Below the pieces are notes generated by a model. The model was not told the origin of the DNA. It searched no databases and was given only the letters and a program-made list of their open reading frames with translations. The position numbers were made by a program, and so were the translations under genes. From the NCBI RefSeq assembly GCF_946478805.1, contig NZ_CAMLDC010000003.1, forward strand, positions 62,001 through 126,000: a stretch of DNA of 64,000 bases, given 5' to 3'. Source of the DNA: an uncultured Fluviicola sp. Its GTDB lineage: Bacteria > Bacteroidota > Bacteroidia > Flavobacteriales > Crocinitomicaceae. This document shows positions 1-64,000 of this stretch, in pieces; positions within the stretch are counted from its first letter, which is position 1; each line of letters starts with the position of its first letter.

Positions 1-13
1 AAATTCATCAATC

Positions 14-607
14 ATGATTCCGGAAAATTTATTGAGGCAGATCGATTTCATTAAGGAAATTGACAAGGTCAAGTACATTCAGCGAAAAACAAAACTATTC
101 AATAGCGACCGGAACGAAAACGATGCCGAACACAGCTGGCATTTGGCACTTATGGCGATTGTATTGTCGGAGCATTCCAACAAATCAATTGACTTGCTGA
201 AAGTGATCAAAATGGTGCTGATCCATGATATCGTGGAGATCGATGCCGGCGATACCTTCATTTACGATACCCAAAAAGACCATTCCAATACCGATGAGGA
301 ACGCTTGGCTGCGAATCGCATTTTCGGGTTGCTCCCGGCTGCTCAGGCCGAAGAACTGATTGCTATCTGGGAGGAATTCGAAGTCGGAGAAACGGATGAA
401 GCGAAGTTTGCCAAGGCCATGGACAGGTTGGAGCCTTTGCTTCAGAACACGTCCAACAAGGGCGGAACCTGGAAGGAATTTGATGTGAGTTATGAAAAGG
501 TGCATCAGAAAAAGCGCGTCATCAAGGAAGGATCGGAGCCCATTTGGGATTTTGCAGAACAACTGATCAATGACAGTGTGGAAAAAGGGTTTCTGAAAAA
601 GGATTGA
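14..607 (+). CDS. HD-domain hydrolase, HDDC2/YfbR-like (probable 5'-deoxynucleotidase)
   Basis: The 197-aa protein has the metal-binding pattern of HD phosphohydrolases: H40 in AEHSW, the H71-D72 doublet in LIHDIVEIDAGD, and D77 nearby. Length and the order of these motifs match the HDDC2/YfbR group, whose characterised members remove phosphate from deoxynucleoside 5'-monophosphates with a divalent metal. A cytosolic role in nucleotide salvage or pool cleaning is inferred from the family. There is no signal peptide or membrane segment. The ATG lies only 13 bases into the window, so its promoter and any upstream operon partner cannot be seen. The gene ends 77 bp before a convergent DUF1801 gene. 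Confidence 0.85.
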   Translation: MIPENLLRQIDFIKEIDKVKYIQRKTKLFNSDRNENDAEHSWHLALMAIVLSEHSNKSIDLLKVIKMVLIHDIVEIDAGDTFIYDTQKDHSNTDEERLAANRIFGLLPAAQAEELIAIWEEFEVGETDEAKFAKAMDRLEPLLQNTSNKGGTWKEFDVSYEKVHQKKRVIKEGSEPIWDFAEQLINDSVEKGFLKKD

Positions 608-683
608 TTGCTTTTGAAAAGAAAAATACTTGTTTGCACAGGCACTTTTCCCAAATTTTTCAGGACACAAACTCATAAAGTGA

Positions 684-1112
684 TCAGGACCGGGTAGCCT
701 CTACCCCATATCGAATCGCATCTTCAAGCACATCCAGGTTGATATCCTGCAACTTTTTGAATTTGATGCAGTAACCGGTCACACTTGCCTTCCCTATTGC
801 TTTTTCATAGGTTTCGGACAGGTATTTCTTATCCTCGATACCCAGAATATAAACGGAAATCCCGGTGGTGTTTGCGCTCACCCCGATCTGGTAGAATTCC
901 CGGTTTTTTCCATCCGCATAGTGGATTGTTTGGAGTCCGTACCCGATATTGGGATTGGAAACCACTTTACCCTTGCTGTCTTTCCCGTCGAGGAACCAAA
1001 GCTTACAACCCGGTATCACTTTCGGGATAAAGCGGTGCAATTCCTCCATTTCAGCACGTTTCTGTTCCGATTGGCTGTTGATATACTCCTGGATCTCTTC
1101 TTCTACGTTCAT
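684..1112 (-). CDS. DUF1801 domain protein
   Basis: A 142-aa soluble protein that fits the DUF1801 (YdhG-like) fold family: an N-terminal helical part (EEEIQEYINSQSEQKRAEME), a central strand region with GYGLQTIHYADGKNREFY, and a C-terminal KFKKLQDINLDVLEDAIRYG segment. The family shares a fold with frataxin-like YdhG proteins, but no biochemical function is established, so none is assigned. It is monocistronic and convergent with the HD hydrolase gene. The ATG at 1112 directly precedes the conserved N-terminus. Confidence 0.75.
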   Translation of the reverse strand: MNVEEEIQEYINSQSEQKRAEMEELHRFIPKVIPGCKLWFLDGKDSKGKVVSNPNIGYGLQTIHYADGKNREFYQIGVSANTTGISVYILGIEDKKYLSETYEKAIGKASVTGYCIKFKKLQDINLDVLEDAIRYGVEATRS

Positions 1113-1184
1113 AAATCTGGCGCTGTTTTACTGCTTTCAATAATACGCAATAATCCCAAAAGCCGGACGAATCGATTTCAAAAA

Positions 1185-1874
1185 TTAGTACGGAATAGTA
1201 ATCCGTTCCCCTTGCCTATTCAATAATTGGATCTTCGGATCTTTTGCATCATTGGTAATTCGGTCGTGTGGACCAATGTGGTAAACTGCAAACATATTAC
1301 TGATTGCGCCCAAGTTGACTCCTTTCTCCTTTGCATCCATCAGAAGCCAAACCGGAACAAATGCCCAATCAATCCCTTGTTGCTTTGCAATGGTATCCGA
1401 ATTTTCTGTATCTCCTGACAGGTATATTTTTTTCCCATGCCAGGTGACCAGGTAGGAATCATGCTTGAATGAAATTCCATAAACCTGGTGCTTCGTCTTG
1501 AAAGCCCGGATATCAAAATCTAGAATGGACGCGTTCAATTTTTCCAGTTCCCCGATATTCCAGGGACCAAACTTCCGTCCATTCAATTTTTTCAGGATTC
1601 TTTTGGAATAATGATCTGCATGGCGATGAGTAAAAATGAAAATCGCCCCATCTTGGATACTATCAATTTCCGATTTGTCGTATTCCATATAATGATATGC
1701 CCCGGATTTATATGGAAAATCAACGTAGATAGTTGAAGTTCCATCTGTCAGACGGAGTCCGCAATTACCGACAAACCGGATGGTGATACTGTTAGTTTGA
1801 CCATAAGCGAAATTCAGGAATAAAATCAAGACAAAATTCAGAAGGACGAATTTCAGTTGCTTGTTGTTTTGCAT
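1185..1874 (-). CDS. Secreted MBL-fold metallo-hydrolase
   Basis: A 229-aa protein with an N-terminal signal peptide (hydrophobic residues 8-23, cleavage likely after FAYGQ). The MBL motif HxHxDH is present as H83-R-H85-A-D87-H88, with GDTENS near residue 154 and a later histidine pair H199/H203 in YHIGPHD, enough to ligate a dinuclear metal site. The overall pattern resembles the UlaG-like/RomA group of MBL proteins. Substrate unknown. It is predicted to be periplasmic or lipid-anchored outside the cytoplasm, unlike most UlaG-type enzymes. It stands alone, with 128 bp to the upstream LytTR gene. Confidence 0.75.
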   Translation of the reverse strand: MQNNKQLKFVLLNFVLILFLNFAYGQTNSITIRFVGNCGLRLTDGTSTIYVDFPYKSGAYHYMEYDKSEIDSIQDGAIFIFTHRHADHYSKRILKKLNGRKFGPWNIGELEKLNASILDFDIRAFKTKHQVYGISFKHDSYLVTWHGKKIYLSGDTENSDTIAKQQGIDWAFVPVWLLMDAKEKGVNLGAISNMFAVYHIGPHDRITNDAKDPKIQLLNRQGERITIPY

Positions 1875-2002
1875 ACATCGGGTGCTTTAAATGAGTTTTC
1901 AAAAGAAGCGCTAAATCCCTTGTCAACCGGATAAATGTGATGAAATACATGTTTTTTTTGACCACTCGATAGGATCCGTGCAATAAGGACGTGATCGTTT
2001 GG

Positions 2003-2800
2003 TTAAACGACACTCTTTTTTATTTGCTTGTAATATGTTTTGGAGAGCGGGATTTGCTTTTCGCCATGGATAAAAGCGATTTTTGCACTTTGTGAATTGC
2101 CGATAATTTCTTTAACGGCAATCATATTGACCAAGTAAGACCGATGACATTTTTCCAATGAAGGAATTTGTTTATACACCTTGGAAAGCGTTTGACGAAA
2201 TGTCTTGGAGACGGCTTTGGCGTTTTCATCCAAAAAGTGGATTTCCACATAGTTTTCGAAAGCCTTCACAAATAATAAATCCGTCTTTTCCAGGCTCAGA
2301 ACTTCATTCTTATTTTCACCAAACAGCAAAATCGAGTTGCTACAAAGCGGAATAATCCGTTCTCCGAAATACTGCCTCAGATAAAGCATGACAGGAGCAA
2401 AAACCGGAATCATCAGCAATACAATGTTCCTCAAATAAAGTAAATGGGACGACAAGGAATAACTTCCCTGATTGATTAGTAGACCGTTGTACAGATAAAG
2501 AATTGACCCTGCAAGGACAAAGAAGAGAATGGTCGAAGCGATTTCATGGGAAACGGTCCAAACTTTCCGAACCTTGAAATACCAGAGGTTTTCGAGACTG
2601 GTATAAACGACAAAAACAAGGAATATCAAAATTCCAAAACCGGAAAGGATCAATAATTTATGATCCGAATGAAATTGGTCGGTATCAAAAGGTTCCAAAA
2701 AAATAATGACGAAAGACAAAAAAATGCACAAGATAAAACCCACCCATACTTTTCGCTTGGTAGACGCAATAAAATGTATCTGCTTATTAAAAAAAGTCAT
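2003..2800 (-). CDS. Membrane-anchored LytTR-family DNA-binding regulator
   Basis: From the preferred ATG at 2800 the protein is about 265 aa; the open frame extends 14 codons further upstream to 2842. Four hydrophobic segments occupy the N-terminal half (for example WVGFILCIFLSFVIIFLEP and LLILSGFGILIFLVFVVY). The last ~100 residues match a LytTR domain, with LLFVKAFENYVEIHF, then SKTFRQTLSKVYKQ, then FEKCHRSYLVN-like KCHRSYLVNMIAVKEI. LytTR domains bind direct repeats upstream of target genes. A membrane-bound LytTR protein without a receiver domain is common in Bacteroidota and probably senses an envelope signal (inference). No cognate histidine kinase lies nearby. Confidence 0.8.
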   Translation of the reverse strand: MTFFNKQIHFIASTKRKVWVGFILCIFLSFVIIFLEPFDTDQFHSDHKLLILSGFGILIFLVFVVYTSLENLWYFKVRKVWTVSHEIASTILFFVLAGSILYLYNGLLINQGSYSLSSHLLYLRNIVLLMIPVFAPVMLYLRQYFGERIIPLCSNSILLFGENKNEVLSLEKTDLLFVKAFENYVEIHFLDENAKAVSKTFRQTLSKVYKQIPSLEKCHRSYLVNMIAVKEIIGNSQSAKIAFIHGEKQIPLSKTYYKQIKKSVV

Positions 2801-3034
2801 ATGCCCGCATTTTAACCCTGTAATATTAGCGTTAAATTTCAATTGAGTTTAACCATTGAGAACTGAACCCCTCTAAATCAAACCGATTTCGGTCTAGCTC
2901 GAATGAAAAGGATGAGTTTGAGACGATTCGTTGAAAGAGAATTTATTCTTCGTCGAGGACTTCGATTAGAAACCAAAACAGTGGACCGGGTCCACCGAAA
3001 CCCATTGAGGATTGATTGCGAAATGAGTATACAT

Positions 3035-3072
3035 AAAAAAGCCCTACTTCGCTCTTTCGAGCTACGTAGGGC
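3035..3072 (-). terminator. Terminator downstream of tRNA-Ala
   Basis: On the minus strand, directly after the tRNA, a GCCCTAC/GTAGGGC stem with an inner GCTC/GAGC pairing is followed by six T residues. It sits 6 bases beyond the tRNA 3' end, the expected place for a rho-independent terminator. Confidence 0.8.
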
Positions 3073-3077
3073 GAAAG

Positions 3078-3151
3078 TGGAAAATATCGGACTCGAACCG
3101 ATCACCTCAACACTGCCAGCGTTGCGCTCTAGCCAGATGAGCTAATTTCCC
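3078..3151 (-). tRNA. tRNA-Ala (GGC)
   Basis: A 74-nt cloverleaf reads on the minus strand. The acceptor stem GGGAAAT pairs with ATTTTCC and includes the G3-U70 wobble that marks alanine tRNAs. The D-arm is GCTC/GAGC, the anticodon stem is CAACG/TGTTG with loop CTGGCAG (anticodon GGC), and the T-arm is ATCGG/CCGAT with loop TTCGAGT. The discriminator base is A and CCA is not encoded. It decodes GCC/GCU. Confidence 0.95.
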
Positions 3152-3395
3152 AATAGTCGGACCTTTCGTGTCCTTATTCAATCTTAGTGAGTGAAGTGGA
3201 ACAAAAATAAAAAAAACGAGTTGATTATCAATAGCGTTTTACAAATAGGCGCTGTTTTTCACATTGAATTTCGGGAATCTTTCAAATAGTATACATTACT
3301 TTATAACTCAATACCGCACAATAACTTTGATTTAGTCTAAATTCAACAGGGTTCGAACCTGTTTCGAATAATTGGAAAACCTAATAAAATCAATT

Positions 3396-3983
3396 TTATT
3401 CCCGAACGCAAGTTTCGGTATTCTTTAAATACATTTTCAATGGGTAGCCTAAATGATCCAATTGGGAAATCATTTTGAAACCCATTTTTTCATAGAAGGG
3501 GAAATTTCGATGATTGGATGTTTCCAAATAAATTGGCAGATCCATTTCGACAGCATCCTTCATAATTTCGTCCATTAAAAATGTTCCTCTTCCTTTTCCC
3601 TGAAATTCGGGGTTCACGCCAATATACCAAAGGTGTAAAAAGGGAAAATCCGGATGGTGTTTTTTAATTTCACGTTCTCTTTTCAAAACTTTTGAAACAT
3701 TCACGATCCCCATGCAGCCAAACACCAGTTTCAGATCCCAAGCAATACTTTTAAGGGTTGTTTTCTTTTTCGATGGAATCAATATGATAGCACAAGAATT
3801 GTTATCTTCTGAAAGGTAAATCTTACCCCATTTTTCTCCTTGAAAATAAGAATACTCCATTAATTTCTTAATTCGGGTTTCTTTTTTCTTGTCTTGTTTT
3901 ACCACAAAATTGACAGACTTATTTTCCATAAACGATTTATGAAGAATATCTGTGACGATCTGTTTTTTAATGTCGTTTCCCAT
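3396..3983 (-). CDS. GNAT-family N-acetyltransferase
   Basis: A 195-aa protein with the acetyl-CoA-binding signature of GNAT enzymes: the strand LHLWYIGVNPEFQ followed by Q128-x-x-G131-R132-G133 and helix TFLMDEIM, then LPIYLETSNHRNFPFYEKMGF, the typical C-terminal motif. Substrate is unknown. The N-terminal 110 residues are basic and less conserved. It is monocistronic, with tRNA-Ala upstream in coordinate and a TPR gene on the same strand 92 bp away. Confidence 0.85.
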   Translation of the reverse strand: MGNDIKKQIVTDILHKSFMENKSVNFVVKQDKKKETRIKKLMEYSYFQGEKWGKIYLSEDNNSCAIILIPSKKKTTLKSIAWDLKLVFGCMGIVNVSKVLKREREIKKHHPDFPFLHLWYIGVNPEFQGKGRGTFLMDEIMKDAVEMDLPIYLETSNHRNFPFYEKMGFKMISQLDHLGYPLKMYLKNTETCVRE

Positions 3984-4074
3984 TTTAAATGAAGTATTGA
4001 ATAGCCATTTTTCCCAAGCAGCTGCTAGCGACTGATTGTTTATTGCCTCGAAATGGATTTGTTGTCATTGATAC

Positions 4075-4497
4075 TTATTTTACCCTTTCAATCCCATTCG
4101 TAATCCCGCTTTTTATCATATTTCCATACCCGTTGTCAGGCAATAGATTTGCAAACGAAAATGCTAATTGATAGTTTTTTATTGCATTGTCAAAGTCCTT
4201 TAGATCTTCATAACATTTAGCAATGTTTAAATATAACGATGGGTAAGTTCCTTTAATAATGTCATCATTTATTTTCAATGCTAATTGCAAAGCTGTTTCG
4301 TCCCATCTCAATTTATCTGCAACACTTTTTTGATGTCGGGCCACATAATGAGCCGCAGTAAATTTTTCGAATTCGTTTGTTGCTTCATTCCATGCTTGCA
4401 GAAAATATTTACTTGCTTCTTCGTGATCACCTTTTCCTTCCATTTCCATACCTTGAGCACAGAGTTTAACTATTTTGTTGTTTGGGTCGAATTGCAT
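4075..4497 (-). CDS. TPR-like protein
   Basis: A 140-aa soluble protein built of helical repeats. AQGMEMEGKGDHEEASKYFLQ and NIAKCYEDLKDFDNAIKNYQ show the small-large residue spacing of tetratricopeptide repeats (A/G at 8, Y/F at 11, A at 20, with the closing helix). TPR proteins are protein-interaction scaffolds; no partner is suggested by neighbours. It begins at an ATG at 4497 and ends at TAA. Confidence 0.65.
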   Translation of the reverse strand: MQFDPNNKIVKLCAQGMEMEGKGDHEEASKYFLQAWNEATNEFEKFTAAHYVARHQKSVADKLRWDETALQLALKINDDIIKGTYPSLYLNIAKCYEDLKDFDNAIKNYQLAFSFANLLPDNGYGNMIKSGITNGIERVK

Positions 4498-4618
4498 ATT
4501 ATTTTATTGTGAGCAGCAAAATTAATATACTCTAAAAACCTGTGCATTGATATAGGTCAAAAAAGGTTTAGAGATCGTAAAGCAAACAAGGAATATTCAA
4601 TAATAAATTCAGATGACG

Positions 4619-4921
4619 TCAATGTCCCGGCGAGAATAACATTGTGCCAATAACAAAAACTGCGTCTGCAAGAATTCCACTAAAAGCCAAAGCAAAATAG
4701 TTCAAACGTTTTTCTGTTTTCAGATAGCTGTCGACAAGCCACCAACCTAAAGCAATACATGTCAAACCGAGAGGTACAACACAAAGCAAATAATCAAAGT
4801 AACCCGAGAGATTATTCGCTAAAGTGTATGTGTTCGGACCTGTCAATGCACCGATAATAATTACGAGTGCGTTAATAAATCCTATCAGAATCAATAGTCT
4901 GAATATTTGCTTCTTTGTCAT
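4619..4921 (-). CDS. Small membrane protein, unknown function
   Basis: A 100-aa protein with three hydrophobic segments: LLILIGFINALVIIIGALTG, YFDYLLCVVPLGLTCIALGWWLV and LNYFALAFSGILADAVFVIGTMLF. No recognised family motif. It is monocistronic. A translated product is supported by composition and by the continuous membrane pattern, but function is unknown. Confidence 0.5.
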   Translation of the reverse strand: MTKKQIFRLLILIGFINALVIIIGALTGPNTYTLANNLSGYFDYLLCVVPLGLTCIALGWWLVDSYLKTEKRLNYFALAFSGILADAVFVIGTMLFSPGH

Positions 4922-5271
4922 TGTTCTTTTGAGGTCAGTTTACGAACGAATATAATCAAGATTTTGTTTGCTTTTGAGAATTGATCTGCCTACTAATACT
5001 TGTCGTGAATTTATCAGCGACAAAGCTGATCAAAATAATGACACCTCTGAATCCAAAACCGGATATAAATATCTGTTTTTAAAAACCCTTATTTCTGTGT
5101 AGGGAATTCTCCTTCCCTTTGCGTTACTTTGTCTTGTTCACTAAGCGTTGCAACCTTAAAACAGTGGAGCTGCACCCACTCAAAAAAACGGACTGTTCCT
5201 GTTCAGTCAATTCAACAGGAGGCGGAACCTGAAAAGCCTCATGAGTAGGGAATAAAAAAAAACGATATACC
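4922..5271. other. Intergenic region between divergent genes
   Basis: About 350 bp with no convincing gene. It contains a perfect ATCAGC/GCTGAT hairpin near 5011-5028. It must hold the promoters of the membrane-protein gene (minus) and the GH64-like gene (plus), but I see no clear -33/-7 pair. Confidence 0.4.
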
Positions 5272-6549
5272 ATGTCGACAACTACACTGAATACAATTAC
5301 ATTAAAAAACATTACAGCCCTGGACACTTCTAAATACACTGTTTGGGTTGCCGGTTTCATACAACAACCGGATCTCTTTATGTATCTGAATACTGATGGA
5401 AATTTCACTTCAGACGCCGGCAATTACATCAACATCAACAATGGACTGACAGTCAATGTACCAAACGTGACAAATTTAGGTAACAACCGCCTGGTGTTTT
5501 TAGTTACAGAAAATACTACTACACCACCAGCCCTTTCGCCTACTGTTGGTTATACCGCCTATCCGTTTAATGCTGCTCCGGGTGTTTGTCCTCCGGGTCC
5601 GTACGATATTTTTGAATTTGGTCCCAATGCTCAATACGATGTATCCGCAGTAGATTCCTTTGGTTTGAATCTCTCCTTTACAGTAACCAACGATTCCCTG
5701 GTTTATGGGGCAATTCCTGCTATTTCCCGTCCTGAGATTGGAGAAGCCTTTAATACATTTACAGGTTCTGATCCGCTTGGAAGCGCATTTACACAATTAA
5801 TATATACCAGTCCAACAGGTACCGGCTATCCTGATTCAATTATGGGTCAATTTTCCGCTATCGTTTCACCAAAAGACTGGTTAGCGATTAATCCGGGTGC
5901 CAATGGATTGAGTGGTTATTGGAGCAATACCATCAGTGACTTTTTCACCAAGGGAAATCAACTCAATCTATACCTGAATGCAGCCACAGTGGGCAACTAT
6001 TCAGGCACCAGTGACGGAACAAAATTTACACTTACAGGACCAAACGGATTAACGGTAATCATTCCGGCGAGTGATTTTGCAGGCAATCAAGGGTTCATGC
6101 AGGCAGTGCGCGGTATCAAATCAGGTGAAAAACAGAATGAATACGATGCTTTCAACCAAATAGAAGCTGCCATTTTCCAAGCCATTTCACGCGGAGTCTT
6201 ATTGGATGGAGTCGTAGGTGAAGGAGGAAGTATTTCCGATGCTTATACCTCAACGGCGTGGACGAATATTCAAAACTGGTACACGAATCACAACAATGCA
6301 TACAACCAGAATCCGAGTGTTTATGATGCATATGCCAAGTTTTTTCATTGTGCAAAAAACCACGGAGGGATAATCATGGGACTTAATTCCGCTCAAAACT
6401 TAGGGATGGCTTATGGATTTAGTTTGGATGAAAATCCGAATGTCGGAAGTTGGCCTGCAGGCAACAATGTTCCGGCCAAAACCAACTACTCTGTTGGATC
6501 AGGTCAGGATGTAACACTTACCATCGGACGATGGGTTCCCGCATCGTAA
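5272..6549 (+). CDS. Glycoside hydrolase family 64-like (beta-1,3-glucanase) protein
   Basis: A 425-aa protein whose region 111-136 reads YDIFEFGPNAQYDVSAVDSF followed by GLNLSF. This corresponds to the E/D catalytic region of GH64 laminaripentaose-producing beta-1,3-glucanases (candidate residues E115 and D128). The C-terminal part, with FHCAKNHGGI and GMAYGFSLDENP, is also of GH64 type. GH64 enzymes cleave beta-1,3-glucan of fungal or algal walls. I see no signal peptide at the annotated ATG (MSTTTLNTITLKN), which is unusual for a polysaccharidase. A strong terminator follows. It lies just outside the left end of the genomic island, so it is probably chromosomal. Confidence 0.65.
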   Translation: MSTTTLNTITLKNITALDTSKYTVWVAGFIQQPDLFMYLNTDGNFTSDAGNYININNGLTVNVPNVTNLGNNRLVFLVTENTTTPPALSPTVGYTAYPFNAAPGVCPPGPYDIFEFGPNAQYDVSAVDSFGLNLSFTVTNDSLVYGAIPAISRPEIGEAFNTFTGSDPLGSAFTQLIYTSPTGTGYPDSIMGQFSAIVSPKDWLAINPGANGLSGYWSNTISDFFTKGNQLNLYLNAATVGNYSGTSDGTKFTLTGPNGLTVIIPASDFAGNQGFMQAVRGIKSGEKQNEYDAFNQIEAAIFQAISRGVLLDGVVGEGGSISDAYTSTAWTNIQNWYTNHNNAYNQNPSVYDAYAKFFHCAKNHGGIIMGLNSAQNLGMAYGFSLDENPNVGSWPAGNNVPAKTNYSVGSGQDVTLTIGRWVPAS

Positions 6550-6621
6550 AATTGGTTAACTCATATTTGACCACTATTCACACTCACCGATAACCACCAA
6601 GAATATTGGTGAGCATTAAGG

Positions 6622-6653
6622 AAAAGCGAATTACAGTTGTAATTCGCTTTTTT
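6622..6653 (+). terminator. Terminator after the GH64-like gene
   Basis: A perfect stem of at least 12 bp (AAAGCGAATTAC / GTAATTCGCTTT, loop AGTT) ends in a run of T. It lies 73 bp beyond the stop codon. Confidence 0.9.
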
Positions 6654-6963
6654 GTTATCCGCAACACAAATTAAACACTTTGAATGAGGCTTAAAAGATA
6701 AGCCGATTTTGTATTATATGCTTTTTTGTTGATCTAACCATTCAATAGCAATGATCATCGTTCGAGTTCAATAGAATTCAGTTATGGTAGCAAAGAATAG
6801 GAAAACAAAATGAAATCGATGGTTTGCGGGAGATTGGACTTATCCTCTTAGGAAACAAGATTGGTACTTCAAACACAGATCCAGTTCTTCATTCTCACTC
6901 TCCGCTCTCGCTCTGCAAAAAGAAAAGCCAGACAGAATGAGACTGAGAACGAGAATTAAGTAT

Positions 6964-7003
6964 AAAAAAAAAGCCTCAACGATAAATCGTCAAGGCTTTT
7001 CTT
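6964..7003 (-). terminator. Hairpin at the outer edge of the left island junction
   Basis: AGCCT/AGGCT with an inner ACGAT/ATCGT pairing, with A-rich and T-rich flanks so that it can work on either strand. On the minus strand it lies 7 bp beyond the 13-bp tRNA-Lys 3'-end repeat. This is where the original tRNA-Lys terminator would have stood before the island inserted (inference). The intact tRNA has a different terminator at 34553-34577. Confidence 0.6.
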
Positions 7004-7009
7004 TTTGTT

Positions 7010-7022
7010 GTGATCCCGCTGG
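7010..7022 (-). repeat. Candidate left attachment repeat (tRNA-Lys 3' end copy)
   Basis: GTGATCCCGCTGG is identical to 34580-34592, which covers the last 12 bases of tRNA-Lys plus one flanking base. A second, imperfect copy (GTGATTCGGCTGGGA) follows at 7031-7045. Duplication of a tRNA 3' end at the far side of an integrase-bearing segment is the usual trace of tRNA-targeted integration. Confidence 0.55.
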
Positions 7023-7216
7023 AATCGTTTGTGATTCGGCTGGGATATCTTAATATCTAGGAAAACCACCAGTTTTAGAGGTGATTCGTAATTTCCAAAT
7101 TTCTGCTGGCTGATTTGCTGGCTGAAAATTTGCATTGAATTAACGCTATTTGAAAGAACGATTTTCGTCTATTAAAGATACGAAAACCAATGATAATAAC
7201 ATCAAAAAACACCAAA

Positions 7217-7411
7217 TTAAATGAGCATTTCACTAACTTTTTCGGGATCTAAACCAAGGTATTCTGAAAACTCCGAAACCGTGATTACTTGGTGTTGCTC
7301 TTTTTGAAAATGAGCTTTCATTTTCTTTACTAAGTACCTACAATAACGCTCACTCTTGCCTGTAATAAGCATGATATCTTTGGGATATATGACTAAGCGT
7401 TTTTCTTTCAT
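7217..7411 (-). CDS. Small protein of unknown function, possible DNA binding
   Basis: From the ATG at 7411 the product is 64 aa (MKEKRLVIYPKDIML...). Upstream in-frame ATGs at 7453 and 7492 would add 14 or 27 residues, but the compact domain begins at MKEKRLV. The segment YPKDIMLITGKSERYCRYLVKKMK resembles a helix-turn-helix with a basic recognition helix, followed by VITVSEFSEYLGLDPEKV. No family name is recognised. It is the first gene inside the left end of the island. Confidence 0.5.
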   Translation of the reverse strand: MKEKRLVIYPKDIMLITGKSERYCRYLVKKMKAHFQKEQHQVITVSEFSEYLGLDPEKVSEMLI

Positions 7412-7661
7412 CTTTTCGAGGTCCAAAAGGTGGAGTATCCGTATACTATCCATAGGTAATCCATAGGTAACCTTGCTGGTGCATATACACAAAATTAAGT
7501 GCTATTTAAGGCTTTTCAAGGTGCAAAAACGGCACAAAACAGCATAAAGTTTATGAACCGGTATAGACCTGTTGTATTGCTCTCTAAATCGTTGAATGTT
7601 TGTCTCGTCGACAGGTGAAATGACCTACCTAGAAACCGGTCAAATAGTAAAATTTAAAACA

Positions 7662-8411
7662 ATGGCAAGACAAACTGGTCTCATCAAGTTGAAAGGAACA
7701 TTGGACAATGTGAATTTCTATAAATCTAAAGATGGGAATCTAGCGCGAATGAAAACGTCAGTTGATGGGTCGCGCATCGCAAATGATCCCGCCTTCGTCA
7801 GAACACGGGAAAACAACTCTGAATTTGGTTCTTCAGCGAAGTCTGGAAAGCTTGTAAGAAGTTCTTTACGGCCACTTATGCAAATTGCAAGTGATGGTGG
7901 CGTAACCGCACGAATGACCAAGGTAATGACCTTGATCAAAAACTTCGATACTCAAAGTTCGCGTGGTGGAAGAACCGTTGCAGGCGGTATTGCAAATGCA
8001 GCCGCAAAAGAGTTGTTGAAAGGATTCAACTTTAACAATCGTTCAGCTCTAGGAAGTGTTTTCTTCAAACCGTACACGGTTGATGTGAACACAGGAGCAA
8101 TCACGATTACTGATTTGATTCCAATCAACGATCTTGATTTCCCTCAAGGTGCTACACATGTATCGTTGAAATGTGCTTGGACAAAGGTTGACTTTGTAAC
8201 AGGGGTTACGGACACGCAGATTTCTCCGGAATCAAACTTACCGCTTGATTCAACATCTACGGATGTTACTCTCACGCCTCCACAGGCTCCAACTGGACAA
8301 GGAACAAACATCTTTGTTCTGTGCTTGGAGTTCTTCCAAGAAGTGAACGCAGCACAGTACTCGTTGAAAAACGGTGCTTTCAATGTGTTATCGATCGTTG
8401 AAGTAAGCTAA
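7662..8411 (+). CDS. Conserved hypothetical protein of Bacteroidota islands (MARQTG-type)
   Basis: The likely start is the ATG at 7662 (MARQTGLIKLKGTLDNVNFY), giving 249 aa; the open frame runs 22 codons further upstream. The N-terminal half is basic and helical (RIANDPAFVRTRENNSEFG and following residues); the C-terminal half is beta-rich with Thr/Pro stretches. I recall proteins with this N-terminus as uncharacterised Bacteroidota proteins (general memory, not a search). It heads a four-gene cassette with three small proteins, two of them hydrophobic, ending at a strong terminator. A structural or secreted role is possible, but nothing in the sequence proves one. Confidence 0.6.
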   Translation: MARQTGLIKLKGTLDNVNFYKSKDGNLARMKTSVDGSRIANDPAFVRTRENNSEFGSSAKSGKLVRSSLRPLMQIASDGGVTARMTKVMTLIKNFDTQSSRGGRTVAGGIANAAAKELLKGFNFNNRSALGSVFFKPYTVDVNTGAITITDLIPINDLDFPQGATHVSLKCAWTKVDFVTGVTDTQISPESNLPLDSTSTDVTLTPPQAPTGQGTNIFVLCLEFFQEVNAAQYSLKNGAFNVLSIVEVS

Positions 8412-8422
8412 ACTATTGAGTC

Positions 8423-8692
8423 ATGAAAAATTCAAATTTGAAGGACCCGAAATTCAAAGACAATTTGAAGTCTTACTTCACTCGTGTCACAAGTGACACT
8501 CCTCCATTTTTCAGAAAACTTCGGTTGGTTGGATTAGTTGCAATTGCTGCAGGCACTGCTTTACTAACTGCTCCAATAACCTTACCAGCTGCAATTGTTG
8601 CCGCTGGAGGTTATCTGATTGTTGGAGGAACTGTTGCATCAGCAATTAGCCAAGCGGTGATTGCTGAAGACGGGAAACAAAATGATGAGTAA
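8423..8692 (+). CDS. Small membrane-inserting protein of the island cassette
   Basis: 89 aa beginning 11 bp after the 249-aa gene, so translationally close. Residues 32-80 are a long Ala/Gly/Ile-rich hydrophobic stretch (LVGLVAIAAGTALLTAPITL onward), enough for two membrane helices or a hairpin. Holin-like or glycine-zipper proteins look like this, but no family is recognised. Confidence 0.55.
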   Translation: MKNSNLKDPKFKDNLKSYFTRVTSDTPPFFRKLRLVGLVAIAAGTALLTAPITLPAAIVAAGGYLIVGGTVASAISQAVIAEDGKQNDE

Positions 8693-8735
8693 TCAAATGA
8701 TTATTCATCAAAAAGGAAAATCGAGTTATTAATAT

Positions 8736-8773
8736 AAAGCACCTAGAAGCTGCAATGCAGTACTAAGTGCTTT
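8736..8773 (+). promoter_or_regulatory. Two-tier hairpin upstream of the 71-aa gene
   Basis: AAAGCAC pairs with GTGCTTT and encloses a second CTGC-AAT-GCAG hairpin. There is no T-run, so it is more likely an RNA processing or leader structure than a terminator. It lies 13 bp before the ATG at 8787. Confidence 0.4.
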
Positions 8774-8786
8774 AAATCTCAAAATC

Positions 8787-9002
8787 ATGAAAACAGAAAA
8801 TTGTTCAAACAGTAATTTAACTGTGAGTATTAAGACGAAACGAAGACCACCTCGATTCAAAGCAGGTGCAGAATTATCTGGGGCAGTGAATTTGGTTGCA
8901 GTTGATGTGGTGGAAGAAATGATTGAGGATACCGAAGTATTTGAAATCAATATCAAACTTGACAGCACACGTTGCGCCAAGGAAGATTCCTGCCCAAACT
9001 AA
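8787..9002 (+). CDS. Small hypothetical protein of the island cassette
   Basis: 71 aa, soluble, with a basic front (KTKRRPPRFKAG) and an acidic rear (VVEEMIEDTEVFEINIKLD) ending in Cys-containing CAKEDSCPN. It reads in a different frame from the upstream genes, 94 bp downstream of the 89-aa gene and 17 bp before the next ATG. No family recognised. Confidence 0.5.
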   Translation: MKTENCSNSNLTVSIKTKRRPPRFKAGAELSGAVNLVAVDVVEEMIEDTEVFEINIKLDSTRCAKEDSCPN

Positions 9003-9019
9003 TCTCAAATCCAATAGCA

Positions 9020-9202
9020 ATGATACCTCATCAGGATACAACCACAGTTGCAGGAACGGTTACCGGTACAGTGTTTACCATTGCTGCGAACATTAATTCG
9101 CAAGACTATACAAAGACAGTGATCCTTGCATGTGTTGGTGCAGTAGCCAGTTTCATTGTGAGTTTGATTCTCAAGCGGATTTGGAAATTCTTATCAAAAT
9201 AA
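9020..9202 (+). CDS. Small single-pass membrane protein of the island cassette
   Basis: The likely start is ATG at 9020 (MIPHQDTTT), giving 60 aa. An earlier in-frame start at 8972 would overlap the upstream gene. Residues 30-50 (TVILACVGAVASFIVSLIL) form one membrane helix followed by basic KRIWKFLSK, a C-in topology. The terminator lies 5 bp after the stop. Confidence 0.55.
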   Translation: MIPHQDTTTVAGTVTGTVFTIAANINSQDYTKTVILACVGAVASFIVSLILKRIWKFLSK

Positions 9203-9207
9203 ACAGA

Positions 9208-9236
9208 ACGGCTCCCAAAAGGAGCCGTATTTTTTA
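9208..9236 (+). terminator. Terminator of the four-gene cassette
   Basis: Perfect 8-bp stem ACGGCTCC/GGAGCCGT with loop CAAAA followed by ATTTTTTATT. Confidence 0.95.
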
Positions 9237-9240
9237 TTGT

Positions 9241-9894
9241 TTATCTTCGAGTCGATATCCAAGCATTAAATCTAGGAGATTTTGAGCGTATTTTTTCTAA
9301 TCCAATAATCTCTGCAATGATATTCCCATAAACAATTTTATCATATCCATCAATTATTCTCATCAAACGATGAGAAGGTGATGTATGTCGGGTATTATTT
9401 ATCATTTCTGGATTTGAATAATCTCTAAATACTTGCTCTAGTTCAGGTAAACCAATAAGTTCATTTTTTGGTATTACATCATGAAAAATCTGTTTCTCAT
9501 TAAATAAAAGCCCTTCAAATTCGTGTAGTTGAATGTAAGGAATGTATCGTGGTCTTAATTCTTCATTGATGTCCTCAAACATTGCACGCTCCATTTCGTC
9601 CATTCTTTGATTTTTATCTTGTACTCGCTCTATCTCTTCCCATCTAGGAAAAGAGTGTTTTTTATATAGACCATAATAGTCAATCAAAGTGGTCACGTAA
9701 GCACTTCTATCATGCTTCAAATGCTGTTCAATTTGCTCTTTGATATATTTCCAATTAACTACTCCTCCCATAGATTTCTTAATCAATGGTGGTTGAATAT
9801 GTATATTTAATTCTACGAAATGAGGAGCTAACATTGTCAAACAAAATTCTCTTTCTGTTTCTCCTTCACAAATGATAATTATTCTTTTCATCAT
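9241..9894 (-). CDS. DUF4276 protein (TOPRIM-like), probable defence effector
   Basis: 217 aa. The N-terminus IIIICEGETE carries the EGxTE glutamate of TOPRIM-like DUF4276 proteins (E10/E14), followed by TLIDYYGL with D72 and the family segment HEFEGLLFNEKQI. The gene starts on the base after the stop codon of the AAA ATPase, so the two are translationally coupled. In OLD and PARIS defence systems an ABC-type ATPase is paired with a TOPRIM nuclease. An analogous role as a nuclease or RNase effector held by the ATPase is inferred. Confidence 0.75.
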   Translation of the reverse strand: MMKRIIIICEGETEREFCLTMLAPHFVELNIHIQPPLIKKSMGGVVNWKYIKEQIEQHLKHDRSAYVTTLIDYYGLYKKHSFPRWEEIERVQDKNQRMDEMERAMFEDINEELRPRYIPYIQLHEFEGLLFNEKQIFHDVIPKNELIGLPELEQVFRDYSNPEMINNTRHTSPSHRLMRIIDGYDKIVYGNIIAEIIGLEKIRSKSPRFNAWISTRR

Positions 9895-10956
9895 TTAAGG
9901 ATTTGGTTGACCACCTTCAATTAGATTTCGTTTCCAAAGATCATCAATTGTATAATCATTTAGCCAACTTGCTAAATCTTCTTCTTTAAGCCGATTAAAA
10001 ACAGAATTCCCCTCAATCTGATCCACGGTAACAATGTCATTAGGTCCAAAATGACTGATCAAATCAGTAGATTGTGTTGCAATGATAACTTGGCATCTTT
10101 TTTTAGCCACAGATTTAATCATTCCTGCCAACTTTGCAATTGCTGCAGGATGCAAGCCTAACTCTGGTTCATCAATGATAATTGTATCCGGTAAGTTCGG
10201 TTGAAAAAACAACGTTGTTAATGCAATAAATCTAATAGTTCCATCAGACAAATCAGTAGCACCATATGTAACTTCACTAAATTTATCTGTCCATTGTAAT
10301 CGAACATACTGGTCACTTGGCTCAAGATAAAAATCTGAAAAATAAGGTGCTATCGATTGAATAGTTTTTACAATCTTATTATATACCAACTGATTTTTTT
10401 TTCTAATATCAAATAAAAAAGCAGCTAAATTATGCCCATCTCTATAAAGGAAATTCACATCATTTTCAATGTGGCTTAGCTTTGTAAATGGGGAATTATT
10501 ACTAGTATCGTGAAAGTGATACTTTTTAAAGCCGTTTAAATATCGAATAACATGTGGAGATCGAAAATTGTCAGTGACTTTTAATCTAGATTCACTAGCC
10601 GAACGGCTGATATCTCTTCCGGAGTCACCATTATAATGTAATCTCTCATCTACAAATATGAAACCATCAGCTCCTATATTCAATCTTGCTGAATATCCAT
10701 TTACTCCATTATCAAATTGGATCATAAATGAAATTCTATTTGTTACTTTCATTCCATGATGTAATATTTTATCTGGTCCACCAGACATTGCTACTACATC
10801 ATTTAGTTTTCGATTATATATATTATTCAAAAAATCAAAGAAGGAGACAAAATTACTTTTCCCACTTCCATTTGCACCAATGAAAATATTTATTGGCTCA
10901 ATAAGAACCTTCTGATTTTTGATTGACTTGTAACCATTTATTTCAATGTAATCCAT
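9895..10956 (-). CDS. AAA15/OLD-type ATPase, defence-associated
   Basis: 353 aa. Residues 1-35 (MDYIEINGYKSIKNQ, Walker A GANGSGKS at 27-34) are typical of the AAA15/RecF-like ABC ATPases. The signature LSDGTIRF, Walker B IIIDEPELGLHP and the switch strand IIATQSTDLI follow in order, with the coiled-coil region shortened as in AAA_15/AAA_21 members. It pairs directly with the downstream DUF4276 gene. Known relatives sense phage proteins and release a TOPRIM or nuclease partner; that role is inferred here. No promoter motif was identified. Confidence 0.8.
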   Translation of the reverse strand: MDYIEINGYKSIKNQKVLIEPINIFIGANGSGKSNFVSFFDFLNNIYNRKLNDVVAMSGGPDKILHHGMKVTNRISFMIQFDNGVNGYSARLNIGADGFIFVDERLHYNGDSGRDISRSASESRLKVTDNFRSPHVIRYLNGFKKYHFHDTSNNSPFTKLSHIENDVNFLYRDGHNLAAFLFDIRKKNQLVYNKIVKTIQSIAPYFSDFYLEPSDQYVRLQWTDKFSEVTYGATDLSDGTIRFIALTTLFFQPNLPDTIIIDEPELGLHPAAIAKLAGMIKSVAKKRCQVIIATQSTDLISHFGPNDIVTVDQIEGNSVFNRLKEEDLASWLNDYTIDDLWKRNLIEGGQPNP

Positions 10957-11100
10957 TCGAAACTATGATATTTTTAAAACTCAAATGTAAGCAATAATAA
11001 TTTTATTCCTTTGCCAGGTAATCAGCCCTAAAAACCAAACCATTTTAAAAGAAAAAAGAGAAAAAAAGAAAGCCATTAGTTTAGGGGCTTAATGGATGAA

Positions 11101-11177
11101 TGCAAGGCTTTTGCAAAAAAAATACTACCCAAAGGGTGGAGATTATTTTTGCAAAACCCGAAGGGCTTGACCTTGCA
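11101..11177. other. Nested palindromic structure
   Basis: TGCAAGG at 11101-11107 pairs with CCTTGCA at 11171-11177. Inside, TGCAAAAA (11112-11119) pairs with TTTTTGCA (11146-11153), with an ACCC-AAA-GGGT tip, and a side hairpin CCC-GAA-GGG follows. It lies in the 296-bp gap between the ATPase and GIY-YIG genes. It could be a structured RNA, a processed untranslated region or a recombination site. The strand is unknown. Confidence 0.5.
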
Positions 11178-11252
11178 TGCATGCAGGAAGCACCTAACTT
11201 TGCTTTTATTTTTTTGTTCTTTCATCATTTTTAGAAAGATGCTCGAATAAGA

Positions 11253-11849
11253 TTATCTTGATTTCCCGATTAACGGATTTAATTCTTTGGTCAAGTACAG
11301 TTCCAATGGATTGAGATAATCGTCGATTTTATCTTCAAAGACAATAAATGTTACAATTAATTCTAATTGTATCTCCTTCGCCCAATATTTTAATTGCAAA
11401 CCTCCAGTCTTATGATTCGCATAACCGAAATGTGTAGATAATCGGCCACCTAAGTCTTTTTTTACCTTTCCGACATATAGGACATTTGTATTACAATTCG
11501 GCTTGCTTTTCATTGCTGACATGTTCCGATCAGAAATAGTTGGATTTTGATAAGCTTTTATCATCACTGCTGTATCACATTTTGATTCGTCGAAACTAAA
11601 AATATATAAACAGTTCTTTTTATTGATTAATGGATCGAAAGAATCAAACTGCCGAAAAAAACTTTCTTTAATTTTTTCTGATAAGGGATGCTTTGATTTT
11701 TGGTTTGTGTAATCTACTTCTTCTAAATCGATACAATTCAATGGTATGGAATAAATGCTGAAATTTTGTTCTGCTAAAATTTTCTCATAACTGGATTTAC
11801 CAAAAACCAATGAGTTATTAATCAAATTGTTAATATGATTAGATTGCAT
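11253..11849 (-). CDS. GIY-YIG-like nuclease domain protein
   Basis: 198 aa. After an N-terminal extension of about 79 residues, the C-terminal half shows the GIY-YIG order: YIF (82-84) for the first strand, YVG (125-127) for the second, R136 in GGRL, a histidine at 140, and E183/E189 before NPLIGK (191-196). These match the catalytic Tyr, Arg and Glu of the fold, though the spacing between YIF and YVG is long (about 40 residues). GIY-YIG proteins cleave DNA in homing, restriction and repair. It is flanked by the nested palindrome downstream and by the GC-rich noncoding tract upstream. Confidence 0.65.
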   Translation of the reverse strand: MQSNHINNLINNSLVFGKSSYEKILAEQNFSIYSIPLNCIDLEEVDYTNQKSKHPLSEKIKESFFRQFDSFDPLINKKNCLYIFSFDESKCDTAVMIKAYQNPTISDRNMSAMKSKPNCNTNVLYVGKVKKDLGGRLSTHFGYANHKTGGLQLKYWAKEIQLELIVTFIVFEDKIDDYLNPLELYLTKELNPLIGKSR

Positions 11850-11904
11850 AATGAGATATTAGATTACTAAAGCTTGAAGTCCAAAATTAACAAACCTAGT
11901 GTTA

Positions 11905-12573
11905 TTAAGATCTCGACGATAAACCTGTAGAGGTAAAACAGCCTTGAGCGCTGCCGGTGGAGCAAGGCAGCAGGCCAACAGCTGGAGGTTTCCGGAAGCT
12001 GTGAAGCTTGTGGAAGGAGGTACGACTGGAACACGCGAGCCGACTGCGAGTTGAGCGAAGGTGGAAGACAGAAATGGGCAGGGACTGAACAACTGGCGAC
12101 CTATGCAGTATGCACGAGGGGCTGGCGGGACTTTTGTTTTTGTGTGCTGGGAAGAACAGCGGTATTTTGTAACGTAGTGGAGAGACACGGCTGTTGTGGG
12201 GAGTGGATACGGCTACCGGAATGGAAAAGTAATGGAACCCAGTTTTACGGGTGCAATGGATTTGGAATGAGGTAGCGGTATGGAACGTGGATTCCAAAAG
12301 GCATGACAGCCCCGAAGCCTGAGCGATTCAGCAGGCGAGCATAACTTAAGTGGCGGTGACACCCCATATAAACACTTCGCTGACTGAGTGAGGGACGAGC
12401 TTCCGACAGCATCTTTTCAGGGGTTTGGGGTGGCAGAGTAGCCACGACTGACGACGCAGGACGAACAGGCAAGAAAAACAAGTGAACAGCCATGAGTGAA
12501 TTCTGAACGATTGGCTAAGTGAAAGCTAAAAACAAGGGCACAGAGCAACGGAGCTTGTATCACCCTTGTTTTT
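11905..12573. ncRNA. Candidate large structured noncoding RNA (GC-rich tract)
   Basis: About 650 bp that are visibly richer in G and C than the AT-rich genes on both sides. Open frames exist on both strands but their translations are Cys/Ser/Pro-rich with no domain, as expected of noncoding GC-rich DNA. Many local stems can be drawn: GCTGCC/GGCAGC near 11957-11978, CAGCT/AGCTG near 11980-12002, CTGA/TCAG inside a GCCTG/CAGGC stem near 12318-12337, and GTGGC/GCCAC near 12439-12454. It ends at a strong symmetrical terminator. It matches no RNA class I can name. Strand is undecided because the terminator works both ways. Confidence 0.45.
12528..12573. terminator. Symmetrical terminator closing the GC-rich tract
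   Basis: AAAAACAAGGG pairs with CCCTTGTTTTT (11 bp) around a 24-nt loop. Both strands read a T-run after the stem. Confidence 0.75.
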
Positions 12574-12681
12574 ATGATTTTTGAAGCTGTGAGAACCAGG
12601 AGGAAGACCGCTTTACCGTTTCTGATTAGGTGAATTTCAAGCCAATAAATTCACAATAAATAACTTGAATCAAAATAATAC

Positions 12682-12689
12682 TATATTTG
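12682..12689 (+). promoter_or_regulatory. Promoter -7 element for the 12712 operon
   Basis: TATATTTG matches the Bacteroidota -7 consensus TAnnTTTG, 22 bases before the ATG at 12712. A TTG lies 14 bases upstream, closer than the usual spacing of about 19, so the -33 element is unclear. Confidence 0.6.
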
Positions 12690-12711
12690 GATCCTAACTA
12701 TTCCATTATTT

Positions 12712-13620
12712 ATGTCCAAAATTGTAAGAAACAGAAAACAGAAGAGACTTCTAGAATTTTTCACTCTTAACGTTTCAGTACTCCCTGCCAATCACCAAAA
12801 CGAACCTTTTTACTCAAGCCTAATTGAAGGATTTTATTCGAATGATATCAGAGTCAATTTCGGTAAAGATTTCTATTACACTTTAATCCATTTAAGTAAA
12901 ATGGATATTGACGGATCAAAAGTGTATTATGGAGTAATGTCCAAATTTTTGCAATTGAATAGCATCGATTGGGTAAAAAAAGATGAGATTAAAAAGATAA
13001 ATTCGAAAAGCGAATTTAAAATTCCTGAGGGTTTAGAAGGGAGAAAGGGAATGTACGAATTTGTTTTTATTCCCAAAATCCATAAAATTGCTTTTATAAA
13101 ACGAGGAAAGGTTGATGATAGCATTAAGAAGCAAGGAGCACCTCTAATAGCAATTAAAAATGTACTAAAAATAGGTTTTGATCAATTAGTAGATAAGGAA
13201 CTAAGTGTTCATGTTGATATCGTTCAAAGCCAACAGGTTATTGATAAAATTTTTGATTCAAAACTATTGAAACTTGAATTAAAATTACATTACACAAATC
13301 CATCAATAGGAGACGATCACGAAGCTTTTATGGATGATTTGTATCGATCGACGGATGCAAATAATATTGACGTTTCAATTCAAGGAACTACCGAATCTCC
13401 AATAAACACCAAATCGACATTTGTTGATGGTAATTTACAACTTGTTAGGAAAAATGGAACTGCGAAAGCAGTAATTGAAAATAGTAAAGGTGTAAAGGAG
13501 AAAATTAATACAGCTGCACATCCAGAGGTTTCTGTGGTTGAGGTTGAAGATTATAAATCTTCCATTTTTACGAAAATCATTAGCTCTATTTGGGAAAGTT
13601 TAATGAAGGATGGAGAATAA
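12712..13620 (+). CDS. Hypothetical protein, possibly DUF4747-like; probable defence gene
   Basis: 302 aa, soluble. The N-terminal 200 residues have an alternating strand/helix pattern (FTLNVSVLPANHQNEPFYSS, KVYYGVMSKFLQLNSIDW, YEFVFIPKIHKIAFI) that recalls DUF4747 proteins, but I am not sure of this assignment. The C-terminal third is low-complexity and ends in the amphipathic YKSSIFTKIISSIWESLMKD. The gene has its own promoter and overlaps the next gene by 11 bp, so the products likely act together. The position inside a defence-rich stretch suggests an anti-phage role (inference). Confidence 0.5.
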   Translation: MSKIVRNRKQKRLLEFFTLNVSVLPANHQNEPFYSSLIEGFYSNDIRVNFGKDFYYTLIHLSKMDIDGSKVYYGVMSKFLQLNSIDWVKKDEIKKINSKSEFKIPEGLEGRKGMYEFVFIPKIHKIAFIKRGKVDDSIKKQGAPLIAIKNVLKIGFDQLVDKELSVHVDIVQSQQVIDKIFDSKLLKLELKLHYTNPSIGDDHEAFMDDLYRSTDANNIDVSIQGTTESPINTKSTFVDGNLQLVRKNGTAKAVIENSKGVKEKINTAAHPEVSVVEVEDYKSSIFTKIISSIWESLMKDGE

Positions 13621-14260
13621 TAAAAAGAATATAGATTACTCTGAGGTAAAAGAAATTTACAAGGGAAATTTCAAGCAACTATTCAAAATTGCTGATGGCA
13701 AAAAAAGTTGGTTTATAAAATCCTACTTCTATATTTCCCTCGGAGTAACAATTCTTGTTACCATATTAACATTCTTCTCCTCTTTAGATAAAAAAGAAAT
13801 TATTGAAAAGATTCTAGAATTAAACATTCCTTTCTTTGGCGGATTAATTGGGTTCAGTCTATCTGGCTTTATCTTAGTTTCAACACTTGGAGATGAAGGA
13901 ATGATTAGAAAAGTCTCTAACATTCAAATTAACAAAATTCTTAATCGAGAAAAAAATGCGTACTCGTACATGCAAAAAGTTACTTCGAAGTACGCCCTTA
14001 TTGTGATTTTGCAATTCTCTTTTTTGATGATCTTCTTAGTTATTTATTTAGTTACATTGTTGGAGTTGAAAACAACCGTGGAGAATCTACGAATCACAGC
14101 AAATATGTTAGGGATATTTCTAATTGTCTTTTTTACCATATACGGAACATTCCTTACTCTGCAATTGATAATTAACATCTTTACGATCTCTCAATCAAGA
14201 AACTTAAGTTTCCTAACGGAAGAATTAGAATCAAGAAAATTACTTGAAAAGGAGAAATAG
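13610..14260 (+). CDS. Four-TM membrane protein partner
   Basis: 216 aa with four strong hydrophobic segments near residues 42-62 (YISLGVTILVTILTFF), 74-95 (FFGGLIGFSLSGFILVST), 125-146 (ALIVILQFSFLMIFLVIYLV) and 160-190 (MLGIFLIVFFTIYGTFLTLQ). A charged cytoplasmic loop lies between helices 2 and 3. It overlaps the preceding gene by 11 bp. A sensor protein coupled to a multi-pass membrane effector is a frequent layout for abortive-infection systems, so this may be the killing component (inference). No family recognised. Confidence 0.55.
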   Translation: MENNKKNIDYSEVKEIYKGNFKQLFKIADGKKSWFIKSYFYISLGVTILVTILTFFSSLDKKEIIEKILELNIPFFGGLIGFSLSGFILVSTLGDEGMIRKVSNIQINKILNREKNAYSYMQKVTSKYALIVILQFSFLMIFLVIYLVTLLELKTTVENLRITANMLGIFLIVFFTIYGTFLTLQLIINIFTISQSRNLSFLTEELESRKLLEKEK

Positions 14261-14266
14261 TTTCGA

Positions 14267-14494
14267 TTATGGTCTTAAAGAATCTATAACTAAAGAGAGT
14301 GGTTTAGATTCCGAATTCAAAAAGATTAAATGAGGTTCATTTAAAATTAATTTCACACCTATTGAACCAAAACCCTCGCATATCCTAAAAACTTCCGTGG
14401 CTTTTGGGTTTGCGATTAGTTCTTCTAAATATGAAAAATCTGGAATCATTTTAGATCCAATTGTCTCAATATACTCACTACTAAATTCAGCCAT
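14267..14494 (-). CDS. Small hypothetical protein at the end of the RM operon
   Basis: 75 aa on the minus strand, 35 bp after the GHKL ATPase gene and in the same direction, convergent with and 6 bp from the four-TM gene. It has a short helical start (MAEFSSEYIETIGSKM) and a beta-rich remainder (VKLILNEPHLIFLN). No family recognised. It may be a third component of the RM-linked module. Confidence 0.45.
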   Translation of the reverse strand: MAEFSSEYIETIGSKMIPDFSYLEELIANPKATEVFRICEGFGSIGVKLILNEPHLIFLNSESKPLSLVIDSLRP

Positions 14495-14529
14495 ACATTT
14501 TAAAATTTGGTTAGAATTAAATTCTTTTC

Positions 14530-16401
14530 TTATTGCTGTGAATCGTCTTCGCTTTCTTTAAAGTGCTCTTTTAGTATTCTCAAATATGTTGAGTTTCTTA
14601 CATCAGCATCATTAATAAAGGCATCAAGTGAAAGCATATAAAATCCAACATTGACTAATTGAGTATCTGTAAGAGATAATTTCATCTGTTCCTCTTTGTA
14701 ATACATGGTATCCGTTGAGAATAATGAGGTAAAACGATCATTTTCTAGGTACAATTTAAACTCATCATTAAATTCCACAACAGCATAGAACCAAATTCTT
14801 TGAATCTTATTCGGATAATACTGCATTAATTTTGTAGCTCTTTTTTTCAACTGAACCATGGAAGTAACATTATCTTCCAATTTCAATCCCCGTTTCTTTA
14901 ACTCCACAAGAACTACATCTACTTTTGAAGTTTTTTCAGGATCATTTGAGAAAATCAGAGTGATGTCGGGCTCCGAATTATCGGTTTCAGTATCTTCATC
15001 GGTTATTTTTTTGATAACTTCAGACATCACTTTATCACTAAGTATCGTTTTGTAAGTCATGTACTTATCATCTAGCAACCAAGCGTTATTGCTGTATAAG
15101 TCATTCATGAAATCTGATTTATCAAGTGTTTTCCCCATTGGGATAATCAAATTATGTATGTCAGCTTCACCATTGTTTTTGTCAATTTTCTTTAACCGGT
15201 CAATAACAAACTGACGATATAGAATGTACTCGGTCAGAGCTCTAGATGAAAGTTCAATTGATTTCTCATACTTTTCTTCAGTTAATGTAACTGCTTCTAA
15301 GACTTCTCTTTGGTCCTTGAAAAATCTTTCTTGAGCTTTTTTTATTGATTCTTCTCTTTTAACGAAACCAATAGTGTCTTTATCAAAATATCCAAGTAAA
15401 TGAGGATAGGTATCAGCTAAAGATTCATTTGTTTTCTTATTATTATCCGCAATTACTGGTATTTCTCTTTTCAATATTTCAGCAACTTTTTGGCGGAATA
15501 TTTTCTTTATTACATTTTTATCCTTTTCAGAAAGATTTAACTCTTGCCTTGATCCACTTACTTTACCATCGAAATAAGAAGAACTCAAAAGAAAAATCAT
15601 TTCATATCCCAATGGAATATTCTCATCTGAAATAATATCAACTTTGTAAGTACGACCGTCTATACACAATGCAGTTATGACAGTTTTTTCATTAAGCTTT
15701 TCTTTGATAGAATAGTGAATTTCCATGTTTTCGAACATGGCTAAATTGGATGCGTCAATTGATTCAATTACCAACTCATCAATTTCATCTATGGAAATCT
15801 TTTTTGTTTCCGATGTTAATTCAAATCGACTATCTTCTTGTTTTAGATTTAGTGTGATACTAATTTCTAACTGCTTTTTATTTTGTTTCATTAAATACAG
15901 CCTTGGATAGAACTCTTCAAGAAGTCTTTTTTTGAGATAACTTGGTTTAACGTAATCTGAGGTCGCTATCTTTTTCAAAAAGTATTCACTAAATTTCAAT
16001 TCTGTTTTATAGAGTTCTGACTTAATATCAAGTACTTCCATCGAAGAGTCTTCAAAATTTGTAGAGTATTGAAATGTCCTTTTCTTTTTACCAAAATGGC
16101 TAATAACATCTACTTTGTTGAAATAAGAAAGAAAAACTAAACGCCCTAATCCTTTGTGGCTTTCATCCTCAACTTTCATCAGTTCAGAGAATTTCTTGAA
16201 TCTTTTATCGTTGAAACCTTCGCCGTTATCTCTAATAAGCAGAATTAATGTGCCAGGTTTACTAAAATCATCTATCGAAATCTCTATATCAATTTTACTT
16301 GCACCTGCGTCAATTGAATTTGCAAGTGCCTCAATATAGACCAATTCCAGTGATGGATTTGTGAAAAAATATTTTACAGCTTGTTTTAAATTAATTTTCA
16401 T
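14530..16401 (-). CDS. GHKL-type ATPase with a C-terminal PD-(D/E)xK-like region
   Basis: 623 aa. The N-terminus has a GHKL (Hsp90/MutL/histidine kinase) ATP site: N-box E24-ALANSIDA with N28 and D31, G1 box DNGEGF (58-63) and G2 GLGRL (84-88). A long helical middle follows (LADTYPHLLGYF, KKAQERFFKDQREVLE). Near residue 500, PDITLIFSND then VDVVLVELKKRG, then LKKRATKL looks like the D...ExK core of a restriction-type nuclease. It starts 2 bp after the stop of the RM gene, so it belongs to that operon. It may add an ATP-driven nuclease to the RM system (inference). Confidence 0.65.
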   Translation of the reverse strand: MKINLKQAVKYFFTNPSLELVYIEALANSIDAGASKIDIEISIDDFSKPGTLILLIRDNGEGFNDKRFKKFSELMKVEDESHKGLGRLVFLSYFNKVDVISHFGKKKRTFQYSTNFEDSSMEVLDIKSELYKTELKFSEYFLKKIATSDYVKPSYLKKRLLEEFYPRLYLMKQNKKQLEISITLNLKQEDSRFELTSETKKISIDEIDELVIESIDASNLAMFENMEIHYSIKEKLNEKTVITALCIDGRTYKVDIISDENIPLGYEMIFLLSSSYFDGKVSGSRQELNLSEKDKNVIKKIFRQKVAEILKREIPVIADNNKKTNESLADTYPHLLGYFDKDTIGFVKREESIKKAQERFFKDQREVLEAVTLTEEKYEKSIELSSRALTEYILYRQFVIDRLKKIDKNNGEADIHNLIIPMGKTLDKSDFMNDLYSNNAWLLDDKYMTYKTILSDKVMSEVIKKITDEDTETDNSEPDITLIFSNDPEKTSKVDVVLVELKKRGLKLEDNVTSMVQLKKRATKLMQYYPNKIQRIWFYAVVEFNDEFKLYLENDRFTSLFSTDTMYYKEEQMKLSLTDTQLVNVGFYMLSLDAFINDADVRNSTYLRILKEHFKESEDDSQQ

Positions 16402-16403
16402 CC

Positions 16404-18345
16404 TTAAATATCATCAAATTTCACTTTGGGCAAACCCTTCACAATTTCAACAGTTTGTACACTCACATTAATAATACTCAATAGTAAATCCAAAATATAT
16501 TTCGGATTACCAATGTCATCTGCCCAATCATTAGGATCATTTGTAATTCCTGAATCTTTGTGAGTTGTGACTGCGTATCTTTCCATAATCCATTCGATCG
16601 CAGATTTCCCATTCACAACATATTCATACGCTTCATCTGGAATGTTGGAAATAGTGATTTTACTATTGTAAATGATTGAGTTTTTTTGATCCTTTTTTGG
16701 GAAACGCATTTTTTCTATTTTGAAAATAGAAGAATCCACACCCTTTCCATTTTCAAATGAGGAAACATCAACACCGAAATAAGCAGGAACAGTTTCGTAG
16801 TTCAAATGCAGCTCCGCTAATTTTCTACCAGCATTACTAAATGCCCAAAAGTCCTTTACATCTTCGATCAACGGCAAACGAGGAAGCATTTTCTTTAAAT
16901 CATTAGCAAATAGTTCTCTATACTCTCTATTGTGCAAAAAACCATACACGTAGTAGAAAAGATCTTCTTTCGAAACATTCTTTCCGTATTGTTTTTTTGC
17001 ACGTTCTAAAATAAAATCTGAAATTCCATCTTTTCGAATGTATTCTGATTCACTTTCATCATCAAACAAACCTTTTTGTAGACTGTTATTTTGTTCATAG
17101 TAATAAAGTGGAAAACATTGTGATTTTTCCAAAGTGTCAAGATTCGGAATCACATCTGTCAATAACACTGAAAATGGACGACTAGCACTTATTCCTGTAA
17201 CACAGATTACTTTGTTTTCAAGCTGATTATTCGGAAACAATCGTTTGTTTTGATAAAGCATTGCATTCAGATCCTTATGAAAATATAGATTAGATTTAAC
17301 AAAAGGTCTGTATAATGTAGTTGTCAAACTTGAATCATCAAAAGATTGCAATTTATGCTTTTCAATATCCTCAATAAAATTACGGTTCCAACTAATTCTG
17401 TTTGGATTTGTATCTATAAATGACTCAGCTTTTATTTTAGGGTCATTAGATTTTTCTTTAAGAAATCCTTCAGATTGAGTATTAAAAAACTCAATAGACG
17501 ATTTAACATTAGTACTTAATTTGTTTTTTGAAAAATTTAAAACCCACGCATCTCTTCCAGTTGCTAGTCCTAAAGAATGAGTGATAAAAAAACTATTGGT
17601 ATTGAGTTCAAATTTTTTGTCTGACTGTGATGGAATAAATGTGCCATAAATATCATTTCTCTCGTTTATCCAATCACCGTGTTCATTAGGACTTAAAGTT
17701 TTCCAAACTAACTTTTGATTATCGAATGAACCGAAATCTTTTAATATTTTTAGTTTTTCCTCTCGGCTTAAATAATCTCCAATGTCATGGTAGTAAATTG
17801 TCGCTTTATCCTTTTTATCTTTTGTATTCTTTACTAATAGAGTAATCGAAATGGGAGTTCTTGAACCGGACCCAAAAACTTTACCCCCTTCCTTTCTGCT
17901 TAATTCTCCACTTGTACGTTGATTTCCTCTAAGGTTAAAAATGTATATTGAAGAAAATTCATTTTCTAAAGATTTTCTTAATCCATCCATTCCATTTCCA
18001 TCAATCCATGCCCCATTTGACACAAAACAAATGATTCCCCCATTAGGATCTAAACGGTCTGAGCTCCACCTAAATGCTTTTATGTAAGAGTCATATAATG
18101 CTTTTACCGATGTTGCTTTACTTCCTTTAGCATAAGTTTGTTCGATTCTTGAATCCAAACTAACATATTTCTGATTTTGAGCTATATCATTAGCTGACTT
18201 TTGTCCTACGGAATATGGGGGATTTCCCATGATAACACGAAGTGGTGAGCTCTTCTGTCTAGCAACACGTTCCGAATTTTGCGGGAACATTTCAGAAAAC
18301 ATTTTTTCACTGTTATCTGATTCACCTAATTGGAATGTATCTGTT
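16404..18345 (-). pseudogene. C-terminal half of a Type ISP-like RM enzyme, split by a transposon
   Basis: Holds methyltransferase motif IV as NPPY (VIMGNPPYSVGQ), then GGIICFVSNGAWIDG and a long region (LATGRDAWV, LYRPF) typical of the target-recognition part of LlaGI/LlaBIII-type single-chain enzymes. Motif I and the whole nuclease-helicase part are on the other side of the transposon at 24126-27083. The first methionine in this half is at 18302, but the reading frame continues back to 18353, where it meets the 8-bp duplication in frame as IVLTDTFQLGE. Alone it cannot be an active methyltransferase, because the AdoMet-binding motif is missing. Confidence 0.85.
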
Positions 18346-18353
18346 AAAACAAT
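18346..18353. repeat. Target-site duplication, left copy
   Basis: AAAACAAT, identical to 24118-24125. Eight bases is the duplication length typical of the IS1595 family. On the minus strand it encodes IleVal plus two bases of Leu of the interrupted gene. Confidence 0.9.
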
Positions 18354-18391
18354 GGCATTAATCCCCTCAGACCATGTCGCCTGATTATATA
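18354..18391 (+). repeat. Left terminal inverted repeat of the transposon
   Basis: Begins GGCATTAATCCCC, followed by CAGACCATGT. It is imperfectly complementary to the right end. Confidence 0.8.
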
Positions 18392-18456
18392 AGGGTTTTA
18401 TAACCTTTATTTATTAAATTTTCTATTTTAGTAATTCACAATTAAAATTCACTGAA

Positions 18457-18597
18457 ATGGATCCTCAATTACAAGCCTTACAGAACATAGTCACTAAGCT
18501 TAAAAATGAACTTGACCAATTAAAGGCTAGAACAAAACATCTTGAGAACGTGGTTGACCACCTGTACAAAGAGAATCAAAAGAAATCTAAGAACTAG
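18457..18597 (+). CDS. 46-aa coiled-coil protein, transposon passenger
   Basis: A small frame MDPQLQALQNIVTKLKNELD... ending KENQKKSKN. Leu/Ile/Val occur at heptad positions (LQALQNIVTKLKNELDQLKA), a short coiled coil with a basic tail. It overlaps the 59-aa minus-strand gene tail to tail by 11 bp. No Shine-Dalgarno is seen, which is usual here. Unknown function; it could be a small dimerising DNA-binding or antitoxin-like peptide. Confidence 0.4.
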   Translation: MDPQLQALQNIVTKLKNELDQLKARTKHLENVVDHLYKENQKKSKN

Positions 18598-18766
18598 TTT
18601 TTTCTATAATTATTGGTTTGTAAATCCGCAGTTCGGTTTTAGGGTTTACAGCTAAGAAACCCTTTCCTGACATATAACTGATTTCTACTGTGAAACCTTC
18701 TTGTTCTAACTTATGAACTTCTTCATTTACTTTTTTGAGAAGTTCTACTAGTTTTTGCTCTTTCAT
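18587..18766 (-). CDS. 59-aa passenger protein, unknown function
   Basis: MKEQKLVELLKKVNEEVHKL, then EQEGFTVEISYMSGKGFLAV and a short C-terminus. A helix followed by beta strands, a plausible compact alpha/beta fold. The start ATG at 18766 lies 13 bp after the terminator that closes the CPBP gene. Confidence 0.45.
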   Translation of the reverse strand: MKEQKLVELLKKVNEEVHKLEQEGFTVEISYMSGKGFLAVNPKTELRIYKPIIIEKTSS

Positions 18767-18778
18767 ATTATTCCAAAT

Positions 18779-18808
18779 AAAAAAGCCAACTCGTTTTTGA
18801 GCTGGCTT
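18779..18808 (-). terminator. Terminator of the CPBP gene
   Basis: AAGCCA-a-CTC pairs with GAG-c-TGGCTT around a GTTTTT loop. On the minus strand a run of T follows the stem. It lies 37 bp beyond the CPBP stop codon. Confidence 0.8.
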
Positions 18809-18844
18809 ACGTTAAACATTATGTTTTCTAATTAGTCTTTCAAT

Positions 18845-19630
18845 TCAAAGGGCATACAAACCTTTGGTGTCCTCTTTTTTCATTGTGAAACGTAGAATGA
18901 GAAGAAGAACTAAGCATACTATCCCAAAAAATATTTGAGTTTGAATTATATCCGTTATGGGATTTTCTTCTGCGATGGAAGTATCTTTCAATTTGAATAC
19001 TGAATTATACATGCCATGGAAATTAACCAAACCATGTAATACAGCTACCAATATGATGTTCTTAATCCGGATAAGAAGACCTTGAAAAAGCAGACCTAAA
19101 AGGAATGCAAAAATCATTTGATTTAGGACAGAAAATATATCTAATTGACCTGTTATAAGATTGCCAATGTGAAGTAGTGCAAAAAGAGCTGATGTAGTGA
19201 CAATCTGCCCTAGTACACTTCTTTTCGGGTATGCCACAACTACCAAACCAAAAAGAATCCATCTGCATAATACTTCTTCCATAAGACCTACGGAAAAACA
19301 CTTGGTGTAATAGGCTGTTAGATGTTCCCAACTATAACGGATTCCTATATAAGGTAAAGAAAAACGAAGAGATAAAAAGAGTAGTAATCCAACCCCAATC
19401 AGCACACCTATACTATTCCTCAGCACCTTCTTTAAATCGAAGAAAGTTTCTTTTTTGAACGCAAGATAAAAACAAAGCACTAATAGTAATCTACCTGCAC
19501 TGGATATAATCAAAGCTGTTGTTCCTTTTTCATCTAATTGATAAAGATGTATGATTCCATTAACCATAAACTTTGTCAACATTATGGAAGCAAGAAGTAA
19601 GAGTAGAAAATATAGAAGAAACTTTCTCAT
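18845..19630 (-). CDS. CPBP-family intramembrane glutamic protease, transposon passenger
   Basis: 261 aa with about seven hydrophobic helices. Motif 1 is EExxxR (E118, E119, R123 in GLMEEVLCRW), motif 2 is H154 in LFALLHIGN and motif 3 is H199 with N203 in AVLHGLVNFHG, the full active site of CAAX/bacteriocin-processing (Abi) proteases. Members trim prenylated proteins, mature peptides or give immunity. The gene lies downstream of a lipoprotein gene in the same orientation but separated by a terminator-like hairpin, so expression may be partly independent. The neighbouring lipoprotein is a possible substrate (inference). Confidence 0.8.
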   Translation of the reverse strand: MRKFLLYFLLLLLASIMLTKFMVNGIIHLYQLDEKGTTALIISSAGRLLLVLCFYLAFKKETFFDLKKVLRNSIGVLIGVGLLLFLSLRFSLPYIGIRYSWEHLTAYYTKCFSVGLMEEVLCRWILFGLVVVAYPKRSVLGQIVTTSALFALLHIGNLITGQLDIFSVLNQMIFAFLLGLLFQGLLIRIKNIILVAVLHGLVNFHGMYNSVFKLKDTSIAEENPITDIIQTQIFFGIVCLVLLLILRFTMKKEDTKGLYAL

Positions 19631-19635
19631 GTGCG

Positions 19636-19674
19636 AAAAAACAAAGACTCCTATACCAATTGATACAGGAGTCT
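19636..19674 (-). terminator. Terminator of the lipoprotein gene
   Basis: AGACTCCT pairs with AGGAGTCT (8 bp). On the minus strand it is followed by TTGTTTTTT. It lies 11 bp beyond the stop at 19685 and just before the CPBP start. Confidence 0.85.
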
Positions 19675-19684
19675 ATTTATAAAC

Positions 19685-20257
19685 TTAGTCAAAAAAACTG
19701 ATTTCGCCTTTACATGCGTAGATTACAACACAACCACCCCATGAACAAGGGAATCCCATAGCGGAGTACCCTTCATAAGTGGTTTTAAGCTTACATTTAA
19801 ACGTAATGTGAAATTCAGAAGCTGCTTCATCATAGTGTTCAAAATTTTCAGCAGCAAAGCCCATATTAGCAGGTACATCTGTAATAGATGCTATTGGTTT
19901 TTTAATTGCGGAAGTGTAAATACCATCTCCAGCAACTTTGTCATTTATCTGTCCATCATCAGTGTAATCTACATTATTGACAATATAAGAGTCTAACGGA
20001 ACATAAGAATCATCAAATTTTAACAAGGAAAACTGTTGTGCAAATTTTGTCCCACCATCTACCAACAAATGGTCTTGGGGTACAATAACAACCGACCGAA
20101 AAAATAGTGCTGTAATTGCTCCTGTTTTTTCTACACCCTGTGCTTGTTCTGTTTTAATCGTTTTAGAAGTTGGTTTAACTTCTTGCTTGTTACAAGCTAC
20201 TAAAATTGTTGCTCCTGCAATTGCAAGGAAGCTGATTCCAAAAATTACTTTTTTCAT
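19685..20257 (-). CDS. Lipoprotein with choice-of-anchor-X-like domain, transposon passenger
   Basis: The ATG at 20257 gives 190 aa starting MKKVIFGISFLAIAGATILV-AC, a lipoprotein signal with lipobox cysteine at 22; an upstream ATG at 20284 would hide it. The middle (DYTDDGQINDKVAGDGIYTS) resembles the choice-of-anchor-X type of beta domain. The C-terminus is short and unusual: CSWGGCVVIYACKGEISFFD, with three cysteines in 13 residues and two aromatics at the end. It is the likely partner or substrate of the adjacent CPBP protease (inference). Confidence 0.6.
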   Translation of the reverse strand: MKKVIFGISFLAIAGATILVACNKQEVKPTSKTIKTEQAQGVEKTGAITALFFRSVVIVPQDHLLVDGGTKFAQQFSLLKFDDSYVPLDSYIVNNVDYTDDGQINDKVAGDGIYTSAIKKPIASITDVPANMGFAAENFEHYDEAASEFHITFKCKLKTTYEGYSAMGFPCSWGGCVVIYACKGEISFFD

Positions 20258-20410
20258 ACTGTGAATATTAATTAAGTGGGGCAAACCTAATAACCAAAAA
20301 TTATTCTGTCAACAGTATTTACCACATATTTTCAATTGCGGTTTTCCGAATAAGTATATAATATGCCCTCAAAACATATTGTTAAATTTTGAATAAATTT
20401 CTTGTTTTAT

Positions 20411-20441
20411 ATTGTAAGTTATAATATAAGTAGTATATTTG
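20411..20441 (+). promoter_or_regulatory. Promoter of the winged-helix gene
   Basis: ATTG at 20411-20414, exactly 19 bases, then TATATTTG at 20434-20441. This fits the Bacteroidota -33/-7 pattern closely, 28 bases before the ATG at 20470. Confidence 0.75.
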
Positions 20442-20469
20442 AAATCAGAAACCAATTAAGTTATTAATT

Positions 20470-20847
20470 ATGGACTACAAGAACATCTTAAAGGAACGGC
20501 ATGAGGAGTTGCTAAAACGTAAAGAGGAAATTAGTATAGAATTAGGCTCTATAAATACAGAGCTAAGTGCCATTAGTGAACTATTTAAACTTGACACTCC
20601 TAAAACTGCGGTTGTAAAACCTGCTATTACTTCTGATAAATATCCTGTTGAAGGGACTTTAAAAGATAGAATTGTTTACACACTTCAACAGATAGGTTCG
20701 GGTGGAGCTAGTGATATTGAAAATTTCATGCGCCAACATGAATCGAAAGTCAGTAGCAACTCTGTAACTATCACAGCTTCCCAACTACTAAAAGGGGGTG
20801 TGATTAAAGGATACAAACAAGGACTTAAAAATATCTATTCATTATAA
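20470..20847 (+). CDS. Coiled-coil plus winged-helix-like protein, transposon passenger
   Basis: 125 aa. Residues 1-40 are a charged coiled coil (ILKERHEELLKRKEEISIEL). Residues 58-125 (LKDRIVYTLQQIGSGGASDI, ITASQLLKGGVIKGYKQ) have the helix-helix-helix-wing order of a winged-helix DNA-binding domain. It lies 50 bp upstream of the tRNA-like gene and on the same strand as tRNA and transposase, so it could regulate them (inference). The base composition matches the other passengers. Confidence 0.55.
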   Translation: MDYKNILKERHEELLKRKEEISIELGSINTELSAISELFKLDTPKTAVVKPAITSDKYPVEGTLKDRIVYTLQQIGSGGASDIENFMRQHESKVSSNSVTITASQLLKGGVIKGYKQGLKNIYSL

Positions 20848-20857
20848 AGGGTAATAA

Positions 20858-20885
20858 AAATCCCCCTGCGCCAACAAGGGGATTT
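20858..20885. terminator. Hairpin between the winged-helix gene and the tRNA
   Basis: AAATCCCC pairs with GGGGATTT around a 12-nt loop. The T-run exists only on the minus strand; on the plus strand the stem is followed by AGTATTG, so read-through toward the tRNA is possible. The right arm abuts a TAGTATTG sequence (20885-20892) that is one mismatch from the -7 consensus and 5 bp before the tRNA. Confidence 0.55.
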
Positions 20886-20897
20886 AGTATTGTCTAA

Positions 20898-20983
20898 GGA
20901 AGTGATGGAGAGTGGTAACTCCGCCCAGTCTTAAAAACTGGTGATCTGTCGAGGATTTGTGGGTTCGACTCCCACCGCTTCCG
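20898..20983 (+). tRNA. Class II tRNA with UAA anticodon and serine-type body
   Basis: An 86-nt cloverleaf. Acceptor GGAAGTG pairs with CGCTTCC (U6-G67 wobble), D-arm GGAG/CTCC with loop AGTGGTAA, anticodon arm CCAGT/ACTGG with loop CTTAAAA (anticodon UAA, reading Leu codon UUA), a 5-bp variable arm GATCT/GGATT around GTCGA, and T-arm GTGGG/CCCAC with loop TTCGACT. The discriminator is G73. Leucine tRNAs need A73, whereas serine tRNAs have G73; the acceptor stem is the same as that of E. coli tRNA-Ser(UGA). CCA is not encoded. The gene ends 17 bp before the transposase ATG. Charging identity is not proven; Ser is inferred. Confidence 0.85.
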
Positions 20984-21000
20984 CTAAACTGCAATAACTT

Positions 21001-21909
21001 ATGAGCAAATCTACAAAAAATTACACAATTCAACAATTTAGCCAAGATTATCCTGATGATAATACTTGTTTAGACAAAATATTTACTATTCGGTTTGGAC
21101 AATTATCTCACTGTCCTAAGTGTTCTGAAGCTTCAAGATTCGTTCGTTTGAAGAATCGCAAATGCTACCAATGCTCTGAATGTCTGCATCAAATTTACCC
21201 TTGTGCGGGTACTGTATTCGAAAAAACCACTACACCACTCACTACATGGTTTTATGTAATCTATTTATTCACTGTTTCCAAGAATGGTGTCTCAGCTTAT
21301 GAAGTTCAACGATTGACAGGAGTCACTTATAAAACTGCTTGGCGAATGTTGAAACAGGTTCGTATTCTTATTTCTACCGGGTTCAATATGACTAAAATGA
21401 ATGGAACAATCGAATTAGACGAAACGTTTGTTGGAGGTAAAAACATCAATAGACATAAGGATAAAAAAGTAGCTAAATCACAAGGTAGAAGTTTCAAAGA
21501 TAAAACTCCCGTACTTGGTATGCTTGATAGAGATACTAAGCAAGTGAGATGCTTTGTCGTACCTGATACAAAAGCAAACACTATTCAACCTATCATTAGA
21601 CAATTCATTGAGAAAGGTTCTGTATTAATGACTGATGAATGGATAGCTTACAAGGGATTAAATGCTGACTATGACCATAATTTTGTTGACCATAGTAAGA
21701 AGATATATTCTGTTGGTGATGTTAGCAGTAATGGTATTGAAAACTTTTGGAGTGTATTTAAGCGAACCATTAAGGGAAGTTATATCCATGTGAGTAAGAA
21801 ATACCTGCAATCGTATGCTAACGAAACATCCTTTAAGTTCAATAATAAGAACTCTGATGTTCCTATTTTTTATCTTGTTTTGGACTTACTACCTTTACAA
21901 GCTTCTTAA
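21001..21909 (+). CDS. IS1595-family (ISXO2-like) transposase
   Basis: 302 aa. The N-terminus has a zinc ribbon, C38-PKC and C55-YQC-SEC, followed by a helix-turn-helix-like region (VSAYEVQRLTGVTYKTAWRM). The catalytic domain has D140 in ELDETFVGG, D212 in MTDEWIAYKG and E247 in NGIENFWSVFKR, matching the DDE core of ISXO2-like IS1595 enzymes. All key residues are present, so it is probably active. The start ATG at 21001 lies 17 bp after the tRNA-like gene, so a single transcript may contain both. Confidence 0.9.
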   Translation: MSKSTKNYTIQQFSQDYPDDNTCLDKIFTIRFGQLSHCPKCSEASRFVRLKNRKCYQCSECLHQIYPCAGTVFEKTTTPLTTWFYVIYLFTVSKNGVSAYEVQRLTGVTYKTAWRMLKQVRILISTGFNMTKMNGTIELDETFVGGKNINRHKDKKVAKSQGRSFKDKTPVLGMLDRDTKQVRCFVVPDTKANTIQPIIRQFIEKGSVLMTDEWIAYKGLNADYDHNFVDHSKKIYSVGDVSSNGIENFWSVFKRTIKGSYIHVSKKYLQSYANETSFKFNNKNSDVPIFYLVLDLLPLQAS

Positions 21910-22027
21910 GATTTTCTTCGTACTCTTCTTTCGTAATTTCATCTAAACCCTTCTCTTTTACGAATTCCTCATGTTTTTCAATGAGTTCTTCCATTGTTGG
22001 TTTAGGTTTGTGTTCTTTCTTGTTCAT
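21863..22027 (-). CDS. 54-aa charged passenger protein
   Basis: MNKKEHKPKPTMEELIEKHE, then EFVKEKGLDEITKEEYEENL and a basic tail. A mostly helical, highly charged peptide read antisense to the last 47 bp of the transposase. Amphipathic helices are regular, which supports coding. No family recognised. Confidence 0.4.
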   Translation of the reverse strand: MNKKEHKPKPTMEELIEKHEEFVKEKGLDEITKEEYEENLKKLVKVVSPKQDKK

Positions 22028-22068
22028 AATGTAAAGTTATGGAATTGAAGCTTTGAATCCAAAAGTGT

Positions 22069-22290
22069 TTATTTCTTCATAGAAACTAACTCTGAAACCT
22101 CAGTATTTAAAGCAATAGCTATCTTAAGAAGTGTCTTTGCTGTGGGATTTGTTTTACCTTTTTCTATTCGTCTGAGTGCTGAATCTTCAATACCAATGGA
22201 AGTTGCAAGATCAATTTGTTTGATTCCTAATTCGGTTCTGCGTGATATAATGTTATCACCAATGATTTTAACGAATTCGAAATCTTCCAT
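22069..22290 (-). CDS. XRE-family transcriptional regulator, transposon passenger
   Basis: 73 aa consisting of one helix-turn-helix_3 domain: IGDNIISRRTELGIKQIDLA, SIGIEDSALRRIEKGKTNPT, and TLLKIAIALNTEVSELV. This is the size and pattern of small Cro/C-protein type regulators. It is transcribed divergently from the 22388 gene, with 97 bp between, and could repress that promoter and its own (inference). Confidence 0.85.
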   Translation of the reverse strand: MEDFEFVKIIGDNIISRRTELGIKQIDLATSIGIEDSALRRIEKGKTNPTAKTLLKIAIALNTEVSELVSMKK

Positions 22291-22357
22291 GAACTAATTT
22301 ACCTGCCATCAAAAGAATTATTCCGAACATAAATGTCCTGTTTTTGATAAAATTCCC

Positions 22358-22365
22358 TATGTTTG
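22358..22365 (+). promoter_or_regulatory. Promoter -7 element for the 22388 operon
   Basis: TATGTTTG matches TAnnTTTG, 22 bases before the ATG at 22388. No clear -33 element at 19 bp. Confidence 0.5.
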
Positions 22366-22387
22366 TGAGAATCAAATTCAAATCACT

Positions 22388-22783
22388 ATGAAATTCTTAC
22401 TATTCATTCCACTATTTGCTGTATTATTAACCACATCCTGTAATAAAGAGAATAAAGATGCTGAATACATTTTAGCTGTTACAGGAAGCGATTATGCAGA
22501 TGATGCATACATTCTTTGTCAGGCAAATGCTGGTATGTTATCTCGTTTAAGTTTGAGTGGCGGAGAAGCTACAATCAATGGAGCTAAGAAATGTAAATTA
22601 TCATTTCTATTTCCTTCTCACACACTTAACAATTATGCACCGGAACATCAAACAGATGGGGATGTAATAAACATAACCATCTATCAGTCCAAGAAAGGAA
22701 AAAAAGGTAAACAAGTTGGGGAAACTTCACTCGCATGTTCTAATTACGATGAGTACCCAACACCTGTTGATATTGAGTGGTAG
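22388..22783 (+). CDS. Lipoprotein, transposon passenger
   Basis: 131 aa. Signal and lipobox MKFLLFIPLFAVLLTTSC place the lipidated cysteine at 18. The mature part has several cysteines and a basic KKGKKGKQVGE segment. No family recognised. It heads a four-gene same-strand run with gaps of 2-32 bp, so the products may form an envelope-associated module. Confidence 0.6.
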   Translation: MKFLLFIPLFAVLLTTSCNKENKDAEYILAVTGSDYADDAYILCQANAGMLSRLSLSGGEATINGAKKCKLSFLFPSHTLNNYAPEHQTDGDVINITIYQSKKGKKGKQVGETSLACSNYDEYPTPVDIEW

Positions 22784-22785
22784 GT

Positions 22786-23316
22786 ATGAATACTGTCGAA
22801 GAAACTTTCTCTCATAATAAAGCTCTCTCTCTAATCACTCTAATAAGAATGATAGTAGAAGCTGTGGAATATCATCCAGACAGAATTCAATTCTTTCTGA
22901 AAACTATGCGGGATTTCAGTGTTAATCAACAAGCATTGGATCTTTTCATTAATAATTTAGACCCAAAGGTATTAGTCTCTCATTTTAATTCTTTTGAATC
23001 CCATCAGAAAGACTACACAATTCTTATAGTTTGGGAATTATTGAAATCTGCTGGAAATATTACAGAGAAAGACTTTTGTACAGGTATGCACGCCTTAGAA
23101 ACAATAGTTGGTATCGAACCTAGTCATATTGAAGGGCTAATTGATAAAATGGAGGTTATAACCAAACAAGTGAATGATACTCCTAGAAATGTAAATATAA
23201 CCTATAACCAAGTTGAAGTTCGAAGTAACAATTCAGAATCAGGACTAAAAGGAATATTAGGCTTCATCATTTTAGCCCTTGCTATTTTTGGACTTGTAAG
23301 TATGTGTAAATCTTAA
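22786..23316 (+). CDS. Hypothetical protein with C-terminal membrane anchor
   Basis: ATG at 22786 (MNTVEETFSHN) gives 176 aa; a GTG at 22777 overlaps the preceding gene by 7 bp. Helical soluble part of about 125 residues, then a Asn/Asp-rich linker, and a C-terminal membrane helix GILGFIILALAIFGLVSMC with KS at the end. This is a tail-anchored topology. No family recognised. Confidence 0.55.
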   Translation: MNTVEETFSHNKALSLITLIRMIVEAVEYHPDRIQFFLKTMRDFSVNQQALDLFINNLDPKVLVSHFNSFESHQKDYTILIVWELLKSAGNITEKDFCTGMHALETIVGIEPSHIEGLIDKMEVITKQVNDTPRNVNITYNQVEVRSNNSESGLKGILGFIILALAIFGLVSMCKS

Positions 23317-23320
23317 AATC

Positions 23321-23578
23321 ATGAAGACAACAACAAACATAAAAGATGAAATAGGAGACATAATGTTTTCATATTTTACTAAAAGAGATTTTGAACTTTT
23401 TAAAAAGGAAATAACTAGTTACGTCGAAAATTTCAAAGAGAATTTTCTTAATAATGAATTGAATCTATTTATCCTTAATAATCTGCTTAAGGATTGCGGT
23501 GAGATGAATGATTCTAACATTAAGCCAACAGTCGGTAAAATTCTTAGTACTTTGACCGCGCTGACAGAAATAGAATAA
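23321..23578 (+). CDS. Small helical hypothetical protein
   Basis: 85 aa, 4 bp after the preceding gene, helical and charged (FELFKKEITSYVENFKENFL). No family recognised. It belongs to the 22388-23910 run. Confidence 0.5.
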   Translation: MKTTTNIKDEIGDIMFSYFTKRDFELFKKEITSYVENFKENFLNNELNLFILNNLLKDCGEMNDSNIKPTVGKILSTLTALTEIE

Positions 23579-23610
23579 CCCTATATTCACAATTTAAAAC
23601 AACATTCACT

Positions 23611-23910
23611 GTGGAAAATCTATCCATACAAGAAGTATACTTGAATTATGTTGATACTTACAACTCAATCATTGAAAGTATGGAGCAGTATTCTACCCGA
23701 CACAAAGGGAAAAGACTTTTTTCAAAAATGTTTATAGATACGTTTAATCATCAAGTCAGTGATTTTTCAAACCGTGTTAGCAATAAAGCTCTTTTCTCAC
23801 ATTTTGTGAACGAGCCGAAAGAAGAGTTAGAATCTTTTAGAGTTAAAATTCTTAAACTCGCAAATGATCTACATGCTAAGTCTCTGACAATGGCAAAAGG
23901 TGAACTCTAA
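23611..23910 (+). CDS. Small helical hypothetical protein, GTG start
   Basis: 99 aa beginning with GTG at 23611 (MENLSIQEVYLNYVDTYNSI). Three predicted helices with a basic middle (RHKGKRLFSKM). It is the last gene of the run and overlaps a 47-aa minus-strand frame at its end. Confidence 0.45.
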   Translation: MENLSIQEVYLNYVDTYNSIIESMEQYSTRHKGKRLFSKMFIDTFNHQVSDFSNRVSNKALFSHFVNEPKEELESFRVKILKLANDLHAKSLTMAKGEL

Positions 23911-24019
23911 CAGCACTTACAATTTCTTCTAAGTACGGATTGATAATTGCAATTTGATTTTTTACAAATTGTTCATACACTCTTATCAGAGCTTCTTGTT
24001 CTGTTTCTTTTAATTCCAT
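23876..24019 (-). CDS. 47-aa hypothetical passenger protein
   Basis: MELKETEQEALIRVYEQFVK, then NQIAIINPYLEEIVSAVRVH and a short tail. An amphipathic helical peptide, antisense to the last 35 bp of the 99-aa gene. Weak but plausible. Confidence 0.35.
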   Translation of the reverse strand: MELKETEQEALIRVYEQFVKNQIAIINPYLEEIVSAVRVHLLPLSET

Positions 24020-24032
24020 TTTCTTATAAATT

Positions 24033-24060
24033 AAAAAAGTCCTACATTTCTGTAAGACTT
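24033..24060 (-). terminator. Terminator near the right end of the transposon
   Basis: AAGTC-c-TACA pairs with TGTA-a-GACTT around TTTC. On the minus strand it is followed by TTTTTT. It would stop transcription entering from the interrupted RM gene. Confidence 0.7.
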
Positions 24061-24079
24061 CACGATTAATATTTTTCTT

Positions 24080-24117
24080 TGTTATTTTAGCCTATATGGC
24101 TTGAAGGTACTAGTGCC
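24080..24117 (-). repeat. Right terminal inverted repeat of the transposon
   Basis: Read inward on the minus strand it begins GGCACTAGTACCTTCAAGCC. It is similar to the left end with scattered mismatches. Confidence 0.8.
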
Positions 24118-27083
24118 AAAACAATACCGTCAAAAGGAATGTACTTTTCTTTTCCAATACCATCATCTGGGTCAAGTGTTGCATCATGGAACGCATTTTC
24201 AATATTTATCGTAGCAATGTAATATGCCAGTAACACAATTTCATTTGCATGTAATTCGTTTTTGTATTTTCGTTCCAGGTCTTTTTGCTTAATCAAGCCA
24301 CTTTGTAATAAACGAGTCATGAAAGTACCTGTACCTGTAAACGGATCCAATATGTGAACATTTTCATCTGAAACAGAACGCCCAAATTCTTTTTTCAGAA
24401 CATCATTTACAGAATGTATGATGAAATCAACTACTTCAACTGGTGTATAGACGATTCCTAATTGTTCCACCATTTTAGGGAAAGCAGTTTTAAAGAATTT
24501 ATCATACAATTCAATAATTATTCGTTGCTTACCTTCTGCATTGTCAATTCCTGCGGCACGTATCCGAACCGATTCATAGAATTTATCAAGCGTTTCAGCA
24601 TCTTTATCAAAGGATTGGTCTTCTAATAAATCCAACATGGATTGCATAGAAACTGAAATCGGGTTGTTTTTCACAAAAGAATATCCCTCGAATAAAGCTT
24701 CAAAAACTGGTTTCGTAATTATGTGCTGTGAAAGCATGTCTATAGCTTCTTGTTCTGCTATTCCCGGATTTATGTTTTTTTGCAATCCTAATAAGAATTT
24801 ATCAAATGCTTTCTGATGCGCACCGCCATCGTTGACTAAGTTTTTGATACGAACAACCTGACGTTCAGCAATTTCAGCTACATTTTTCGCCCATTGTTCC
24901 CAATACCGTCTATCACCAACTTTCTTTACCATTCGAGCGAAAACAACATGCTGCAATTGTTCGAACTGAATTGCTAATTGGTCACTAAAATCTTTTTGAT
25001 TTTTATCGTTGTATGAATCATCAGGGTTGAAACTTCCATTTTCATCGAAATGAGAATCTGGCCGTCCAACTAAAATTTGTGAAGGACGATTTTTGTTTAA
25101 ATCAATCTTATTGATCAGCGCGTTAAACCGATCGTCGTGTGCACGTAAGGCATTCAATACCGACCAAACTACTTTGAAGCGTTCATTGTCATCTAGAGCT
25201 TTGTCCGCTTCTATATCTGAAGGAACAACAACTGGAATAATGATATAACCATATTTTTTTCCTGGAGCCAACCGCATAACACGACCAACAGATTGAACGA
25301 CATCTACCTGTGAATTTCGCGCGGACAAGAAGAGTACAGCATCCAACGATGGTACATCAACTCCTTCACTCAAACAGCGCACATTGGTTAATACCCTACA
25401 TTCATTGTCTTCGGTTTCAGATTTTAACCATCCCAACAATTCATCACGTGCAGGAGCAGACATACTTCCATCGATGTGTTTCGAACTCATGGAAACCATT
25501 TTCTTACCTTTTTCAGCAGGAAGAGAATCAATGTAGGCTTCGGTGGCTGTATTGAACGTACTTGTAATTGTTTTTGAAACTTTGATATTTGAACAAAACG
25601 CAACAGCTCGGCGCATAGGTTCAGGATCTGAATCTTTTATTAATCCTTCATCTCCTAAGATTTGTTTCGATAGTGCATTAATACATCCGATTAATTTAGA
25701 AGCATCATCGGTGTTTATTTCAGATTCTTCATCCGCAATCATTTTTTGTACCGCAGGAGGAATATCATTTTCATTCAATGTTAAAATGAGTACTTTGTAA
25801 TCTGTCAGCAAATTGGATTCAACGGCTTCACCAAAACCAATGCGGTAGATTTCTTCTCCATAAAGAGAATTGTCATCCATTGAACAAAGAATAGCTTCGT
25901 TTTGCGCTGCCTTACTTTTTGAAGTGTCGTCATACAAACGCGGTGTAGCCGTCATATACAGACGTTTCCTTGCCTTAATAAAATCGTTGTTATGTACTTT
26001 TGTAAAAGCCGATTCGTCTTCATTTACCAATGAAATACCTGTTGTTCTATGCGCTTCATCACAGATAATTAAATCAAAAATGGATTCATCACCGTAAACT
26101 GATGCTAAGCTATCCTGCGCTCTAGCTATAACTTCAATCGATTGATAGGTTGAAAACACAACCGTCATTCCAGGCTTTTTATCATTTTTGATAAAACTGA
26201 ATTGATTTAAAATATCACTGACATTTGTAGACGCCGGTAAAGCTAAATCCACTACAGAAGTTGTATCGATATCTTCATTTTTACTTCTGCTTTTAGAAAT
26301 TTCAGGATCCGAACAAATACAAATTGCATTAATTTGTTCACTTGCAAAAGTTGACCATTCGCGCAAGGTTTGGCCGAGTAATGCAATTGAAGGAACTAAA
26401 AAGAGAACCAACCCATTTCCGCCGGTTTCATTTTCAGCTATTTTCAGAGAGGTAAATGTTTTTCCAGTACCACATGCCATTATTAACTTTCCACGTTCGT
26501 TTTCCTTGAAGTGATCATGGGTTAATGTAAGGGCTTTTACTTGATGGTCTTTTAAACTCCGAGTTACTATTCTAGCTTTTTCACCATGAACACCATTTTC
26601 TAACTTCTCCCAATCAATTGCAGATTCATTTAAATCAAACAAATTAAGTCGAGTAACTGATGGAGTTTGATTTTTTATAGCTTCCTGAGCATTTGGACCC
26701 CATTTATTGGTTGTTGAAATCCAAAGTCGATTAGAGAATTGAATTGATTTTCCTTTTTCATTTTTGAATTCACGACCAGAAGTAGAAAGGAAAGAATCAA
26801 CTGCGGGTTTGTCAATTACTGAGGATTCTTGATAGCATTTACACTGTACTGCCCAGTATTTATCATCGTTGGTTAAAGCCACCAAATCAATTCCTGTGTC
26901 ATTTCCTCCTAAATCGTCTTTTCCTGGAAACTCGTTCCATAACCACACCTTTTTAAACGTACTTGCATAGATTGGTTCAGTGAGTAAATAGGCTTGCATC
27001 AATCGTTCAAAACGTTCGCCTTTATCTTTCTCTGAAAATGAATTTTTGCGGTATTTGGTTAAAATCTGATTGAAATTTGACAT
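24087..27083 (-). pseudogene. N-terminal half of a Type ISP-like RM enzyme (nuclease-helicase-MTase start)
   Basis: Residues 20-85 hold a PD-(D/E)xK nuclease core (E23, D66 in GIDLVAL, Q80-C-K82). A superfamily 2 helicase follows: Walker A ACGTGKTF at 203-210, the DEAH box in LIICDEAHRTTG and motif VI QSVGRVMRL. Near residue 930, DPFTGTGTFMTRLLQSG is methyltransferase motif I. The protein then runs into the transposon after FDGIVL and stops nine codons later. Joined to 16404-18353 it becomes 1,635 aa, the layout of LlaGI/LlaBIII-type single-polypeptide translocating enzymes. As it stands, it lacks motif IV and the recognition domain and should be inactive. Confidence 0.88.
24118..24125. repeat. 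Target-site duplication, right copy
   Basis: AAAACAAT, identical to 18346-18353. Confidence 0.9.
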
Positions 27084-27166
27084 GTACTCGTGAATAATTT
27101 AATCGCTGAAAGTACTAAAAAACGACAGATTTCATGATAAGAATTCACTCTTATTTCATTCAAAAA

Positions 27167-27799
27167 CTACTTCCTTTTATCAATTGACGAGTTTGAGTAA
27201 ACAATCATATTGAACATACTCCGCAATCTTGACCTCACCCGATTCCCATATAGTTTTTCTAATTCATTAGCATTCAGATTTGTGGTTGCATGTGTAACAA
27301 TTCCATTATTTACCTGTAAGTCATATCTGTGTAATAGAATCTCGGCCATGCAATTGGTTTCATTACCGAACTGCTTTATGTTGCTTTCGATTCCAAGGTC
27401 ATCAAAACAATATGCCTTTCTAGATTTTCCGTATTTGTGAATCACTTGAAAACCATCTGCATAAAATTCTGATGAAATATTTCTTGTCGAGATTACTGGG
27501 TAGTCAAATTCAGGAAAAACAAACAATTTCAAAAGATTCATTAATGACGTTTTACCACAACCTACAGGTCCAGTTAAAAGTATTCCTTTGTTAAGATCAA
27601 TACCATATTCAGCACAATTATTCTCAGCGCGGATTGCGTAAATAATTAACTTGTAAATGATCTCTTTATCTTCTGCATGTAATCGGAAGTGTTGACCATA
27701 CTTTTGCTTTCCAGAGTGGTTGATGTAAGCAATACATGTCTTGAAATCAAATTGACGGATATTGTTTTCTATTGTGAAGCATTTCTCTAGCATATTCAA
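27167..27799 (-). CDS. DnaC-like P-loop ATPase
   Basis: 210 aa. Walker A GPVGCGKTS in KGILLTGPVGCGKTSLMNLL, Walker B-like AYCFDDLG, and a C-terminal LYGNRVRSRLRSMFN segment resembling DnaC/IstB helicase loaders, which end in GxRxxSR motifs. It probably loads a replicative helicase at the island's origin or supports its replication. It lies 11 bp after the 225-aa gene and in the same orientation; the two likely form a replication module. Confidence 0.75.
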   Translation of the reverse strand: MNMLEKCFTIENNIRQFDFKTCIAYINHSGKQKYGQHFRLHAEDKEIIYKLIIYAIRAENNCAEYGIDLNKGILLTGPVGCGKTSLMNLLKLFVFPEFDYPVISTRNISSEFYADGFQVIHKYGKSRKAYCFDDLGIESNIKQFGNETNCMAEILLHRYDLQVNNGIVTHATTNLNANELEKLYGNRVRSRLRSMFNMIVYSNSSIDKRK

Positions 27800-27810
27800 T
27801 ATGTTTAGTA

Positions 27811-28488
27811 TTAAAGTGGAATCGAATAATCCTTGTCTTGGTTAGTGTGAAGGTTTCCAGATTGTGGAGTTTCTGAAGCTTGCCATTTGCGTGAATTGAT
27901 GATCCAATTTCGAGCTGCAGCTTTCCAATTTTTCATTTTTGTTTTTCCTCCTACTAACCAACCATTGGATTCGAAATAGTTGAAGAATTTTTGAGCTTCC
28001 GCTTTAATGGATTCTTGTTCCAAAAAGAAATTTTCAATCTCTTCAATTTTGGGAGGGAAAAAGCGAAGACTTTCGTTTTTCCCTTTTTTAGTTTCAGATT
28101 GTTTATCTTGTTTAGTATTGTTTATATAAGGTCGCTCTCTTGGTTCATTGGAATTATCGCTCCTAGTATTTCCATTGTTCTTTGCTGGTTCACTTGTTGT
28201 ATCGAATATGAACAAGCAAACTAAACTACCTTTCTGTGGATTTCGAGAAGGATTGTATTTCAGATAACCAAACGCTTCGAGTTCCTTCAAACACTTCAAA
28301 TAGGTGTTTACAGAACCAATCTTCGAAGCTTTCATCATTTCATATCGACTTATGGAAACATACTCCGGGAACTTGGCGTGATTCCATAAATGGAACAAAG
28401 CGTAATACAAGCTGATGTGCCAAGGAGAAAGTCGCTCATCTTCCACAAAGAGATCATTGATTTTTTCGATATGTGTGATGTAGTTCAT
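27811..28488 (-). CDS. Winged-helix replication-type protein
   Basis: 225 aa. N-terminal region LSPWHISLYYALFHLWNHAK, VSISRYEMMKASKIGSVNTY and KCLKELEAFGYLKY has the order of a winged-helix domain used by replication initiators or DnaD-like proteins. The centre is low-complexity and basic, and the C-terminal EAQKFFNYFESNGWLVGGKT with WKAAARNWI is DnaD-domain-like. It pairs with the DnaC-like ATPase. Its stop codon is one base from the amidase gene. Confidence 0.6.
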   Translation of the reverse strand: MNYITHIEKINDLFVEDERLSPWHISLYYALFHLWNHAKFPEYVSISRYEMMKASKIGSVNTYLKCLKELEAFGYLKYNPSRNPQKGSLVCLFIFDTTSEPAKNNGNTRSDNSNEPRERPYINNTKQDKQSETKKGKNESLRFFPPKIEEIENFFLEQESIKAEAQKFFNYFESNGWLVGGKTKMKNWKAAARNWIINSRKWQASETPQSGNLHTNQDKDYSIPL

Positions 28489-28489
28489 T

Positions 28490-29110
28490 TTAGAGTTGAG
28501 CTAATGAAATCAACATTTCAACGAGTTCTTTTTGTGGATGACAATCGCTGACATCTTTTCGGAAATTGACGCCTGTGAAGATTCCAGGTTTACCATCTAA
28601 TGCCGCCAGAGAAATATCCCAACTTTCAGTAGCAATCTGTTTAGGGATCTCATGCAAACTACAAAGCTTTACAAGTAGTTCGTTTAAACTACGCAGCTGT
28701 TCTGCGGAATAACTCTGATAATACCTTGAGCCACGGAAGTTGCTCCCATAATCAATCACATCATCAATATCAACTAACGAATTTAAGTGTGAATAGAACT
28801 GTCCGTCCTTTTTCTTTAGCGGACCGAGATTGCATAAATCTATTGCGATTGAATATTGTTCCAAGGATTCGAAGTTTTCTCCACGCAAACCAATATGATT
28901 GATCCAGTAATGAGATTCGAAGGTTTGGTAAATAGTTCCGTCACGATCAATGATAAACGCTGCGCCAAATTTGCTTGGATTGGATTGCCAATAAGAAACA
29001 ATTTCTTTAGGAGTAGAATCACTGTTCGTGCCATGAAGAACGATTTGCTTTTTTGTATATGCCGTGCGGTAATATTGTGATACTGGCAAAGGAAGTTGAA
29101 AGATTTTCAT
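28490..29110 (-). CDS. N-acetylmuramoyl-L-alanine amidase (Amidase_2-like)
   Basis: The preferred ATG at 29110 gives 206 aa (MKIFQLPLPVSQYY); longer frame to 29218 overlaps the next gene. Features of zinc amidases: IVLHGTNS with H26, FIIDRDGTIYQTF, and ISLAALDGK, with a C-terminal VSDCHPQKEL containing the third ligand. It hydrolyses the MurNAc-L-Ala bond of peptidoglycan. No signal peptide is seen. Such enzymes usually serve as phage-like lysins or in cell-wall passage during transfer, but this one lies beside replication genes. Confidence 0.7.
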   Translation of the reverse strand: MKIFQLPLPVSQYYRTAYTKKQIVLHGTNSDSTPKEIVSYWQSNPSKFGAAFIIDRDGTIYQTFESHYWINHIGLRGENFESLEQYSIAIDLCNLGPLKKKDGQFYSHLNSLVDIDDVIDYGSNFRGSRYYQSYSAEQLRSLNELLVKLCSLHEIPKQIATESWDISLAALDGKPGIFTGVNFRKDVSDCHPQKELVEMLISLAQL

Positions 29111-29120
29111 GATGATCGAT

Positions 29121-29417
29121 TTAAGAGCGGTTACGCATGTTGTTTTCAAATAGCCGGTTGATATCTGCTTCATCGTAAAACAGTACGCCGCCGATCTTGG
29201 TGAATGGGATTGTCCCATTCAAGCGAAGCGTTTGAAGTGTACCAGGAGAAATACTTAGTAGTCTTTGTACTTGGTGAGATTTCAACCAAGTCTTTTTAGG
29301 TTCTTCGATCTTTTGAGTTCCGGAATTGAACTGTGTTTCAATAATGGTTTTGAATTCGAAGATGAGGTCTGTTTTGAATTGCTCCAGATCCTCGACGGTT
29401 ACAATTTGTGCTGCCAT
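29121..29417 (-). CDS. Excisionase-like helix-turn-helix protein
   Basis: 98 aa. An N-terminal coiled coil (VTVEDLEQFKTDLIFEFKTI) is followed by the helix_turn_helix_17 pattern WLKSHQVQRLLSISPGTLQT, LRLNGTIPFTKIGGVLFYDE and ADINRLFENN. Proteins of this type in Bacteroidota integrative elements act as transcription factors or directionality factors. It lies upstream of the amidase and replication genes, probably at the head of that operon. Confidence 0.75.
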   Translation of the reverse strand: MAAQIVTVEDLEQFKTDLIFEFKTIIETQFNSGTQKIEEPKKTWLKSHQVQRLLSISPGTLQTLRLNGTIPFTKIGGVLFYDEADINRLFENNMRNRS

Positions 29418-29467
29418 AAAATTTGATTTTTATTTGCATCAAAGTGAACCGAATAAAATGAGGTTTT

Positions 29468-29493
29468 GGGGTGGTAGTAGGTTGCACCACCCC
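29468..29493. promoter_or_regulatory. GGGGTGGT/ACCACCCC hairpin upstream of the HTH operon
   Basis: Perfect 8-bp arms with a 10-nt loop, GC-rich in an AT-rich gap of about 120 bp between the RteC-like gene and the HTH gene. No T-run. It could be an operator, a leader structure or an excision-factor site. Confidence 0.5.
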
Positions 29494-29538
29494 AGATGAA
29501 AGCCTTATAAATATTGAGAAAACTAGAATTAAAAATTT

Positions 29539-31044
29539 CTAAAGCTGATTCAGTTTATTCAACATTTGAATCAATTTTTCTTTGACCGAATTGATCGTAT
29601 TTGTATCGGGTTCATAGAATTTGTTGGAAAGGCTTTTCACCGATATATCCTGGACCTTTGAAGTCTGAAAATTATCTACAATCAATTCCATTAATTCCCG
29701 ATGCGTTTTACTGCTGATTAAATCTGTTTCTGAAAACATTCGGGTAATTAAAGCAAGTTCGTTGACTGAGCAATTCATTTTCATTTTCTCTTTGGTGTTT
29801 GGTGTGTGTATTTTTTCATTGATGGAATTAATTTGAACTGGACACGTGGATTTCAGATACCAGATTTCTTCTTCCAACCATTTGATTATCCATGATTTTA
29901 CGGATTCAATAGTTCTGTCGTACTGAACCTCATTGGAAGTGATTATTTGGTTCACACTCTTCAGCCAGGAATAAAGTGTTAACAGTTTTGAATCCACTGT
30001 TTCTCGATTACCGATTTCAATTGAGAATTTAAACGTGAGATAATTTAGATATGCCGGATTGTTGTAATTCATTTCAATTAAGTAGCCATGGAGTATTTCA
30101 ATGCTATTGGACTTGTGATTCTCTTTTGAGTAAAAACGAAGCAGCTTGTTTGTAAAACTCTCAATAAACATCAACTGATGGTAGGTTATCCGATTTTTTG
30201 GTGAGACATTAGAAACCATGTGCAATGGTTGAAACAAAACTTCCGACAATTCAGAATCGTAGTATTGGTTCAGAACAATCTGTTTCAGCCTTTCAACGCG
30301 AGGCTTCAAGCAGTTTACGCGAGAAGAAATGATATTAAACGGTACAAACAGTTCCCGGTCTAAATATTTGGAGTAGAATCTCTCCAGATGAACCAAGATG
30401 TTTTCCAAGCAATCATAGCCAAGGGCAAATAGTGTTTTCTTGTTATAAAGTAGTTTTGAAGATCTGGAACCGGTCAATCGATCCAAATGAAACAATTGAA
30501 TCACATCGATTGACCAGGCTAAAAGTGTTCTCTGAATTTTCCGAATCGCACCACACAAGTGTTTTTCTTTGCATGCATTAATTGTCTCTTTCAAAAACTT
30601 GTAGCATTGCTTTTCAAGTTCTAAAAATCGATTTGCAAAGTAAACGAACCAAAGCTGTTCGAGTGGGACTTTGGACCATTCGCTCAAACTTAAAACAAGA
30701 ATGGTATCCTTTGATTGTTTCAATGGCTTTTGAAATGAAACAAAGCTTTCTACTTTGACATTGATAGCGTTAAGGATTTCAGAGGAAACAAGCTCGTCAA
30801 ACTCCAAGAAAACACTTGGAACTGACGGCAGTAAATAAGATTTCGCTGTTGGGTTTGCCTGTACAAATGATTCAACTAACCGAATTTTTTTAGATGTATT
30901 TTTCCATCTAACGACATTAATTTCAATGCATGGACCAAATTTATCAGAAAGCCAATTTTCATATTGGCGTCTATTGATTTGTGGATGGTCGTAACTCATA
31001 TTGATTTCATCCAATAGAGTATCGAAGGTAATCGTTGAGATCAT
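29539..31044 (-). CDS. RteC-like protein
   Basis: 501 aa from ATG 31044. The duplicated copy of the 5' region at 32633-32732 has an in-frame stop just upstream of this ATG, which argues against the longer start at 31080. The C-terminus CSVNELALITRMFSETDLIS, HRELMELIVDNFQTSKVQDI and SLSNKFYEPDTNTINSVKEK matches the C-terminal region of RteC, which controls excision genes of Bacteroides conjugative transposons. The N-terminal two thirds are longer than typical RteC. It likely controls island mobility (inference). Confidence 0.55.
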   Translation of the reverse strand: MISTITFDTLLDEINMSYDHPQINRRQYENWLSDKFGPCIEINVVRWKNTSKKIRLVESFVQANPTAKSYLLPSVPSVFLEFDELVSSEILNAINVKVESFVSFQKPLKQSKDTILVLSLSEWSKVPLEQLWFVYFANRFLELEKQCYKFLKETINACKEKHLCGAIRKIQRTLLAWSIDVIQLFHLDRLTGSRSSKLLYNKKTLFALGYDCLENILVHLERFYSKYLDRELFVPFNIISSRVNCLKPRVERLKQIVLNQYYDSELSEVLFQPLHMVSNVSPKNRITYHQLMFIESFTNKLLRFYSKENHKSNSIEILHGYLIEMNYNNPAYLNYLTFKFSIEIGNRETVDSKLLTLYSWLKSVNQIITSNEVQYDRTIESVKSWIIKWLEEEIWYLKSTCPVQINSINEKIHTPNTKEKMKMNCSVNELALITRMFSETDLISSKTHRELMELIVDNFQTSKVQDISVKSLSNKFYEPDTNTINSVKEKLIQMLNKLNQL

Positions 31045-31125
31045 ACAGTTTAAGTTGCGGTTGAATCGACTATAACGCATAAATACACCAATGTGTCATA
31101 ATTAGCAGTAGAAAAAATGTTAAAT
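31024..31125. repeat. Direct repeat A, upstream/5' end of the RteC-like gene
   Basis: The first 28 bases (GAAGGTAATCGTTGAGATCA onward) are identical to 32633-32660, and similarity continues to about 32732. The core encodes the start MISTIT of the RteC-like protein on the minus strand. Confidence 0.85.
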
Positions 31126-31186
31126 GAATTTGTTAAAATGGGTGGGAATCATTTTTGAATATAAATTCAATGAAAAACAACAGATT

Positions 31187-32200
31187 ATGAATACCTACAC
31201 CAAGTCTGATCAATATTATGAAGATGAGTATGATCGATTGACAATTAGTCACTTACAAGATCTGGAAGAGCAGATTAAAGAACAAGCAAAGAAGTCTGAT
31301 TACATCGGGCTACTTCGCTTTAAATACAAAACTTTTGGAGCCGAAAGGGCGAGCCAAAGAGATGAATCCATTAGGAGCTGGAAAGAAGCTGATCAGCGTC
31401 GAGATAAACTGATTGCTACAACTCCCATACCTAAGTACATAAAATGTAACACTTGCCAGAGTGAAATGCAATTTGAGCTGCATGATTTCAATTCCGAAGG
31501 CAGGCTTATATTCTACTTTAAGTGCCATGACGGCCACTTACCTAAAAAGGCTATTTATGCTGATGGTAGTGAATACTACATCAAAACTAGAGTATGTTCA
31601 TATTGTAATGGTCCTCTTGAAACAAAGAAGAAACGAACAAAAGCTAAATTAAAATTAACAGATACTTGTCGATTTTGTGGTAAGACAGAGGTTCTAGAAT
31701 ATGATTTTGCGATTGAAAAAAGACCAGAAATTACAGAGGAAGACCGCCTCAAATATTGTAAGAGTTTCATTGGTAAAAGAACCTTCCAAGAGGACATGGA
31801 AGCTTTAGAGAAACTAACTGACTTATTAAAATCAAAAGAAAAAAAGTATGACTATAGCCACGTTGAACAAATCAATATCGTACAATTGGAAAAGAAACTT
31901 AGTGACGAACTTGAAAAGGCACAATTTGTAAAGTTCCAATTCGAAAAGCCGAAATCCGGAAGATGGCTGACGGTTGAGTTTTCGGTCCAGGACTTTTCTT
32001 CGAGAGATGAACGGAGCAGTATCAAAGCTTTGAAGAAAGCACTAACTACATCTTTGTTTAATACGAATTGGAGGTTAATGTCGACGGATATCATTTATAC
32101 GCTCGGGTTTCTGACTGGGCAGATCAAAGGCTTTTCTTTGGAAGAGGATTTGATTAAGATTGGTAAGGAAATTGATATTAAAAGAACAAACCATAAATAA
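31187..32200 (+). CDS. Zinc-ribbon protein, unknown function
   Basis: 337 aa from ATG 31187 (MNTYTKSDQYYEDEYDR); the frame is open 21 codons earlier. Two zinc-ribbon pairs stand out: CNTCQSEM...CHDGH and CSYCNGPL...CRFCGK near residues 95-190. The remainder is helical with charged, coiled-coil-like stretches, and a C-terminal strand region (TVEFSVQDFSSRDERSSI). No family recognised. It is part of a cargo pair with the next gene, between two copies of the RteC 5' region. Confidence 0.55.
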   Translation: MNTYTKSDQYYEDEYDRLTISHLQDLEEQIKEQAKKSDYIGLLRFKYKTFGAERASQRDESIRSWKEADQRRDKLIATTPIPKYIKCNTCQSEMQFELHDFNSEGRLIFYFKCHDGHLPKKAIYADGSEYYIKTRVCSYCNGPLETKKKRTKAKLKLTDTCRFCGKTEVLEYDFAIEKRPEITEEDRLKYCKSFIGKRTFQEDMEALEKLTDLLKSKEKKYDYSHVEQINIVQLEKKLSDELEKAQFVKFQFEKPKSGRWLTVEFSVQDFSSRDERSSIKALKKALTTSLFNTNWRLMSTDIIYTLGFLTGQIKGFSLEEDLIKIGKEIDIKRTNHK

Positions 32201-32208
32201 ACAAGTAC

Positions 32209-32601
32209 ATGAAAGATTTTATGTTATCAGGTAACATGCCTCTAAGATTAGACGAACCATTAAACTTACAAATGGCTTTTAGAAACCTTTCTGAACAGGT
32301 CTTATCAATAATGTTCGGAATATTAAGCAAAGAGAGAAGAGAAGAATACCCTTACGCCAATTACTCACTAAGCGCTGATTCTGAAGGCAATATTGAATCG
32401 GGCATTCAATTAACCATTGAAGCAGATATATTCGGACACGACCAAATTATTTTAAGAAGACATAATATGGGCTATACTGTTGCACTTATTTCAATGGATG
32501 ATAATATTGGATCAATGGAATATGAATTTTTAGAAGATGATCCATTGGTAACTCTTATTCCCAATGATATTCAAAACTATATGTCTTCAACCATATTTTA
32601 A
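32209..32601 (+). CDS. Hypothetical protein, partner of the zinc-ribbon gene
   Basis: 130 aa, 8 bp after the zinc-ribbon gene, followed by a terminator. Soluble, acidic, alpha then beta (IESGIQLTIEADIFGHDQII). No family recognised. Confidence 0.5.
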   Translation: MKDFMLSGNMPLRLDEPLNLQMAFRNLSEQVLSIMFGILSKERREEYPYANYSLSADSEGNIESGIQLTIEADIFGHDQIILRRHNMGYTVALISMDDNIGSMEYEFLEDDPLVTLIPNDIQNYMSSTIF

Positions 32602-32605
32602 TCTG

Positions 32606-32628
32606 AAGCCCACGGAAGTGGGCTTTTT
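32606..32628 (+). terminator. Terminator of the zinc-ribbon operon
   Basis: AAGCCCAC pairs with GTGGGCTT, loop GGAA, followed by TTTTTCC. Confidence 0.9.
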
Positions 32629-32632
32629 CCTT

Positions 32633-32732
32633 GAAGGTAATCGTTGAGATCATACAGTTTCAGTTGAGCTTGAATGCACCATAGAGTATGAAACATCAAA
32701 GTATCATAATGGTCAGTAGAAAATGTTAAAAC
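32633..32732. repeat. Direct repeat B, copy of the RteC-like gene 5' region
   Basis: 28 identical bases then about 70 bp of clear similarity to 31024-31125, with substitutions and a 2-base gap. On the minus strand it still encodes MISTITF before running into the terminator, so it is a broken 5' end without the rest of a gene. Confidence 0.85.
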
Positions 32733-32768
32733 AATATTAATCCTCTTTGACCGTTAGATTAATTGAAG

Positions 32769-32851
32769 CCTAGTTCCAACTAGGTGATTCAGTGAATAGT
32801 GGTTAGGTTAGGTATGGCAGTAATGCGAAAACTCGAATTACTGCCTTTTTT
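32769..32851 (+). ncRNA. Two-hairpin small RNA candidate facing the SymE-like gene
   Basis: CCTAGTT-CC-AACTAGG at 32769-32784, then GGCAGTAAT/ATTACTGCC (32816-32845) followed by six T on the plus strand. The T-run is absent on the minus strand, so a plus-strand transcript ends here, 11 bp from the SymE-like stop. No promoter is seen. An antisense or regulatory RNA role is possible. Confidence 0.4.
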
Positions 32852-32861
32852 ATTGAGTGAA

Positions 32862-33038
32862 TTATTCTAGCCGAGTAATGACCAATTTGTTCTCTTCCAA
32901 TTCTATTTTAACTTCCTGACCAGGTAGAAACCCCATTTCAGATAACCATTTCCCTTTTAATAAGATTTCCGGAACAATCGTTTTATCATATTTCCGCAAA
33001 ATGAAGCGTGGCTGGATTTTGATTTTTCTTTTTGACAT
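32862..33038 (-). CDS. SymE-family-like small protein
   Basis: 58 aa: MSKRKIKIQPRFILRKYDKT, then IVPEILLKGKWLSEMGFLPG and a final EVKIELEENKLVITRLE. The KGKWLSEMGFLPGQEV motif and AbrB-like strand order match the SymE toxin/SpoVT-AbrB group. E. coli SymE behaves as a nucleic-acid-binding toxin kept down by antisense RNA SymR. It ends next to a plus-strand hairpin-terminator RNA candidate and starts 2 bp after the integrase stop, so both are probably one transcript. It may stabilise the island (inference). Confidence 0.7.
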   Translation of the reverse strand: MSKRKIKIQPRFILRKYDKTIVPEILLKGKWLSEMGFLPGQEVKIELEENKLVITRLE

Positions 33039-33040
33039 GA

Positions 33041-34306
33041 TTAGCTGATTTTGGTTAATGATTCTTTGGTGGGTTGAGAAAGCTTGTTTCTCAAAACATT
33101 CATATCGTCGCTGACTTTTTGTTCTACAACCTTAGCATAGATTTGAGTGGTGCGAATGTTTGTATGACCAAGCATACGACTAACGGTTTCAATAGGAACG
33201 CCATTGGCAAGTGTGACGGTAGTTGCAAAAGTGTGACGAGCAATGTGCGAGGTCAACTTTTTTTTGATTCCGCATAGATCCACGATTTCCTTTAGGTAAG
33301 AGTTGTAACGTTGATTGCTATTTACGGGTAGTAGCTTATTGTGCTTTCTGCAGTATTCATCTTCCTTGTACTTTTCAATTATCTCTAATGGAATTGGAAG
33401 CAATGGAACACTTTCTTTGGTTCCTGTTTTTTGGCGCAAGGTCGAAAGCCACATACCACCGTCTAAGCCGATCATCACAGCATCGTGTTCAAATTGATAC
33501 ACATCAGCATAAGCGAAGCCAGTATAACAGCAGAAAATGAAAACATCACGAACCTCTTCCAGGCGTGTTGAATGAAGTTCTTTAGTCATGATGAGGTTCA
33601 ATTCATCTTGATTTAGAATTTCCCTTTCTGGATTCGTGTAAGAACATTTGAATTGGTTGAACGGGTTGGATGGAATCCAATCCAAACCAACTGCCAGATT
33701 CATAATCTTTTTTAGATTTTTGATGTACTTATACGCTGTGTTTGATTGAATACGCTCAATGGTCAAAAGGTAGTGTTCAAATTCCGTAACGAACGACAAG
33801 CGTACTTCTGGAAGCGGTTTATCGTTTGTTTTGTAATGCTTCTTCATGAAGTTCTCAACCTTGTTTCGCGTGATTTTATAGCGCGAAAGGGTTTTGGCTA
33901 CGATTTGACCAGCTTTTACTTTCTCAAGCATTTTTAAATTGTGATAGTCGAAAGCTTCTAGAATGGTTTTGTACTTAGGAGCTTCATCTTTCTTTGGCTT
34001 GTTCAAGTATAGATCTCTAAGTTCTTTACTTGTGATAAATCCGAATTTGGTTGTTTCTATTACGAACAAATGAGAAATATCGCTTTTTACTTTGTCCAAA
34101 AAATCATTGATAATTCGTGCGTACTTGTAGGTGTTCTTTACACGACTGGACTTTAAATCCCACATTGATAACGGGATAGAATAAGGTGTAGTGAATTCTG
34201 CTCTTTTACCATCGACGTAAATGCGAATGTACAATGGTGTTAGTTCACCTTTGGTTCTTTGCTTATTTGGATAGAACAAAAAACTTAGCTTTAGATTGGT
34301 ATTCAT
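33041..34306 (-). CDS. Tyrosine recombinase (integrase) of the island
   Basis: 421 aa. An N-terminal Arm_DNA-bind_5-like start (SFLFYPNKQRTKGELTPLYI, RIYVDGKRAEFTT), a SAM-like domain, then the catalytic domain with CCYTGFAYADVYQF, H354-xx-R357 (SHIARHTFATTVT), H381 in LGHTNIRTTQIYAK and nucleophile Y390. As in IntDOT-type Bacteroidota enzymes, the first catalytic arginine is not in its usual place. It adjoins tRNA-Lys with attachment repeats at both ends of the island. Confidence 0.9.
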   Translation of the reverse strand: MNTNLKLSFLFYPNKQRTKGELTPLYIRIYVDGKRAEFTTPYSIPLSMWDLKSSRVKNTYKYARIINDFLDKVKSDISHLFVIETTKFGFITSKELRDLYLNKPKKDEAPKYKTILEAFDYHNLKMLEKVKAGQIVAKTLSRYKITRNKVENFMKKHYKTNDKPLPEVRLSFVTEFEHYLLTIERIQSNTAYKYIKNLKKIMNLAVGLDWIPSNPFNQFKCSYTNPEREILNQDELNLIMTKELHSTRLEEVRDVFIFCCYTGFAYADVYQFEHDAVMIGLDGGMWLSTLRQKTGTKESVPLLPIPLEIIEKYKEDEYCRKHNKLLPVNSNQRYNSYLKEIVDLCGIKKKLTSHIARHTFATTVTLANGVPIETVSRMLGHTNIRTTQIYAKVVEQKVSDDMNVLRNKLSQPTKESLTKIS

Positions 34307-34552
34307 ATTTGCTGTCTTAAAAATTACTTTTTAGCGATTTTCAAAACGCTAAAACAATGCAAATAAGAATCCGCTACAAGTCAATATATGATTGGTTTGT
34401 AGCAATTCTCAGCCAGCAAGATATAACATAAAATATGCTGGCTGAACAGCTAGCTGATTTTTTGATTTTGATTGAATTTATTTGTTTTTGAAGGGAACAG
34501 ATAAGAACTGTAAAACCGGGGCTTGCCCTGAAATTTGGTGGGTATTAACGAA

Positions 34553-34577
34553 GAAAGCCTCCTTAAAGGAGGCTTTC
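34553..34577 (-). terminator. Terminator after tRNA-Lys
   Basis: Perfect 10-bp GAAAGCCTCC/GGAGGCTTTC stem, loop TTAAA, on the minus strand followed by TTCG. It lies 3 bp after the tRNA 3' end and inside the island side of the attachment site. Confidence 0.8.
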
Positions 34578-34579
34578 TA

Positions 34580-34592
34580 GTGATCCCGCTGG
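34580..34592 (-). repeat. Candidate right attachment repeat in tRNA-Lys
   Basis: GTGATCCCGCTGG, identical to 7010-7022. Covers the 3' acceptor strand of the tRNA. Confidence 0.55.
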
Positions 34593-34653
34593 GATTCGAA
34601 CCCAGGACCCATACATTAAAAGTGTATTGCTCTACCAGCTGAGCTACGGAATC
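34581..34653 (-). tRNA. tRNA-Lys (TTT)
   Basis: 73 nt. Acceptor GATTCCG/CGGGATC, D-arm GCTC/GAGC, anticodon stem ATACA/TGTAT with loop CTTTTAA (anticodon TTT), T-arm CTGGG/CCCAG with loop TTCGAAT, discriminator A, no encoded CCA. It is intact; the island is inserted in its 3' end and rebuilds it. Confidence 0.95.
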
Positions 34654-35108
34654 TTCGTTTTTTTTCTTCGCTACACTCAATCGTGATTGCGGGTGCAAAG
34701 ATAGATATCTTTTGTATTTATGCAAGTGCTTTCCGTAAAAAAAACTCAAAAAAATGCACCAAGCCCGCTAACAAGCTGAATTTAAGCACTAAATTAAGAT
34801 CAATTTTCTTAACCTTCATTTAACGGATTCTTGGTTTTTACTAAATCAACCCACTTTTTTCATTTTGAAAATGCCTATTTCAAAACGACCACCATTCTAT
34901 TTTCCAAAACCGGTCTCACCTACCCGATAGATACGATGAACAGGAGGATTTAACATTTCTTCACCGAACGCGGTATGAATTTCGGAAAGGGTAATGCGTT
35001 GATATGCTAAAACGTTCCCGTGAGGAAATCATAATCCATATAGATCACTCAGCATGGAAAGCGAAACAACTGGCAACAACGATTAAAAACAAACCAAAAA
35101 CAAACGTC
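34654..35108. other. Intergenic region right of the island
   Basis: 455 bp between tRNA-Lys and the receiver-domain gene. It must hold the promoters of the tRNA and of the REC gene. I see no gene or strong hairpin. An in-frame extension of the REC gene to 35004 is possible but has atypical sequence. Confidence 0.4.
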
Positions 35109-35561
35109 ATGGAAAAGCACCCATTCTTCGGATTACGCATACAGGTATTAGATGATAATCCGTTTTATACGACCTTGTATAAACTACAACTGGAAAGAGA
35201 ATTGCTAAGCGCATATTCCATGCACCAAAATCATTTCAAGATCAGCACATACACGGATTCCAAAGAGTTCTTATCCGATCTGCCCGGAATTCATTCCATT
35301 GTATTCCTCGATTACAATCTTGGTGCGAATCTTACCGGGTTGGATATTATGGACACCATCAAGAAGAAAACTTCTTTGGCAAAAGTCTATATCGTAACGG
35401 ATGAAAACAACTCGTACATCCTTCGTTCATGTCTGGATGCAGGTGCCGACGGGATCATTTTCAAGAATAATGAGTTGATGGAACTTTCACTAATGGTGAT
35501 CCAACAGACTTTGAACAGCGATGATTTTCCTTATCAATTGAACATTCCCCGGGTCAATTAA
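35109..35561 (+). CDS. Single-domain response regulator (receiver)
   Basis: 150 aa from ATG 35109 (MEKHPFFGLRIQVLDDN). Acidic pair D15/D16, phospho-acceptor D68 in SIVFLDYNLG, the switch threonine in YIVTDENN and the lysine in DGIIFKNN are all present. No output domain follows, so it acts by protein interaction, or transfers phosphate. A longer frame begins at 35004 but the extra 35 residues look non-conserved. No kinase lies nearby. Confidence 0.8.
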   Translation: MEKHPFFGLRIQVLDDNPFYTTLYKLQLERELLSAYSMHQNHFKISTYTDSKEFLSDLPGIHSIVFLDYNLGANLTGLDIMDTIKKKTSLAKVYIVTDENNSYILRSCLDAGADGIIFKNNELMELSLMVIQQTLNSDDFPYQLNIPRVN

Positions 35562-35635
35562 TGGGGATAATCACCCCTTGAGTAAACAACTCCGACCATT
35601 CAGGTTTTTGTTAAAATTTATGGCTTCAAAAGGGA

Positions 35636-35643
35636 TAGATTTG
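35636..35643 (+). promoter_or_regulatory. Promoter -7 element for the 35665 gene
   Basis: TAGATTTG matches TAnnTTTG, 21 bases before the ATG. The -33 element is not clear. Confidence 0.5.
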
Positions 35644-35664
35644 GTTAAACTCTAATCTCAGTTT

Positions 35665-36171
35665 ATGAAAACGATCATCCCCTTCAGCCTATTTATGTGG
35701 TTTATCCTGCTGGCAAACCATGGTTTTTGTGAAACCGACTCCTTGTTGATTCAAAATAATATTCCCAATTGGGTAAAACCGGTTTTGGAGAAATCGGAAA
35801 TTGCGCAAAAACATCAGATCCTCACGGATTTCAATCCCTTCTATTTTGAAGCAGATTTCACGGGTGACGGCCAGGTGGATATTGCGTTCTTTGTAGAGAA
35901 TAAGATTGACAAGACCAAGGGTGTGATGATTATCAATAATGTAAAGAACCTGGTGTATGTCATTGGTTGTGGAACTGCCACAGAAATGGGAACTTCTCTT
36001 TCCTGGACAAAACGCTGGTTCATTTACCGAAGTAAATACATCATGAACGATGGGAACAAGAAAAAGATCACTTTAAAACTTCCGGCAATCCAATTGATCC
36101 GAAGCGACACCAACAGTTTGGTTATTTATTGGACAGGTAAGAAATACAAAACCTTCTTGCAACAGTCCTGA
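35665..36171 (+). CDS. Secreted hypothetical protein
   Basis: 168 aa with a signal peptide (MKTIIPFSLFMWFILLANHG, cleavage after FCE). The mature part (YFEADFTGDGQVDIAFFVEN) contains a DxDxD-like FTGDGQVDIAF loop and reads as a compact beta protein. No family recognised. Probably periplasmic. Confidence 0.6.
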   Translation: MKTIIPFSLFMWFILLANHGFCETDSLLIQNNIPNWVKPVLEKSEIAQKHQILTDFNPFYFEADFTGDGQVDIAFFVENKIDKTKGVMIINNVKNLVYVIGCGTATEMGTSLSWTKRWFIYRSKYIMNDGNKKKITLKLPAIQLIRSDTNSLVIYWTGKKYKTFLQQS

Positions 36172-36250
36172 CGGACAATTGAAGAGCTCACAGAAGTTTA
36201 AAAGGGTTAAAAAATTGAACATTTTGAACCATTTTATCATTTGAACCTGT

Positions 36251-36727
36251 TTAAAACAGGTCTTTCAAATGAGGCCCCATTTCAACTTCAATATCTTTGC
36301 GCAGTTCCATTAATCGTTTGGCGTACTGCTGCAATTGCATTTCACGTTCCGTATTCGGAATCCATTGATTGGTTGGTTTGGGGTTTCCTTGCTCATCAAC
36401 CGAAACAAAGACAATCACACAGTGGGTTGTCTTTTCGTACTTGTGTTCACTCATCTTGCGGGAGAAAACATCCACACCAATGTGGATACTTGACTTTCCG
36501 GTATAAATCACCCGCGCCTGGATTTTCACCAGGCTACCGATATGAATAGGTTTGAAGAAACGAATTCCACCAACGTAAACCGTTACGCAGTAACCCTCAG
36601 ACCAAGTGGAAGCACAAGCATAAGCAGCCTGGTCGATCCATTTCATCACGGCCCCCCCGTGCACTTTTCCTCCAAAGTTCACATCCGTGGGTTCACTGAC
36701 AAACTGGAAAGTAATTTTATCTTGCAT
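36251..36727 (-). CDS. Acyl-CoA thioesterase, hotdog fold (YciA/BFIT-like)
   Basis: 158 aa from ATG 36727; an in-frame start at 36769 is less likely. The segment DVNFGGKVHGGAVMKWIDQA carries the conserved asparagine and HGGxxMxxxD of type YciA acyl-CoA hydrolases, followed by TVYVGGIRFFKPIHIGSLV and VDVFSRKMSEHKYEKTTHCV. It hydrolyses acyl-CoA thioesters in the cytosol. Monocistronic, divergent from the adhesin gene. Confidence 0.85.
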   Translation of the reverse strand: MQDKITFQFVSEPTDVNFGGKVHGGAVMKWIDQAAYACASTWSEGYCVTVYVGGIRFFKPIHIGSLVKIQARVIYTGKSSIHIGVDVFSRKMSEHKYEKTTHCVIVFVSVDEQGNPKPTNQWIPNTEREMQLQQYAKRLMELRKDIEVEMGPHLKDLF

Positions 36728-36748
36728 AGAACGAAAATAGCAAATAGT

Positions 36749-36779
36749 TTGTTTTAATTGAATTATCAATTAATTTTGT
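36749..36779 (+). promoter_or_regulatory. Promoter of the adhesin gene
   Basis: TTTG at 36749-36752, exactly 19 bases, then TAATTTTG at 36772-36779. Both elements match the Bacteroidota consensus. This implies a 5' leader of about 185 nt before the ATG at 36970. Confidence 0.65.
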
Positions 36780-36969
36780 GATAATTTAAACAAAAATACA
36801 ACCTTTTGATTTTTTTTTCGTTCAATCCATACTGAAAACTAATACCTCGGAGATAATTCGATTTAGCATTTTTTTGTATAAACGCGAACGAGCGCAAACT
36901 TTTGTTAAAAAAAGAACTATCTTCGGCTTGTAGAACTAATACACTTCCTGTTACCTTGACTAAACGTAT

Positions 36970-39900
36970 ATGAAAAAACTACTTTATTTCCTATCATTCT
37001 CCATGATAGTTTCCTCGGCGTGGTCTCAAACTCCAAGTGGCTGTTTCACTTCCGGAAACGATGTATCGTTTAATAAAACTTCATCTAACTCAAGAGGAAT
37101 TACCAAAGGAGACTTTGATAATGATGGAGTATTAGATGTTGTTTTAGCTCACCAAGCCGGACCAATAACTCACTCATTCTTAAAAGGTTTAGGTAATGGG
37201 AAATTTGGAACTCCGATAAGTGGAAATACAGGAGGAACGCAAACCACTCATGTAACAAGTTCTGATTTTAATAATGATGGAAATCTGGACATTGCAATGG
37301 CGAGCAACTCATCTAATAATCTATTCGTTCTTTTGGGTAATGGAGATGGAACTTTCGCAACTGCTACCAGCTACACAATCACTGCACCAAAATACTTAGC
37401 AATTGGTGATATCAATGAAGATGGTGCAATGGATATTGTTGTTTCATCTGGAACTGCAAACACCTCACTTTTAGGAAGTGTAGGATCACCAGGAACATTT
37501 AGCTCAGGGACCGCTTTTAATGTTGCAGGTATGGTTGGTGATTTAAGACTTGGTGATATGAATGGTGACAATCATTTAGACGTTGTAACAACTACTACAA
37601 CTGGAATTGGCATCTCTCTAAATACACCTGGCACATTAGGAACATTTGCAAGTGCAGTGATATATTCAGCAGGATCAGCTCCATTTTCTTTGACTCTTTG
37701 TGATGTAGATAATAATGGAGTTCTTGATGTAGTCAATACAAATAAAACCTCCAATACAATTTCTGTTAAGAAAAATAATGGAGCTGGTGTTCTTGCTGCT
37801 GCCGCAAATTATGCTACTGGAAACGGTCCCGAGGGAATTGAAAGTGCAGATATAAATGGTGATGGTAACAAAGACATTGTAGTCGTTAATAATACTGGTT
37901 GTTCCATGTCCATATTTTACGGAAGCGCAACAGGTACGATGGCTTTAAATCAAACAACACAATGCCCGGGATCTCCTAGACTTTTGGTTATCGGTAGTTT
38001 CAATCCGGATTCTCATCCAGATATAGTAACAGCACAAATAAGTGGAGCATTTGTAAATTCTTATCTAGGTAATGCTTCTTTTAATTATGTTTTACCGGAT
38101 ATATATTCAACAGGTACAACTCCAAAGAGTATTTCTTCGAATGATTTTAATGGGGATGGCAAAAAGGACTTAGTGGTTGCGAATTCAGCAGATAACAATT
38201 TTCAGCTTTTTTTGGGTAATGGTACTGGAGGTTTTTCTTCAGCTGGAACCTTTACCACAGGAACTACACCTTCTTCAATCATTTCAGGAGATATCGATAA
38301 CGATGGCGACATAGATGTTGTCACTGCAAATTTTGGTTCAAATAATGTTTCAGTTTTCTACGGAAATGGATCCGGTGGATTTTCTGCAGCAACGAATATC
38401 AGTGTGCAAAATGGACCTGTTCAAGTGCGAATGGGTAATCTTAATACAGATGCTTTTAAGGATTTAGTAATTGCAAATCAAACAACTGGATCAATTTCTG
38501 TTCTTTTATCTAGTGGTGCAACAAGTTATAGTTCAGCCGTAAATTATACTACAAATGCTACTGCAGCTGCGATTGCTATTTTTGATAGAGACGCTGATGG
38601 AGATCAGGATGTTTTAGTAGGTCATAATTCTGCTACAGCGTCTTCTATTCTTAAATTCACCAATGATGGTGTTGGTGGTTTGACTAATTCAGGAGGTGTT
38701 GGAACTGCAACATTCACTCTTGTTACTGCAATGGAAACAACAGATTTAGATGGTGATGCAGATATCGACGTTGTTTTAGCTGCCGGTAGTGGAATATCCA
38801 AAATTTACAATATTAACGCCACAGGTGCATTTGGTACTTTAGGAAATACTATTTCCTCTGGGAGCTCTCCAGCAAAAGGTTTGACGCTTCTAGACATAAA
38901 CAGCGATGGAAGAAAGGATGTTGCTGCGGTATACGCTCCGACTGCACAATCAGGGCAATTAGTCATTTCAACGGGAAGTTCAACCGGTTCAAATGCGCTT
39001 TATACACTTACGAATGGTTCGAGATCATTTGCCGCAGAGGTAGGATCAGCAGACATTGCCTCTGGAGATTTCGATGGTGATGGGCGAATTGATCTTGCTG
39101 TTGTCAATGAAACAAGCAACTCTATCAACATTCACTTTAACACTACCCCAAAAATCACTGCCGGTGGTCCATTGACTTTCTGTAATGGAAATTCAGTAAC
39201 ACTTACTTCTACTTCCGCTTTGTGGTACGATTGGTCTCCCAATTCAGAAACAACGCAATCAATCAGTGCAACAACTTCCGGAACTTATTATACAACCACT
39301 TCGTCTTCCTGGAGTGATTGGTGTTCCAGTAGTTCAAACTCGATTGTAGTTACCGTAAGTGCCGGACCTTCTGCTCCAACAATCAGTAATAGTGGTGGTA
39401 CGACTATTTGTCAGGGAAACACCGTTACTTTAACCTCATCCCAGGCAACAGGAAACCAATGGTATAAAGATGGAGTGCTTATTTCCGGTGCAACGAACCA
39501 AACGTATGTTGCTTCGACTTCCGGTTCATATACTGTTACCTATACAAATGCAGGTTGCACATCCCCGCAATCCACGGCTATCGTTCTTACCGTAAGTCAG
39601 ACTCCGGTGATTGTAGCAACAGGACCAACTACTTTCTGTACAGGAGGTTCGGTTATCCTGCATTCCAATATCGGAACAAATCTCACTTGGTCACCAGGTG
39701 GTGCAACTACACAAGATATCACAGTTACCACTTCAGGAACTTATACCGCAACAAATACTGTTGGCGGTTGTCCTGCCTTGGTGTCCAACTCAATTACGGT
39801 AACCATTTCAGGATCGTTGTCAACACCGACTATTTCACCAGCTGGGCCAATCACTTTATGTCCTAGTGGAACTGTAACTTTAACTTCTTCTTCTGCAACC

Positions 39901-42900
39901 AATAACATTTGGTCAACGGGAGCTACAACACAATCGATTGTTGTAAGTTCAGCAGGATCTTACTTCGTCCATTTGGATAACGGGTCGTGTTCGTCAGCAA
40001 ATTCAACAGCTGTTTCCGTATCAATGGCTTCAACTCCTGCCACTCCAACGATTACAGCCGGTGGACCAACAACATTCTGTTCAGGTGGATCCGTTACCTT
40101 GACAGCAAGTGCAGGAACAACTTATTTATGGTCAACGGGAGCTACAACTGCTTCAATTAGTGTAACAACTTCCGGATCCTATACCGTACAAGTTACCAAT
40201 GCTGCAGGATGTTTGAGTGCAGCCAGCACACCAACTGTCGTAACAGTAAATGCACTTCCTTCCACTCCAACAATAACAGCCGGTGGACCAACTACATTCT
40301 GTGCCGGTGGATCTGTAACTTTAACTGCAAGTGCTGGAACAACCTATTTATGGTCACCAGGTGGAGCGACGACTTCATCTATTTCCGCTACAACATCGGG
40401 TTCTTACACCGTACAGGTAACGAATCCCGCAGGTTGTCTTAGTGCCGCAAGTACGCCTACAGTTGTAACTGTAAATGCACTTCCTGCAACACCGACGATC
40501 ACTGCCGGTGGACCAACTACATTCTGTGCAGGTGGATCTGTAACTTTAACTGCCAGTGCCGGAACAACCTATTTATGGTCACCGGGTGGAGCGACGACTT
40601 CATCCATTTCCGCTACAACATCGGGATCTTACACCGTACAAGTAACAAATCCTGCCGGATGTCTGAGTGCTGCAAGTACACCTACTGTTGTAACTGTAAA
40701 TGCACTTCCTTCCACTCCAACCATTACGGCAGGTGGACCAACTACATTCTGTTCAGGTGGTTCGGTAACTTTAACTGCCAGTGCCGGAACAACTTATTTG
40801 TGGTCACCGGGTGGAGCGACGACTGCATCCATTTCAGCTACAACATCGGGTTCTTACACCGTTCAGGTAACAAATCCCGCAGGTTGTCTTAGTGCTGCAA
40901 GTACACCTACTGTTGTAACAGTGAATGCACTTCCTTCTACTCCAACAATAACAGCCGGTGGGCCAACTACATTCTGTTCAGGTGGTTCGGTAACTTTAAC
41001 TGCGAGTGCAGGAACAACTTATTTGTGGTCACCGGGTGGAGCAACAACTTCATCCATTTCCGCTACAACATCGGGTTCTTATACCGTTCAGGTAACAAAT
41101 CCTGCCGGATGTCTTAGTGCTGCAAGTACACCAACTGTCGTAACAGTAAATGCACTTCCCTCCACTCCAACAATAACAGCTGGCGGGCCAACTACATTCT
41201 GTGCAGGTGGTTCGGTAACCTTAACTGCCAGTGCAGGAACAACTTATTTATGGTCACCGGGGGGAGCGACAACTTCATCCATTTCCGCTACAACTTCAGG
41301 ATCTTATACTGTTCAGGTAACGAATCCTGCAGGTTGTCTTAGTACCGCAAGTACACCAACTGTCGTAACAGTAAATGCACTTCCCTCCACTCCAACAATA
41401 ACAGCTGGCGGGCCAACTACATTCTGTTCAGGTGGTTCGGTAACTTTAACTTCCAGTGCAGGAACAACTTATTTATGGTCACCGGGTGGAGCAACAACTT
41501 CATCCATTTCCGCAACAACTTCAGGATCTTATACTGTCCAGGTTACAAACCCTGCGGGATGTTTGAGTGCAGCCAGTGCCCCAACACCTGTTACAGTAAC
41601 TACAACTCCTGCAACACCGACAATCACTCCAAGCGGATCAACTTCGATTTGTGCTGGAGGTTCAGTAACCTTAACAGCAAGTGCCGGAACAACTTATCTA
41701 TGGTCAACCGGTGCTACAACAGCTTCGATCAACGTAACAGCTGCCGGTTCATATACCGTTCAGGTAACGAACGCAGGGGGCTGTTTAAGTGCTTCAAGTA
41801 CTCCAACAACGGTAACAGTAAATGCCTTACCTGCTGCACCAACGATTACTGCTGGCGGACCAACAACATTCTGTGCAGATGGTTCGGTAACCTTAACTGC
41901 CAGTGCCGGAACAACTTATTTATGGTCGACCGGAGCTACGACGGCTTCAATCAGTGCTGTAACTTCAGGGTCTTACACCGTACAAGTAACAAATCCTGCC
42001 GGATGTTTAAGCCCAGCCAGCTCACCTACAGTTGTAACTGTAAATGCAGCTCCTGCAACACCGACAATCACTGCAGGTGGACCAACTACGTTCTGTGCAG
42101 GTGGTTCAGTTACATTGACAGCAAGTGCAGGAACAACTTATTTATGGTCGACAGGAGCTACAACTGCTTCTATCAGCGCTACAACTTCAGGATCTTATAC
42201 TGTTCAGGTAACAAATCCTGCAGGATGTCTGAGTACAGCAAGTGCTCCAACGACTGTTACAGTAAATACAACTCCTGCCGCTCCGACAATTACAGCCGGC
42301 GGACCAACAACATTCTGTGCAGGTGGTTCGGTAACACTTACTTCAAGTGCCGGAACTTCTTACTTATGGTCAACCGGAGCTACAACTGCTTCTATCAGCG
42401 TAACAGCTGCCGGTTCTTATACAGTCCAAGTAACAACAGGTGGATGCACAAGTCCTGTCAGTTCACCAACAACAATAATAGTTAATGCTCTTCCGGCAAC
42501 ACCGACAATTACGGCAGGTGGATCAACGACGTTCTGTGCCGGTGGCTCAGTAACATTGACAGCAAGTGCCGGAACAACTTATTTATGGTCAACGGGAGCT
42601 ACAACTCCATCCATTTCTGCCACAACTTCAGGATCTTATACTGTTCAGGTAACAAATCCTGCAGGGTGTCTGAGTGCGGCGAGCACTCCTACTTCAGTTA
42701 CAGTGAATGCTTTACCTGCAACACCAACAATAACTCCAAGTGGATCAACTTCGATTTGTGCAGGTGGTTCGGTAACCTTAACAGCAAGTGCAGGAACAAC
42801 TTATTTATGGTCGACTGGGGAAACAACTGCTTCAATCATCGTAACGGCTGCCGGTTCTTATACCGTTCAGGTAACAAATGCTACCGGATGTTTAAGTCCA

Positions 42901-45900
42901 GTTAGTTCACCAACAACAGTAACCGTAAACGCCTTACCCGCTACCCCAACAATTACTGCAGGCAGTTCAACAACATTCTGTGCAGGTGGTTCAGTTACAT
43001 TAACCGCAAGTGCCGGAACAACTTATTTATGGTCAACGGGAGCCACAACAGCTTCAATCAGTGCTACAACTTCAGGTTCATACACTGTTCAGGTAACGAA
43101 TCCTGCAGGATGTCTAAGCCCGGCAAGTTCTCCAACCACAGTTACTGTAAATGCTTTACCAGCTGCACCAACAATCACTGCGGGCGGTCCAACAACATTC
43201 TGTTCGGGAGGTTCAGTAACTTTAACTGCAAGTGCGGGTAACACTTATTTATGGTCGACCGGAGCTACAACTGCTTCAATCAACGTCACAACTTCAGGAT
43301 CTTATACTGTCCAGGTAACAAATGCTACAGGATGTTTAAGTACTGCTAGTGCGGCAACAATTGTTACTGTTAACACATTGCCTGCAACGCCATCAATCTC
43401 TAATAGTGGTTCGGCTGCTTTCTGTCTTGGCAATACTGTAACACTCACTTCCAGTGCAGGAACATCTTACATCTGGTCAACAGGTGCAACCACACAATCA
43501 ATTGTGGTAGGTGCATCCGGTTCATACACAGTTCAGGTAACGAATGCTGCCGGATGTTTGAGCGCTTCAAGTTCACCGGTTAATATTATGGTGAATTCCC
43601 TTCCAGGGGCACCCACTATTTCTGCAAGTGGACCAACTACTTTTTGTGCAGATGGTTCCGTAACTTTAACATCCAGCAATTCTAACGCTTATCTGTGGTC
43701 GACGGGTCAAACAACTCAATCCATTGTTGTTACTGCTTCCGGAAATTATTCCGTACAAGAAATAAACGGATCAGGTTGTCAAAGTGTTCCTAGTAATGTA
43801 ATTTCTGTAACAGTTAATCCACTTCCAACTACACCAGTTATCACTGCAAGTGGGCCAACAACTATGTGTACAGGTGGATCAGTCACTTTGACATCAGATC
43901 CCGGAGTGTCTTACTTATGGTCAACCGGAGCAACAACTGCCTCAATCAATGTTACAACTGCCGGTTCATATACAGTTCAAATTACAGACGTAAACGGATG
44001 TACAAGTTTGATGAGTACTGCAACTAACGTTATTGTAAATCCGATTCCTTCTGTTCCTACCATTACTGCAGGTGGCTCAACAACTTTCTGTGCAGGTGGT
44101 TCAGTCGTATTGACTTCTTCTGCTTCCAGTGGAAATGTTTGGTCAACAGGTGAAACAACGCAATCCATTACAGTAACAACTCCAGGTTCTTACACCGTGG
44201 AAGAAATAACTGGTGGATGTGCTTCAGGGAATTCAGCTGCTACGTCAGTTACCGTTAATCCTAATCCTCCGGTACCTACAATTACCGCAGGTGGTCCGAC
44301 AACTTTTTGTGCTGGTAACAATGTGGTACTAACTTCATCTGCGGCTTCCAATAACCTTTGGTCAACCGGGGAAACAACACAATCCATCACAGTAACTACT
44401 ACCGGATCTTATTCTGTGACTGTCACAAATGGATTCGGATGTACGACAAGTTCTGCTTCACCAACAGCAGTCGTTGTTAATCCAATCCCTTCAGCCCCTA
44501 CCATTAGTGCAGGAGGTCCAACAACATTCTGCTCAGGTGGATCGCTTGTATTGACTTCATCTGCTGCTACCGGAAATCTTTGGTCGACCGGGGAAACAAC
44601 ACAATCGATTGTTGTGACAGCAACCGGTTCTTATACGGTAACACAAACCCTTGCGGGTTGTTCTTCGGCCGCTTCTGCATCAATGGATGTATTGGTTAAC
44701 CCTACTCCGGCCACTCCTACAATTACTGCGGGTAGTACAACAACTTTCTGTGCAGGTGGTTCGGTCGTATTAACATCAACTGCCGGTGCTTCCTACCTTT
44801 GGTCAACCGGGGAAACAACACAATCCATTACAGTAACAACTTCAGGTTCTTACTCCGTACAAATAGTGAACGGTCCTTGTACTTCAGCGACTTCAAACGT
44901 CATGAATGTAACAGTAAACCCGATTCCGTCTGTGCCAACAATCACTGCGGGCGGATCTACGACGTTCTGTTCAGGTGGATCTGTTGTATTGACTTCTTCC
45001 GCTCCTAGTGGAAACCTTTGGTCAACAGGTGAAACAACGCAATCAATCACCGTAACGACAGCAGGTTCTTATACGGTAGAACAAATAGTATCAGGATGTT
45101 CATCCGGTTCATCAATTTCAACTAACGTTACTGTTAATCCGACGCCGTCTACTCCGACGATCTCTGCGGGTGGTGTCACCACTTTCTGTAACGGTGGTTC
45201 GGTCGTTCTGACATCAACTGTAGGTGCTTCCTACCTGTGGTCGACCGGGGAAACAACACAATCCATCACTGTAACAACTTCAGGTTCTTACTCAGTACAA
45301 ATAGTGAGCGGGCCTTGTACTTCGGCATCTTCAAATATCATCAACGTAACAGTAAATCCTATTCCAGTTGCACCGACAATTACTGCTGGCGGACCAACCA
45401 CATTCTGTACAGGCGGTTCAGTAGTATTAACTTCTTCTGTTGCTTCCGGCAATACTTGGTCTACCGGTGCCACAACACAATCTATTACTGTTTCCACAAG
45501 CGGAACCTATACCGTAAATGTGACTTCATTAGGATGTACAAGTCCGAATGCAACTCAGACAGTTACTGTTAATCCGATTCCGGCAGCGCCAACAATTAGT
45601 GCAGGTGGACCAACTACCTTCTGCGCAGGTGGTTCAGTCGTATTGACTTCTTCCGCTGGTTCTGGCAATACTTGGTCAACAACAGAAACTACCCAATCGA
45701 TCACTGTAAACGCAAGTGGAAGTTATACGGTAACTCAAACCGTTTTGGGATGTACATCAAGTGCTTCAATTCCTGTAAACGTTACAGTAAACGCAATTCC
45801 AGCAGTTCCAACTATTACGGCCAGCGGTCCTACGACATTCTGTGCTGGTGGTAGTGTCGTATTGACTTCTTCTTCTGCAAGTAATAACTTCTGGTCTAAT

Positions 45901-47826
45901 GGAGCAACTACACAATCAATTACAGTAAGTTCTTCAGGAACCTTCCTGGTACAAGTCATCACAAACGGATGTAGTTCAGGAACCTCTGCTCCAAAAATAG
46001 TAACCGTTAATTCCCTGCCTCCTGCCCCAACAATTGTGACAGGAACAACAGAATCAATTTGTGCAGGTAGCTCAGTAACCTTGACTTCTTCCTCTACAGG
46101 GGGTAATTTATGGTCATCAGGAGAGAACACCCAATCAATTACCGTTTCAGCTGCAGGGAATTTCTTCGTTACCGTAACAGATGGAAACGGTTGTGTCTCA
46201 CCTGCATCACCAACAACGGTTGTAACGGTTAACCCGATTCCAACAGCTCCGGTTATCAGTCCGAATGGACCTACCTCATTCTGTTCCGGTGGTTCAGTGA
46301 TGTTGAGTTCTTCTTATGCATCAGGTAATCTTTGGTCAAGCGGATCAACTGCAAATGCAGTAACTGTAAGCAGCAACGGAACTTATTCTGTTACATACAC
46401 AGATGTAAACGGTTGTGTATCTTCGCCATCAACACCGGTTACGGTAACAGTCAATTCAATTCCTGCCGCTCCGGTTATCACGGCAAGCGGACCAACAACA
46501 TTCTGTGCAGGTGGCTCGGTGACATTGACATCTTCTTACGCAACCGGAAACTCTTGGTCTACTTCGGCAATGACTCCAAGTATTACGACAAGCGTAAGTG
46601 GTGTCTACAGTGTGATTTATGTTGATGGAAATGGTTGTGCTTCCGCATCTTCCGCTCCGGTAGTCGTGAATGTTTTATCAAATCCGGCACCTCCTTCTAT
46701 CACTGCGGGTGGGGCAACAACAATCTGTCAAGGATCATTCGTAACACTTACATCTTCATACACAAGCGGGAATACCTGGTCATCAGGAGGGGTATCTCAA
46801 AGTATCAATGCAACTGTCAGCGGAAATTATACGGTAACTTATACAAACGTCAACGGATGTACAGGAACAAGTAGTCCAATGACCGTAACAGTCATCCCGG
46901 TATCTTCCATACCGAATATTTCAGCATCCGGTTCGACAACTATTTGTGATGGTTCCAGTGTGACATTGACGTCATCGGATCCTAACAGCACCTGGTCTAC
47001 AGGAGCTACGACACAATCAATTGTTGTAACTACTTCCGGTTCTTACTCGGTTGTTGGTAATCAGACAGGTTGTCCGTCACAATCTTCAGCACCAGTTGTA
47101 GTAAACGTAAATCCGGCACCGGCTACACCGATTATCACTCCAAGTGGACCAACAACCATTTGTGAAGGCGAAGAATTATTCCTCTTCACTTCAGGAACCG
47201 GGACAAATACTTGGTCAACAGGATATATCGGTCAGGTATTACAAGTAACTGCTTCCGGAAATTACTGGGTGTCTGTTCAGAACGTTTATGGTTGTTCATC
47301 CTCTTCAGTGGTAGTTCCTGTAGTTGTCAATTCAAATCCGATTGTGACTGTCAATCCGTTCCAACCATTGTGTAGCTACGCTGCTCCGTTTACCATGTCG
47401 AATGGTTTGCCGGCCGGTGGTACTTATACAGGGAATGGTATTTCAAATAATATCTTCAGCCCCGGAACTGCAGGTATCGGATCATCTATTGTAACTTATA
47501 CATATGTGGATGTGAATGATTGTTCTGCCAATGCTCAAACTACTATTGATGTAAATGACTGTGCAGGAATCGACGAAAAAGAAGAAACTTATTTCTCTTT
47601 ATTCCCGAATCCGAACAACGGACAATTCAAGGTAATCTCTACCGGAACTCCGATGGATCAGATCATCATTTACGATGCACAAGGAAAAATGGTGTTCAAC
47701 GAATCCTACCCAGGAATCTTTACACTCGAATTTGATCTGAATGCTTACTCGAACGGAGTTTACTATATTGAAATCAATAGTGATCTGGAAATTCATGAAC
47801 GAATGCCTTTGATCATTAATCATTAA
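36970..47826 (+). CDS. Giant repeat adhesin, T9SS secreted (FG-GAP/VCBS + Ig-like repeats)
   Basis: 3,618 aa. A signal peptide (MKKLLYFLSFSMIVSSAWSQ) is followed by about 14 FG-GAP/VCBS-type calcium-binding blade motifs (such as FDNDGVLDVVLAH and FNNDGNLDIAMAS) up to residue ~725. Then come some 35 Ig/PKD-like repeats of about 75 residues, each with ITAGGPTTFC...YLWSTGATT...SGSYTVQVTN...CLSxASxP. The C-terminal ~85 residues (SLFPNPNNGQFKVIS, YSNGVYYIEI) are a type A T9SS sorting domain for export and cell-surface anchoring. Conserved paired cysteines in each Ig unit suggest disulfides. A surface adhesin or gliding-related protein is inferred. Confidence 0.85.
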   Translation: MKKLLYFLSFSMIVSSAWSQTPSGCFTSGNDVSFNKTSSNSRGITKGDFDNDGVLDVVLAHQAGPITHSFLKGLGNGKFGTPISGNTGGTQTTHVTSSDFNNDGNLDIAMASNSSNNLFVLLGNGDGTFATATSYTITAPKYLAIGDINEDGAMDIVVSSGTANTSLLGSVGSPGTFSSGTAFNVAGMVGDLRLGDMNGDNHLDVVTTTTTGIGISLNTPGTLGTFASAVIYSAGSAPFSLTLCDVDNNGVLDVVNTNKTSNTISVKKNNGAGVLAAAANYATGNGPEGIESADINGDGNKDIVVVNNTGCSMSIFYGSATGTMALNQTTQCPGSPRLLVIGSFNPDSHPDIVTAQISGAFVNSYLGNASFNYVLPDIYSTGTTPKSISSNDFNGDGKKDLVVANSADNNFQLFLGNGTGGFSSAGTFTTGTTPSSIISGDIDNDGDIDVVTANFGSNNVSVFYGNGSGGFSAATNISVQNGPVQVRMGNLNTDAFKDLVIANQTTGSISVLLSSGATSYSSAVNYTTNATAAAIAIFDRDADGDQDVLVGHNSATASSILKFTNDGVGGLTNSGGVGTATFTLVTAMETTDLDGDADIDVVLAAGSGISKIYNINATGAFGTLGNTISSGSSPAKGLTLLDINSDGRKDVAAVYAPTAQSGQLVISTGSSTGSNALYTLTNGSRSFAAEVGSADIASGDFDGDGRIDLAVVNETSNSINIHFNTTPKITAGGPLTFCNGNSVTLTSTSALWYDWSPNSETTQSISATTSGTYYTTTSSSWSDWCSSSSNSIVVTVSAGPSAPTISNSGGTTICQGNTVTLTSSQATGNQWYKDGVLISGATNQTYVASTSGSYTVTYTNAGCTSPQSTAIVLTVSQTPVIVATGPTTFCTGGSVILHSNIGTNLTWSPGGATTQDITVTTSGTYTATNTVGGCPALVSNSITVTISGSLSTPTISPAGPITLCPSGTVTLTSSSATNNIWSTGATTQSIVVSSAGSYFVHLDNGSCSSANSTAVSVSMASTPATPTITAGGPTTFCSGGSVTLTASAGTTYLWSTGATTASISVTTSGSYTVQVTNAAGCLSAASTPTVVTVNALPSTPTITAGGPTTFCAGGSVTLTASAGTTYLWSPGGATTSSISATTSGSYTVQVTNPAGCLSAASTPTVVTVNALPATPTITAGGPTTFCAGGSVTLTASAGTTYLWSPGGATTSSISATTSGSYTVQVTNPAGCLSAASTPTVVTVNALPSTPTITAGGPTTFCSGGSVTLTASAGTTYLWSPGGATTASISATTSGSYTVQVTNPAGCLSAASTPTVVTVNALPSTPTITAGGPTTFCSGGSVTLTASAGTTYLWSPGGATTSSISATTSGSYTVQVTNPAGCLSAASTPTVVTVNALPSTPTITAGGPTTFCAGGSVTLTASAGTTYLWSPGGATTSSISATTSGSYTVQVTNPAGCLSTASTPTVVTVNALPSTPTITAGGPTTFCSGGSVTLTSSAGTTYLWSPGGATTSSISATTSGSYTVQVTNPAGCLSAASAPTPVTVTTTPATPTITPSGSTSICAGGSVTLTASAGTTYLWSTGATTASINVTAAGSYTVQVTNAGGCLSASSTPTTVTVNALPAAPTITAGGPTTFCADGSVTLTASAGTTYLWSTGATTASISAVTSGSYTVQVTNPAGCLSPASSPTVVTVNAAPATPTITAGGPTTFCAGGSVTLTASAGTTYLWSTGATTASISATTSGSYTVQVTNPAGCLSTASAPTTVTVNTTPAAPTITAGGPTTFCAGGSVTLTSSAGTSYLWSTGATTASISVTAAGSYTVQVTTGGCTSPVSSPTTIIVNALPATPTITAGGSTTFCAGGSVTLTASAGTTYLWSTGATTPSISATTSGSYTVQVTNPAGCLSAASTPTSVTVNALPATPTITPSGSTSICAGGSVTLTASAGTTYLWSTGETTASIIVTAAGSYTVQVTNATGCLSPVSSPTTVTVNALPATPTITAGSSTTFCAGGSVTLTASAGTTYLWSTGATTASISATTSGSYTVQVTNPAGCLSPASSPTTVTVNALPAAPTITAGGPTTFCSGGSVTLTASAGNTYLWSTGATTASINVTTSGSYTVQVTNATGCLSTASAATIVTVNTLPATPSISNSGSAAFCLGNTVTLTSSAGTSYIWSTGATTQSIVVGASGSYTVQVTNAAGCLSASSSPVNIMVNSLPGAPTISASGPTTFCADGSVTLTSSNSNAYLWSTGQTTQSIVVTASGNYSVQEINGSGCQSVPSNVISVTVNPLPTTPVITASGPTTMCTGGSVTLTSDPGVSYLWSTGATTASINVTTAGSYTVQITDVNGCTSLMSTATNVIVNPIPSVPTITAGGSTTFCAGGSVVLTSSASSGNVWSTGETTQSITVTTPGSYTVEEITGGCASGNSAATSVTVNPNPPVPTITAGGPTTFCAGNNVVLTSSAASNNLWSTGETTQSITVTTTGSYSVTVTNGFGCTTSSASPTAVVVNPIPSAPTISAGGPTTFCSGGSLVLTSSAATGNLWSTGETTQSIVVTATGSYTVTQTLAGCSSAASASMDVLVNPTPATPTITAGSTTTFCAGGSVVLTSTAGASYLWSTGETTQSITVTTSGSYSVQIVNGPCTSATSNVMNVTVNPIPSVPTITAGGSTTFCSGGSVVLTSSAPSGNLWSTGETTQSITVTTAGSYTVEQIVSGCSSGSSISTNVTVNPTPSTPTISAGGVTTFCNGGSVVLTSTVGASYLWSTGETTQSITVTTSGSYSVQIVSGPCTSASSNIINVTVNPIPVAPTITAGGPTTFCTGGSVVLTSSVASGNTWSTGATTQSITVSTSGTYTVNVTSLGCTSPNATQTVTVNPIPAAPTISAGGPTTFCAGGSVVLTSSAGSGNTWSTTETTQSITVNASGSYTVTQTVLGCTSSASIPVNVTVNAIPAVPTITASGPTTFCAGGSVVLTSSSASNNFWSNGATTQSITVSSSGTFLVQVITNGCSSGTSAPKIVTVNSLPPAPTIVTGTTESICAGSSVTLTSSSTGGNLWSSGENTQSITVSAAGNFFVTVTDGNGCVSPASPTTVVTVNPIPTAPVISPNGPTSFCSGGSVMLSSSYASGNLWSSGSTANAVTVSSNGTYSVTYTDVNGCVSSPSTPVTVTVNSIPAAPVITASGPTTFCAGGSVTLTSSYATGNSWSTSAMTPSITTSVSGVYSVIYVDGNGCASASSAPVVVNVLSNPAPPSITAGGATTICQGSFVTLTSSYTSGNTWSSGGVSQSINATVSGNYTVTYTNVNGCTGTSSPMTVTVIPVSSIPNISASGSTTICDGSSVTLTSSDPNSTWSTGATTQSIVVTTSGSYSVVGNQTGCPSQSSAPVVVNVNPAPATPIITPSGPTTICEGEELFLFTSGTGTNTWSTGYIGQVLQVTASGNYWVSVQNVYGCSSSSVVVPVVVNSNPIVTVNPFQPLCSYAAPFTMSNGLPAGGTYTGNGISNNIFSPGTAGIGSSIVTYTYVDVNDCSANAQTTIDVNDCAGIDEKEETYFSLFPNPNNGQFKVISTGTPMDQIIIYDAQGKMVFNESYPGIFTLEFDLNAYSNGVYYIEINSDLEIHERMPLIINH
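40046..41600 (+). repeat. Near-identical 225-bp tandem units within the adhesin
   Basis: About seven consecutive 75-codon units are almost the same at DNA level; for example ACCAACTACATTCTG recurs at about 225-bp intervals (near 40288 and 40512). Units outside this core have diverged and mostly use the 74-residue WSTG form. This is expected to recombine and to be hard to assemble from short reads. Confidence 0.85.
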
Positions 47827-47833
47827 AAAACAG

Positions 47834-47861
47834 ACCCCGGCATTTATCACCGGGGTTTTTT
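47834..47861 (+). terminator. Terminator of the adhesin gene
   Basis: ACCCCGG/CCGGGGT stem with a 9-nt loop followed by six T, 8 bp after the stop codon. Confidence 0.9.
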
Positions 47862-47933
47862 GTTAACAAATATTTCTGTTACGTATTTTAGTCGAAACAA
47901 TTATTAAGATATTTGGATTCCATAATACAGCGA

Positions 47934-50234
47934 ATGAAATACGTTTACACCCTTTTGATCTCATTTGTAAGCCTTGTTTCCTTTAGTCAGGGAGCAACTG
48001 ATTTTACAGCAGAAGACCGCGCATACCTTTTCCACATTGTCAAAAAAAGTCCCATTTTGGACAACAGCATCGGACGCTATTTTGAATACTCGGGACCACA
48101 GGTTCGTTTGATGAACAAGGAATTGAATTACGATTCTATTGAAAGTTACATCATCAACAATCCGAATTCACTGTTTATCCGAAAAGGAGAAATCGAAAAA
48201 TCTCCCAAAGGGATTATCGCAGAAGCAGCGAATAAAATGGCACTTTGGGAACTGAACAAGATGCTTTTGGCATCCCGTGAATCAGAAAATGATCTGGAAA
48301 GGTACAAAACCCAATACAACCAGTTCGAGGCCATCCTGAAATCAAAGCTCCCTCCTTCTGCCATGAAAAACGAAAACGGGAACCTCGAAATTCAAAAGAA
48401 ACTATTTGCAGTTTTGAATCCGGGACTCAGTTTCAATGACAAAGCAGCCATGTTGGCGACTTTCAACTTTTTAACGGTAGATGATCAACTGGCAACAATT
48501 GAAGCCATGAATTATGCTACAAATGCCTATGTCGAAAAGAGGGCTTACGAGATTTTCCTTCAATTGGGAGGCACAGCAACTACATTTAAAAATGTACTGA
48601 TTGCCGCTGGTGACGGTTCGGAAACTTCCGGATTACTAAATGAACGTGAAAAGGACGAAAATGGAAAATGGAATAAAGGTCTTCCGAAAGCAATCGGGCT
48701 TTTCCCTTATGATGCAAAGATCATCGAAGCCTCCAAAAGAAATAAGACGTCGCTGGAACCCATCCGAATGCCTGTAATCGATTTTGAAACAGTTGGTGAA
48801 AACAGGTTGACACAACTCCATTTTGATGTTTGGGGATACAATACGAAAAAGCAGACAACTGTTGTAATTGAGCGAAACGGGCAATCTTATCACCTGTTCG
48901 GATCGAATGATACACGTTTCCTTTCCCCTGATTCAACTTACAGTGATGGGAAAACTTTTCAGGCAGTAGTCAATGAGCTGGAAAAGGACAAGGTCGCCAA
49001 GCTATGGGATAAGATCTATGGTAAAAGGGGTTACGATTATGACATCGAGACAGCTAAGCGAAAAAAAGACGAGACTGAAAAGAAAATCAACGAGGACGAA
49101 CACAAGTATTCGGACATGACCCAGGGAACAATCACCACCAGTTCGAAAGTTCCCGCTTCCGTGAAAAGAGCAAAAAAGAAAGCACTGAAAAAAACAACCG
49201 GTGGTGAATTCAAAGCGCAACCAAAGACAGATTCCGATAAGAAATCACGCAGAAAAGAGCAAACTGGTATTGTTTATCTGTATGGCGAATATGAACGTTA
49301 CAAAAGGATCATTGCAGAACTGGAAATCGAAAAAAAAGCAGCTATTGATCTTTTGGCGATTTATCAAAGAAGATTGGATAACTATAAAGCTGCCATGGGT
49401 TATCATTGGGTCGAGTATACCGAAAAAGACGGACTCTATACCTTCTCTGACTCTTCCACCTTCGATTTGTACACGCAAGAGTTTACATTCAAGGCAGACA
49501 GTCTGAAAACACCTTTTGAGGTTCGCCTGATCGCAATTCCCGACGGACCACTTTCGGACAATGCAGATGAAGTGATGTTGCATGTGAACCTCGTAGATTC
49601 AAAACCGGGATTCGATGCACGCGTCCAACTGAACCTGGTAGACCAATTCGAATCCAATAAATGGAACCTGAACGACCAATTGTTCCATGCTTCGGACAGT
49701 GTTTCGATCAGGCAATTTTTCGAAGCACTTCTTGACAAAAAACTGCCTTTTGAGGTTATCAGTCGCGGACAAGGAGTTGGAAAATGGAACGGTACACTGG
49801 TCGTAAGGGCAACTGACAGGACAGAATGGAACGCTTACCAGGGCGGAACAGACCAGGAACGAATGAAAGCTAAAATGGATTCTTCCAATCTTCGTTTGCG
49901 TTCAACACAGGTCAACATTTTCCTGAACCGGGGAATCCTGTTGGAAATCAACACATTTACCGATCCGGTGAAGACCAATCTGAAATCCAATGATGAATCC
50001 ATTCAGACCGAATTGAATAAATACCATTTAAGCGGGAATGATTATTTGTCTGCTTTACGGACTGCAACAGTCATTCAAAAATTGAAAGCGGAATTGAATG
50101 TGCTTGCAGGAACATATTTGAGCAGAGAAGACGCCAAAATTGTAATTGATCGTTTAAACAAGCAATTGGACGGAGTAAAAATAAGTTGTGGACCTACTTC
50201 ATTCAAATGGCAGGATCTGCTAAATAGAAAATAA
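47934..50234 (+). CDS. Large secreted hypothetical protein
   Basis: 766 aa from ATG 47934 (MKYVYTLLISFVSLVSFSQG, a signal peptide). The middle third is very Lys/Glu-rich, with coiled-coil segments (ETAKRKKDETEKKINEDEHK). Later parts are beta-rich, ending in TFKADSLKTPFEV and YHLSGNDYLSALRTATVIQK. No domain is recognised. Its stop abuts the ATG of the PrsW gene without a gap, so the two are coupled. Confidence 0.65.
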   Translation: MKYVYTLLISFVSLVSFSQGATDFTAEDRAYLFHIVKKSPILDNSIGRYFEYSGPQVRLMNKELNYDSIESYIINNPNSLFIRKGEIEKSPKGIIAEAANKMALWELNKMLLASRESENDLERYKTQYNQFEAILKSKLPPSAMKNENGNLEIQKKLFAVLNPGLSFNDKAAMLATFNFLTVDDQLATIEAMNYATNAYVEKRAYEIFLQLGGTATTFKNVLIAAGDGSETSGLLNEREKDENGKWNKGLPKAIGLFPYDAKIIEASKRNKTSLEPIRMPVIDFETVGENRLTQLHFDVWGYNTKKQTTVVIERNGQSYHLFGSNDTRFLSPDSTYSDGKTFQAVVNELEKDKVAKLWDKIYGKRGYDYDIETAKRKKDETEKKINEDEHKYSDMTQGTITTSSKVPASVKRAKKKALKKTTGGEFKAQPKTDSDKKSRRKEQTGIVYLYGEYERYKRIIAELEIEKKAAIDLLAIYQRRLDNYKAAMGYHWVEYTEKDGLYTFSDSSTFDLYTQEFTFKADSLKTPFEVRLIAIPDGPLSDNADEVMLHVNLVDSKPGFDARVQLNLVDQFESNKWNLNDQLFHASDSVSIRQFFEALLDKKLPFEVISRGQGVGKWNGTLVVRATDRTEWNAYQGGTDQERMKAKMDSSNLRLRSTQVNIFLNRGILLEINTFTDPVKTNLKSNDESIQTELNKYHLSGNDYLSALRTATVIQKLKAELNVLAGTYLSREDAKIVIDRLNKQLDGVKISCGPTSFKWQDLLNRK

Positions 50235-51569
50235 ATGCTTTTAGTCCTCACCTACTCGCTTATTTCATTGTTTATTGCCTGGATTTGGGTTGACTATTTT
50301 CGCCTGATCGATGTTCACAACAAGAATAGCCTGTTTCATGTTGTTACGGCATTTATATTGGGAGGAAGCTCCGTATTCATTGTTTTTGGAGTTCATCAGT
50401 ATTTACTAAGTGGTTCCAGCCTCCTGATCAATGGAAACCTCTTCAATGATCTGGTTTATGCCACCATTCAAGTCGGAATGCTGGAAGAATTTTCCAAGAT
50501 TTTCGCATTCCTCTTGTTCTTTCTGTTGTTCAGATCGCACCTGAAAGAACCGATCGATTACCTGATGTATGTATCCGTATGTGCACTTGGATTCTCCGCA
50601 GTTGAGCATGTCATGTATTTTAGCAGAAGTGGTCCTGAAATCATTAATGGACGGGCAATTCTATCAACCGTCGGGCACATGTTCGATACTTCAATCATTG
50701 CTTATGGATTGATCCTGTTCAGGTTTAAACGGGAGAAAAATTCTTTCCTGACAGTGGTTATCTGTTTTTTGTTAGCTGCATTGGCTCACGGAATCTACGA
50801 TTTCTTCCTGATGTATCCTCCTTTACAACAGATCGGTTGGATCTTCACCACACTTTATTTCTTCGTAACTATCTCCGTTTTCTCTGTTATCCTGAATAAC
50901 TCCATCAACAATTCTCCTTATTTCAGTTACAAGGAACTACTCGATTCTTCTTTCGTTTTTAAGCGGTTGCTTATCTATTACAGTATCATTTTTATTGCAC
51001 AATTCTTATTGACTTTACTGGACCACACCCTGGAATGGAGTATTCAGTCCATCGTTATTTCCCTTGTTTTTTCCGGGACGATTATCATTCTGACCATTGG
51101 CCGGTTAAGTCGGTTCAACCTGGTAAAGGGTCGTTGGGAAAAGATCAGGTTGGAGTTCCCATTCAAGTTTAACATTGATAACTCGACACATCATAGAAGC
51201 CGGATTTCAATCAAGGGAGAAAACTACAATGAGACGCACATCAACCCATTCATGGAAACGTATTTTTACCTGAAACCCGTTTCTCCGCAATCCAGGTACC
51301 TCCAGGTAAAAAAGATGGCATATATGGAACATAAGGTTGTTTCCAAAAAGAATGAGGTATTTTACATTATCCGGATTTATGAAGACGATCAAAACAGTAA
51401 TTACTCCATTCACTTGTTGCGCGCAAAATTTACTTATCCCAATATGGTAAAAGATAAATATCCGATTGCAGGAGTGCTGAAAGTGGAAGGTCAAAACACC
51501 ACTTCCGATGCCAAGTCGATTAAAAAATATGCATTCAAGGAATACGCCGTCCTCCTTCCGGCAGACTGA
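50235..51569 (+). CDS. PrsW-type intramembrane metalloprotease
   Basis: 444 aa. Eight or so TM segments in the first 275 residues. PrsW motifs appear in order: E84-E85-F-S-K (LEEFSKIF), E124-H125 in GFSAVEHVMYF, H148 in TVGHMFDT and H185...D189 in ALAHGIYDF. PrsW proteases cleave anti-sigma factors or bacteriocin-like peptides. The C-terminal ~165 residues are a soluble domain of unknown type. It follows the secreted 766-aa gene with no spacer. Confidence 0.8.
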   Translation: MLLVLTYSLISLFIAWIWVDYFRLIDVHNKNSLFHVVTAFILGGSSVFIVFGVHQYLLSGSSLLINGNLFNDLVYATIQVGMLEEFSKIFAFLLFFLLFRSHLKEPIDYLMYVSVCALGFSAVEHVMYFSRSGPEIINGRAILSTVGHMFDTSIIAYGLILFRFKREKNSFLTVVICFLLAALAHGIYDFFLMYPPLQQIGWIFTTLYFFVTISVFSVILNNSINNSPYFSYKELLDSSFVFKRLLIYYSIIFIAQFLLTLLDHTLEWSIQSIVISLVFSGTIIILTIGRLSRFNLVKGRWEKIRLEFPFKFNIDNSTHHRSRISIKGENYNETHINPFMETYFYLKPVSPQSRYLQVKKMAYMEHKVVSKKNEVFYIIRIYEDDQNSNYSIHLLRAKFTYPNMVKDKYPIAGVLKVEGQNTTSDAKSIKKYAFKEYAVLLPAD

Positions 51570-51686
51570 ATTCCGAGTTTCTAATTACGAATGAAAGACT
51601 ATTTTAGGCTCTCCAGTACTCCCTCATTCAATTCCTAAAAACACAACTTCTCACAAGTGTAATAGTGTATTTCTAATTCGGAATTC
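51568..51686. repeat. Inverted repeats between the PrsW and helicase genes
   Basis: GAATTCCGA at 51568-51576 pairs with TCGGAATTC at 51678-51686, with further CTAATTACGA-like words. This AATTACGAAT-type word family also appears at 53150-53190 on the other side of the helicase gene. It may be a degenerate intergenic repeat. Confidence 0.5.
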
Positions 51687-51697
51687 GGCACTCGTAA

Positions 51698-53134
51698 TCA
51701 GGAATTATCAATAAGCTCTTCCATCAAATTAACCGTATACAATTGTTCGCTTGCACGTGTTACAGCAGTATACAACCAACGTAAAAAAGAGAAATCAACC
51801 TGTTCGAATTCCAGGTAACCATGATCCACAAATACGGCAGACCATTGTCCTCCCTGCGATTTATGACAGGTCACAGCATAGGCAAATTTAATTTGCAATG
51901 CATTGAAGTAAGGCGATTTCATGATTTCCTGGTAACGCTTTTGCTTATTGTGTTCATGCATGAAATCCTTTTCGATCTCGAAGAAGAGATTTTTCAGAAA
52001 ACCACGATCCAGGTTCGGTTGCTCTATAGTCAGGGTTTCCATGAAAGCAATGGCCTCAAAACGATCCAGATCCGGGTAGTCGATCAGGGAAATTTCCAAA
52101 TGTGCGAACCGGACACCATACAATTCTTCGATGCGTCGAATGCGGTGAACTTTTATCAATTCACCATTTGCAATGAATCCGGCAGAACTGAGCGGATCCA
52201 ACCAAAAATAATTGTTCTTTACAACCATCAGCAGATCTCCGCCACACAACTCCTCTTCCATCATTAAAATGCGGTTCCGTATGTGTTGATTATACAAATT
52301 GGCCCGTTTGTTCGATCGGGTCACGATCATCACCTCATCTGCCCCATAATTGCTATAGGAAGATTCTATTTTCTCTATCAGTTCATCACCCGGAACAGCT
52401 TTCACATCCTGGAAGGAATGTAGATCCAACTGAGGTACTGTTTCATCCACCTGGGCTTGCCGAATACGTGTAGCATTCTCCAAAATCCCGGAATCGGTTC
52501 GCTGTCTTACTACGGATGTCAATCCATAAATCGTAAAATGTACCAAAGGAAAGTGTTGACTCATATAAGCCGTGCTTAAGGCAGGACTTTCATCCGAACC
52601 AACCGGGGGAAGTTGTCCCTCATCTCCCAATAAGATCAATTTACAATTCTCTCCGCTCAATGCATATTCGAATACATCTTCCAATAAATTTCTCGAAACA
52701 CTACCGTCTGACTGAAGGGAATAATCCCCGATCATGGAAGCCTCATCGATGATGAAAATTGTGTTCCTGGATTTATTTGGTGCCAATTGCAATTTCACTG
52801 TTCCATCCGGACCGGTTCCCGTGAAATAGATTCGTTTATGAATGGTGGTGGCGAGCATCTTAGACCTTAATGAAAGTACTTTTGCTGCTCTTCCGGTTGG
52901 AGCCATCAATACCGTTTTACGCTTCAGGACATTCAATGCCTGAATATAAGCCCCAAGAATACTTGTTTTCCCTGTTCCGGCATATCCTTTCAGGATAAAA
53001 CAAGACGGGTTTTCCACCTCAAAAGTAAATTCAGAAAGGTGACGTATGAGCAATTCCTGCTCCGCATTCGGTATATGACCAAAAAAAGAACAGATTAACT
53101 GATAACATTCCTCCTGGAAAGACGGTAAACTCAT
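51698..53134 (-). CDS. RecD-like superfamily 1 DNA helicase
   Basis: 478 aa. Motif I GYAGTGKTS (50-58), Ia VLMAPTGRAAKVL, motif II FIIDEASMIGD, motif III LLGDEGQLPPVGSDE and the C-terminal motifs AVTCHKSQGGQW and LYTAVTRASEQLYTV are as in RecD2-type UvrD_C_2 helicases. The length equals the stand-alone exonuclease V-like ATPases of Bacteroidota. It probably acts in DNA repair or recombination. It stands alone, convergent with the PrsW gene. Confidence 0.9.
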   Translation of the reverse strand: MSLPSFQEECYQLICSFFGHIPNAEQELLIRHLSEFTFEVENPSCFILKGYAGTGKTSILGAYIQALNVLKRKTVLMAPTGRAAKVLSLRSKMLATTIHKRIYFTGTGPDGTVKLQLAPNKSRNTIFIIDEASMIGDYSLQSDGSVSRNLLEDVFEYALSGENCKLILLGDEGQLPPVGSDESPALSTAYMSQHFPLVHFTIYGLTSVVRQRTDSGILENATRIRQAQVDETVPQLDLHSFQDVKAVPGDELIEKIESSYSNYGADEVMIVTRSNKRANLYNQHIRNRILMMEEELCGGDLLMVVKNNYFWLDPLSSAGFIANGELIKVHRIRRIEELYGVRFAHLEISLIDYPDLDRFEAIAFMETLTIEQPNLDRGFLKNLFFEIEKDFMHEHNKQKRYQEIMKSPYFNALQIKFAYAVTCHKSQGGQWSAVFVDHGYLEFEQVDFSFLRWLYTAVTRASEQLYTVNLMEELIDNS

Positions 53135-53275
53135 AAACCAAAATTACGTATTCTAATTGCGAATGCCGAATTACGAATGCCGAATTATCCGATTCTCATT
53201 CTCTGCGTTCATCAGCGCCCTCTGCGGGAAATATCCTCTGCGATCAATCATCAGTAGCTGATTGCTTTTTCTTCC

Positions 53276-53283
53276 TATCTTTG
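53276..53283 (+). promoter_or_regulatory. Promoter -7 element for DUF3822
   Basis: TATCTTTG matches TAnnTTTG. It lies inside the first codons of the longest open frame, which implies the real start is downstream, at GTG 53298. Confidence 0.55.
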
Positions 53284-53297
53284 TACAAAACGAGTTT

Positions 53298-54047
53298 GTG
53301 CAGTTAATTATAGAAATTACTCAACAAAGCATTGCAGCATTCCAATTAACAGGAAGTGAAACCCGGCTATTGGAAAAAGCAAATTGTACAAAAAGAACAG
53401 ATGTCGGTTACAAAGAAGTATTGACGCAAGTCATTGAAAAAATCGGGAACCTGGATCGATTCGAAAATTTTTCATGTTCTTATTTTGCACAGGAATTCTG
53501 TTTGGTCCCGAATTCCTTATTCGCTGCCTCGACACCCGAAACATTATTGCAATACACTGTCCACAAGCCCATTTCAAAAAGCGATGTGGATTACAATCGT
53601 CTGCCTGAATGGAGTTCGGTAATCATTTACCAGCTTCCGATGTGGGTGAAATCCGTCCTCATCCTGAAGGCTCCCCGAATTGTCATACAACACGAAATAG
53701 CGCATATTCTCCGCCATCTGACTACAGGTTCATTGATTCCGTTAAGAAGTCATTTGGTCATTCACGAAGAACAATTTTCTTTTGTGGTCCGGAAAGACGG
53801 AAACATTGCACATACCAGCATCCAGGAATATCAAAGCGAAGAAGATATCGTTTATCACTTAGCGACTGTTTTCACACAGCTTAAAATCGAATCGAAAAAT
53901 GAATTGTTCATTCATGGTACGGGCGAGCAAACTGAAAGTATTCAAAAACGCCTGGAAACACATTTAAAAAAAATCAAGTTGTTTGAACAGTCCAAAATCG
54001 AAATACAAAGTTCCAATCATCTTCAATATCAGACATTGTGCGTATAG
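53298..54047 (+). CDS. DUF3822 protein
   Basis: 249 aa from GTG 53298 (MQLIIEITQQSIAAFQLTGS). Alternating strands FSCSYFAQEFCLVPNSLFAA, LPEWSSVIIYQLPMWVK and IVIQHEIAHILRHLTTG fit the DUF3822 family of Bacteroidota, an actin-like ATPase fold without known function. It overlaps rsmD by 10 bp and so is the first gene of the DUF3822-rsmD-coaD operon, a conserved order in the phylum. Confidence 0.7.
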   Translation: MQLIIEITQQSIAAFQLTGSETRLLEKANCTKRTDVGYKEVLTQVIEKIGNLDRFENFSCSYFAQEFCLVPNSLFAASTPETLLQYTVHKPISKSDVDYNRLPEWSSVIIYQLPMWVKSVLILKAPRIVIQHEIAHILRHLTTGSLIPLRSHLVIHEEQFSFVVRKDGNIAHTSIQEYQSEEDIVYHLATVFTQLKIESKNELFIHGTGEQTESIQKRLETHLKKIKLFEQSKIEIQSSNHLQYQTLCV

Positions 54048-54577
54048 TTAGAGGTATCTACAAAGCCAGGAGGTTCAGTCCTCCGAAAAGTTTCCCTTCA
54101 AGACCCACAACGGATTTTGCGAAAGAAGGAATCTTCAATGTACTGGAAAACAGGTATAGCCTGGTCAATCTCAATATCCTGGATCTCTGTGCCGGAACTG
54201 GAAATATTTCACTGGAATTCCTTTCACGGGAAGCCGGAGATGTGACTTCTGTGGATAAGCACCCCGTTTGTATCAAGTTCATGTATAAACTCAAGAAAGA
54301 ACTGGGAATAGAAGATGAATGGCACATTGTTAAAAATGAGGTGCGTGGTTACCTGGATAATTGCCCTGATACATTTGATCTGATCTTTGCAGATCCACCT
54401 TACGATCTCACATTTCACGATACACTTGTCCAAATCATCCGCGAACGGAAATTATTGAATCCTGGAGGAATTTGTTTGATCGAACATGGAAAACAAACGG
54501 ATTTGACGCAAGAAAGTGGTTATTTAGAAACACGAAACTTCGGTAATGTTTACTTCAGTTTCTTTCAATTTGAATGA
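54038..54577 (+). CDS. rsmD: 16S rRNA (guanine966-N2)-methyltransferase
   Basis: 179 aa from GTG 54038. The N-terminal RIVRGIYKARRFSPPKSFPS, RPTTDFAKEGIFN is the RsmD signature, motif I DLCAGTGN is at 49-56 and the catalytic DPPY at 119-122. It methylates N2 of G966 in the small subunit rRNA with AdoMet. It sits between DUF3822 (overlap) and coaD (1 bp gap). Confidence 0.95.
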   Translation: MRIVRGIYKARRFSPPKSFPSRPTTDFAKEGIFNVLENRYSLVNLNILDLCAGTGNISLEFLSREAGDVTSVDKHPVCIKFMYKLKKELGIEDEWHIVKNEVRGYLDNCPDTFDLIFADPPYDLTFHDTLVQIIRERKLLNPGGICLIEHGKQTDLTQESGYLETRNFGNVYFSFFQFE

Positions 54578-54578
54578 C

Positions 54579-55040
54579 ATGAAAAAAAGTGCATGCTTCC
54601 CCGGATCATTCGATCCATTCACTAAAGGTCATGAAGACATCATCCGAAAAGGCCTTGCTTTGTTTGACGAAATAGTTATTGCCGTTGGAATAAATTCAAC
54701 TAAGAGCTATTTATTTTCATTAGAAAACAGGCTGAAACATATCCGAAGTTGCTTCGAAGGTGAATCGAAAATTCGCGTGATCACTTACGAAAAACTGACT
54801 GTAGAAATGTGCCAGGATGAAGGATGCAACTTTATTTTACGTGGTTTGAGAGATGTCAAAGACTTTAATTACGAAGTTCCGATCGCATTGATGAACCGTT
54901 CGATGACAGAAATAGAAACAGTCTTTCTGATTCCCGACACTTCCCTTTTTGCAATCAATGCAACGATTATTCGCGAGATCTACAAAAATGGCGGGAAAAT
55001 TGATAAGTATGTAACAAATTTCGAACAGCTCGTTAATTAG
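54579..55040 (+). CDS. coaD: Phosphopantetheine adenylyltransferase
   Basis: 153 aa. The ATG at 54579 follows the rsmD stop by one base. Core MKKSACFPGSFDPFTKGHED has the T/HxGH nucleotide-binding motif with H18; LRGLRDVKDFNYE and FAINATIIREI near the end match PPAT. It transfers AMP from ATP to 4'-phosphopantetheine in CoA synthesis. Confidence 0.95.
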   Translation: MKKSACFPGSFDPFTKGHEDIIRKGLALFDEIVIAVGINSTKSYLFSLENRLKHIRSCFEGESKIRVITYEKLTVEMCQDEGCNFILRGLRDVKDFNYEVPIALMNRSMTEIETVFLIPDTSLFAINATIIREIYKNGGKIDKYVTNFEQLVN

Positions 55041-55042
55041 AC

Positions 55043-56470
55043 ATGAACAGATATCTCATCCTTTTTTTCATTTCCATTGCATCCTTACAACTACATGGTC
55101 AATCCCTGACCGAAATCAATGGGTACGCACCTGCCTATGTCGGGAAAGAAATAGAAGTTTATCAGATTTCCGACTTCATTACCATGAGGGAGGAACGAAT
55201 TGCATCTTCAACTGTAAAAGCGGATAGCACTTTCAGTCTCGTTTTCAACCTGGATGAAACGCGTAAACTGATCCTGAAATCGGGAAATAACAAATCGAGT
55301 ATGTTTGCAAATCCAGCGGGTAAATACGAGGTTTTATTCCAGGAAAAGAACAAATACGACGCTTATAATCCTTCAGGAAACTTCGTGGAGTTGATTTTTT
55401 TCAATCTTGGAAAAGAAGATATCAATTACAAGATTTTGGAATTCAACCGATGGAATGATGAGTTTGTTGCGACCTATTATACCAAACACAATGCAGATTC
55501 CAAGTTTTTTGTTGCCCGATTGGATACCTTTAAAATGGCGGTTGAAAAATACTATAACTCAGATACGACTGATCGGTATTTCAACTATCACAGAAGATAC
55601 TCCATTGCCAAACTGGATGATTTGCGTTTTACAGGGAACCGGAATCAATATGAAAAGTATGATTTTTATATCAAGTCCATTCCGACCTATTATCAAAATG
55701 AAGTCTACATGGACTACATCACTCATTTCTATGAGAAGCTTCTGCCGCGCATCAATTCGGAAATCAATAACCAAGTGTATCTGGGTATATTGAAATCAAG
55801 CCCGAGTGCAATCAACCGCGCGCTTTCCAAGGAATATACTTTGTCCAAACAATATAAACTGCGGGAACTGATCATGCTGAAAACACTTTCCGAGTGCTTT
55901 TATGAGAAAGATTATCCCCAAACCAATATCCTGACAATTATAGATAGTGTTGCCCGGTTTGCATTATTTCCGGAAAACAAGATCATTGCCCAGAATTTGC
56001 ATTTCCGATTGACAGAATTGAGCCAGGGAGCCAAAGCGCCCGATTTTTTACTGAAAGATGGGGACAAGGACCTGGCCCTTCCAAGCTTCCAAAAAAAATA
56101 TTTCTACCTTTTTTTCGTCGACCCGACCAGTCTGGACAATATGAAACAGATGAACCTCCTGAAACCGATCTATGAACGTTACAAAGAGAACATCAACTTT
56201 GTGATGGTTTACAAAGAAAATCCGGCTGTTGATCTAGCTAAACTAAAGAATGAATTGCCTTGGAAAGTCATTTCCAGCAAGGAAAGCAATTCCATTTTCA
56301 AGAACTACAATGTTGTAAACTATCCTTATTACGTGCTCATTGATCCTTTTGGCTACGTTGTGAACGCTCCGGCATTAGGACCTATTCCAAACGGTTCCTA
56401 CGATACAATAGACAAAACCTTCTTTTTGATTCAAAAAGCACTTAAAGAAGGAAATGGGTCAGATCGCTAA
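55043..56470 (+). CDS. Secreted thioredoxin-fold protein lacking CxxC
   Basis: 475 aa, 2 bp after coaD. A signal peptide (MNRYLILFFISIASLQLHGQ), a beta-rich N-terminal domain (DUF4369-like) and a helical middle. From residue 330, LSQGAKAPDFLLKDGDKDLA begins a TlpA/redoxin-like domain ending FKNYNVVNYPYYVLIDPFGY. The active-site loop reads FFVDPTSLDN, with no CxxC, so it cannot act as a thiol oxidoreductase. It may be a periplasmic scaffold or a decayed reductase. Confidence 0.7.
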   Translation: MNRYLILFFISIASLQLHGQSLTEINGYAPAYVGKEIEVYQISDFITMREERIASSTVKADSTFSLVFNLDETRKLILKSGNNKSSMFANPAGKYEVLFQEKNKYDAYNPSGNFVELIFFNLGKEDINYKILEFNRWNDEFVATYYTKHNADSKFFVARLDTFKMAVEKYYNSDTTDRYFNYHRRYSIAKLDDLRFTGNRNQYEKYDFYIKSIPTYYQNEVYMDYITHFYEKLLPRINSEINNQVYLGILKSSPSAINRALSKEYTLSKQYKLRELIMLKTLSECFYEKDYPQTNILTIIDSVARFALFPENKIIAQNLHFRLTELSQGAKAPDFLLKDGDKDLALPSFQKKYFYLFFVDPTSLDNMKQMNLLKPIYERYKENINFVMVYKENPAVDLAKLKNELPWKVISSKESNSIFKNYNVVNYPYYVLIDPFGYVVNAPALGPIPNGSYDTIDKTFFLIQKALKEGNGSDR

Positions 56471-56523
56471 ATAGAACTAGTGTTATTCGCGAATTCGAGT
56501 TATTTTTACAAAAAAAATAAAGA

Positions 56524-57108
56524 ATGCGTTACAATCTAAGTGAAGTAACAGCGATTATTCGTGATCGAAGAACCATTTACCCGGAACAATACAGTACCCG
56601 AAAAATTCACAAAGAGCAAATCGAATTGCTGCTGAACAATGCTGTTTGGGCTCCTACACATGGAATGACCCAACCTTGGAGGTTTATCGTATTCCAGAAC
56701 AATGCCCTAAACGAATTGTCTGAATCCTTAGGAAGTATTTATCTTGCTGAAATCCCGAAAGAGAAACAAGTGGACAGCAAACTGGGTAAATTGATGAGCA
56801 GACCCAAAATGGCAAGTGCAGTAGTTGCAATCATACTGGACCGCGCTGAAGATACCCGAATCTCGGAAGAAGATGATTTTGCGGCCATTTCATGTGCAGT
56901 TCAGAATATGCATTTGACGGCAACAGCCCAAGGAATAGGTGGATTTTGGTCTACTCCGGGAATTATGAAATCCGAACGGTTCAATGAGTTTTTGGGATTG
57001 AAGATGGGACAGCGTTGTGTTGGTCTGTTTTACCTCGGATATCCGGCAATCGAATGGCCAAAAGGTCAGCGAAAACCGATTGAATACCTAACTGAGTGGA
57101 AACAATAA
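56524..57108 (+). CDS. Nitroreductase-family flavoprotein
   Basis: 194 aa. RDRRTIYPEQYSTRKIHKEQ with NAVWAPTHGMTQPWRFIV is the FMN-binding start of nitroreductases, followed by AISCAVQNMHLTATAQGIGG and FLGLKMGQRCVGLFYLGYPA. It uses FMN and NAD(P)H to reduce an unknown substrate. Monocistronic. Confidence 0.85.
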   Translation: MRYNLSEVTAIIRDRRTIYPEQYSTRKIHKEQIELLLNNAVWAPTHGMTQPWRFIVFQNNALNELSESLGSIYLAEIPKEKQVDSKLGKLMSRPKMASAVVAIILDRAEDTRISEEDDFAAISCAVQNMHLTATAQGIGGFWSTPGIMKSERFNEFLGLKMGQRCVGLFYLGYPAIEWPKGQRKPIEYLTEWKQ

Positions 57109-57179
57109 CTTGATCAAATAGACGTTAGTCTACCAACCAGTTAAAAACAAAACGCGTTAATAGTAGAAAGAGAAAGTAC

Positions 57180-57950
57180 ATGCTGAAATCCATATTTATC
57201 TTAATTATTTGTGCTTTTTCGCTGGTTTCCTACGGACAAAAACGAAAAAAGGAACGGTTCCCATCTTATTTTGGGATTGTTGCGGCTCCCGTTATCCCAA
57301 ATAACTTTATCGGTGCAGTTCACACCGAATTTTTGGATAGTACCGGTTCCATGACCACTGATTTCCATAATAAATGGGGATACACCTTTGGTGCAACTAT
57401 CCGAATCGGATTATCAAAGAACATTAGTATCGAAACAGGAATTTCTCAAGTTAGACGGATCTACAATGTGGGAATTTCGATTCCGGATTCAAATATTTAC
57501 GATAGTAAAAAATTAGCATTTATAAACTACGACATTCCTATCAACGCGCTTTTTTATGTTAAAATGACTGAGAAATGGTTTGCAGATGCTTCGCTTGGTG
57601 TGTCAATCACGCACTATCCATCAGACGTTCAGGATTCCATGCTTCCTGAAGCAAAAAAAGCTATTTTCATTCAAGGAAGAAGAACAGCGAGTACTTACTT
57701 TGCTTTTAATGCCGGGGTTGGTTTTGAATACCGGACAGAAAAGGCAGGAACGTTCTTTTTGGGTTTTGGTGCCAAGGTTCCGTTCAAACCACCACTTTTT
57801 GGTGTCTCCATTCTTAGACAGAGTGGAACATCCAACCAATTATTTGCTTACAAACCCCTTTCTGCAGGTTATTTCACCATTGATTTCAGGTATTTCATCC
57901 CGACTCCCAGAAAGAAGAAGGATCCTCCGAACAAACCGATTATAGAATAA
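57180..57950 (+). CDS. Outer-membrane beta-barrel protein
   Basis: 256 aa. A signal peptide (MLKSIFILIICAFSLVSYGQ) precedes alternating amphipathic strands ending in aromatics (KWGYTFGATIRIGLSKNISI, WFADASLGVSITHYPSD, GVGFEYRTEKAGTFFLGFGA). It resembles the small porin-like/OmpA-like barrel families of Bacteroidota (OMP_b-brl). The last residues are basic. It begins the 57180-58971 run; the next gene starts directly after its stop. Confidence 0.65.
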   Translation: MLKSIFILIICAFSLVSYGQKRKKERFPSYFGIVAAPVIPNNFIGAVHTEFLDSTGSMTTDFHNKWGYTFGATIRIGLSKNISIETGISQVRRIYNVGISIPDSNIYDSKKLAFINYDIPINALFYVKMTEKWFADASLGVSITHYPSDVQDSMLPEAKKAIFIQGRRTASTYFAFNAGVGFEYRTEKAGTFFLGFGAKVPFKPPLFGVSILRQSGTSNQLFAYKPLSAGYFTIDFRYFIPTPRKKKDPPNKPIIE

Positions 57951-58433
57951 ATGGAAATTCCGCAAAGAGCAAAAGAAATTATTGAGAAATTCAATTTAAA
58001 AAGTCATCCCGAAGGTGGCTTTTATACTGAAAATTATCGTTCTTCTCAATTCATTCCGGGAAAAGACCGACAGCTTCTCACCAGTATTTATTTCCTGATT
58101 ACCGGAAACAGCATCTCCAGGTTTCACCGCATCCAATCAGACGAATGTTGGTATTTTCATGAGGGTTCTCCTCTACTTGTTCATAGCATTTTACCCGACG
58201 GAAAGCATGAAGTCATTGAACTCGGTCTGAATCTCACTCAAAATGAAGTTCCGTTCCACGTAGTTCCGGCTCTTACCATTTTCGGTTCCCATTTGAAAAA
58301 CGATGAAGGGTATGCATTCGTTTCCTGTGCGGTTGCTCCCGGCTTTGATTTCGCAGACTTTGAGTTATTCACTTCCGAAGCATTAATGAAACAGTATCCG
58401 GATCATCAATCCATTATTACCAAACTGACATAG
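57951..58433 (+). CDS. Cupin-fold DUF985 protein
   Basis: 160 aa. KSHPEGGFYTENYRSSQ, then ISRFHRIQSDECWYFHEGSP and LVHSILPDGKHEVIELGLN are the motifs of DUF985/cupin_5. A metal site formed by E/H residues is likely. No catalytic role is known. Its ATG follows the stop of the barrel gene immediately. Confidence 0.85.
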   Translation: MEIPQRAKEIIEKFNLKSHPEGGFYTENYRSSQFIPGKDRQLLTSIYFLITGNSISRFHRIQSDECWYFHEGSPLLVHSILPDGKHEVIELGLNLTQNEVPFHVVPALTIFGSHLKNDEGYAFVSCAVAPGFDFADFELFTSEALMKQYPDHQSIITKLT

Positions 58434-58434
58434 G

Positions 58435-58971
58435 ATGTCAAAATGGAAAGTTTACTTATTGGGATTTGCCACTTTATTGATGGCTCCTCTTGGCTGGCTC
58501 CTGTGTGGAATGCCTGAAATAAGTGATTTTCTTCAATTGGATCATATCGCAAATGTTTGGACCGGAATCGGAATCGAATACGGGATCGCCTTCGGAATTC
58601 TGATGCTCATTTTCACCAACACCGAAACTGCCCGGAAGAGTTTTTCAGTTCAGCACCAACTTATCAGGTCTCTTCGATTAAATATCGTTGATATTTTATT
58701 CCTGTCACTTTGTGCTGGGTTTGGGGAAGAAATTCTGTTCCGGATCGCTGTACAACAATGGTTGCACCCTGTTTTGGCAAGTATTGCTTTTGTTGCAATT
58801 CATGGCTACATCAATCCGCGGGATCTGGATACTACCAAGTACGGATTACTCGTTTGTTTGTTTATCCTGGTTCTCAGCTATGCCATTTCAGGTGAACAAG
58901 GATTGTGGTTTTGTATTGCCGCACATGCAAGCTATGATTTCGTCTTGTTTTATTTCTGGGGAAGGAATTAA
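58435..58971 (+). CDS. CPBP-family intramembrane protease
   Basis: 178 aa, about five TM segments. EExxxR motif E98-E99-R103 in FGEEILFRIA, H123 in AFVAIHGYINP, H164 and D168 in AAHASYDFVLF. It is one base after the cupin gene, giving a barrel-cupin-CPBP run. It overlaps the convergent LRR gene by 4 bp. Substrate unknown. Confidence 0.8.
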   Translation: MSKWKVYLLGFATLLMAPLGWLLCGMPEISDFLQLDHIANVWTGIGIEYGIAFGILMLIFTNTETARKSFSVQHQLIRSLRLNIVDILFLSLCAGFGEEILFRIAVQQWLHPVLASIAFVAIHGYINPRDLDTTKYGLLVCLFILVLSYAISGEQGLWFCIAAHASYDFVLFYFWGRN

Positions 58972-59693
58972 GGCTCGATGTATATAACCAATCGGTTGGT
59001 TTGCTGAGATAAAAAGCATATGGGAAAAACAATAGATGGATCTGCTTTTATTTTTTCAAGCATGCGCAAGGTACAAGCCGATTCGGGAACGCGCAACAAA
59101 GCACCGGCATATTGCAGATTCAATTCCCTCAATCCTCTCATGAATTGCATGGAATCCGGAAGTTTACTCAGATTATTGAAGCTCAGGTCCATGAATTGCA
59201 TGGATGACAGATATCCCAGATCTTCGGGGAGCAGCTGGATCGAATTCCGGTTCAAATCCAATTGTTCCAGTTTTTTTAAACTACCCAAGGAATCCGAAAC
59301 ATGTACCAATTTATTATTCGAAAGAAACAGGCGTTCCAGGTTTTGGAGTCTGCAAATACAATCCGGAATAGAATCAATGTCGTTATAAGCCAAGCTAAGC
59401 ACTTTTAGGTTCTTTAAACCGCAGATTGCTTTCGGGAATGATTTCATTTGATTACGTCCAAGGTAAAGCACCTCTAAATTCGAGAGATTGACGAGCTCAC
59501 TGTCAAGTTCCGTAATTTGATTTCCGAACAGGGAGATTTTTGTAATGGTAGAATCGTAGTACAACTCAAACGGGACGGCAGAAAGATGTTTGTGGTTCAT
59601 GAATACTTCCCGTCCTTTGGTTCGGGTGGAAGTGATCACGGAACAAGCTGAGCAAAGACTTGCAACATATGCTATGAAAAGGAGTTTACGCAT
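58968..59693 (-). CDS. Leucine-rich repeat lipoprotein
   Basis: 241 aa from ATG 59693. Lipoprotein signal MRKLLFIAYVASLCSAC, then about seven LRRs of 23 residues such as LSNLEVLYLGRNQMKSFPKA, LKNLKVLSLAYNDIDSIPDC and LKKLEQLDLNRNSIQLLPED. LRR proteins bind other proteins. An envelope-bound adaptor is likely. Monocistronic. Confidence 0.8.
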   Translation of the reverse strand: MRKLLFIAYVASLCSACSVITSTRTKGREVFMNHKHLSAVPFELYYDSTITKISLFGNQITELDSELVNLSNLEVLYLGRNQMKSFPKAICGLKNLKVLSLAYNDIDSIPDCICRLQNLERLFLSNNKLVHVSDSLGSLKKLEQLDLNRNSIQLLPEDLGYLSSMQFMDLSFNNLSKLPDSMQFMRGLRELNLQYAGALLRVPESACTLRMLEKIKADPSIVFPICFLSQQTNRLVIYIEP

Positions 59694-59784
59694 CATCTGA
59701 AATCGAAAGTACAATAATATTCATTCCATTAAACCAATCGGCACAATTTGTGTCTTATCGGTAATAATCATAAAATAATTTAGA

Positions 59785-60225
59785 ATGAAGACACTTATTT
59801 TAGCATTAGCAATGGTAGTTGGCGGAACAGCAATCGCTCAACAACACGAAAAGAGAGAACGTAAACCCGCAGAAGAACGGGCAACAAATTCGTCTCAGAA
59901 AATGAAGACGAAACTGGGTCTGGATGATAGTCAAACAACTAAAATCCACGACATCAATTTGGGAATTGCTCAGAAAAACGATGCGATCCGTGATAATACA
60001 GCTTTGACAAGAGAACAAAAAATGGCTCAGTTGAAAGAAAATCAAAATTCACGCAATGTGCAGTATAAGGAAGTTCTTACAAGCGACCAATACACAAAGT
60101 ATGAAGCTTGGGAAAAAGAAAAACGCGAAAAAATGCAAGCGAAACACGCTGAAAAGCAGGGATCGAAAGGTGGAAAGGGAACAAAACCCACAAGTCCTCC
60201 TCCAACTGATGATGACGAATTGTAA
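59785..60225 (+). CDS. Secreted Spy-like hypothetical protein
   Basis: 146 aa with signal peptide MKTLILALAMVVGGTAIAQQ. The mature part is helical and strongly basic (KLGLDDSQTTKIHDINLGIA, LTREQKMAQLKENQNSRNVQ, VLTSDQYTKYEAWEKEKREK), similar to the LTxxQ-type motifs of Spy/DUF4890 periplasmic chaperones. The tail is Lys/Gly then Pro/Asp-rich. Confidence 0.65.
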   Translation: MKTLILALAMVVGGTAIAQQHEKRERKPAEERATNSSQKMKTKLGLDDSQTTKIHDINLGIAQKNDAIRDNTALTREQKMAQLKENQNSRNVQYKEVLTSDQYTKYEAWEKEKREKMQAKHAEKQGSKGGKGTKPTSPPPTDDDEL

Positions 60226-60230
60226 AAAAG

Positions 60231-60306
60231 AAAGACTTTAGACTATAGACAAAAGACGAAAGATAGATCTGAGTCTTACGTCTATAGTCTTTTATCTCAA
60301 GTCTTT
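60231..60306. terminator. Long inverted repeat between convergent genes
   Basis: AAAGACTT...AAGTCTTT and, inside, GACTATAGAC (60241-60250) with GTCTATAGTC (60280-60289) form a long hairpin between the Spy-like gene and msrA. It may act as a bidirectional terminator; the GACTATAGAC-type words look like a dispersed intergenic motif. Confidence 0.5.
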
Positions 60307-60835
60307 ATTTCAACCTATCCGCAAACACTTTTTTGAATTTCTCATATTTCGGTCTCACCACCGCCTGACAATAAGCATTACCCGGATTCAATTCCAGATA
60401 ATTCTGATGGTAATCTTCCGCCGGGAAGTAATTGGAAATCGGTGAAATCTCCGTGACAATCGGATTCTCCCAAACATGTTCCGAAGTTAGTTTCGCTTTA
60501 TAAGCCAGCGCTTTTTCCTTTTGCTCTTCATCATGAAAGAAAATCACCGATCGGTATTGTGTCCCGATATCATTGCCTTGTCTGTTTAACTGTGTCGGAT
60601 CATGGACAAACCAAAATACTTCCAGCAATTCATCAAATGAAACAATGGAATCGTCATAAACTACGCGCGCCACTTCTGCATGACCTGTATTTCCATCACA
60701 AATCTGTTTGTAGGTAGGCTTATCCACGTGTCCGCCCGCATAACCGGAAGTCACCGAAACAACTCCCTTCATATCTTTATAACATGCCTCAATGCACCAA
60801 AAACATCCTGCACCTAATGTGGCTTCTTTTATCAT
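60305..60835 (-). CDS. msrA: Peptide-methionine (S)-S-oxide reductase
   Basis: 176 aa. GCFWC active site with C11, the sequence GVVSVTSGYAGGHVDKPTY, FWFVHDPTQLNRQGNDIGTQ and YHQNYL-type end all match MsrA. It reduces methionine-S-oxide with thioredoxin. It ends in a long inverted repeat. No MsrB domain is fused. Confidence 0.95.
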   Translation of the reverse strand: MIKEATLGAGCFWCIEACYKDMKGVVSVTSGYAGGHVDKPTYKQICDGNTGHAEVARVVYDDSIVSFDELLEVFWFVHDPTQLNRQGNDIGTQYRSVIFFHDEEQKEKALAYKAKLTSEHVWENPIVTEISPISNYFPAEDYHQNYLELNPGNAYCQAVVRPKYEKFKKVFADRLK

Positions 60836-61005
60836 TTGTTCTTTTTATCAAAAATAAGAAGAAAAAGCGTAGCTTTTGATATGGCAAGCGTTAGTGCAGC
60901 CTTGCTTTTGAAGACAAAATTATGACAAACGTCAGAGCGGAAATAATTTAGGAGAAGTGACCGTTTTTTAAATCCGGATTCTCCCTTTAACCAAAAGAGT
61001 TTGCC

Positions 61006-61013
61006 TATTTTTG
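61006..61013 (+). promoter_or_regulatory. Promoter -7 element for the MFS gene
   Basis: TATTTTTG matches TAnnTTTG and ends 7 bp before the TTG start at 61021, leaving almost no leader. Confidence 0.45.
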
Positions 61014-61020
61014 TCTCATC

Positions 61021-62181
61021 TTGAAAACATACGGATCCAATTTCTGGAAGTTAAGCTTTTCCATGCTTCTTTTCACAACGAGTTACAATATTGTGATTCC
61101 GGAAATGAATGCCTTTCTGACCGATCTTGGTTCTCCCAATCTAAAAGGATTGATCATTGCTTTGTTCACTATCTCTGCAGGTTTTACAAGACCGTTTTCA
61201 GGAAAACTCTCCGACATTATCGGGCGCAAAAAAGTTATGTTGATTGGATTGCTGATTTCTGTTGTGGTCTGTTCACTTTATTCGTTTGCCTTCGCTGCGT
61301 GGTTTTTACTCGTATTGCGTTTTCTGCATGGATTCAGTGTCGGGTTTTACCCAACCGGTGCCACCGCATTGATTACCGATATACTTCCTGAAGACAAGCG
61401 TGGCTTCGGGATGGGGCTTTGGGGAACTTTTATCTCGATCGGGATGGGAATCGGACAAGGGCTTTCAAGCTTTATCGTGGAAATTGGAAACCGGGAAGCC
61501 TTGTTTTTCACTGCCGCCCTGTTCACTGCCTTGTCTTATATCCTGTATTTCAACGTAAAGGAAACATTGGCAAAGACAACTAAATTCCAGTGGGATCATC
61601 TCCGTATCAAGTCGGATGAAATCATTGAACCAAGTGTCATTCCTGTTGCCGTTGTCATGTTCTTATCCGCCATGTGTTCCGGTATAATCCTGGTTCTGTC
61701 TCCCGACATTTCGGACCATTTGCATATTGGAAACAAAGGAGCTTTTTTCATTTTTTATGTGTTGGCAACTATTCTCATTCGCCTCGTAACCGGAAAGGTA
61801 TCCGATACTTATGGAAGAAGGCAAACCTTGGTTGTTGGAATGGTGATCTTGTGTGTTTCGATGATCCTTATCGGGATGGCCACCACCGAAACCTGGTATT
61901 ACATCGCTTCTATTATTTTCGGGGTCGCAACCGGAATTATCTCTCCTACCATTTTTGCATGGACAGCAGACTTATCGCCGAAAACCAGGAGAGGCCGTGG
62001 AACCGGAACCATGTTTATTGCACTTGAATTTGGGATTCTCAGTGGAGCTTTAACTACCAATATCTGGTACCGGAATAACCTGGAATCTATCTGGAACGTG
62101 TTTTTATTTGGAGCAGGAATGGCATTTCTTTGCATCATTTACCTGCTTTGGCACCTGAAGACGGTGAAATCAAGACACTAG
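61021..62181 (+). CDS. MFS transporter
   Basis: 386 aa beginning with TTG (MKTYGSNFWKLSFSMLLFTT); the next methionine would cut the first helix. About 12 TM segments. Motif A is GKLSDIIGRKK (61-71), repeated as GKVSDTYGRRQ, and helix 4 ends LHGFSVGFYPTGATALITD. It exports or imports an unknown solute by proton coupling. It overlaps the convergent NlpC/P60 gene by 4 bp. Confidence 0.85.
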   Translation: MKTYGSNFWKLSFSMLLFTTSYNIVIPEMNAFLTDLGSPNLKGLIIALFTISAGFTRPFSGKLSDIIGRKKVMLIGLLISVVVCSLYSFAFAAWFLLVLRFLHGFSVGFYPTGATALITDILPEDKRGFGMGLWGTFISIGMGIGQGLSSFIVEIGNREALFFTAALFTALSYILYFNVKETLAKTTKFQWDHLRIKSDEIIEPSVIPVAVVMFLSAMCSGIILVLSPDISDHLHIGNKGAFFIFYVLATILIRLVTGKVSDTYGRRQTLVVGMVILCVSMILIGMATTETWYYIASIIFGVATGIISPTIFAWTADLSPKTRRGRGTGTMFIALEFGILSGALTTNIWYRNNLESIWNVFLFGAGMAFLCIIYLLWHLKTVKSRH

Positions 62182-62774
62182 TTCTTTGGAGCGATGCCTC
62201 CGTAATCCAGACGTTTTGCTTTTAGATAGCGCGGAACATAATAACCACTGTTATTGAATGTGTCAATGATCACACCTCGGGAAGTGGAACTGTGAATGAA
62301 CTTGATAACACCTGCTTTCACTTCGACTACCATTGCAACGTGTCCAACTCCGGAAGAGCCGGTATTTCTCCCTTTAAAGAACATCAGATCTCCAGGTTGC
62401 AGTTCTGAAAGCTTCACAGTTTTTCCAAATTCAGCAATTCCCGGGCTGGATCGGGATAAACGCATTCCGAAGTTCCCCATGACGTAGTAGATGAATCCAC
62501 TGCAATCAAAACCTGAAGGTGTAGAACCAGCATAATGATACGGTGTTCCTAAAAATTTCTTTGCGAATTGAATGATTTCTTCTACCTGTTTATTGATTTT
62601 AGGAGCTGAATCGTTAGAAGCGATTGCTTGCGAAGCAGATGAATTGGCTTGCTTCATCAGGGTGTCAGAAGACACCTGACTCTTTTGAGGTAAAGAACCT
62701 GTAGCTGTTTGTGCCTGAAGCACGTTGCTCACAAGAAGCACAGCTATCGAAAATATGTAAGTTTTTAAGGACAT
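62178..62774 (-). CDS. NlpC/P60 (C40) peptidoglycan peptidase
   Basis: 198 aa. A signal peptide (MSLKTYIFSIAVLLVSNVLQ-AQ), Ser/Ala-rich linker, then the NlpC/P60 domain with C91 in FDCSGFIY, H145 in GVGHVAMV and H161 in FIHSS. It cuts D-Glu-mDAP bonds in peptidoglycan. The ATG at 62774 is 3 bp after a run of T. It is divergent from the MerR-type gene. Confidence 0.9.
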   Translation of the reverse strand: MSLKTYIFSIAVLLVSNVLQAQTATGSLPQKSQVSSDTLMKQANSSASQAIASNDSAPKINKQVEEIIQFAKKFLGTPYHYAGSTPSGFDCSGFIYYVMGNFGMRLSRSSPGIAEFGKTVKLSELQPGDLMFFKGRNTGSSGVGHVAMVVEVKAGVIKFIHSSTSRGVIIDTFNNSGYYVPRYLKAKRLDYGGIAPKN

Positions 62775-62830
62775 AATATTTCTGACGGTGCAAAATTATC
62801 ATTATTTTCACAAAATCAAAATGATTGGTC

Positions 62831-63172
62831 TTGAGCAAATTAGATAATATCGTATTAACCAAGTTGTATTACTCCATTGGGGAGGTCGCTGCCATATTTG
62901 ATGTAAACACTTCGCTGATAAGGTTTTGGGAGAAAGAATTCACTGTAATCCAACCTAAAAAAAACAAAAAAGGAAATCGCTTATTCACAGTAAAGGACAT
63001 TGAGCATTTTAACAAGATTTACCAACTGGTAAAGGAACAAGGTTATACGCTTGATGGAGCAAAAAAAGCTTTGAAATCAGGTGAAAAAGCTCATTCGGAA
63101 GGCAATCAGAACGAGGTGCTGATTGACAAACTGGAAAAAATCAAATCACAGTTGTTGGCGTTGAAGAAATAA
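62831..63172 (+). CDS. MerR-family transcriptional regulator
   Basis: 113 aa from TTG 62831; an earlier TTG at 62825 is also in frame, and no in-frame ATG exists nearby. YYSIGEVAAIFDVNTSLIRF, WEKEFTVIQPKKNKKGNRLF is the MerR winged helix, with ALDGAKKALK-like TLDGAKKALK and a C-terminal coiled coil. Bacteroidota members of this small type flank cell-wall genes. It may regulate the divergent peptidase. Confidence 0.85.
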   Translation: MSKLDNIVLTKLYYSIGEVAAIFDVNTSLIRFWEKEFTVIQPKKNKKGNRLFTVKDIEHFNKIYQLVKEQGYTLDGAKKALKSGEKAHSEGNQNEVLIDKLEKIKSQLLALKK

Positions 63173-63291
63173 TTCCTAATTGTGGCTAATCTAACTGTCA
63201 TCAAAGGTAATTCCGCAATATTACGTCACCAACTTTAAATAACACCACTTATCTCACTGTAAAACAAGTTGTCAATTCATTTAATTCGTAA

Positions 63292-64000
63292 TTAATTTTT
63301 ATAATACGATTGATACAAATAATTCAACGCCGCTTTAATATCGTTTTCACTGATCAGATGATTCCACGAGCATCCTCCGATTTTATCCAAAAAGCACGTT
63401 CTTACACCTTGTTGGTCATTCTTCTTATCATTCTTCATTAACTCAAGCATGATACCGACTCCTGTCAACAGATCTTCCGGACAAGGATATAAAGCCATCA
63501 TCACTTGCACGATCTCATTCAGCTCCTCGGTTTCGAGTGTTCCTTTCTCATTCGATAAAAAAGCTTCCGCAATGATTCCAAGTGCGACACAATTCCCGTG
63601 TGAAATTGGGTTCAAATCCAGATAATATCCTTCAATCGCATGACCGATCGTGTGACCGAAGTTCAGCGATTTGCGGATTCCTTTTTCATTCGGGTCTTCA
63701 TTCACGACCTTAGCCTTGATTGCAATCGATTTCTCAAGAAGTTTGGCGACATTTTCTTCTGAAAACAATTCATCCTGCTTACTGGCTATTAATCTGTCCC
63801 ATTCTTTCTTATCTGAAATCAAAGCATGTTTCAACACTTCTGCAAAACCACTTCGCCACTCTTCTTCAGGTAAAGTTGCCAGGAAACGTTGATCAACAAA
63901 AACAGTTACAGGATCATAAAAAGTACCTATCTGATTCTTAAAATTACCCAAATCAATCCCCGTCTTCCCCCCGATAGACGCATCCACCATTCCCAACAGG
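63292..64000 (-). CDS. aroB: 3-dehydroquinate synthase, C-terminal part (cut by the window end)
   Basis: About 236 residues of the C-terminal part are visible; the start lies beyond the right edge. GMVDASIGGKTGIDLGNFKN, the zinc ligands E/H in FAEVLKHALI, NFGHTIGHAIEG and ISHGNCVALG are all present. It converts DAHP to 3-dehydroquinate in the shikimate pathway. Confidence 0.95.
   Translation of the reverse strand, partial: LLGMVDASIGGKTGIDLGNFKNQIGTFYDPVTVFVDQRFLATLPEEEWRSGFAEVLKHALISDKKEWDRLIASKQDELFSEENVAKLLEKSIAIKAKVVNEDPNEKGIRKSLNFGHTIGHAIEGYYLDLNPISHGNCVALGIIAEAFLSNEKGTLETEELNEIVQVMMALYPCPEDLLTGVGIMLELMKNDKKNDQQGVRTCFLDKIGGCSWNHLISENDIKAALNYLYQSYYKN

Follow-up and report, generated by a model that had tools for sequence, protein, structure and literature searches.

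A class II tRNA that combines a serine-type body with the leucine anticodon UAA lies 17 nt ahead of the ATG of an IS1595 family transposase, which raises the question of why a transposon should carry a tRNA that would deliver the wrong amino acid. The locus is part of a 64,000-nt stretch of DNA from an uncultured Fluviicola sp., referred to as the window. The tRNA was scored against serine and leucine models, the ends of the element were located, and related IS1595 elements were surveyed for tRNAs and for sequences complementary to them.

Identity of the tRNA

ARAGORN called the gene as tRNA-Leu(taa) at 20898–20984(+), and Rfam gave an RF00005 match at 20898–20983 with 44.3 bits (E 3.8e-6, gathering cut-off 29), slightly below the 47.7–62.1 bits of nine RF00005 matches of at least 82 nt in one Bacteroidota host. 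The acceptor stem is paired at 7/7 positions, with A:U at 3:70, and is presumably the same as that of E. coli tRNA-Ser(UGA); the T-stem has 5 bp. The class II fold, the discriminator G73 and the anticodon loop CTTAAAA were found as a previous sequence-only reading had described them. Two features which that reading had not recorded, A instead of U at position 8 and one extra base at the junction of D-stem and anticodon stem, may weaken the function of the tRNA. At very low thresholds, ARAGORN returned noise.

For the covariance models, 18 Ser(UGA) and 18 Leu(UAA) genes were taken from a single order, to which the host of the related element L104 (described below) belongs. The window cloverleaf aligned over its full length to the Ser model and scored 53.9 bits with it, vs 39.7 bits with the Leu model, although the anticodon loop favours leucine. 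As controls, real Ser genes reached 91/52.1 and 85.5/49 bits (Ser/Leu model) and a real Leu gene 53.5/86.5; because these control margins are larger, the Ser-over-Leu margin of the window tRNA is real but smaller than that of ordinary genes. A sequence-only profile, from whose sets 7/30 Ser and 1/33 Leu genes with misparsed ends were left out, gave Ser 22.7 and Leu 19.3, and masking of the anticodon arm reversed this order (Leu 9.1 vs Ser 5.1). Among the aligned genes, 18/18 Ser end in G, as does the window tRNA, and 18/18 Leu end in A. In the window tRNA a single unpaired base separates the variable stem from the T-stem, which by eye is the spacing of tRNA-Ser in the Ser/Leu alignments. As UAA is not a serine anticodon, the gene is described as having a serine-type body and not as an ordinary tRNA-Ser. 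The sequence-only reading had proposed this combination and had named a leucine score above the serine score as the result that would speak against it; the covariance models gave the opposite order, and the reversed one appeared in the masked profile.

According to passages of PMC11415595, the anticodon is recognised neither by AlaRS nor by SerRS. Since SerRS does not read the anticodon, charging of the window tRNA with serine is expected. In an alignment of the transposase with its relatives, positions encoded by UUA in the window gene coincided with Leu in 128 and with Ser in 17 of 232 cells, gaps included. UUA therefore mostly stands for leucine in this protein and serine there would be an error; a reassignment of UUA in the transposase was ruled out on the same counts.

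The carrier transposon

The tRNA is enclosed by an IS1595 transposon of 5,764 bp (18354–24117), the ends of which were located via inverted repeats first found in related elements (Table 1). Target duplications of 8 bp are typical of the IS1595 family. The inverted repeats and the target duplication therefore place the tRNA inside a mobile element, and not beside one as a host gene, which bears out the earlier claim of carriage by an IS1595 transposon. Both an ISXO2-like DDE transposase domain and a zinc ribbon were found in the transposase by Pfam, and transposases 69–75% identical to it are among the matches listed; homologues of the window sequence point to Bacteroidota. The ORF upstream of the tRNA is weakly matched by an ORF in the corresponding position of L104 (BLASTP E 3e-6 over 63 columns), and the passenger ORFs 22388–22783 and 22777–23316 had no Pfam matches. 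The ORFs on either side of the element match adjacent stretches of one type IIG/ISP restriction-methylase model, and it is concluded that the transposon split that gene.

Table 1 Features of the transposon and of its insertion site in the window
Feature	Position	Strand	Basis
C-terminal part of interrupted type ISP restriction-modification gene	16404..18302	-	PADLOC PDLC03597 positions 1007-1640; PF18135
Target-site duplication AAAACAAT, left copy	18346..18353	.	same 8 bp directly outside both inverted repeats
Left terminal inverted repeat	18354..18377	+	matches repeat of related elements L104/L103/L105; 17/24 identical to right repeat
Passenger ORF, CAAX-protease (Rce1-like) membrane protein	18845..19630	-	PF02517, 46 bits
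Passenger ORF, lipoprotein-like by eye	19685..20254	-	no Pfam match; preceded by strict promoter match of Bacteroidota type, 20312-20282(-)
Promoter match of Bacteroidota type (TTG-N-TAnnTTTG) preceding ORF, tRNA and transposase	20412..20441	+	pattern match only
Small ORF upstream of tRNA	20470..20847	+	ORF list; no Pfam match
Hairpin followed by TTTTTATT, candidate terminator of an antisense-tRNA transcript	20855..20886	-	fold z -3.25; sequence
Class II tRNA with serine-type body (G73); anticodon UAA, 20932-20934	20898..20983	+	ARAGORN, Rfam, covariance models
IS1595 family transposase	21001..21909	+	PF12762 160.6 bits, PF12760 35.8 bits
Strict promoter match of Bacteroidota type directed back over the tRNA, TTG-N-TAGATTTG	21006..21036	-	pattern match
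Passenger ORFs 22388-22783, 22777-23316, 23321-23578, 23611-23910	22388..23910	+	ORF list
N-terminal part of interrupted type ISP restriction-modification gene (insertion site)	24087..27083	-	PADLOC PDLC03597 positions 2-992; PF22240
Right terminal inverted repeat	24094..24117	-	17/24 identical to left repeat
Target-site duplication AAAACAAT, right copy	24118..24125	.	identical to left copy

Several further features of the region were recorded. A short minus-strand ORF after the transposase (21910–22030) is apparently shared with the elements L103, L104, L105 and L109, as judged by eye. A tyrosine integrase gene (PF00589) adjoins a tRNA-Lys gene (33041–34653), which suggests that the transposon lies within a larger island integrated at tRNA-Lys. 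The gene pair at 9241–10956 matched the PADLOC models HEC-01A and HEC-01B and is a candidate phage-defence system, and an ORF of 3,618 residues with tandem repeats in the style of a surface protein (by eye) extends over 36970–47826.

tRNAs and complementary sequences in related elements

Single-sequence scans gave no matches to relatives of the transposase, and an alignment query was needed. Among 80 transposase relatives, the element L104 of Taibaiella sp. KBW10 showed the layout of the window, with a tRNA that ends 17 nt before the transposase ATG and lies between inverted repeats with a perfect duplication. Four further Saccharibacteria-type tRNA loci followed, and class-wide and viral-contig surveys then added others. 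The set that was kept comprises 15 tRNAs at 14 loci from two phyla (the window, L104, L113, L124, L142, L173, L189, L192, L194, L203, L210, L236, L357 and L435). The search beside other IS1595 transposases that had been proposed on first reading hence yielded tRNAs at further loci, but not the same tRNA, as these differ between elements.

In the kept set, 13/15 tRNAs scored above the Rfam cut-off, and those of L142 and L194 rest on ARAGORN together with their short copies (see below); with permissive filters, Rfam gave no tRNA match at L142 (only a tmRNA below cut-off) and nothing at L194. The L113 tRNA reached 50.5 bits with the permissive filters and was missed with the fast ones. The tRNA is situated between both inverted repeats at 10/14 loci, with a perfect 8-bp duplication at 8 of these (not L192 and L357); only the right repeat was found for L210 and L435, a weak left repeat for L124 and neither repeat for L236.

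Near 167 IS1595 transposases, 17 tRNA calls were obtained, repeats and doubtful ones included: L187, L198, L200 and L218 repeat L113, L142, L124 and L104, and L215 (ordinary tRNA-Leu, no copy) as well as L271 and L272 (doubtful) were left out. A second survey of 89 transposases contributed two loci, L357 and L435, which were kept for location and copy, whereas L437 repeats L113. Not retained from this survey were the implausible calls at L360, L400, L425 and L427, the tRNA pairs of L401 and L432, one with a T-arm repeat, the five tRNAs of L418 and a tRNA-Gln without a copy at L429. No credible tRNA was found at 25 further Bacteroidia loci (ARAGORN on 25, Rfam on 19), of which L522, lacking Rfam support, and L523, an ARAGORN call only, were left out. 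Among the examined IS1595 loci, those with a tRNA are in the minority.

Some observations from these surveys stand apart from the counts. At L522, two odd ARAGORN tRNA calls without Rfam support lie upstream of the IS1595 transposase (1107–1289). On the viral contig of L271, a tRNA-Thr-like call follows an IS1595-like match and has a 12-nt anticodon-arm copy upstream (4112–4304); it was not counted. The anticodon-arm pattern was also tried as a search tool in viral contigs (102 stretches) and was dropped, eight distinct pattern-bearing tRNAs among the matches listed looking like ordinary Leu(UAA).

Mismatch between body and anticodon recurs in the kept set. G3:U70, the determinant of alanine identity, was present together with A73 in 5/15 transposon tRNAs, none of which has an Ala anticodon, and in 0/117 non-Ala host tRNAs (Fisher 1e-5), a background made up mostly of Leu, Ser and Gly, with misparsed-end genes included and 1/119 omitted for a poor acceptor stem. 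When L142 and L194, both among the five, are excluded, the count becomes 3/13 (approximately 0.0008, calculated by hand). For the host of L104, 37 distinct tRNAs were listed, and 44 for that of L113, element tRNAs included. In both hosts G3:U70 was confined to tRNA-Ala and the transposon tRNA; the latter carries an alanine-type acceptor with anticodon GAA in L104, and anticodon CGA in L113. Serine-type bodies were found in two of the 15, those of the window (UAA) and of L357, where a Ser body carries anticodon CUU (66.2 bits Ser vs 26.8 Leu with the covariance models) and N73 is G, followed by CCA. ARAGORN reported four-letter anticodons for L142 and L173, which therefore have lengthened loops, and a two-letter one for L203. 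By eye, the tRNAs of L124, L173, L189 and L435 are perhaps arginine-type and the second tRNA of L357 perhaps histidine-type; which enzyme would charge those of L192, L203, L236 and L435 is uncertain. The second L357 tRNA (4391–4465) has C73 and its own upstream complement. Taken together, IS1595 elements of Bacteroidota and Saccharibacteria that carry tRNAs form a recurrent class, in which the tRNAs differ and many have a mismatched body and anticodon or a loop of the wrong length.

Ten Saccharibacteria-type loci had been found by their upstream tRNA alone (L113, L124, L142, L173, L189, L192, L194, L203 and L210, and in addition L215), and 9/10 have an exact copy of 11–15 nt (11–13 or 15) of the anticodon arm of their own tRNA, located 36–71 nt downstream. 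The exception is L215, with its ordinary-looking tRNA-Leu, where no copy was found. At L210 the tRNA was found first by Rfam, and a 13-nt copy was then sought and found. L236, L357 and L435 were kept because they have a copy; it concerns the anticodon arm in L435 and L236, and in L357 a 15-nt stretch is complementary to the variable arm of the serine-type tRNA. When the strand opposite the tRNA is read, a -10-like box is followed by the copy and then by a hairpin, mostly with a U-rich tail (by eye). The small gene is on the tRNA strand in L435 and upstream of the tRNA in L236. The complement of the second L357 tRNA measures 9 nt (11 with one G-U pair) and lies behind a TTGACA promoter-like box.

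Shuffled flanks attained the observed copy length at a frequency of 0–0.016 per locus for the 12 loci with a copy. For 143 host tRNAs, the longest anticodon-arm copy within 250 nt was 10 nt and occurred once; repeats of at least 11 nt were found for 12/143, but in other parts of the tRNA. The L113 complement has no stretch longer than 7 nt in common with any of 43 host tRNAs and so appears specific to its own tRNA. The copies vary in sequence between elements while complementarity is kept, as expected from selection for pairing.

No short antisense gene of this kind was found in the window, nor in L104. Within the 64 kb, no exact copy of at least 11 nt of the window tRNA was detected, and a wobble-tolerant search of the window element gave nothing convincing, the anticodon arm scoring at background level; the best duplex with the tRNA (-26.8 vs -24.2 in three shuffles) falls in coding sequence. 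A different arrangement is predicted here, with a strict promoter match inside the transposase gene reading back across the tRNA towards a hairpin (Table 1). The pattern follows the promoter consensus of Bacteroidota; strict matches occurred in shuffled 150-nt stretches at a frequency of 0.006 and 15 times in the whole window on both strands, overlaps included. The window element has only three distinct strict matches, of which two are ahead of ORFs and the third faces the tRNA. The promoter match and the hairpin predict an antisense RNA of approximately 120–150 nt that would cover the entire tRNA and the start of the transposase gene. L104 has a hairpin at the corresponding place and a weaker (relaxed) promoter match, and the hairpin of the window is absent from the list of a consensus terminator scan. 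As the window has no short copy, its antisense prediction draws on the promoter pattern, one hairpin and the weak, relaxed match in L104. This predicted transcript and the paired antisense genes of the relatives go beyond the sequence-only reading.

The hairpins before the tRNAs of the window (20855–20886) and of L104 (~2866–2893) have a common loop, TGCGCCAACA or its reverse complement, and are oppositely oriented. A role of this loop as a guide was considered and dropped, since the loop points the other way in L104 and the motif is also present at other sites.

Proposed role and comparison with known systems

The account preferred for the window, held with moderate confidence, is that the tRNA is a miscoding tRNA carried as transposon cargo, which would aid persistence of the element either as an RNA-RNA poison-and-antidote pair or as a tightly silenced mistranslation module. 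The element would transcribe the tRNA and the host would charge it according to its body; any free tRNA would then put serine at leucine UUA codons. An antisense RNA from the same element would pair with the tRNA in the cell and block its entry into translation, a step for which complementarity is present in the relatives and predicted in the window. In the Saccharibacteria-type elements, the tiny adjacent gene would supply this RNA, with its 11–15 nt complement usually directed at the anticodon arm. If the element were lost, the antisense RNA would disappear first and the tRNA would stay, so that, by analogy with addiction modules, toxicity would hold cells to the element. Of the functions listed in the sequence-only reading, a mistranslating tRNA has become the best-supported because tRNAs of related transposons are repeatedly mismatched and UUA in the transposase stands for leucine; a processing or leader element lost ground as a general role because L357 has two tRNAs beyond the 3′ end of the transposase gene, one of them on the opposite strand. 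A generalisation to the whole class is quite possible but tentative: an RNA-only addiction module would be carried by IS1595 elements in at least two phyla, with miscoding tRNAs on anticodon-indifferent bodies (charged by alanyl-, seryl- or other synthetases) as the poison and a dedicated antisense RNA as the antidote, and the stable tRNA, set free when the element is lost, would poison the proteome.

That a cellular tRNA-Ser copy was captured by chance and drifts without function in the transposon, with UAA as a neutral mutation, is unlikely. A8, the extra base and the modest Rfam score would be in line with such a history, as would the scarcity of tRNAs among the examined Bacteroidota IS1595 loci, most of which have none, and the lack of a short antisense gene in the window. 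However, the cloverleaf still aligns over its full length to the Ser model, L104 has a different mismatched tRNA at the same place and with the same 17-nt spacing, the mismatches among the 15 tRNAs of the 14 loci are non-random, and matching complements accompany nine of the ten tRNAs found without reference to them. The spacing shared with L104 and the promoter match ahead of the upstream ORF could also be read as signs of a leader element, in which RNase P and RNase Z would excise the tRNA from an ORF-tRNA-transposase transcript and so set the 5′ end or the amount of the transposase mRNA. This is decidedly improbable in view of the position of both L357 tRNAs and of TTGACA-type promoter-like sequences between tRNA module and transposase, for example in L113 and L142 (by eye), and it leaves the mismatched identities unexplained.

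Adaptive mistranslation, in which host or element would profit from protein diversity generated under stress by regulated insertion of Ser for Leu, makes the same molecular prediction as the miscoding tRNA, and UUA accounts for 2.2% of the 10,329 codons in 15 window ORFs. It is nevertheless given little credence: nothing was found that indicates a benefit or control by stress, anticodons differ among related elements, and the antisense genes suggest that the tRNA is kept off. Finally, the match of the copies to tRNA sequence, with a separate copy for each element, would suit a complementary RNA that directs the transposon into tRNA genes in the style of bridge or guide RNAs. Such a guide is highly improbable, given that the window element inserted in a restriction gene and not in a tRNA, that the L113 complement has so little in common with host tRNAs, and that the 8-bp duplications vary in sequence.

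If the preferred account of a miscoding tRNA restrained by antisense RNA is true, code-breaking tRNAs would represent a novel type of selfish weapon. Such a weapon would cost little, need no protein and be difficult to counter, as the host synthetases that do the charging are not easily altered. The idea can be tested directly, since each tRNA is paired with its own complement, and the pairing provides a search rule for further cases, namely a tRNA with a nearby copy of its anticodon arm. Allo-tRNAs, reportedly described by Mukai et al. in 2017, are among the closest known systems and share serine identity with a non-serine anticodon. Passages of PMC7609411 describe serine-type bodies with many non-serine anticodons, which in E. 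coli tests inserted mainly Ser and Ala. Their acceptor branches are of the 8/4 or 9/3 type, whereas the acceptor stem of the window tRNA has the usual 7 bp, and in these passages neither an antisense gene nor IS1595 is mentioned for allo-tRNAs (PMC7609411). Among the literature matches listed, titles and abstract openings mentioned no tRNA carried by IS1595 and no tRNA paired with an antisense antitoxin.

The RNA-RNA logic resembles that of type VIII toxin-antitoxin systems such as CreTA, in which, according to PMC12548467 and PMC8501985, both partners are RNA and the antitoxin can be an antisense RNA, and which are associated with mobile or selfish loci. Complementary genes were observed in the IS1595 relatives; for the window only a full-length antisense transcript is predicted. 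The toxins described in PMC12548467 sequester rare tRNAs; here the candidate toxin is the tRNA itself. Toxin-antitoxin pairs of Tn3 transposons are likewise passengers, but are gene pairs (PMC7157771), whereas both partners here would be RNA and are carried on IS1595. The evolved CUG-reading tRNA-Ser and tRNA-Ala of yeasts have resulted in codon reassignment or ambiguity in their hosts, according to passages of PMC11415595; here the tRNA is on a transposon. If the proposal is true, the published guess that odd serine tRNAs are part of mobile elements or toxin-antitoxin systems would gain a concrete genetic layout.
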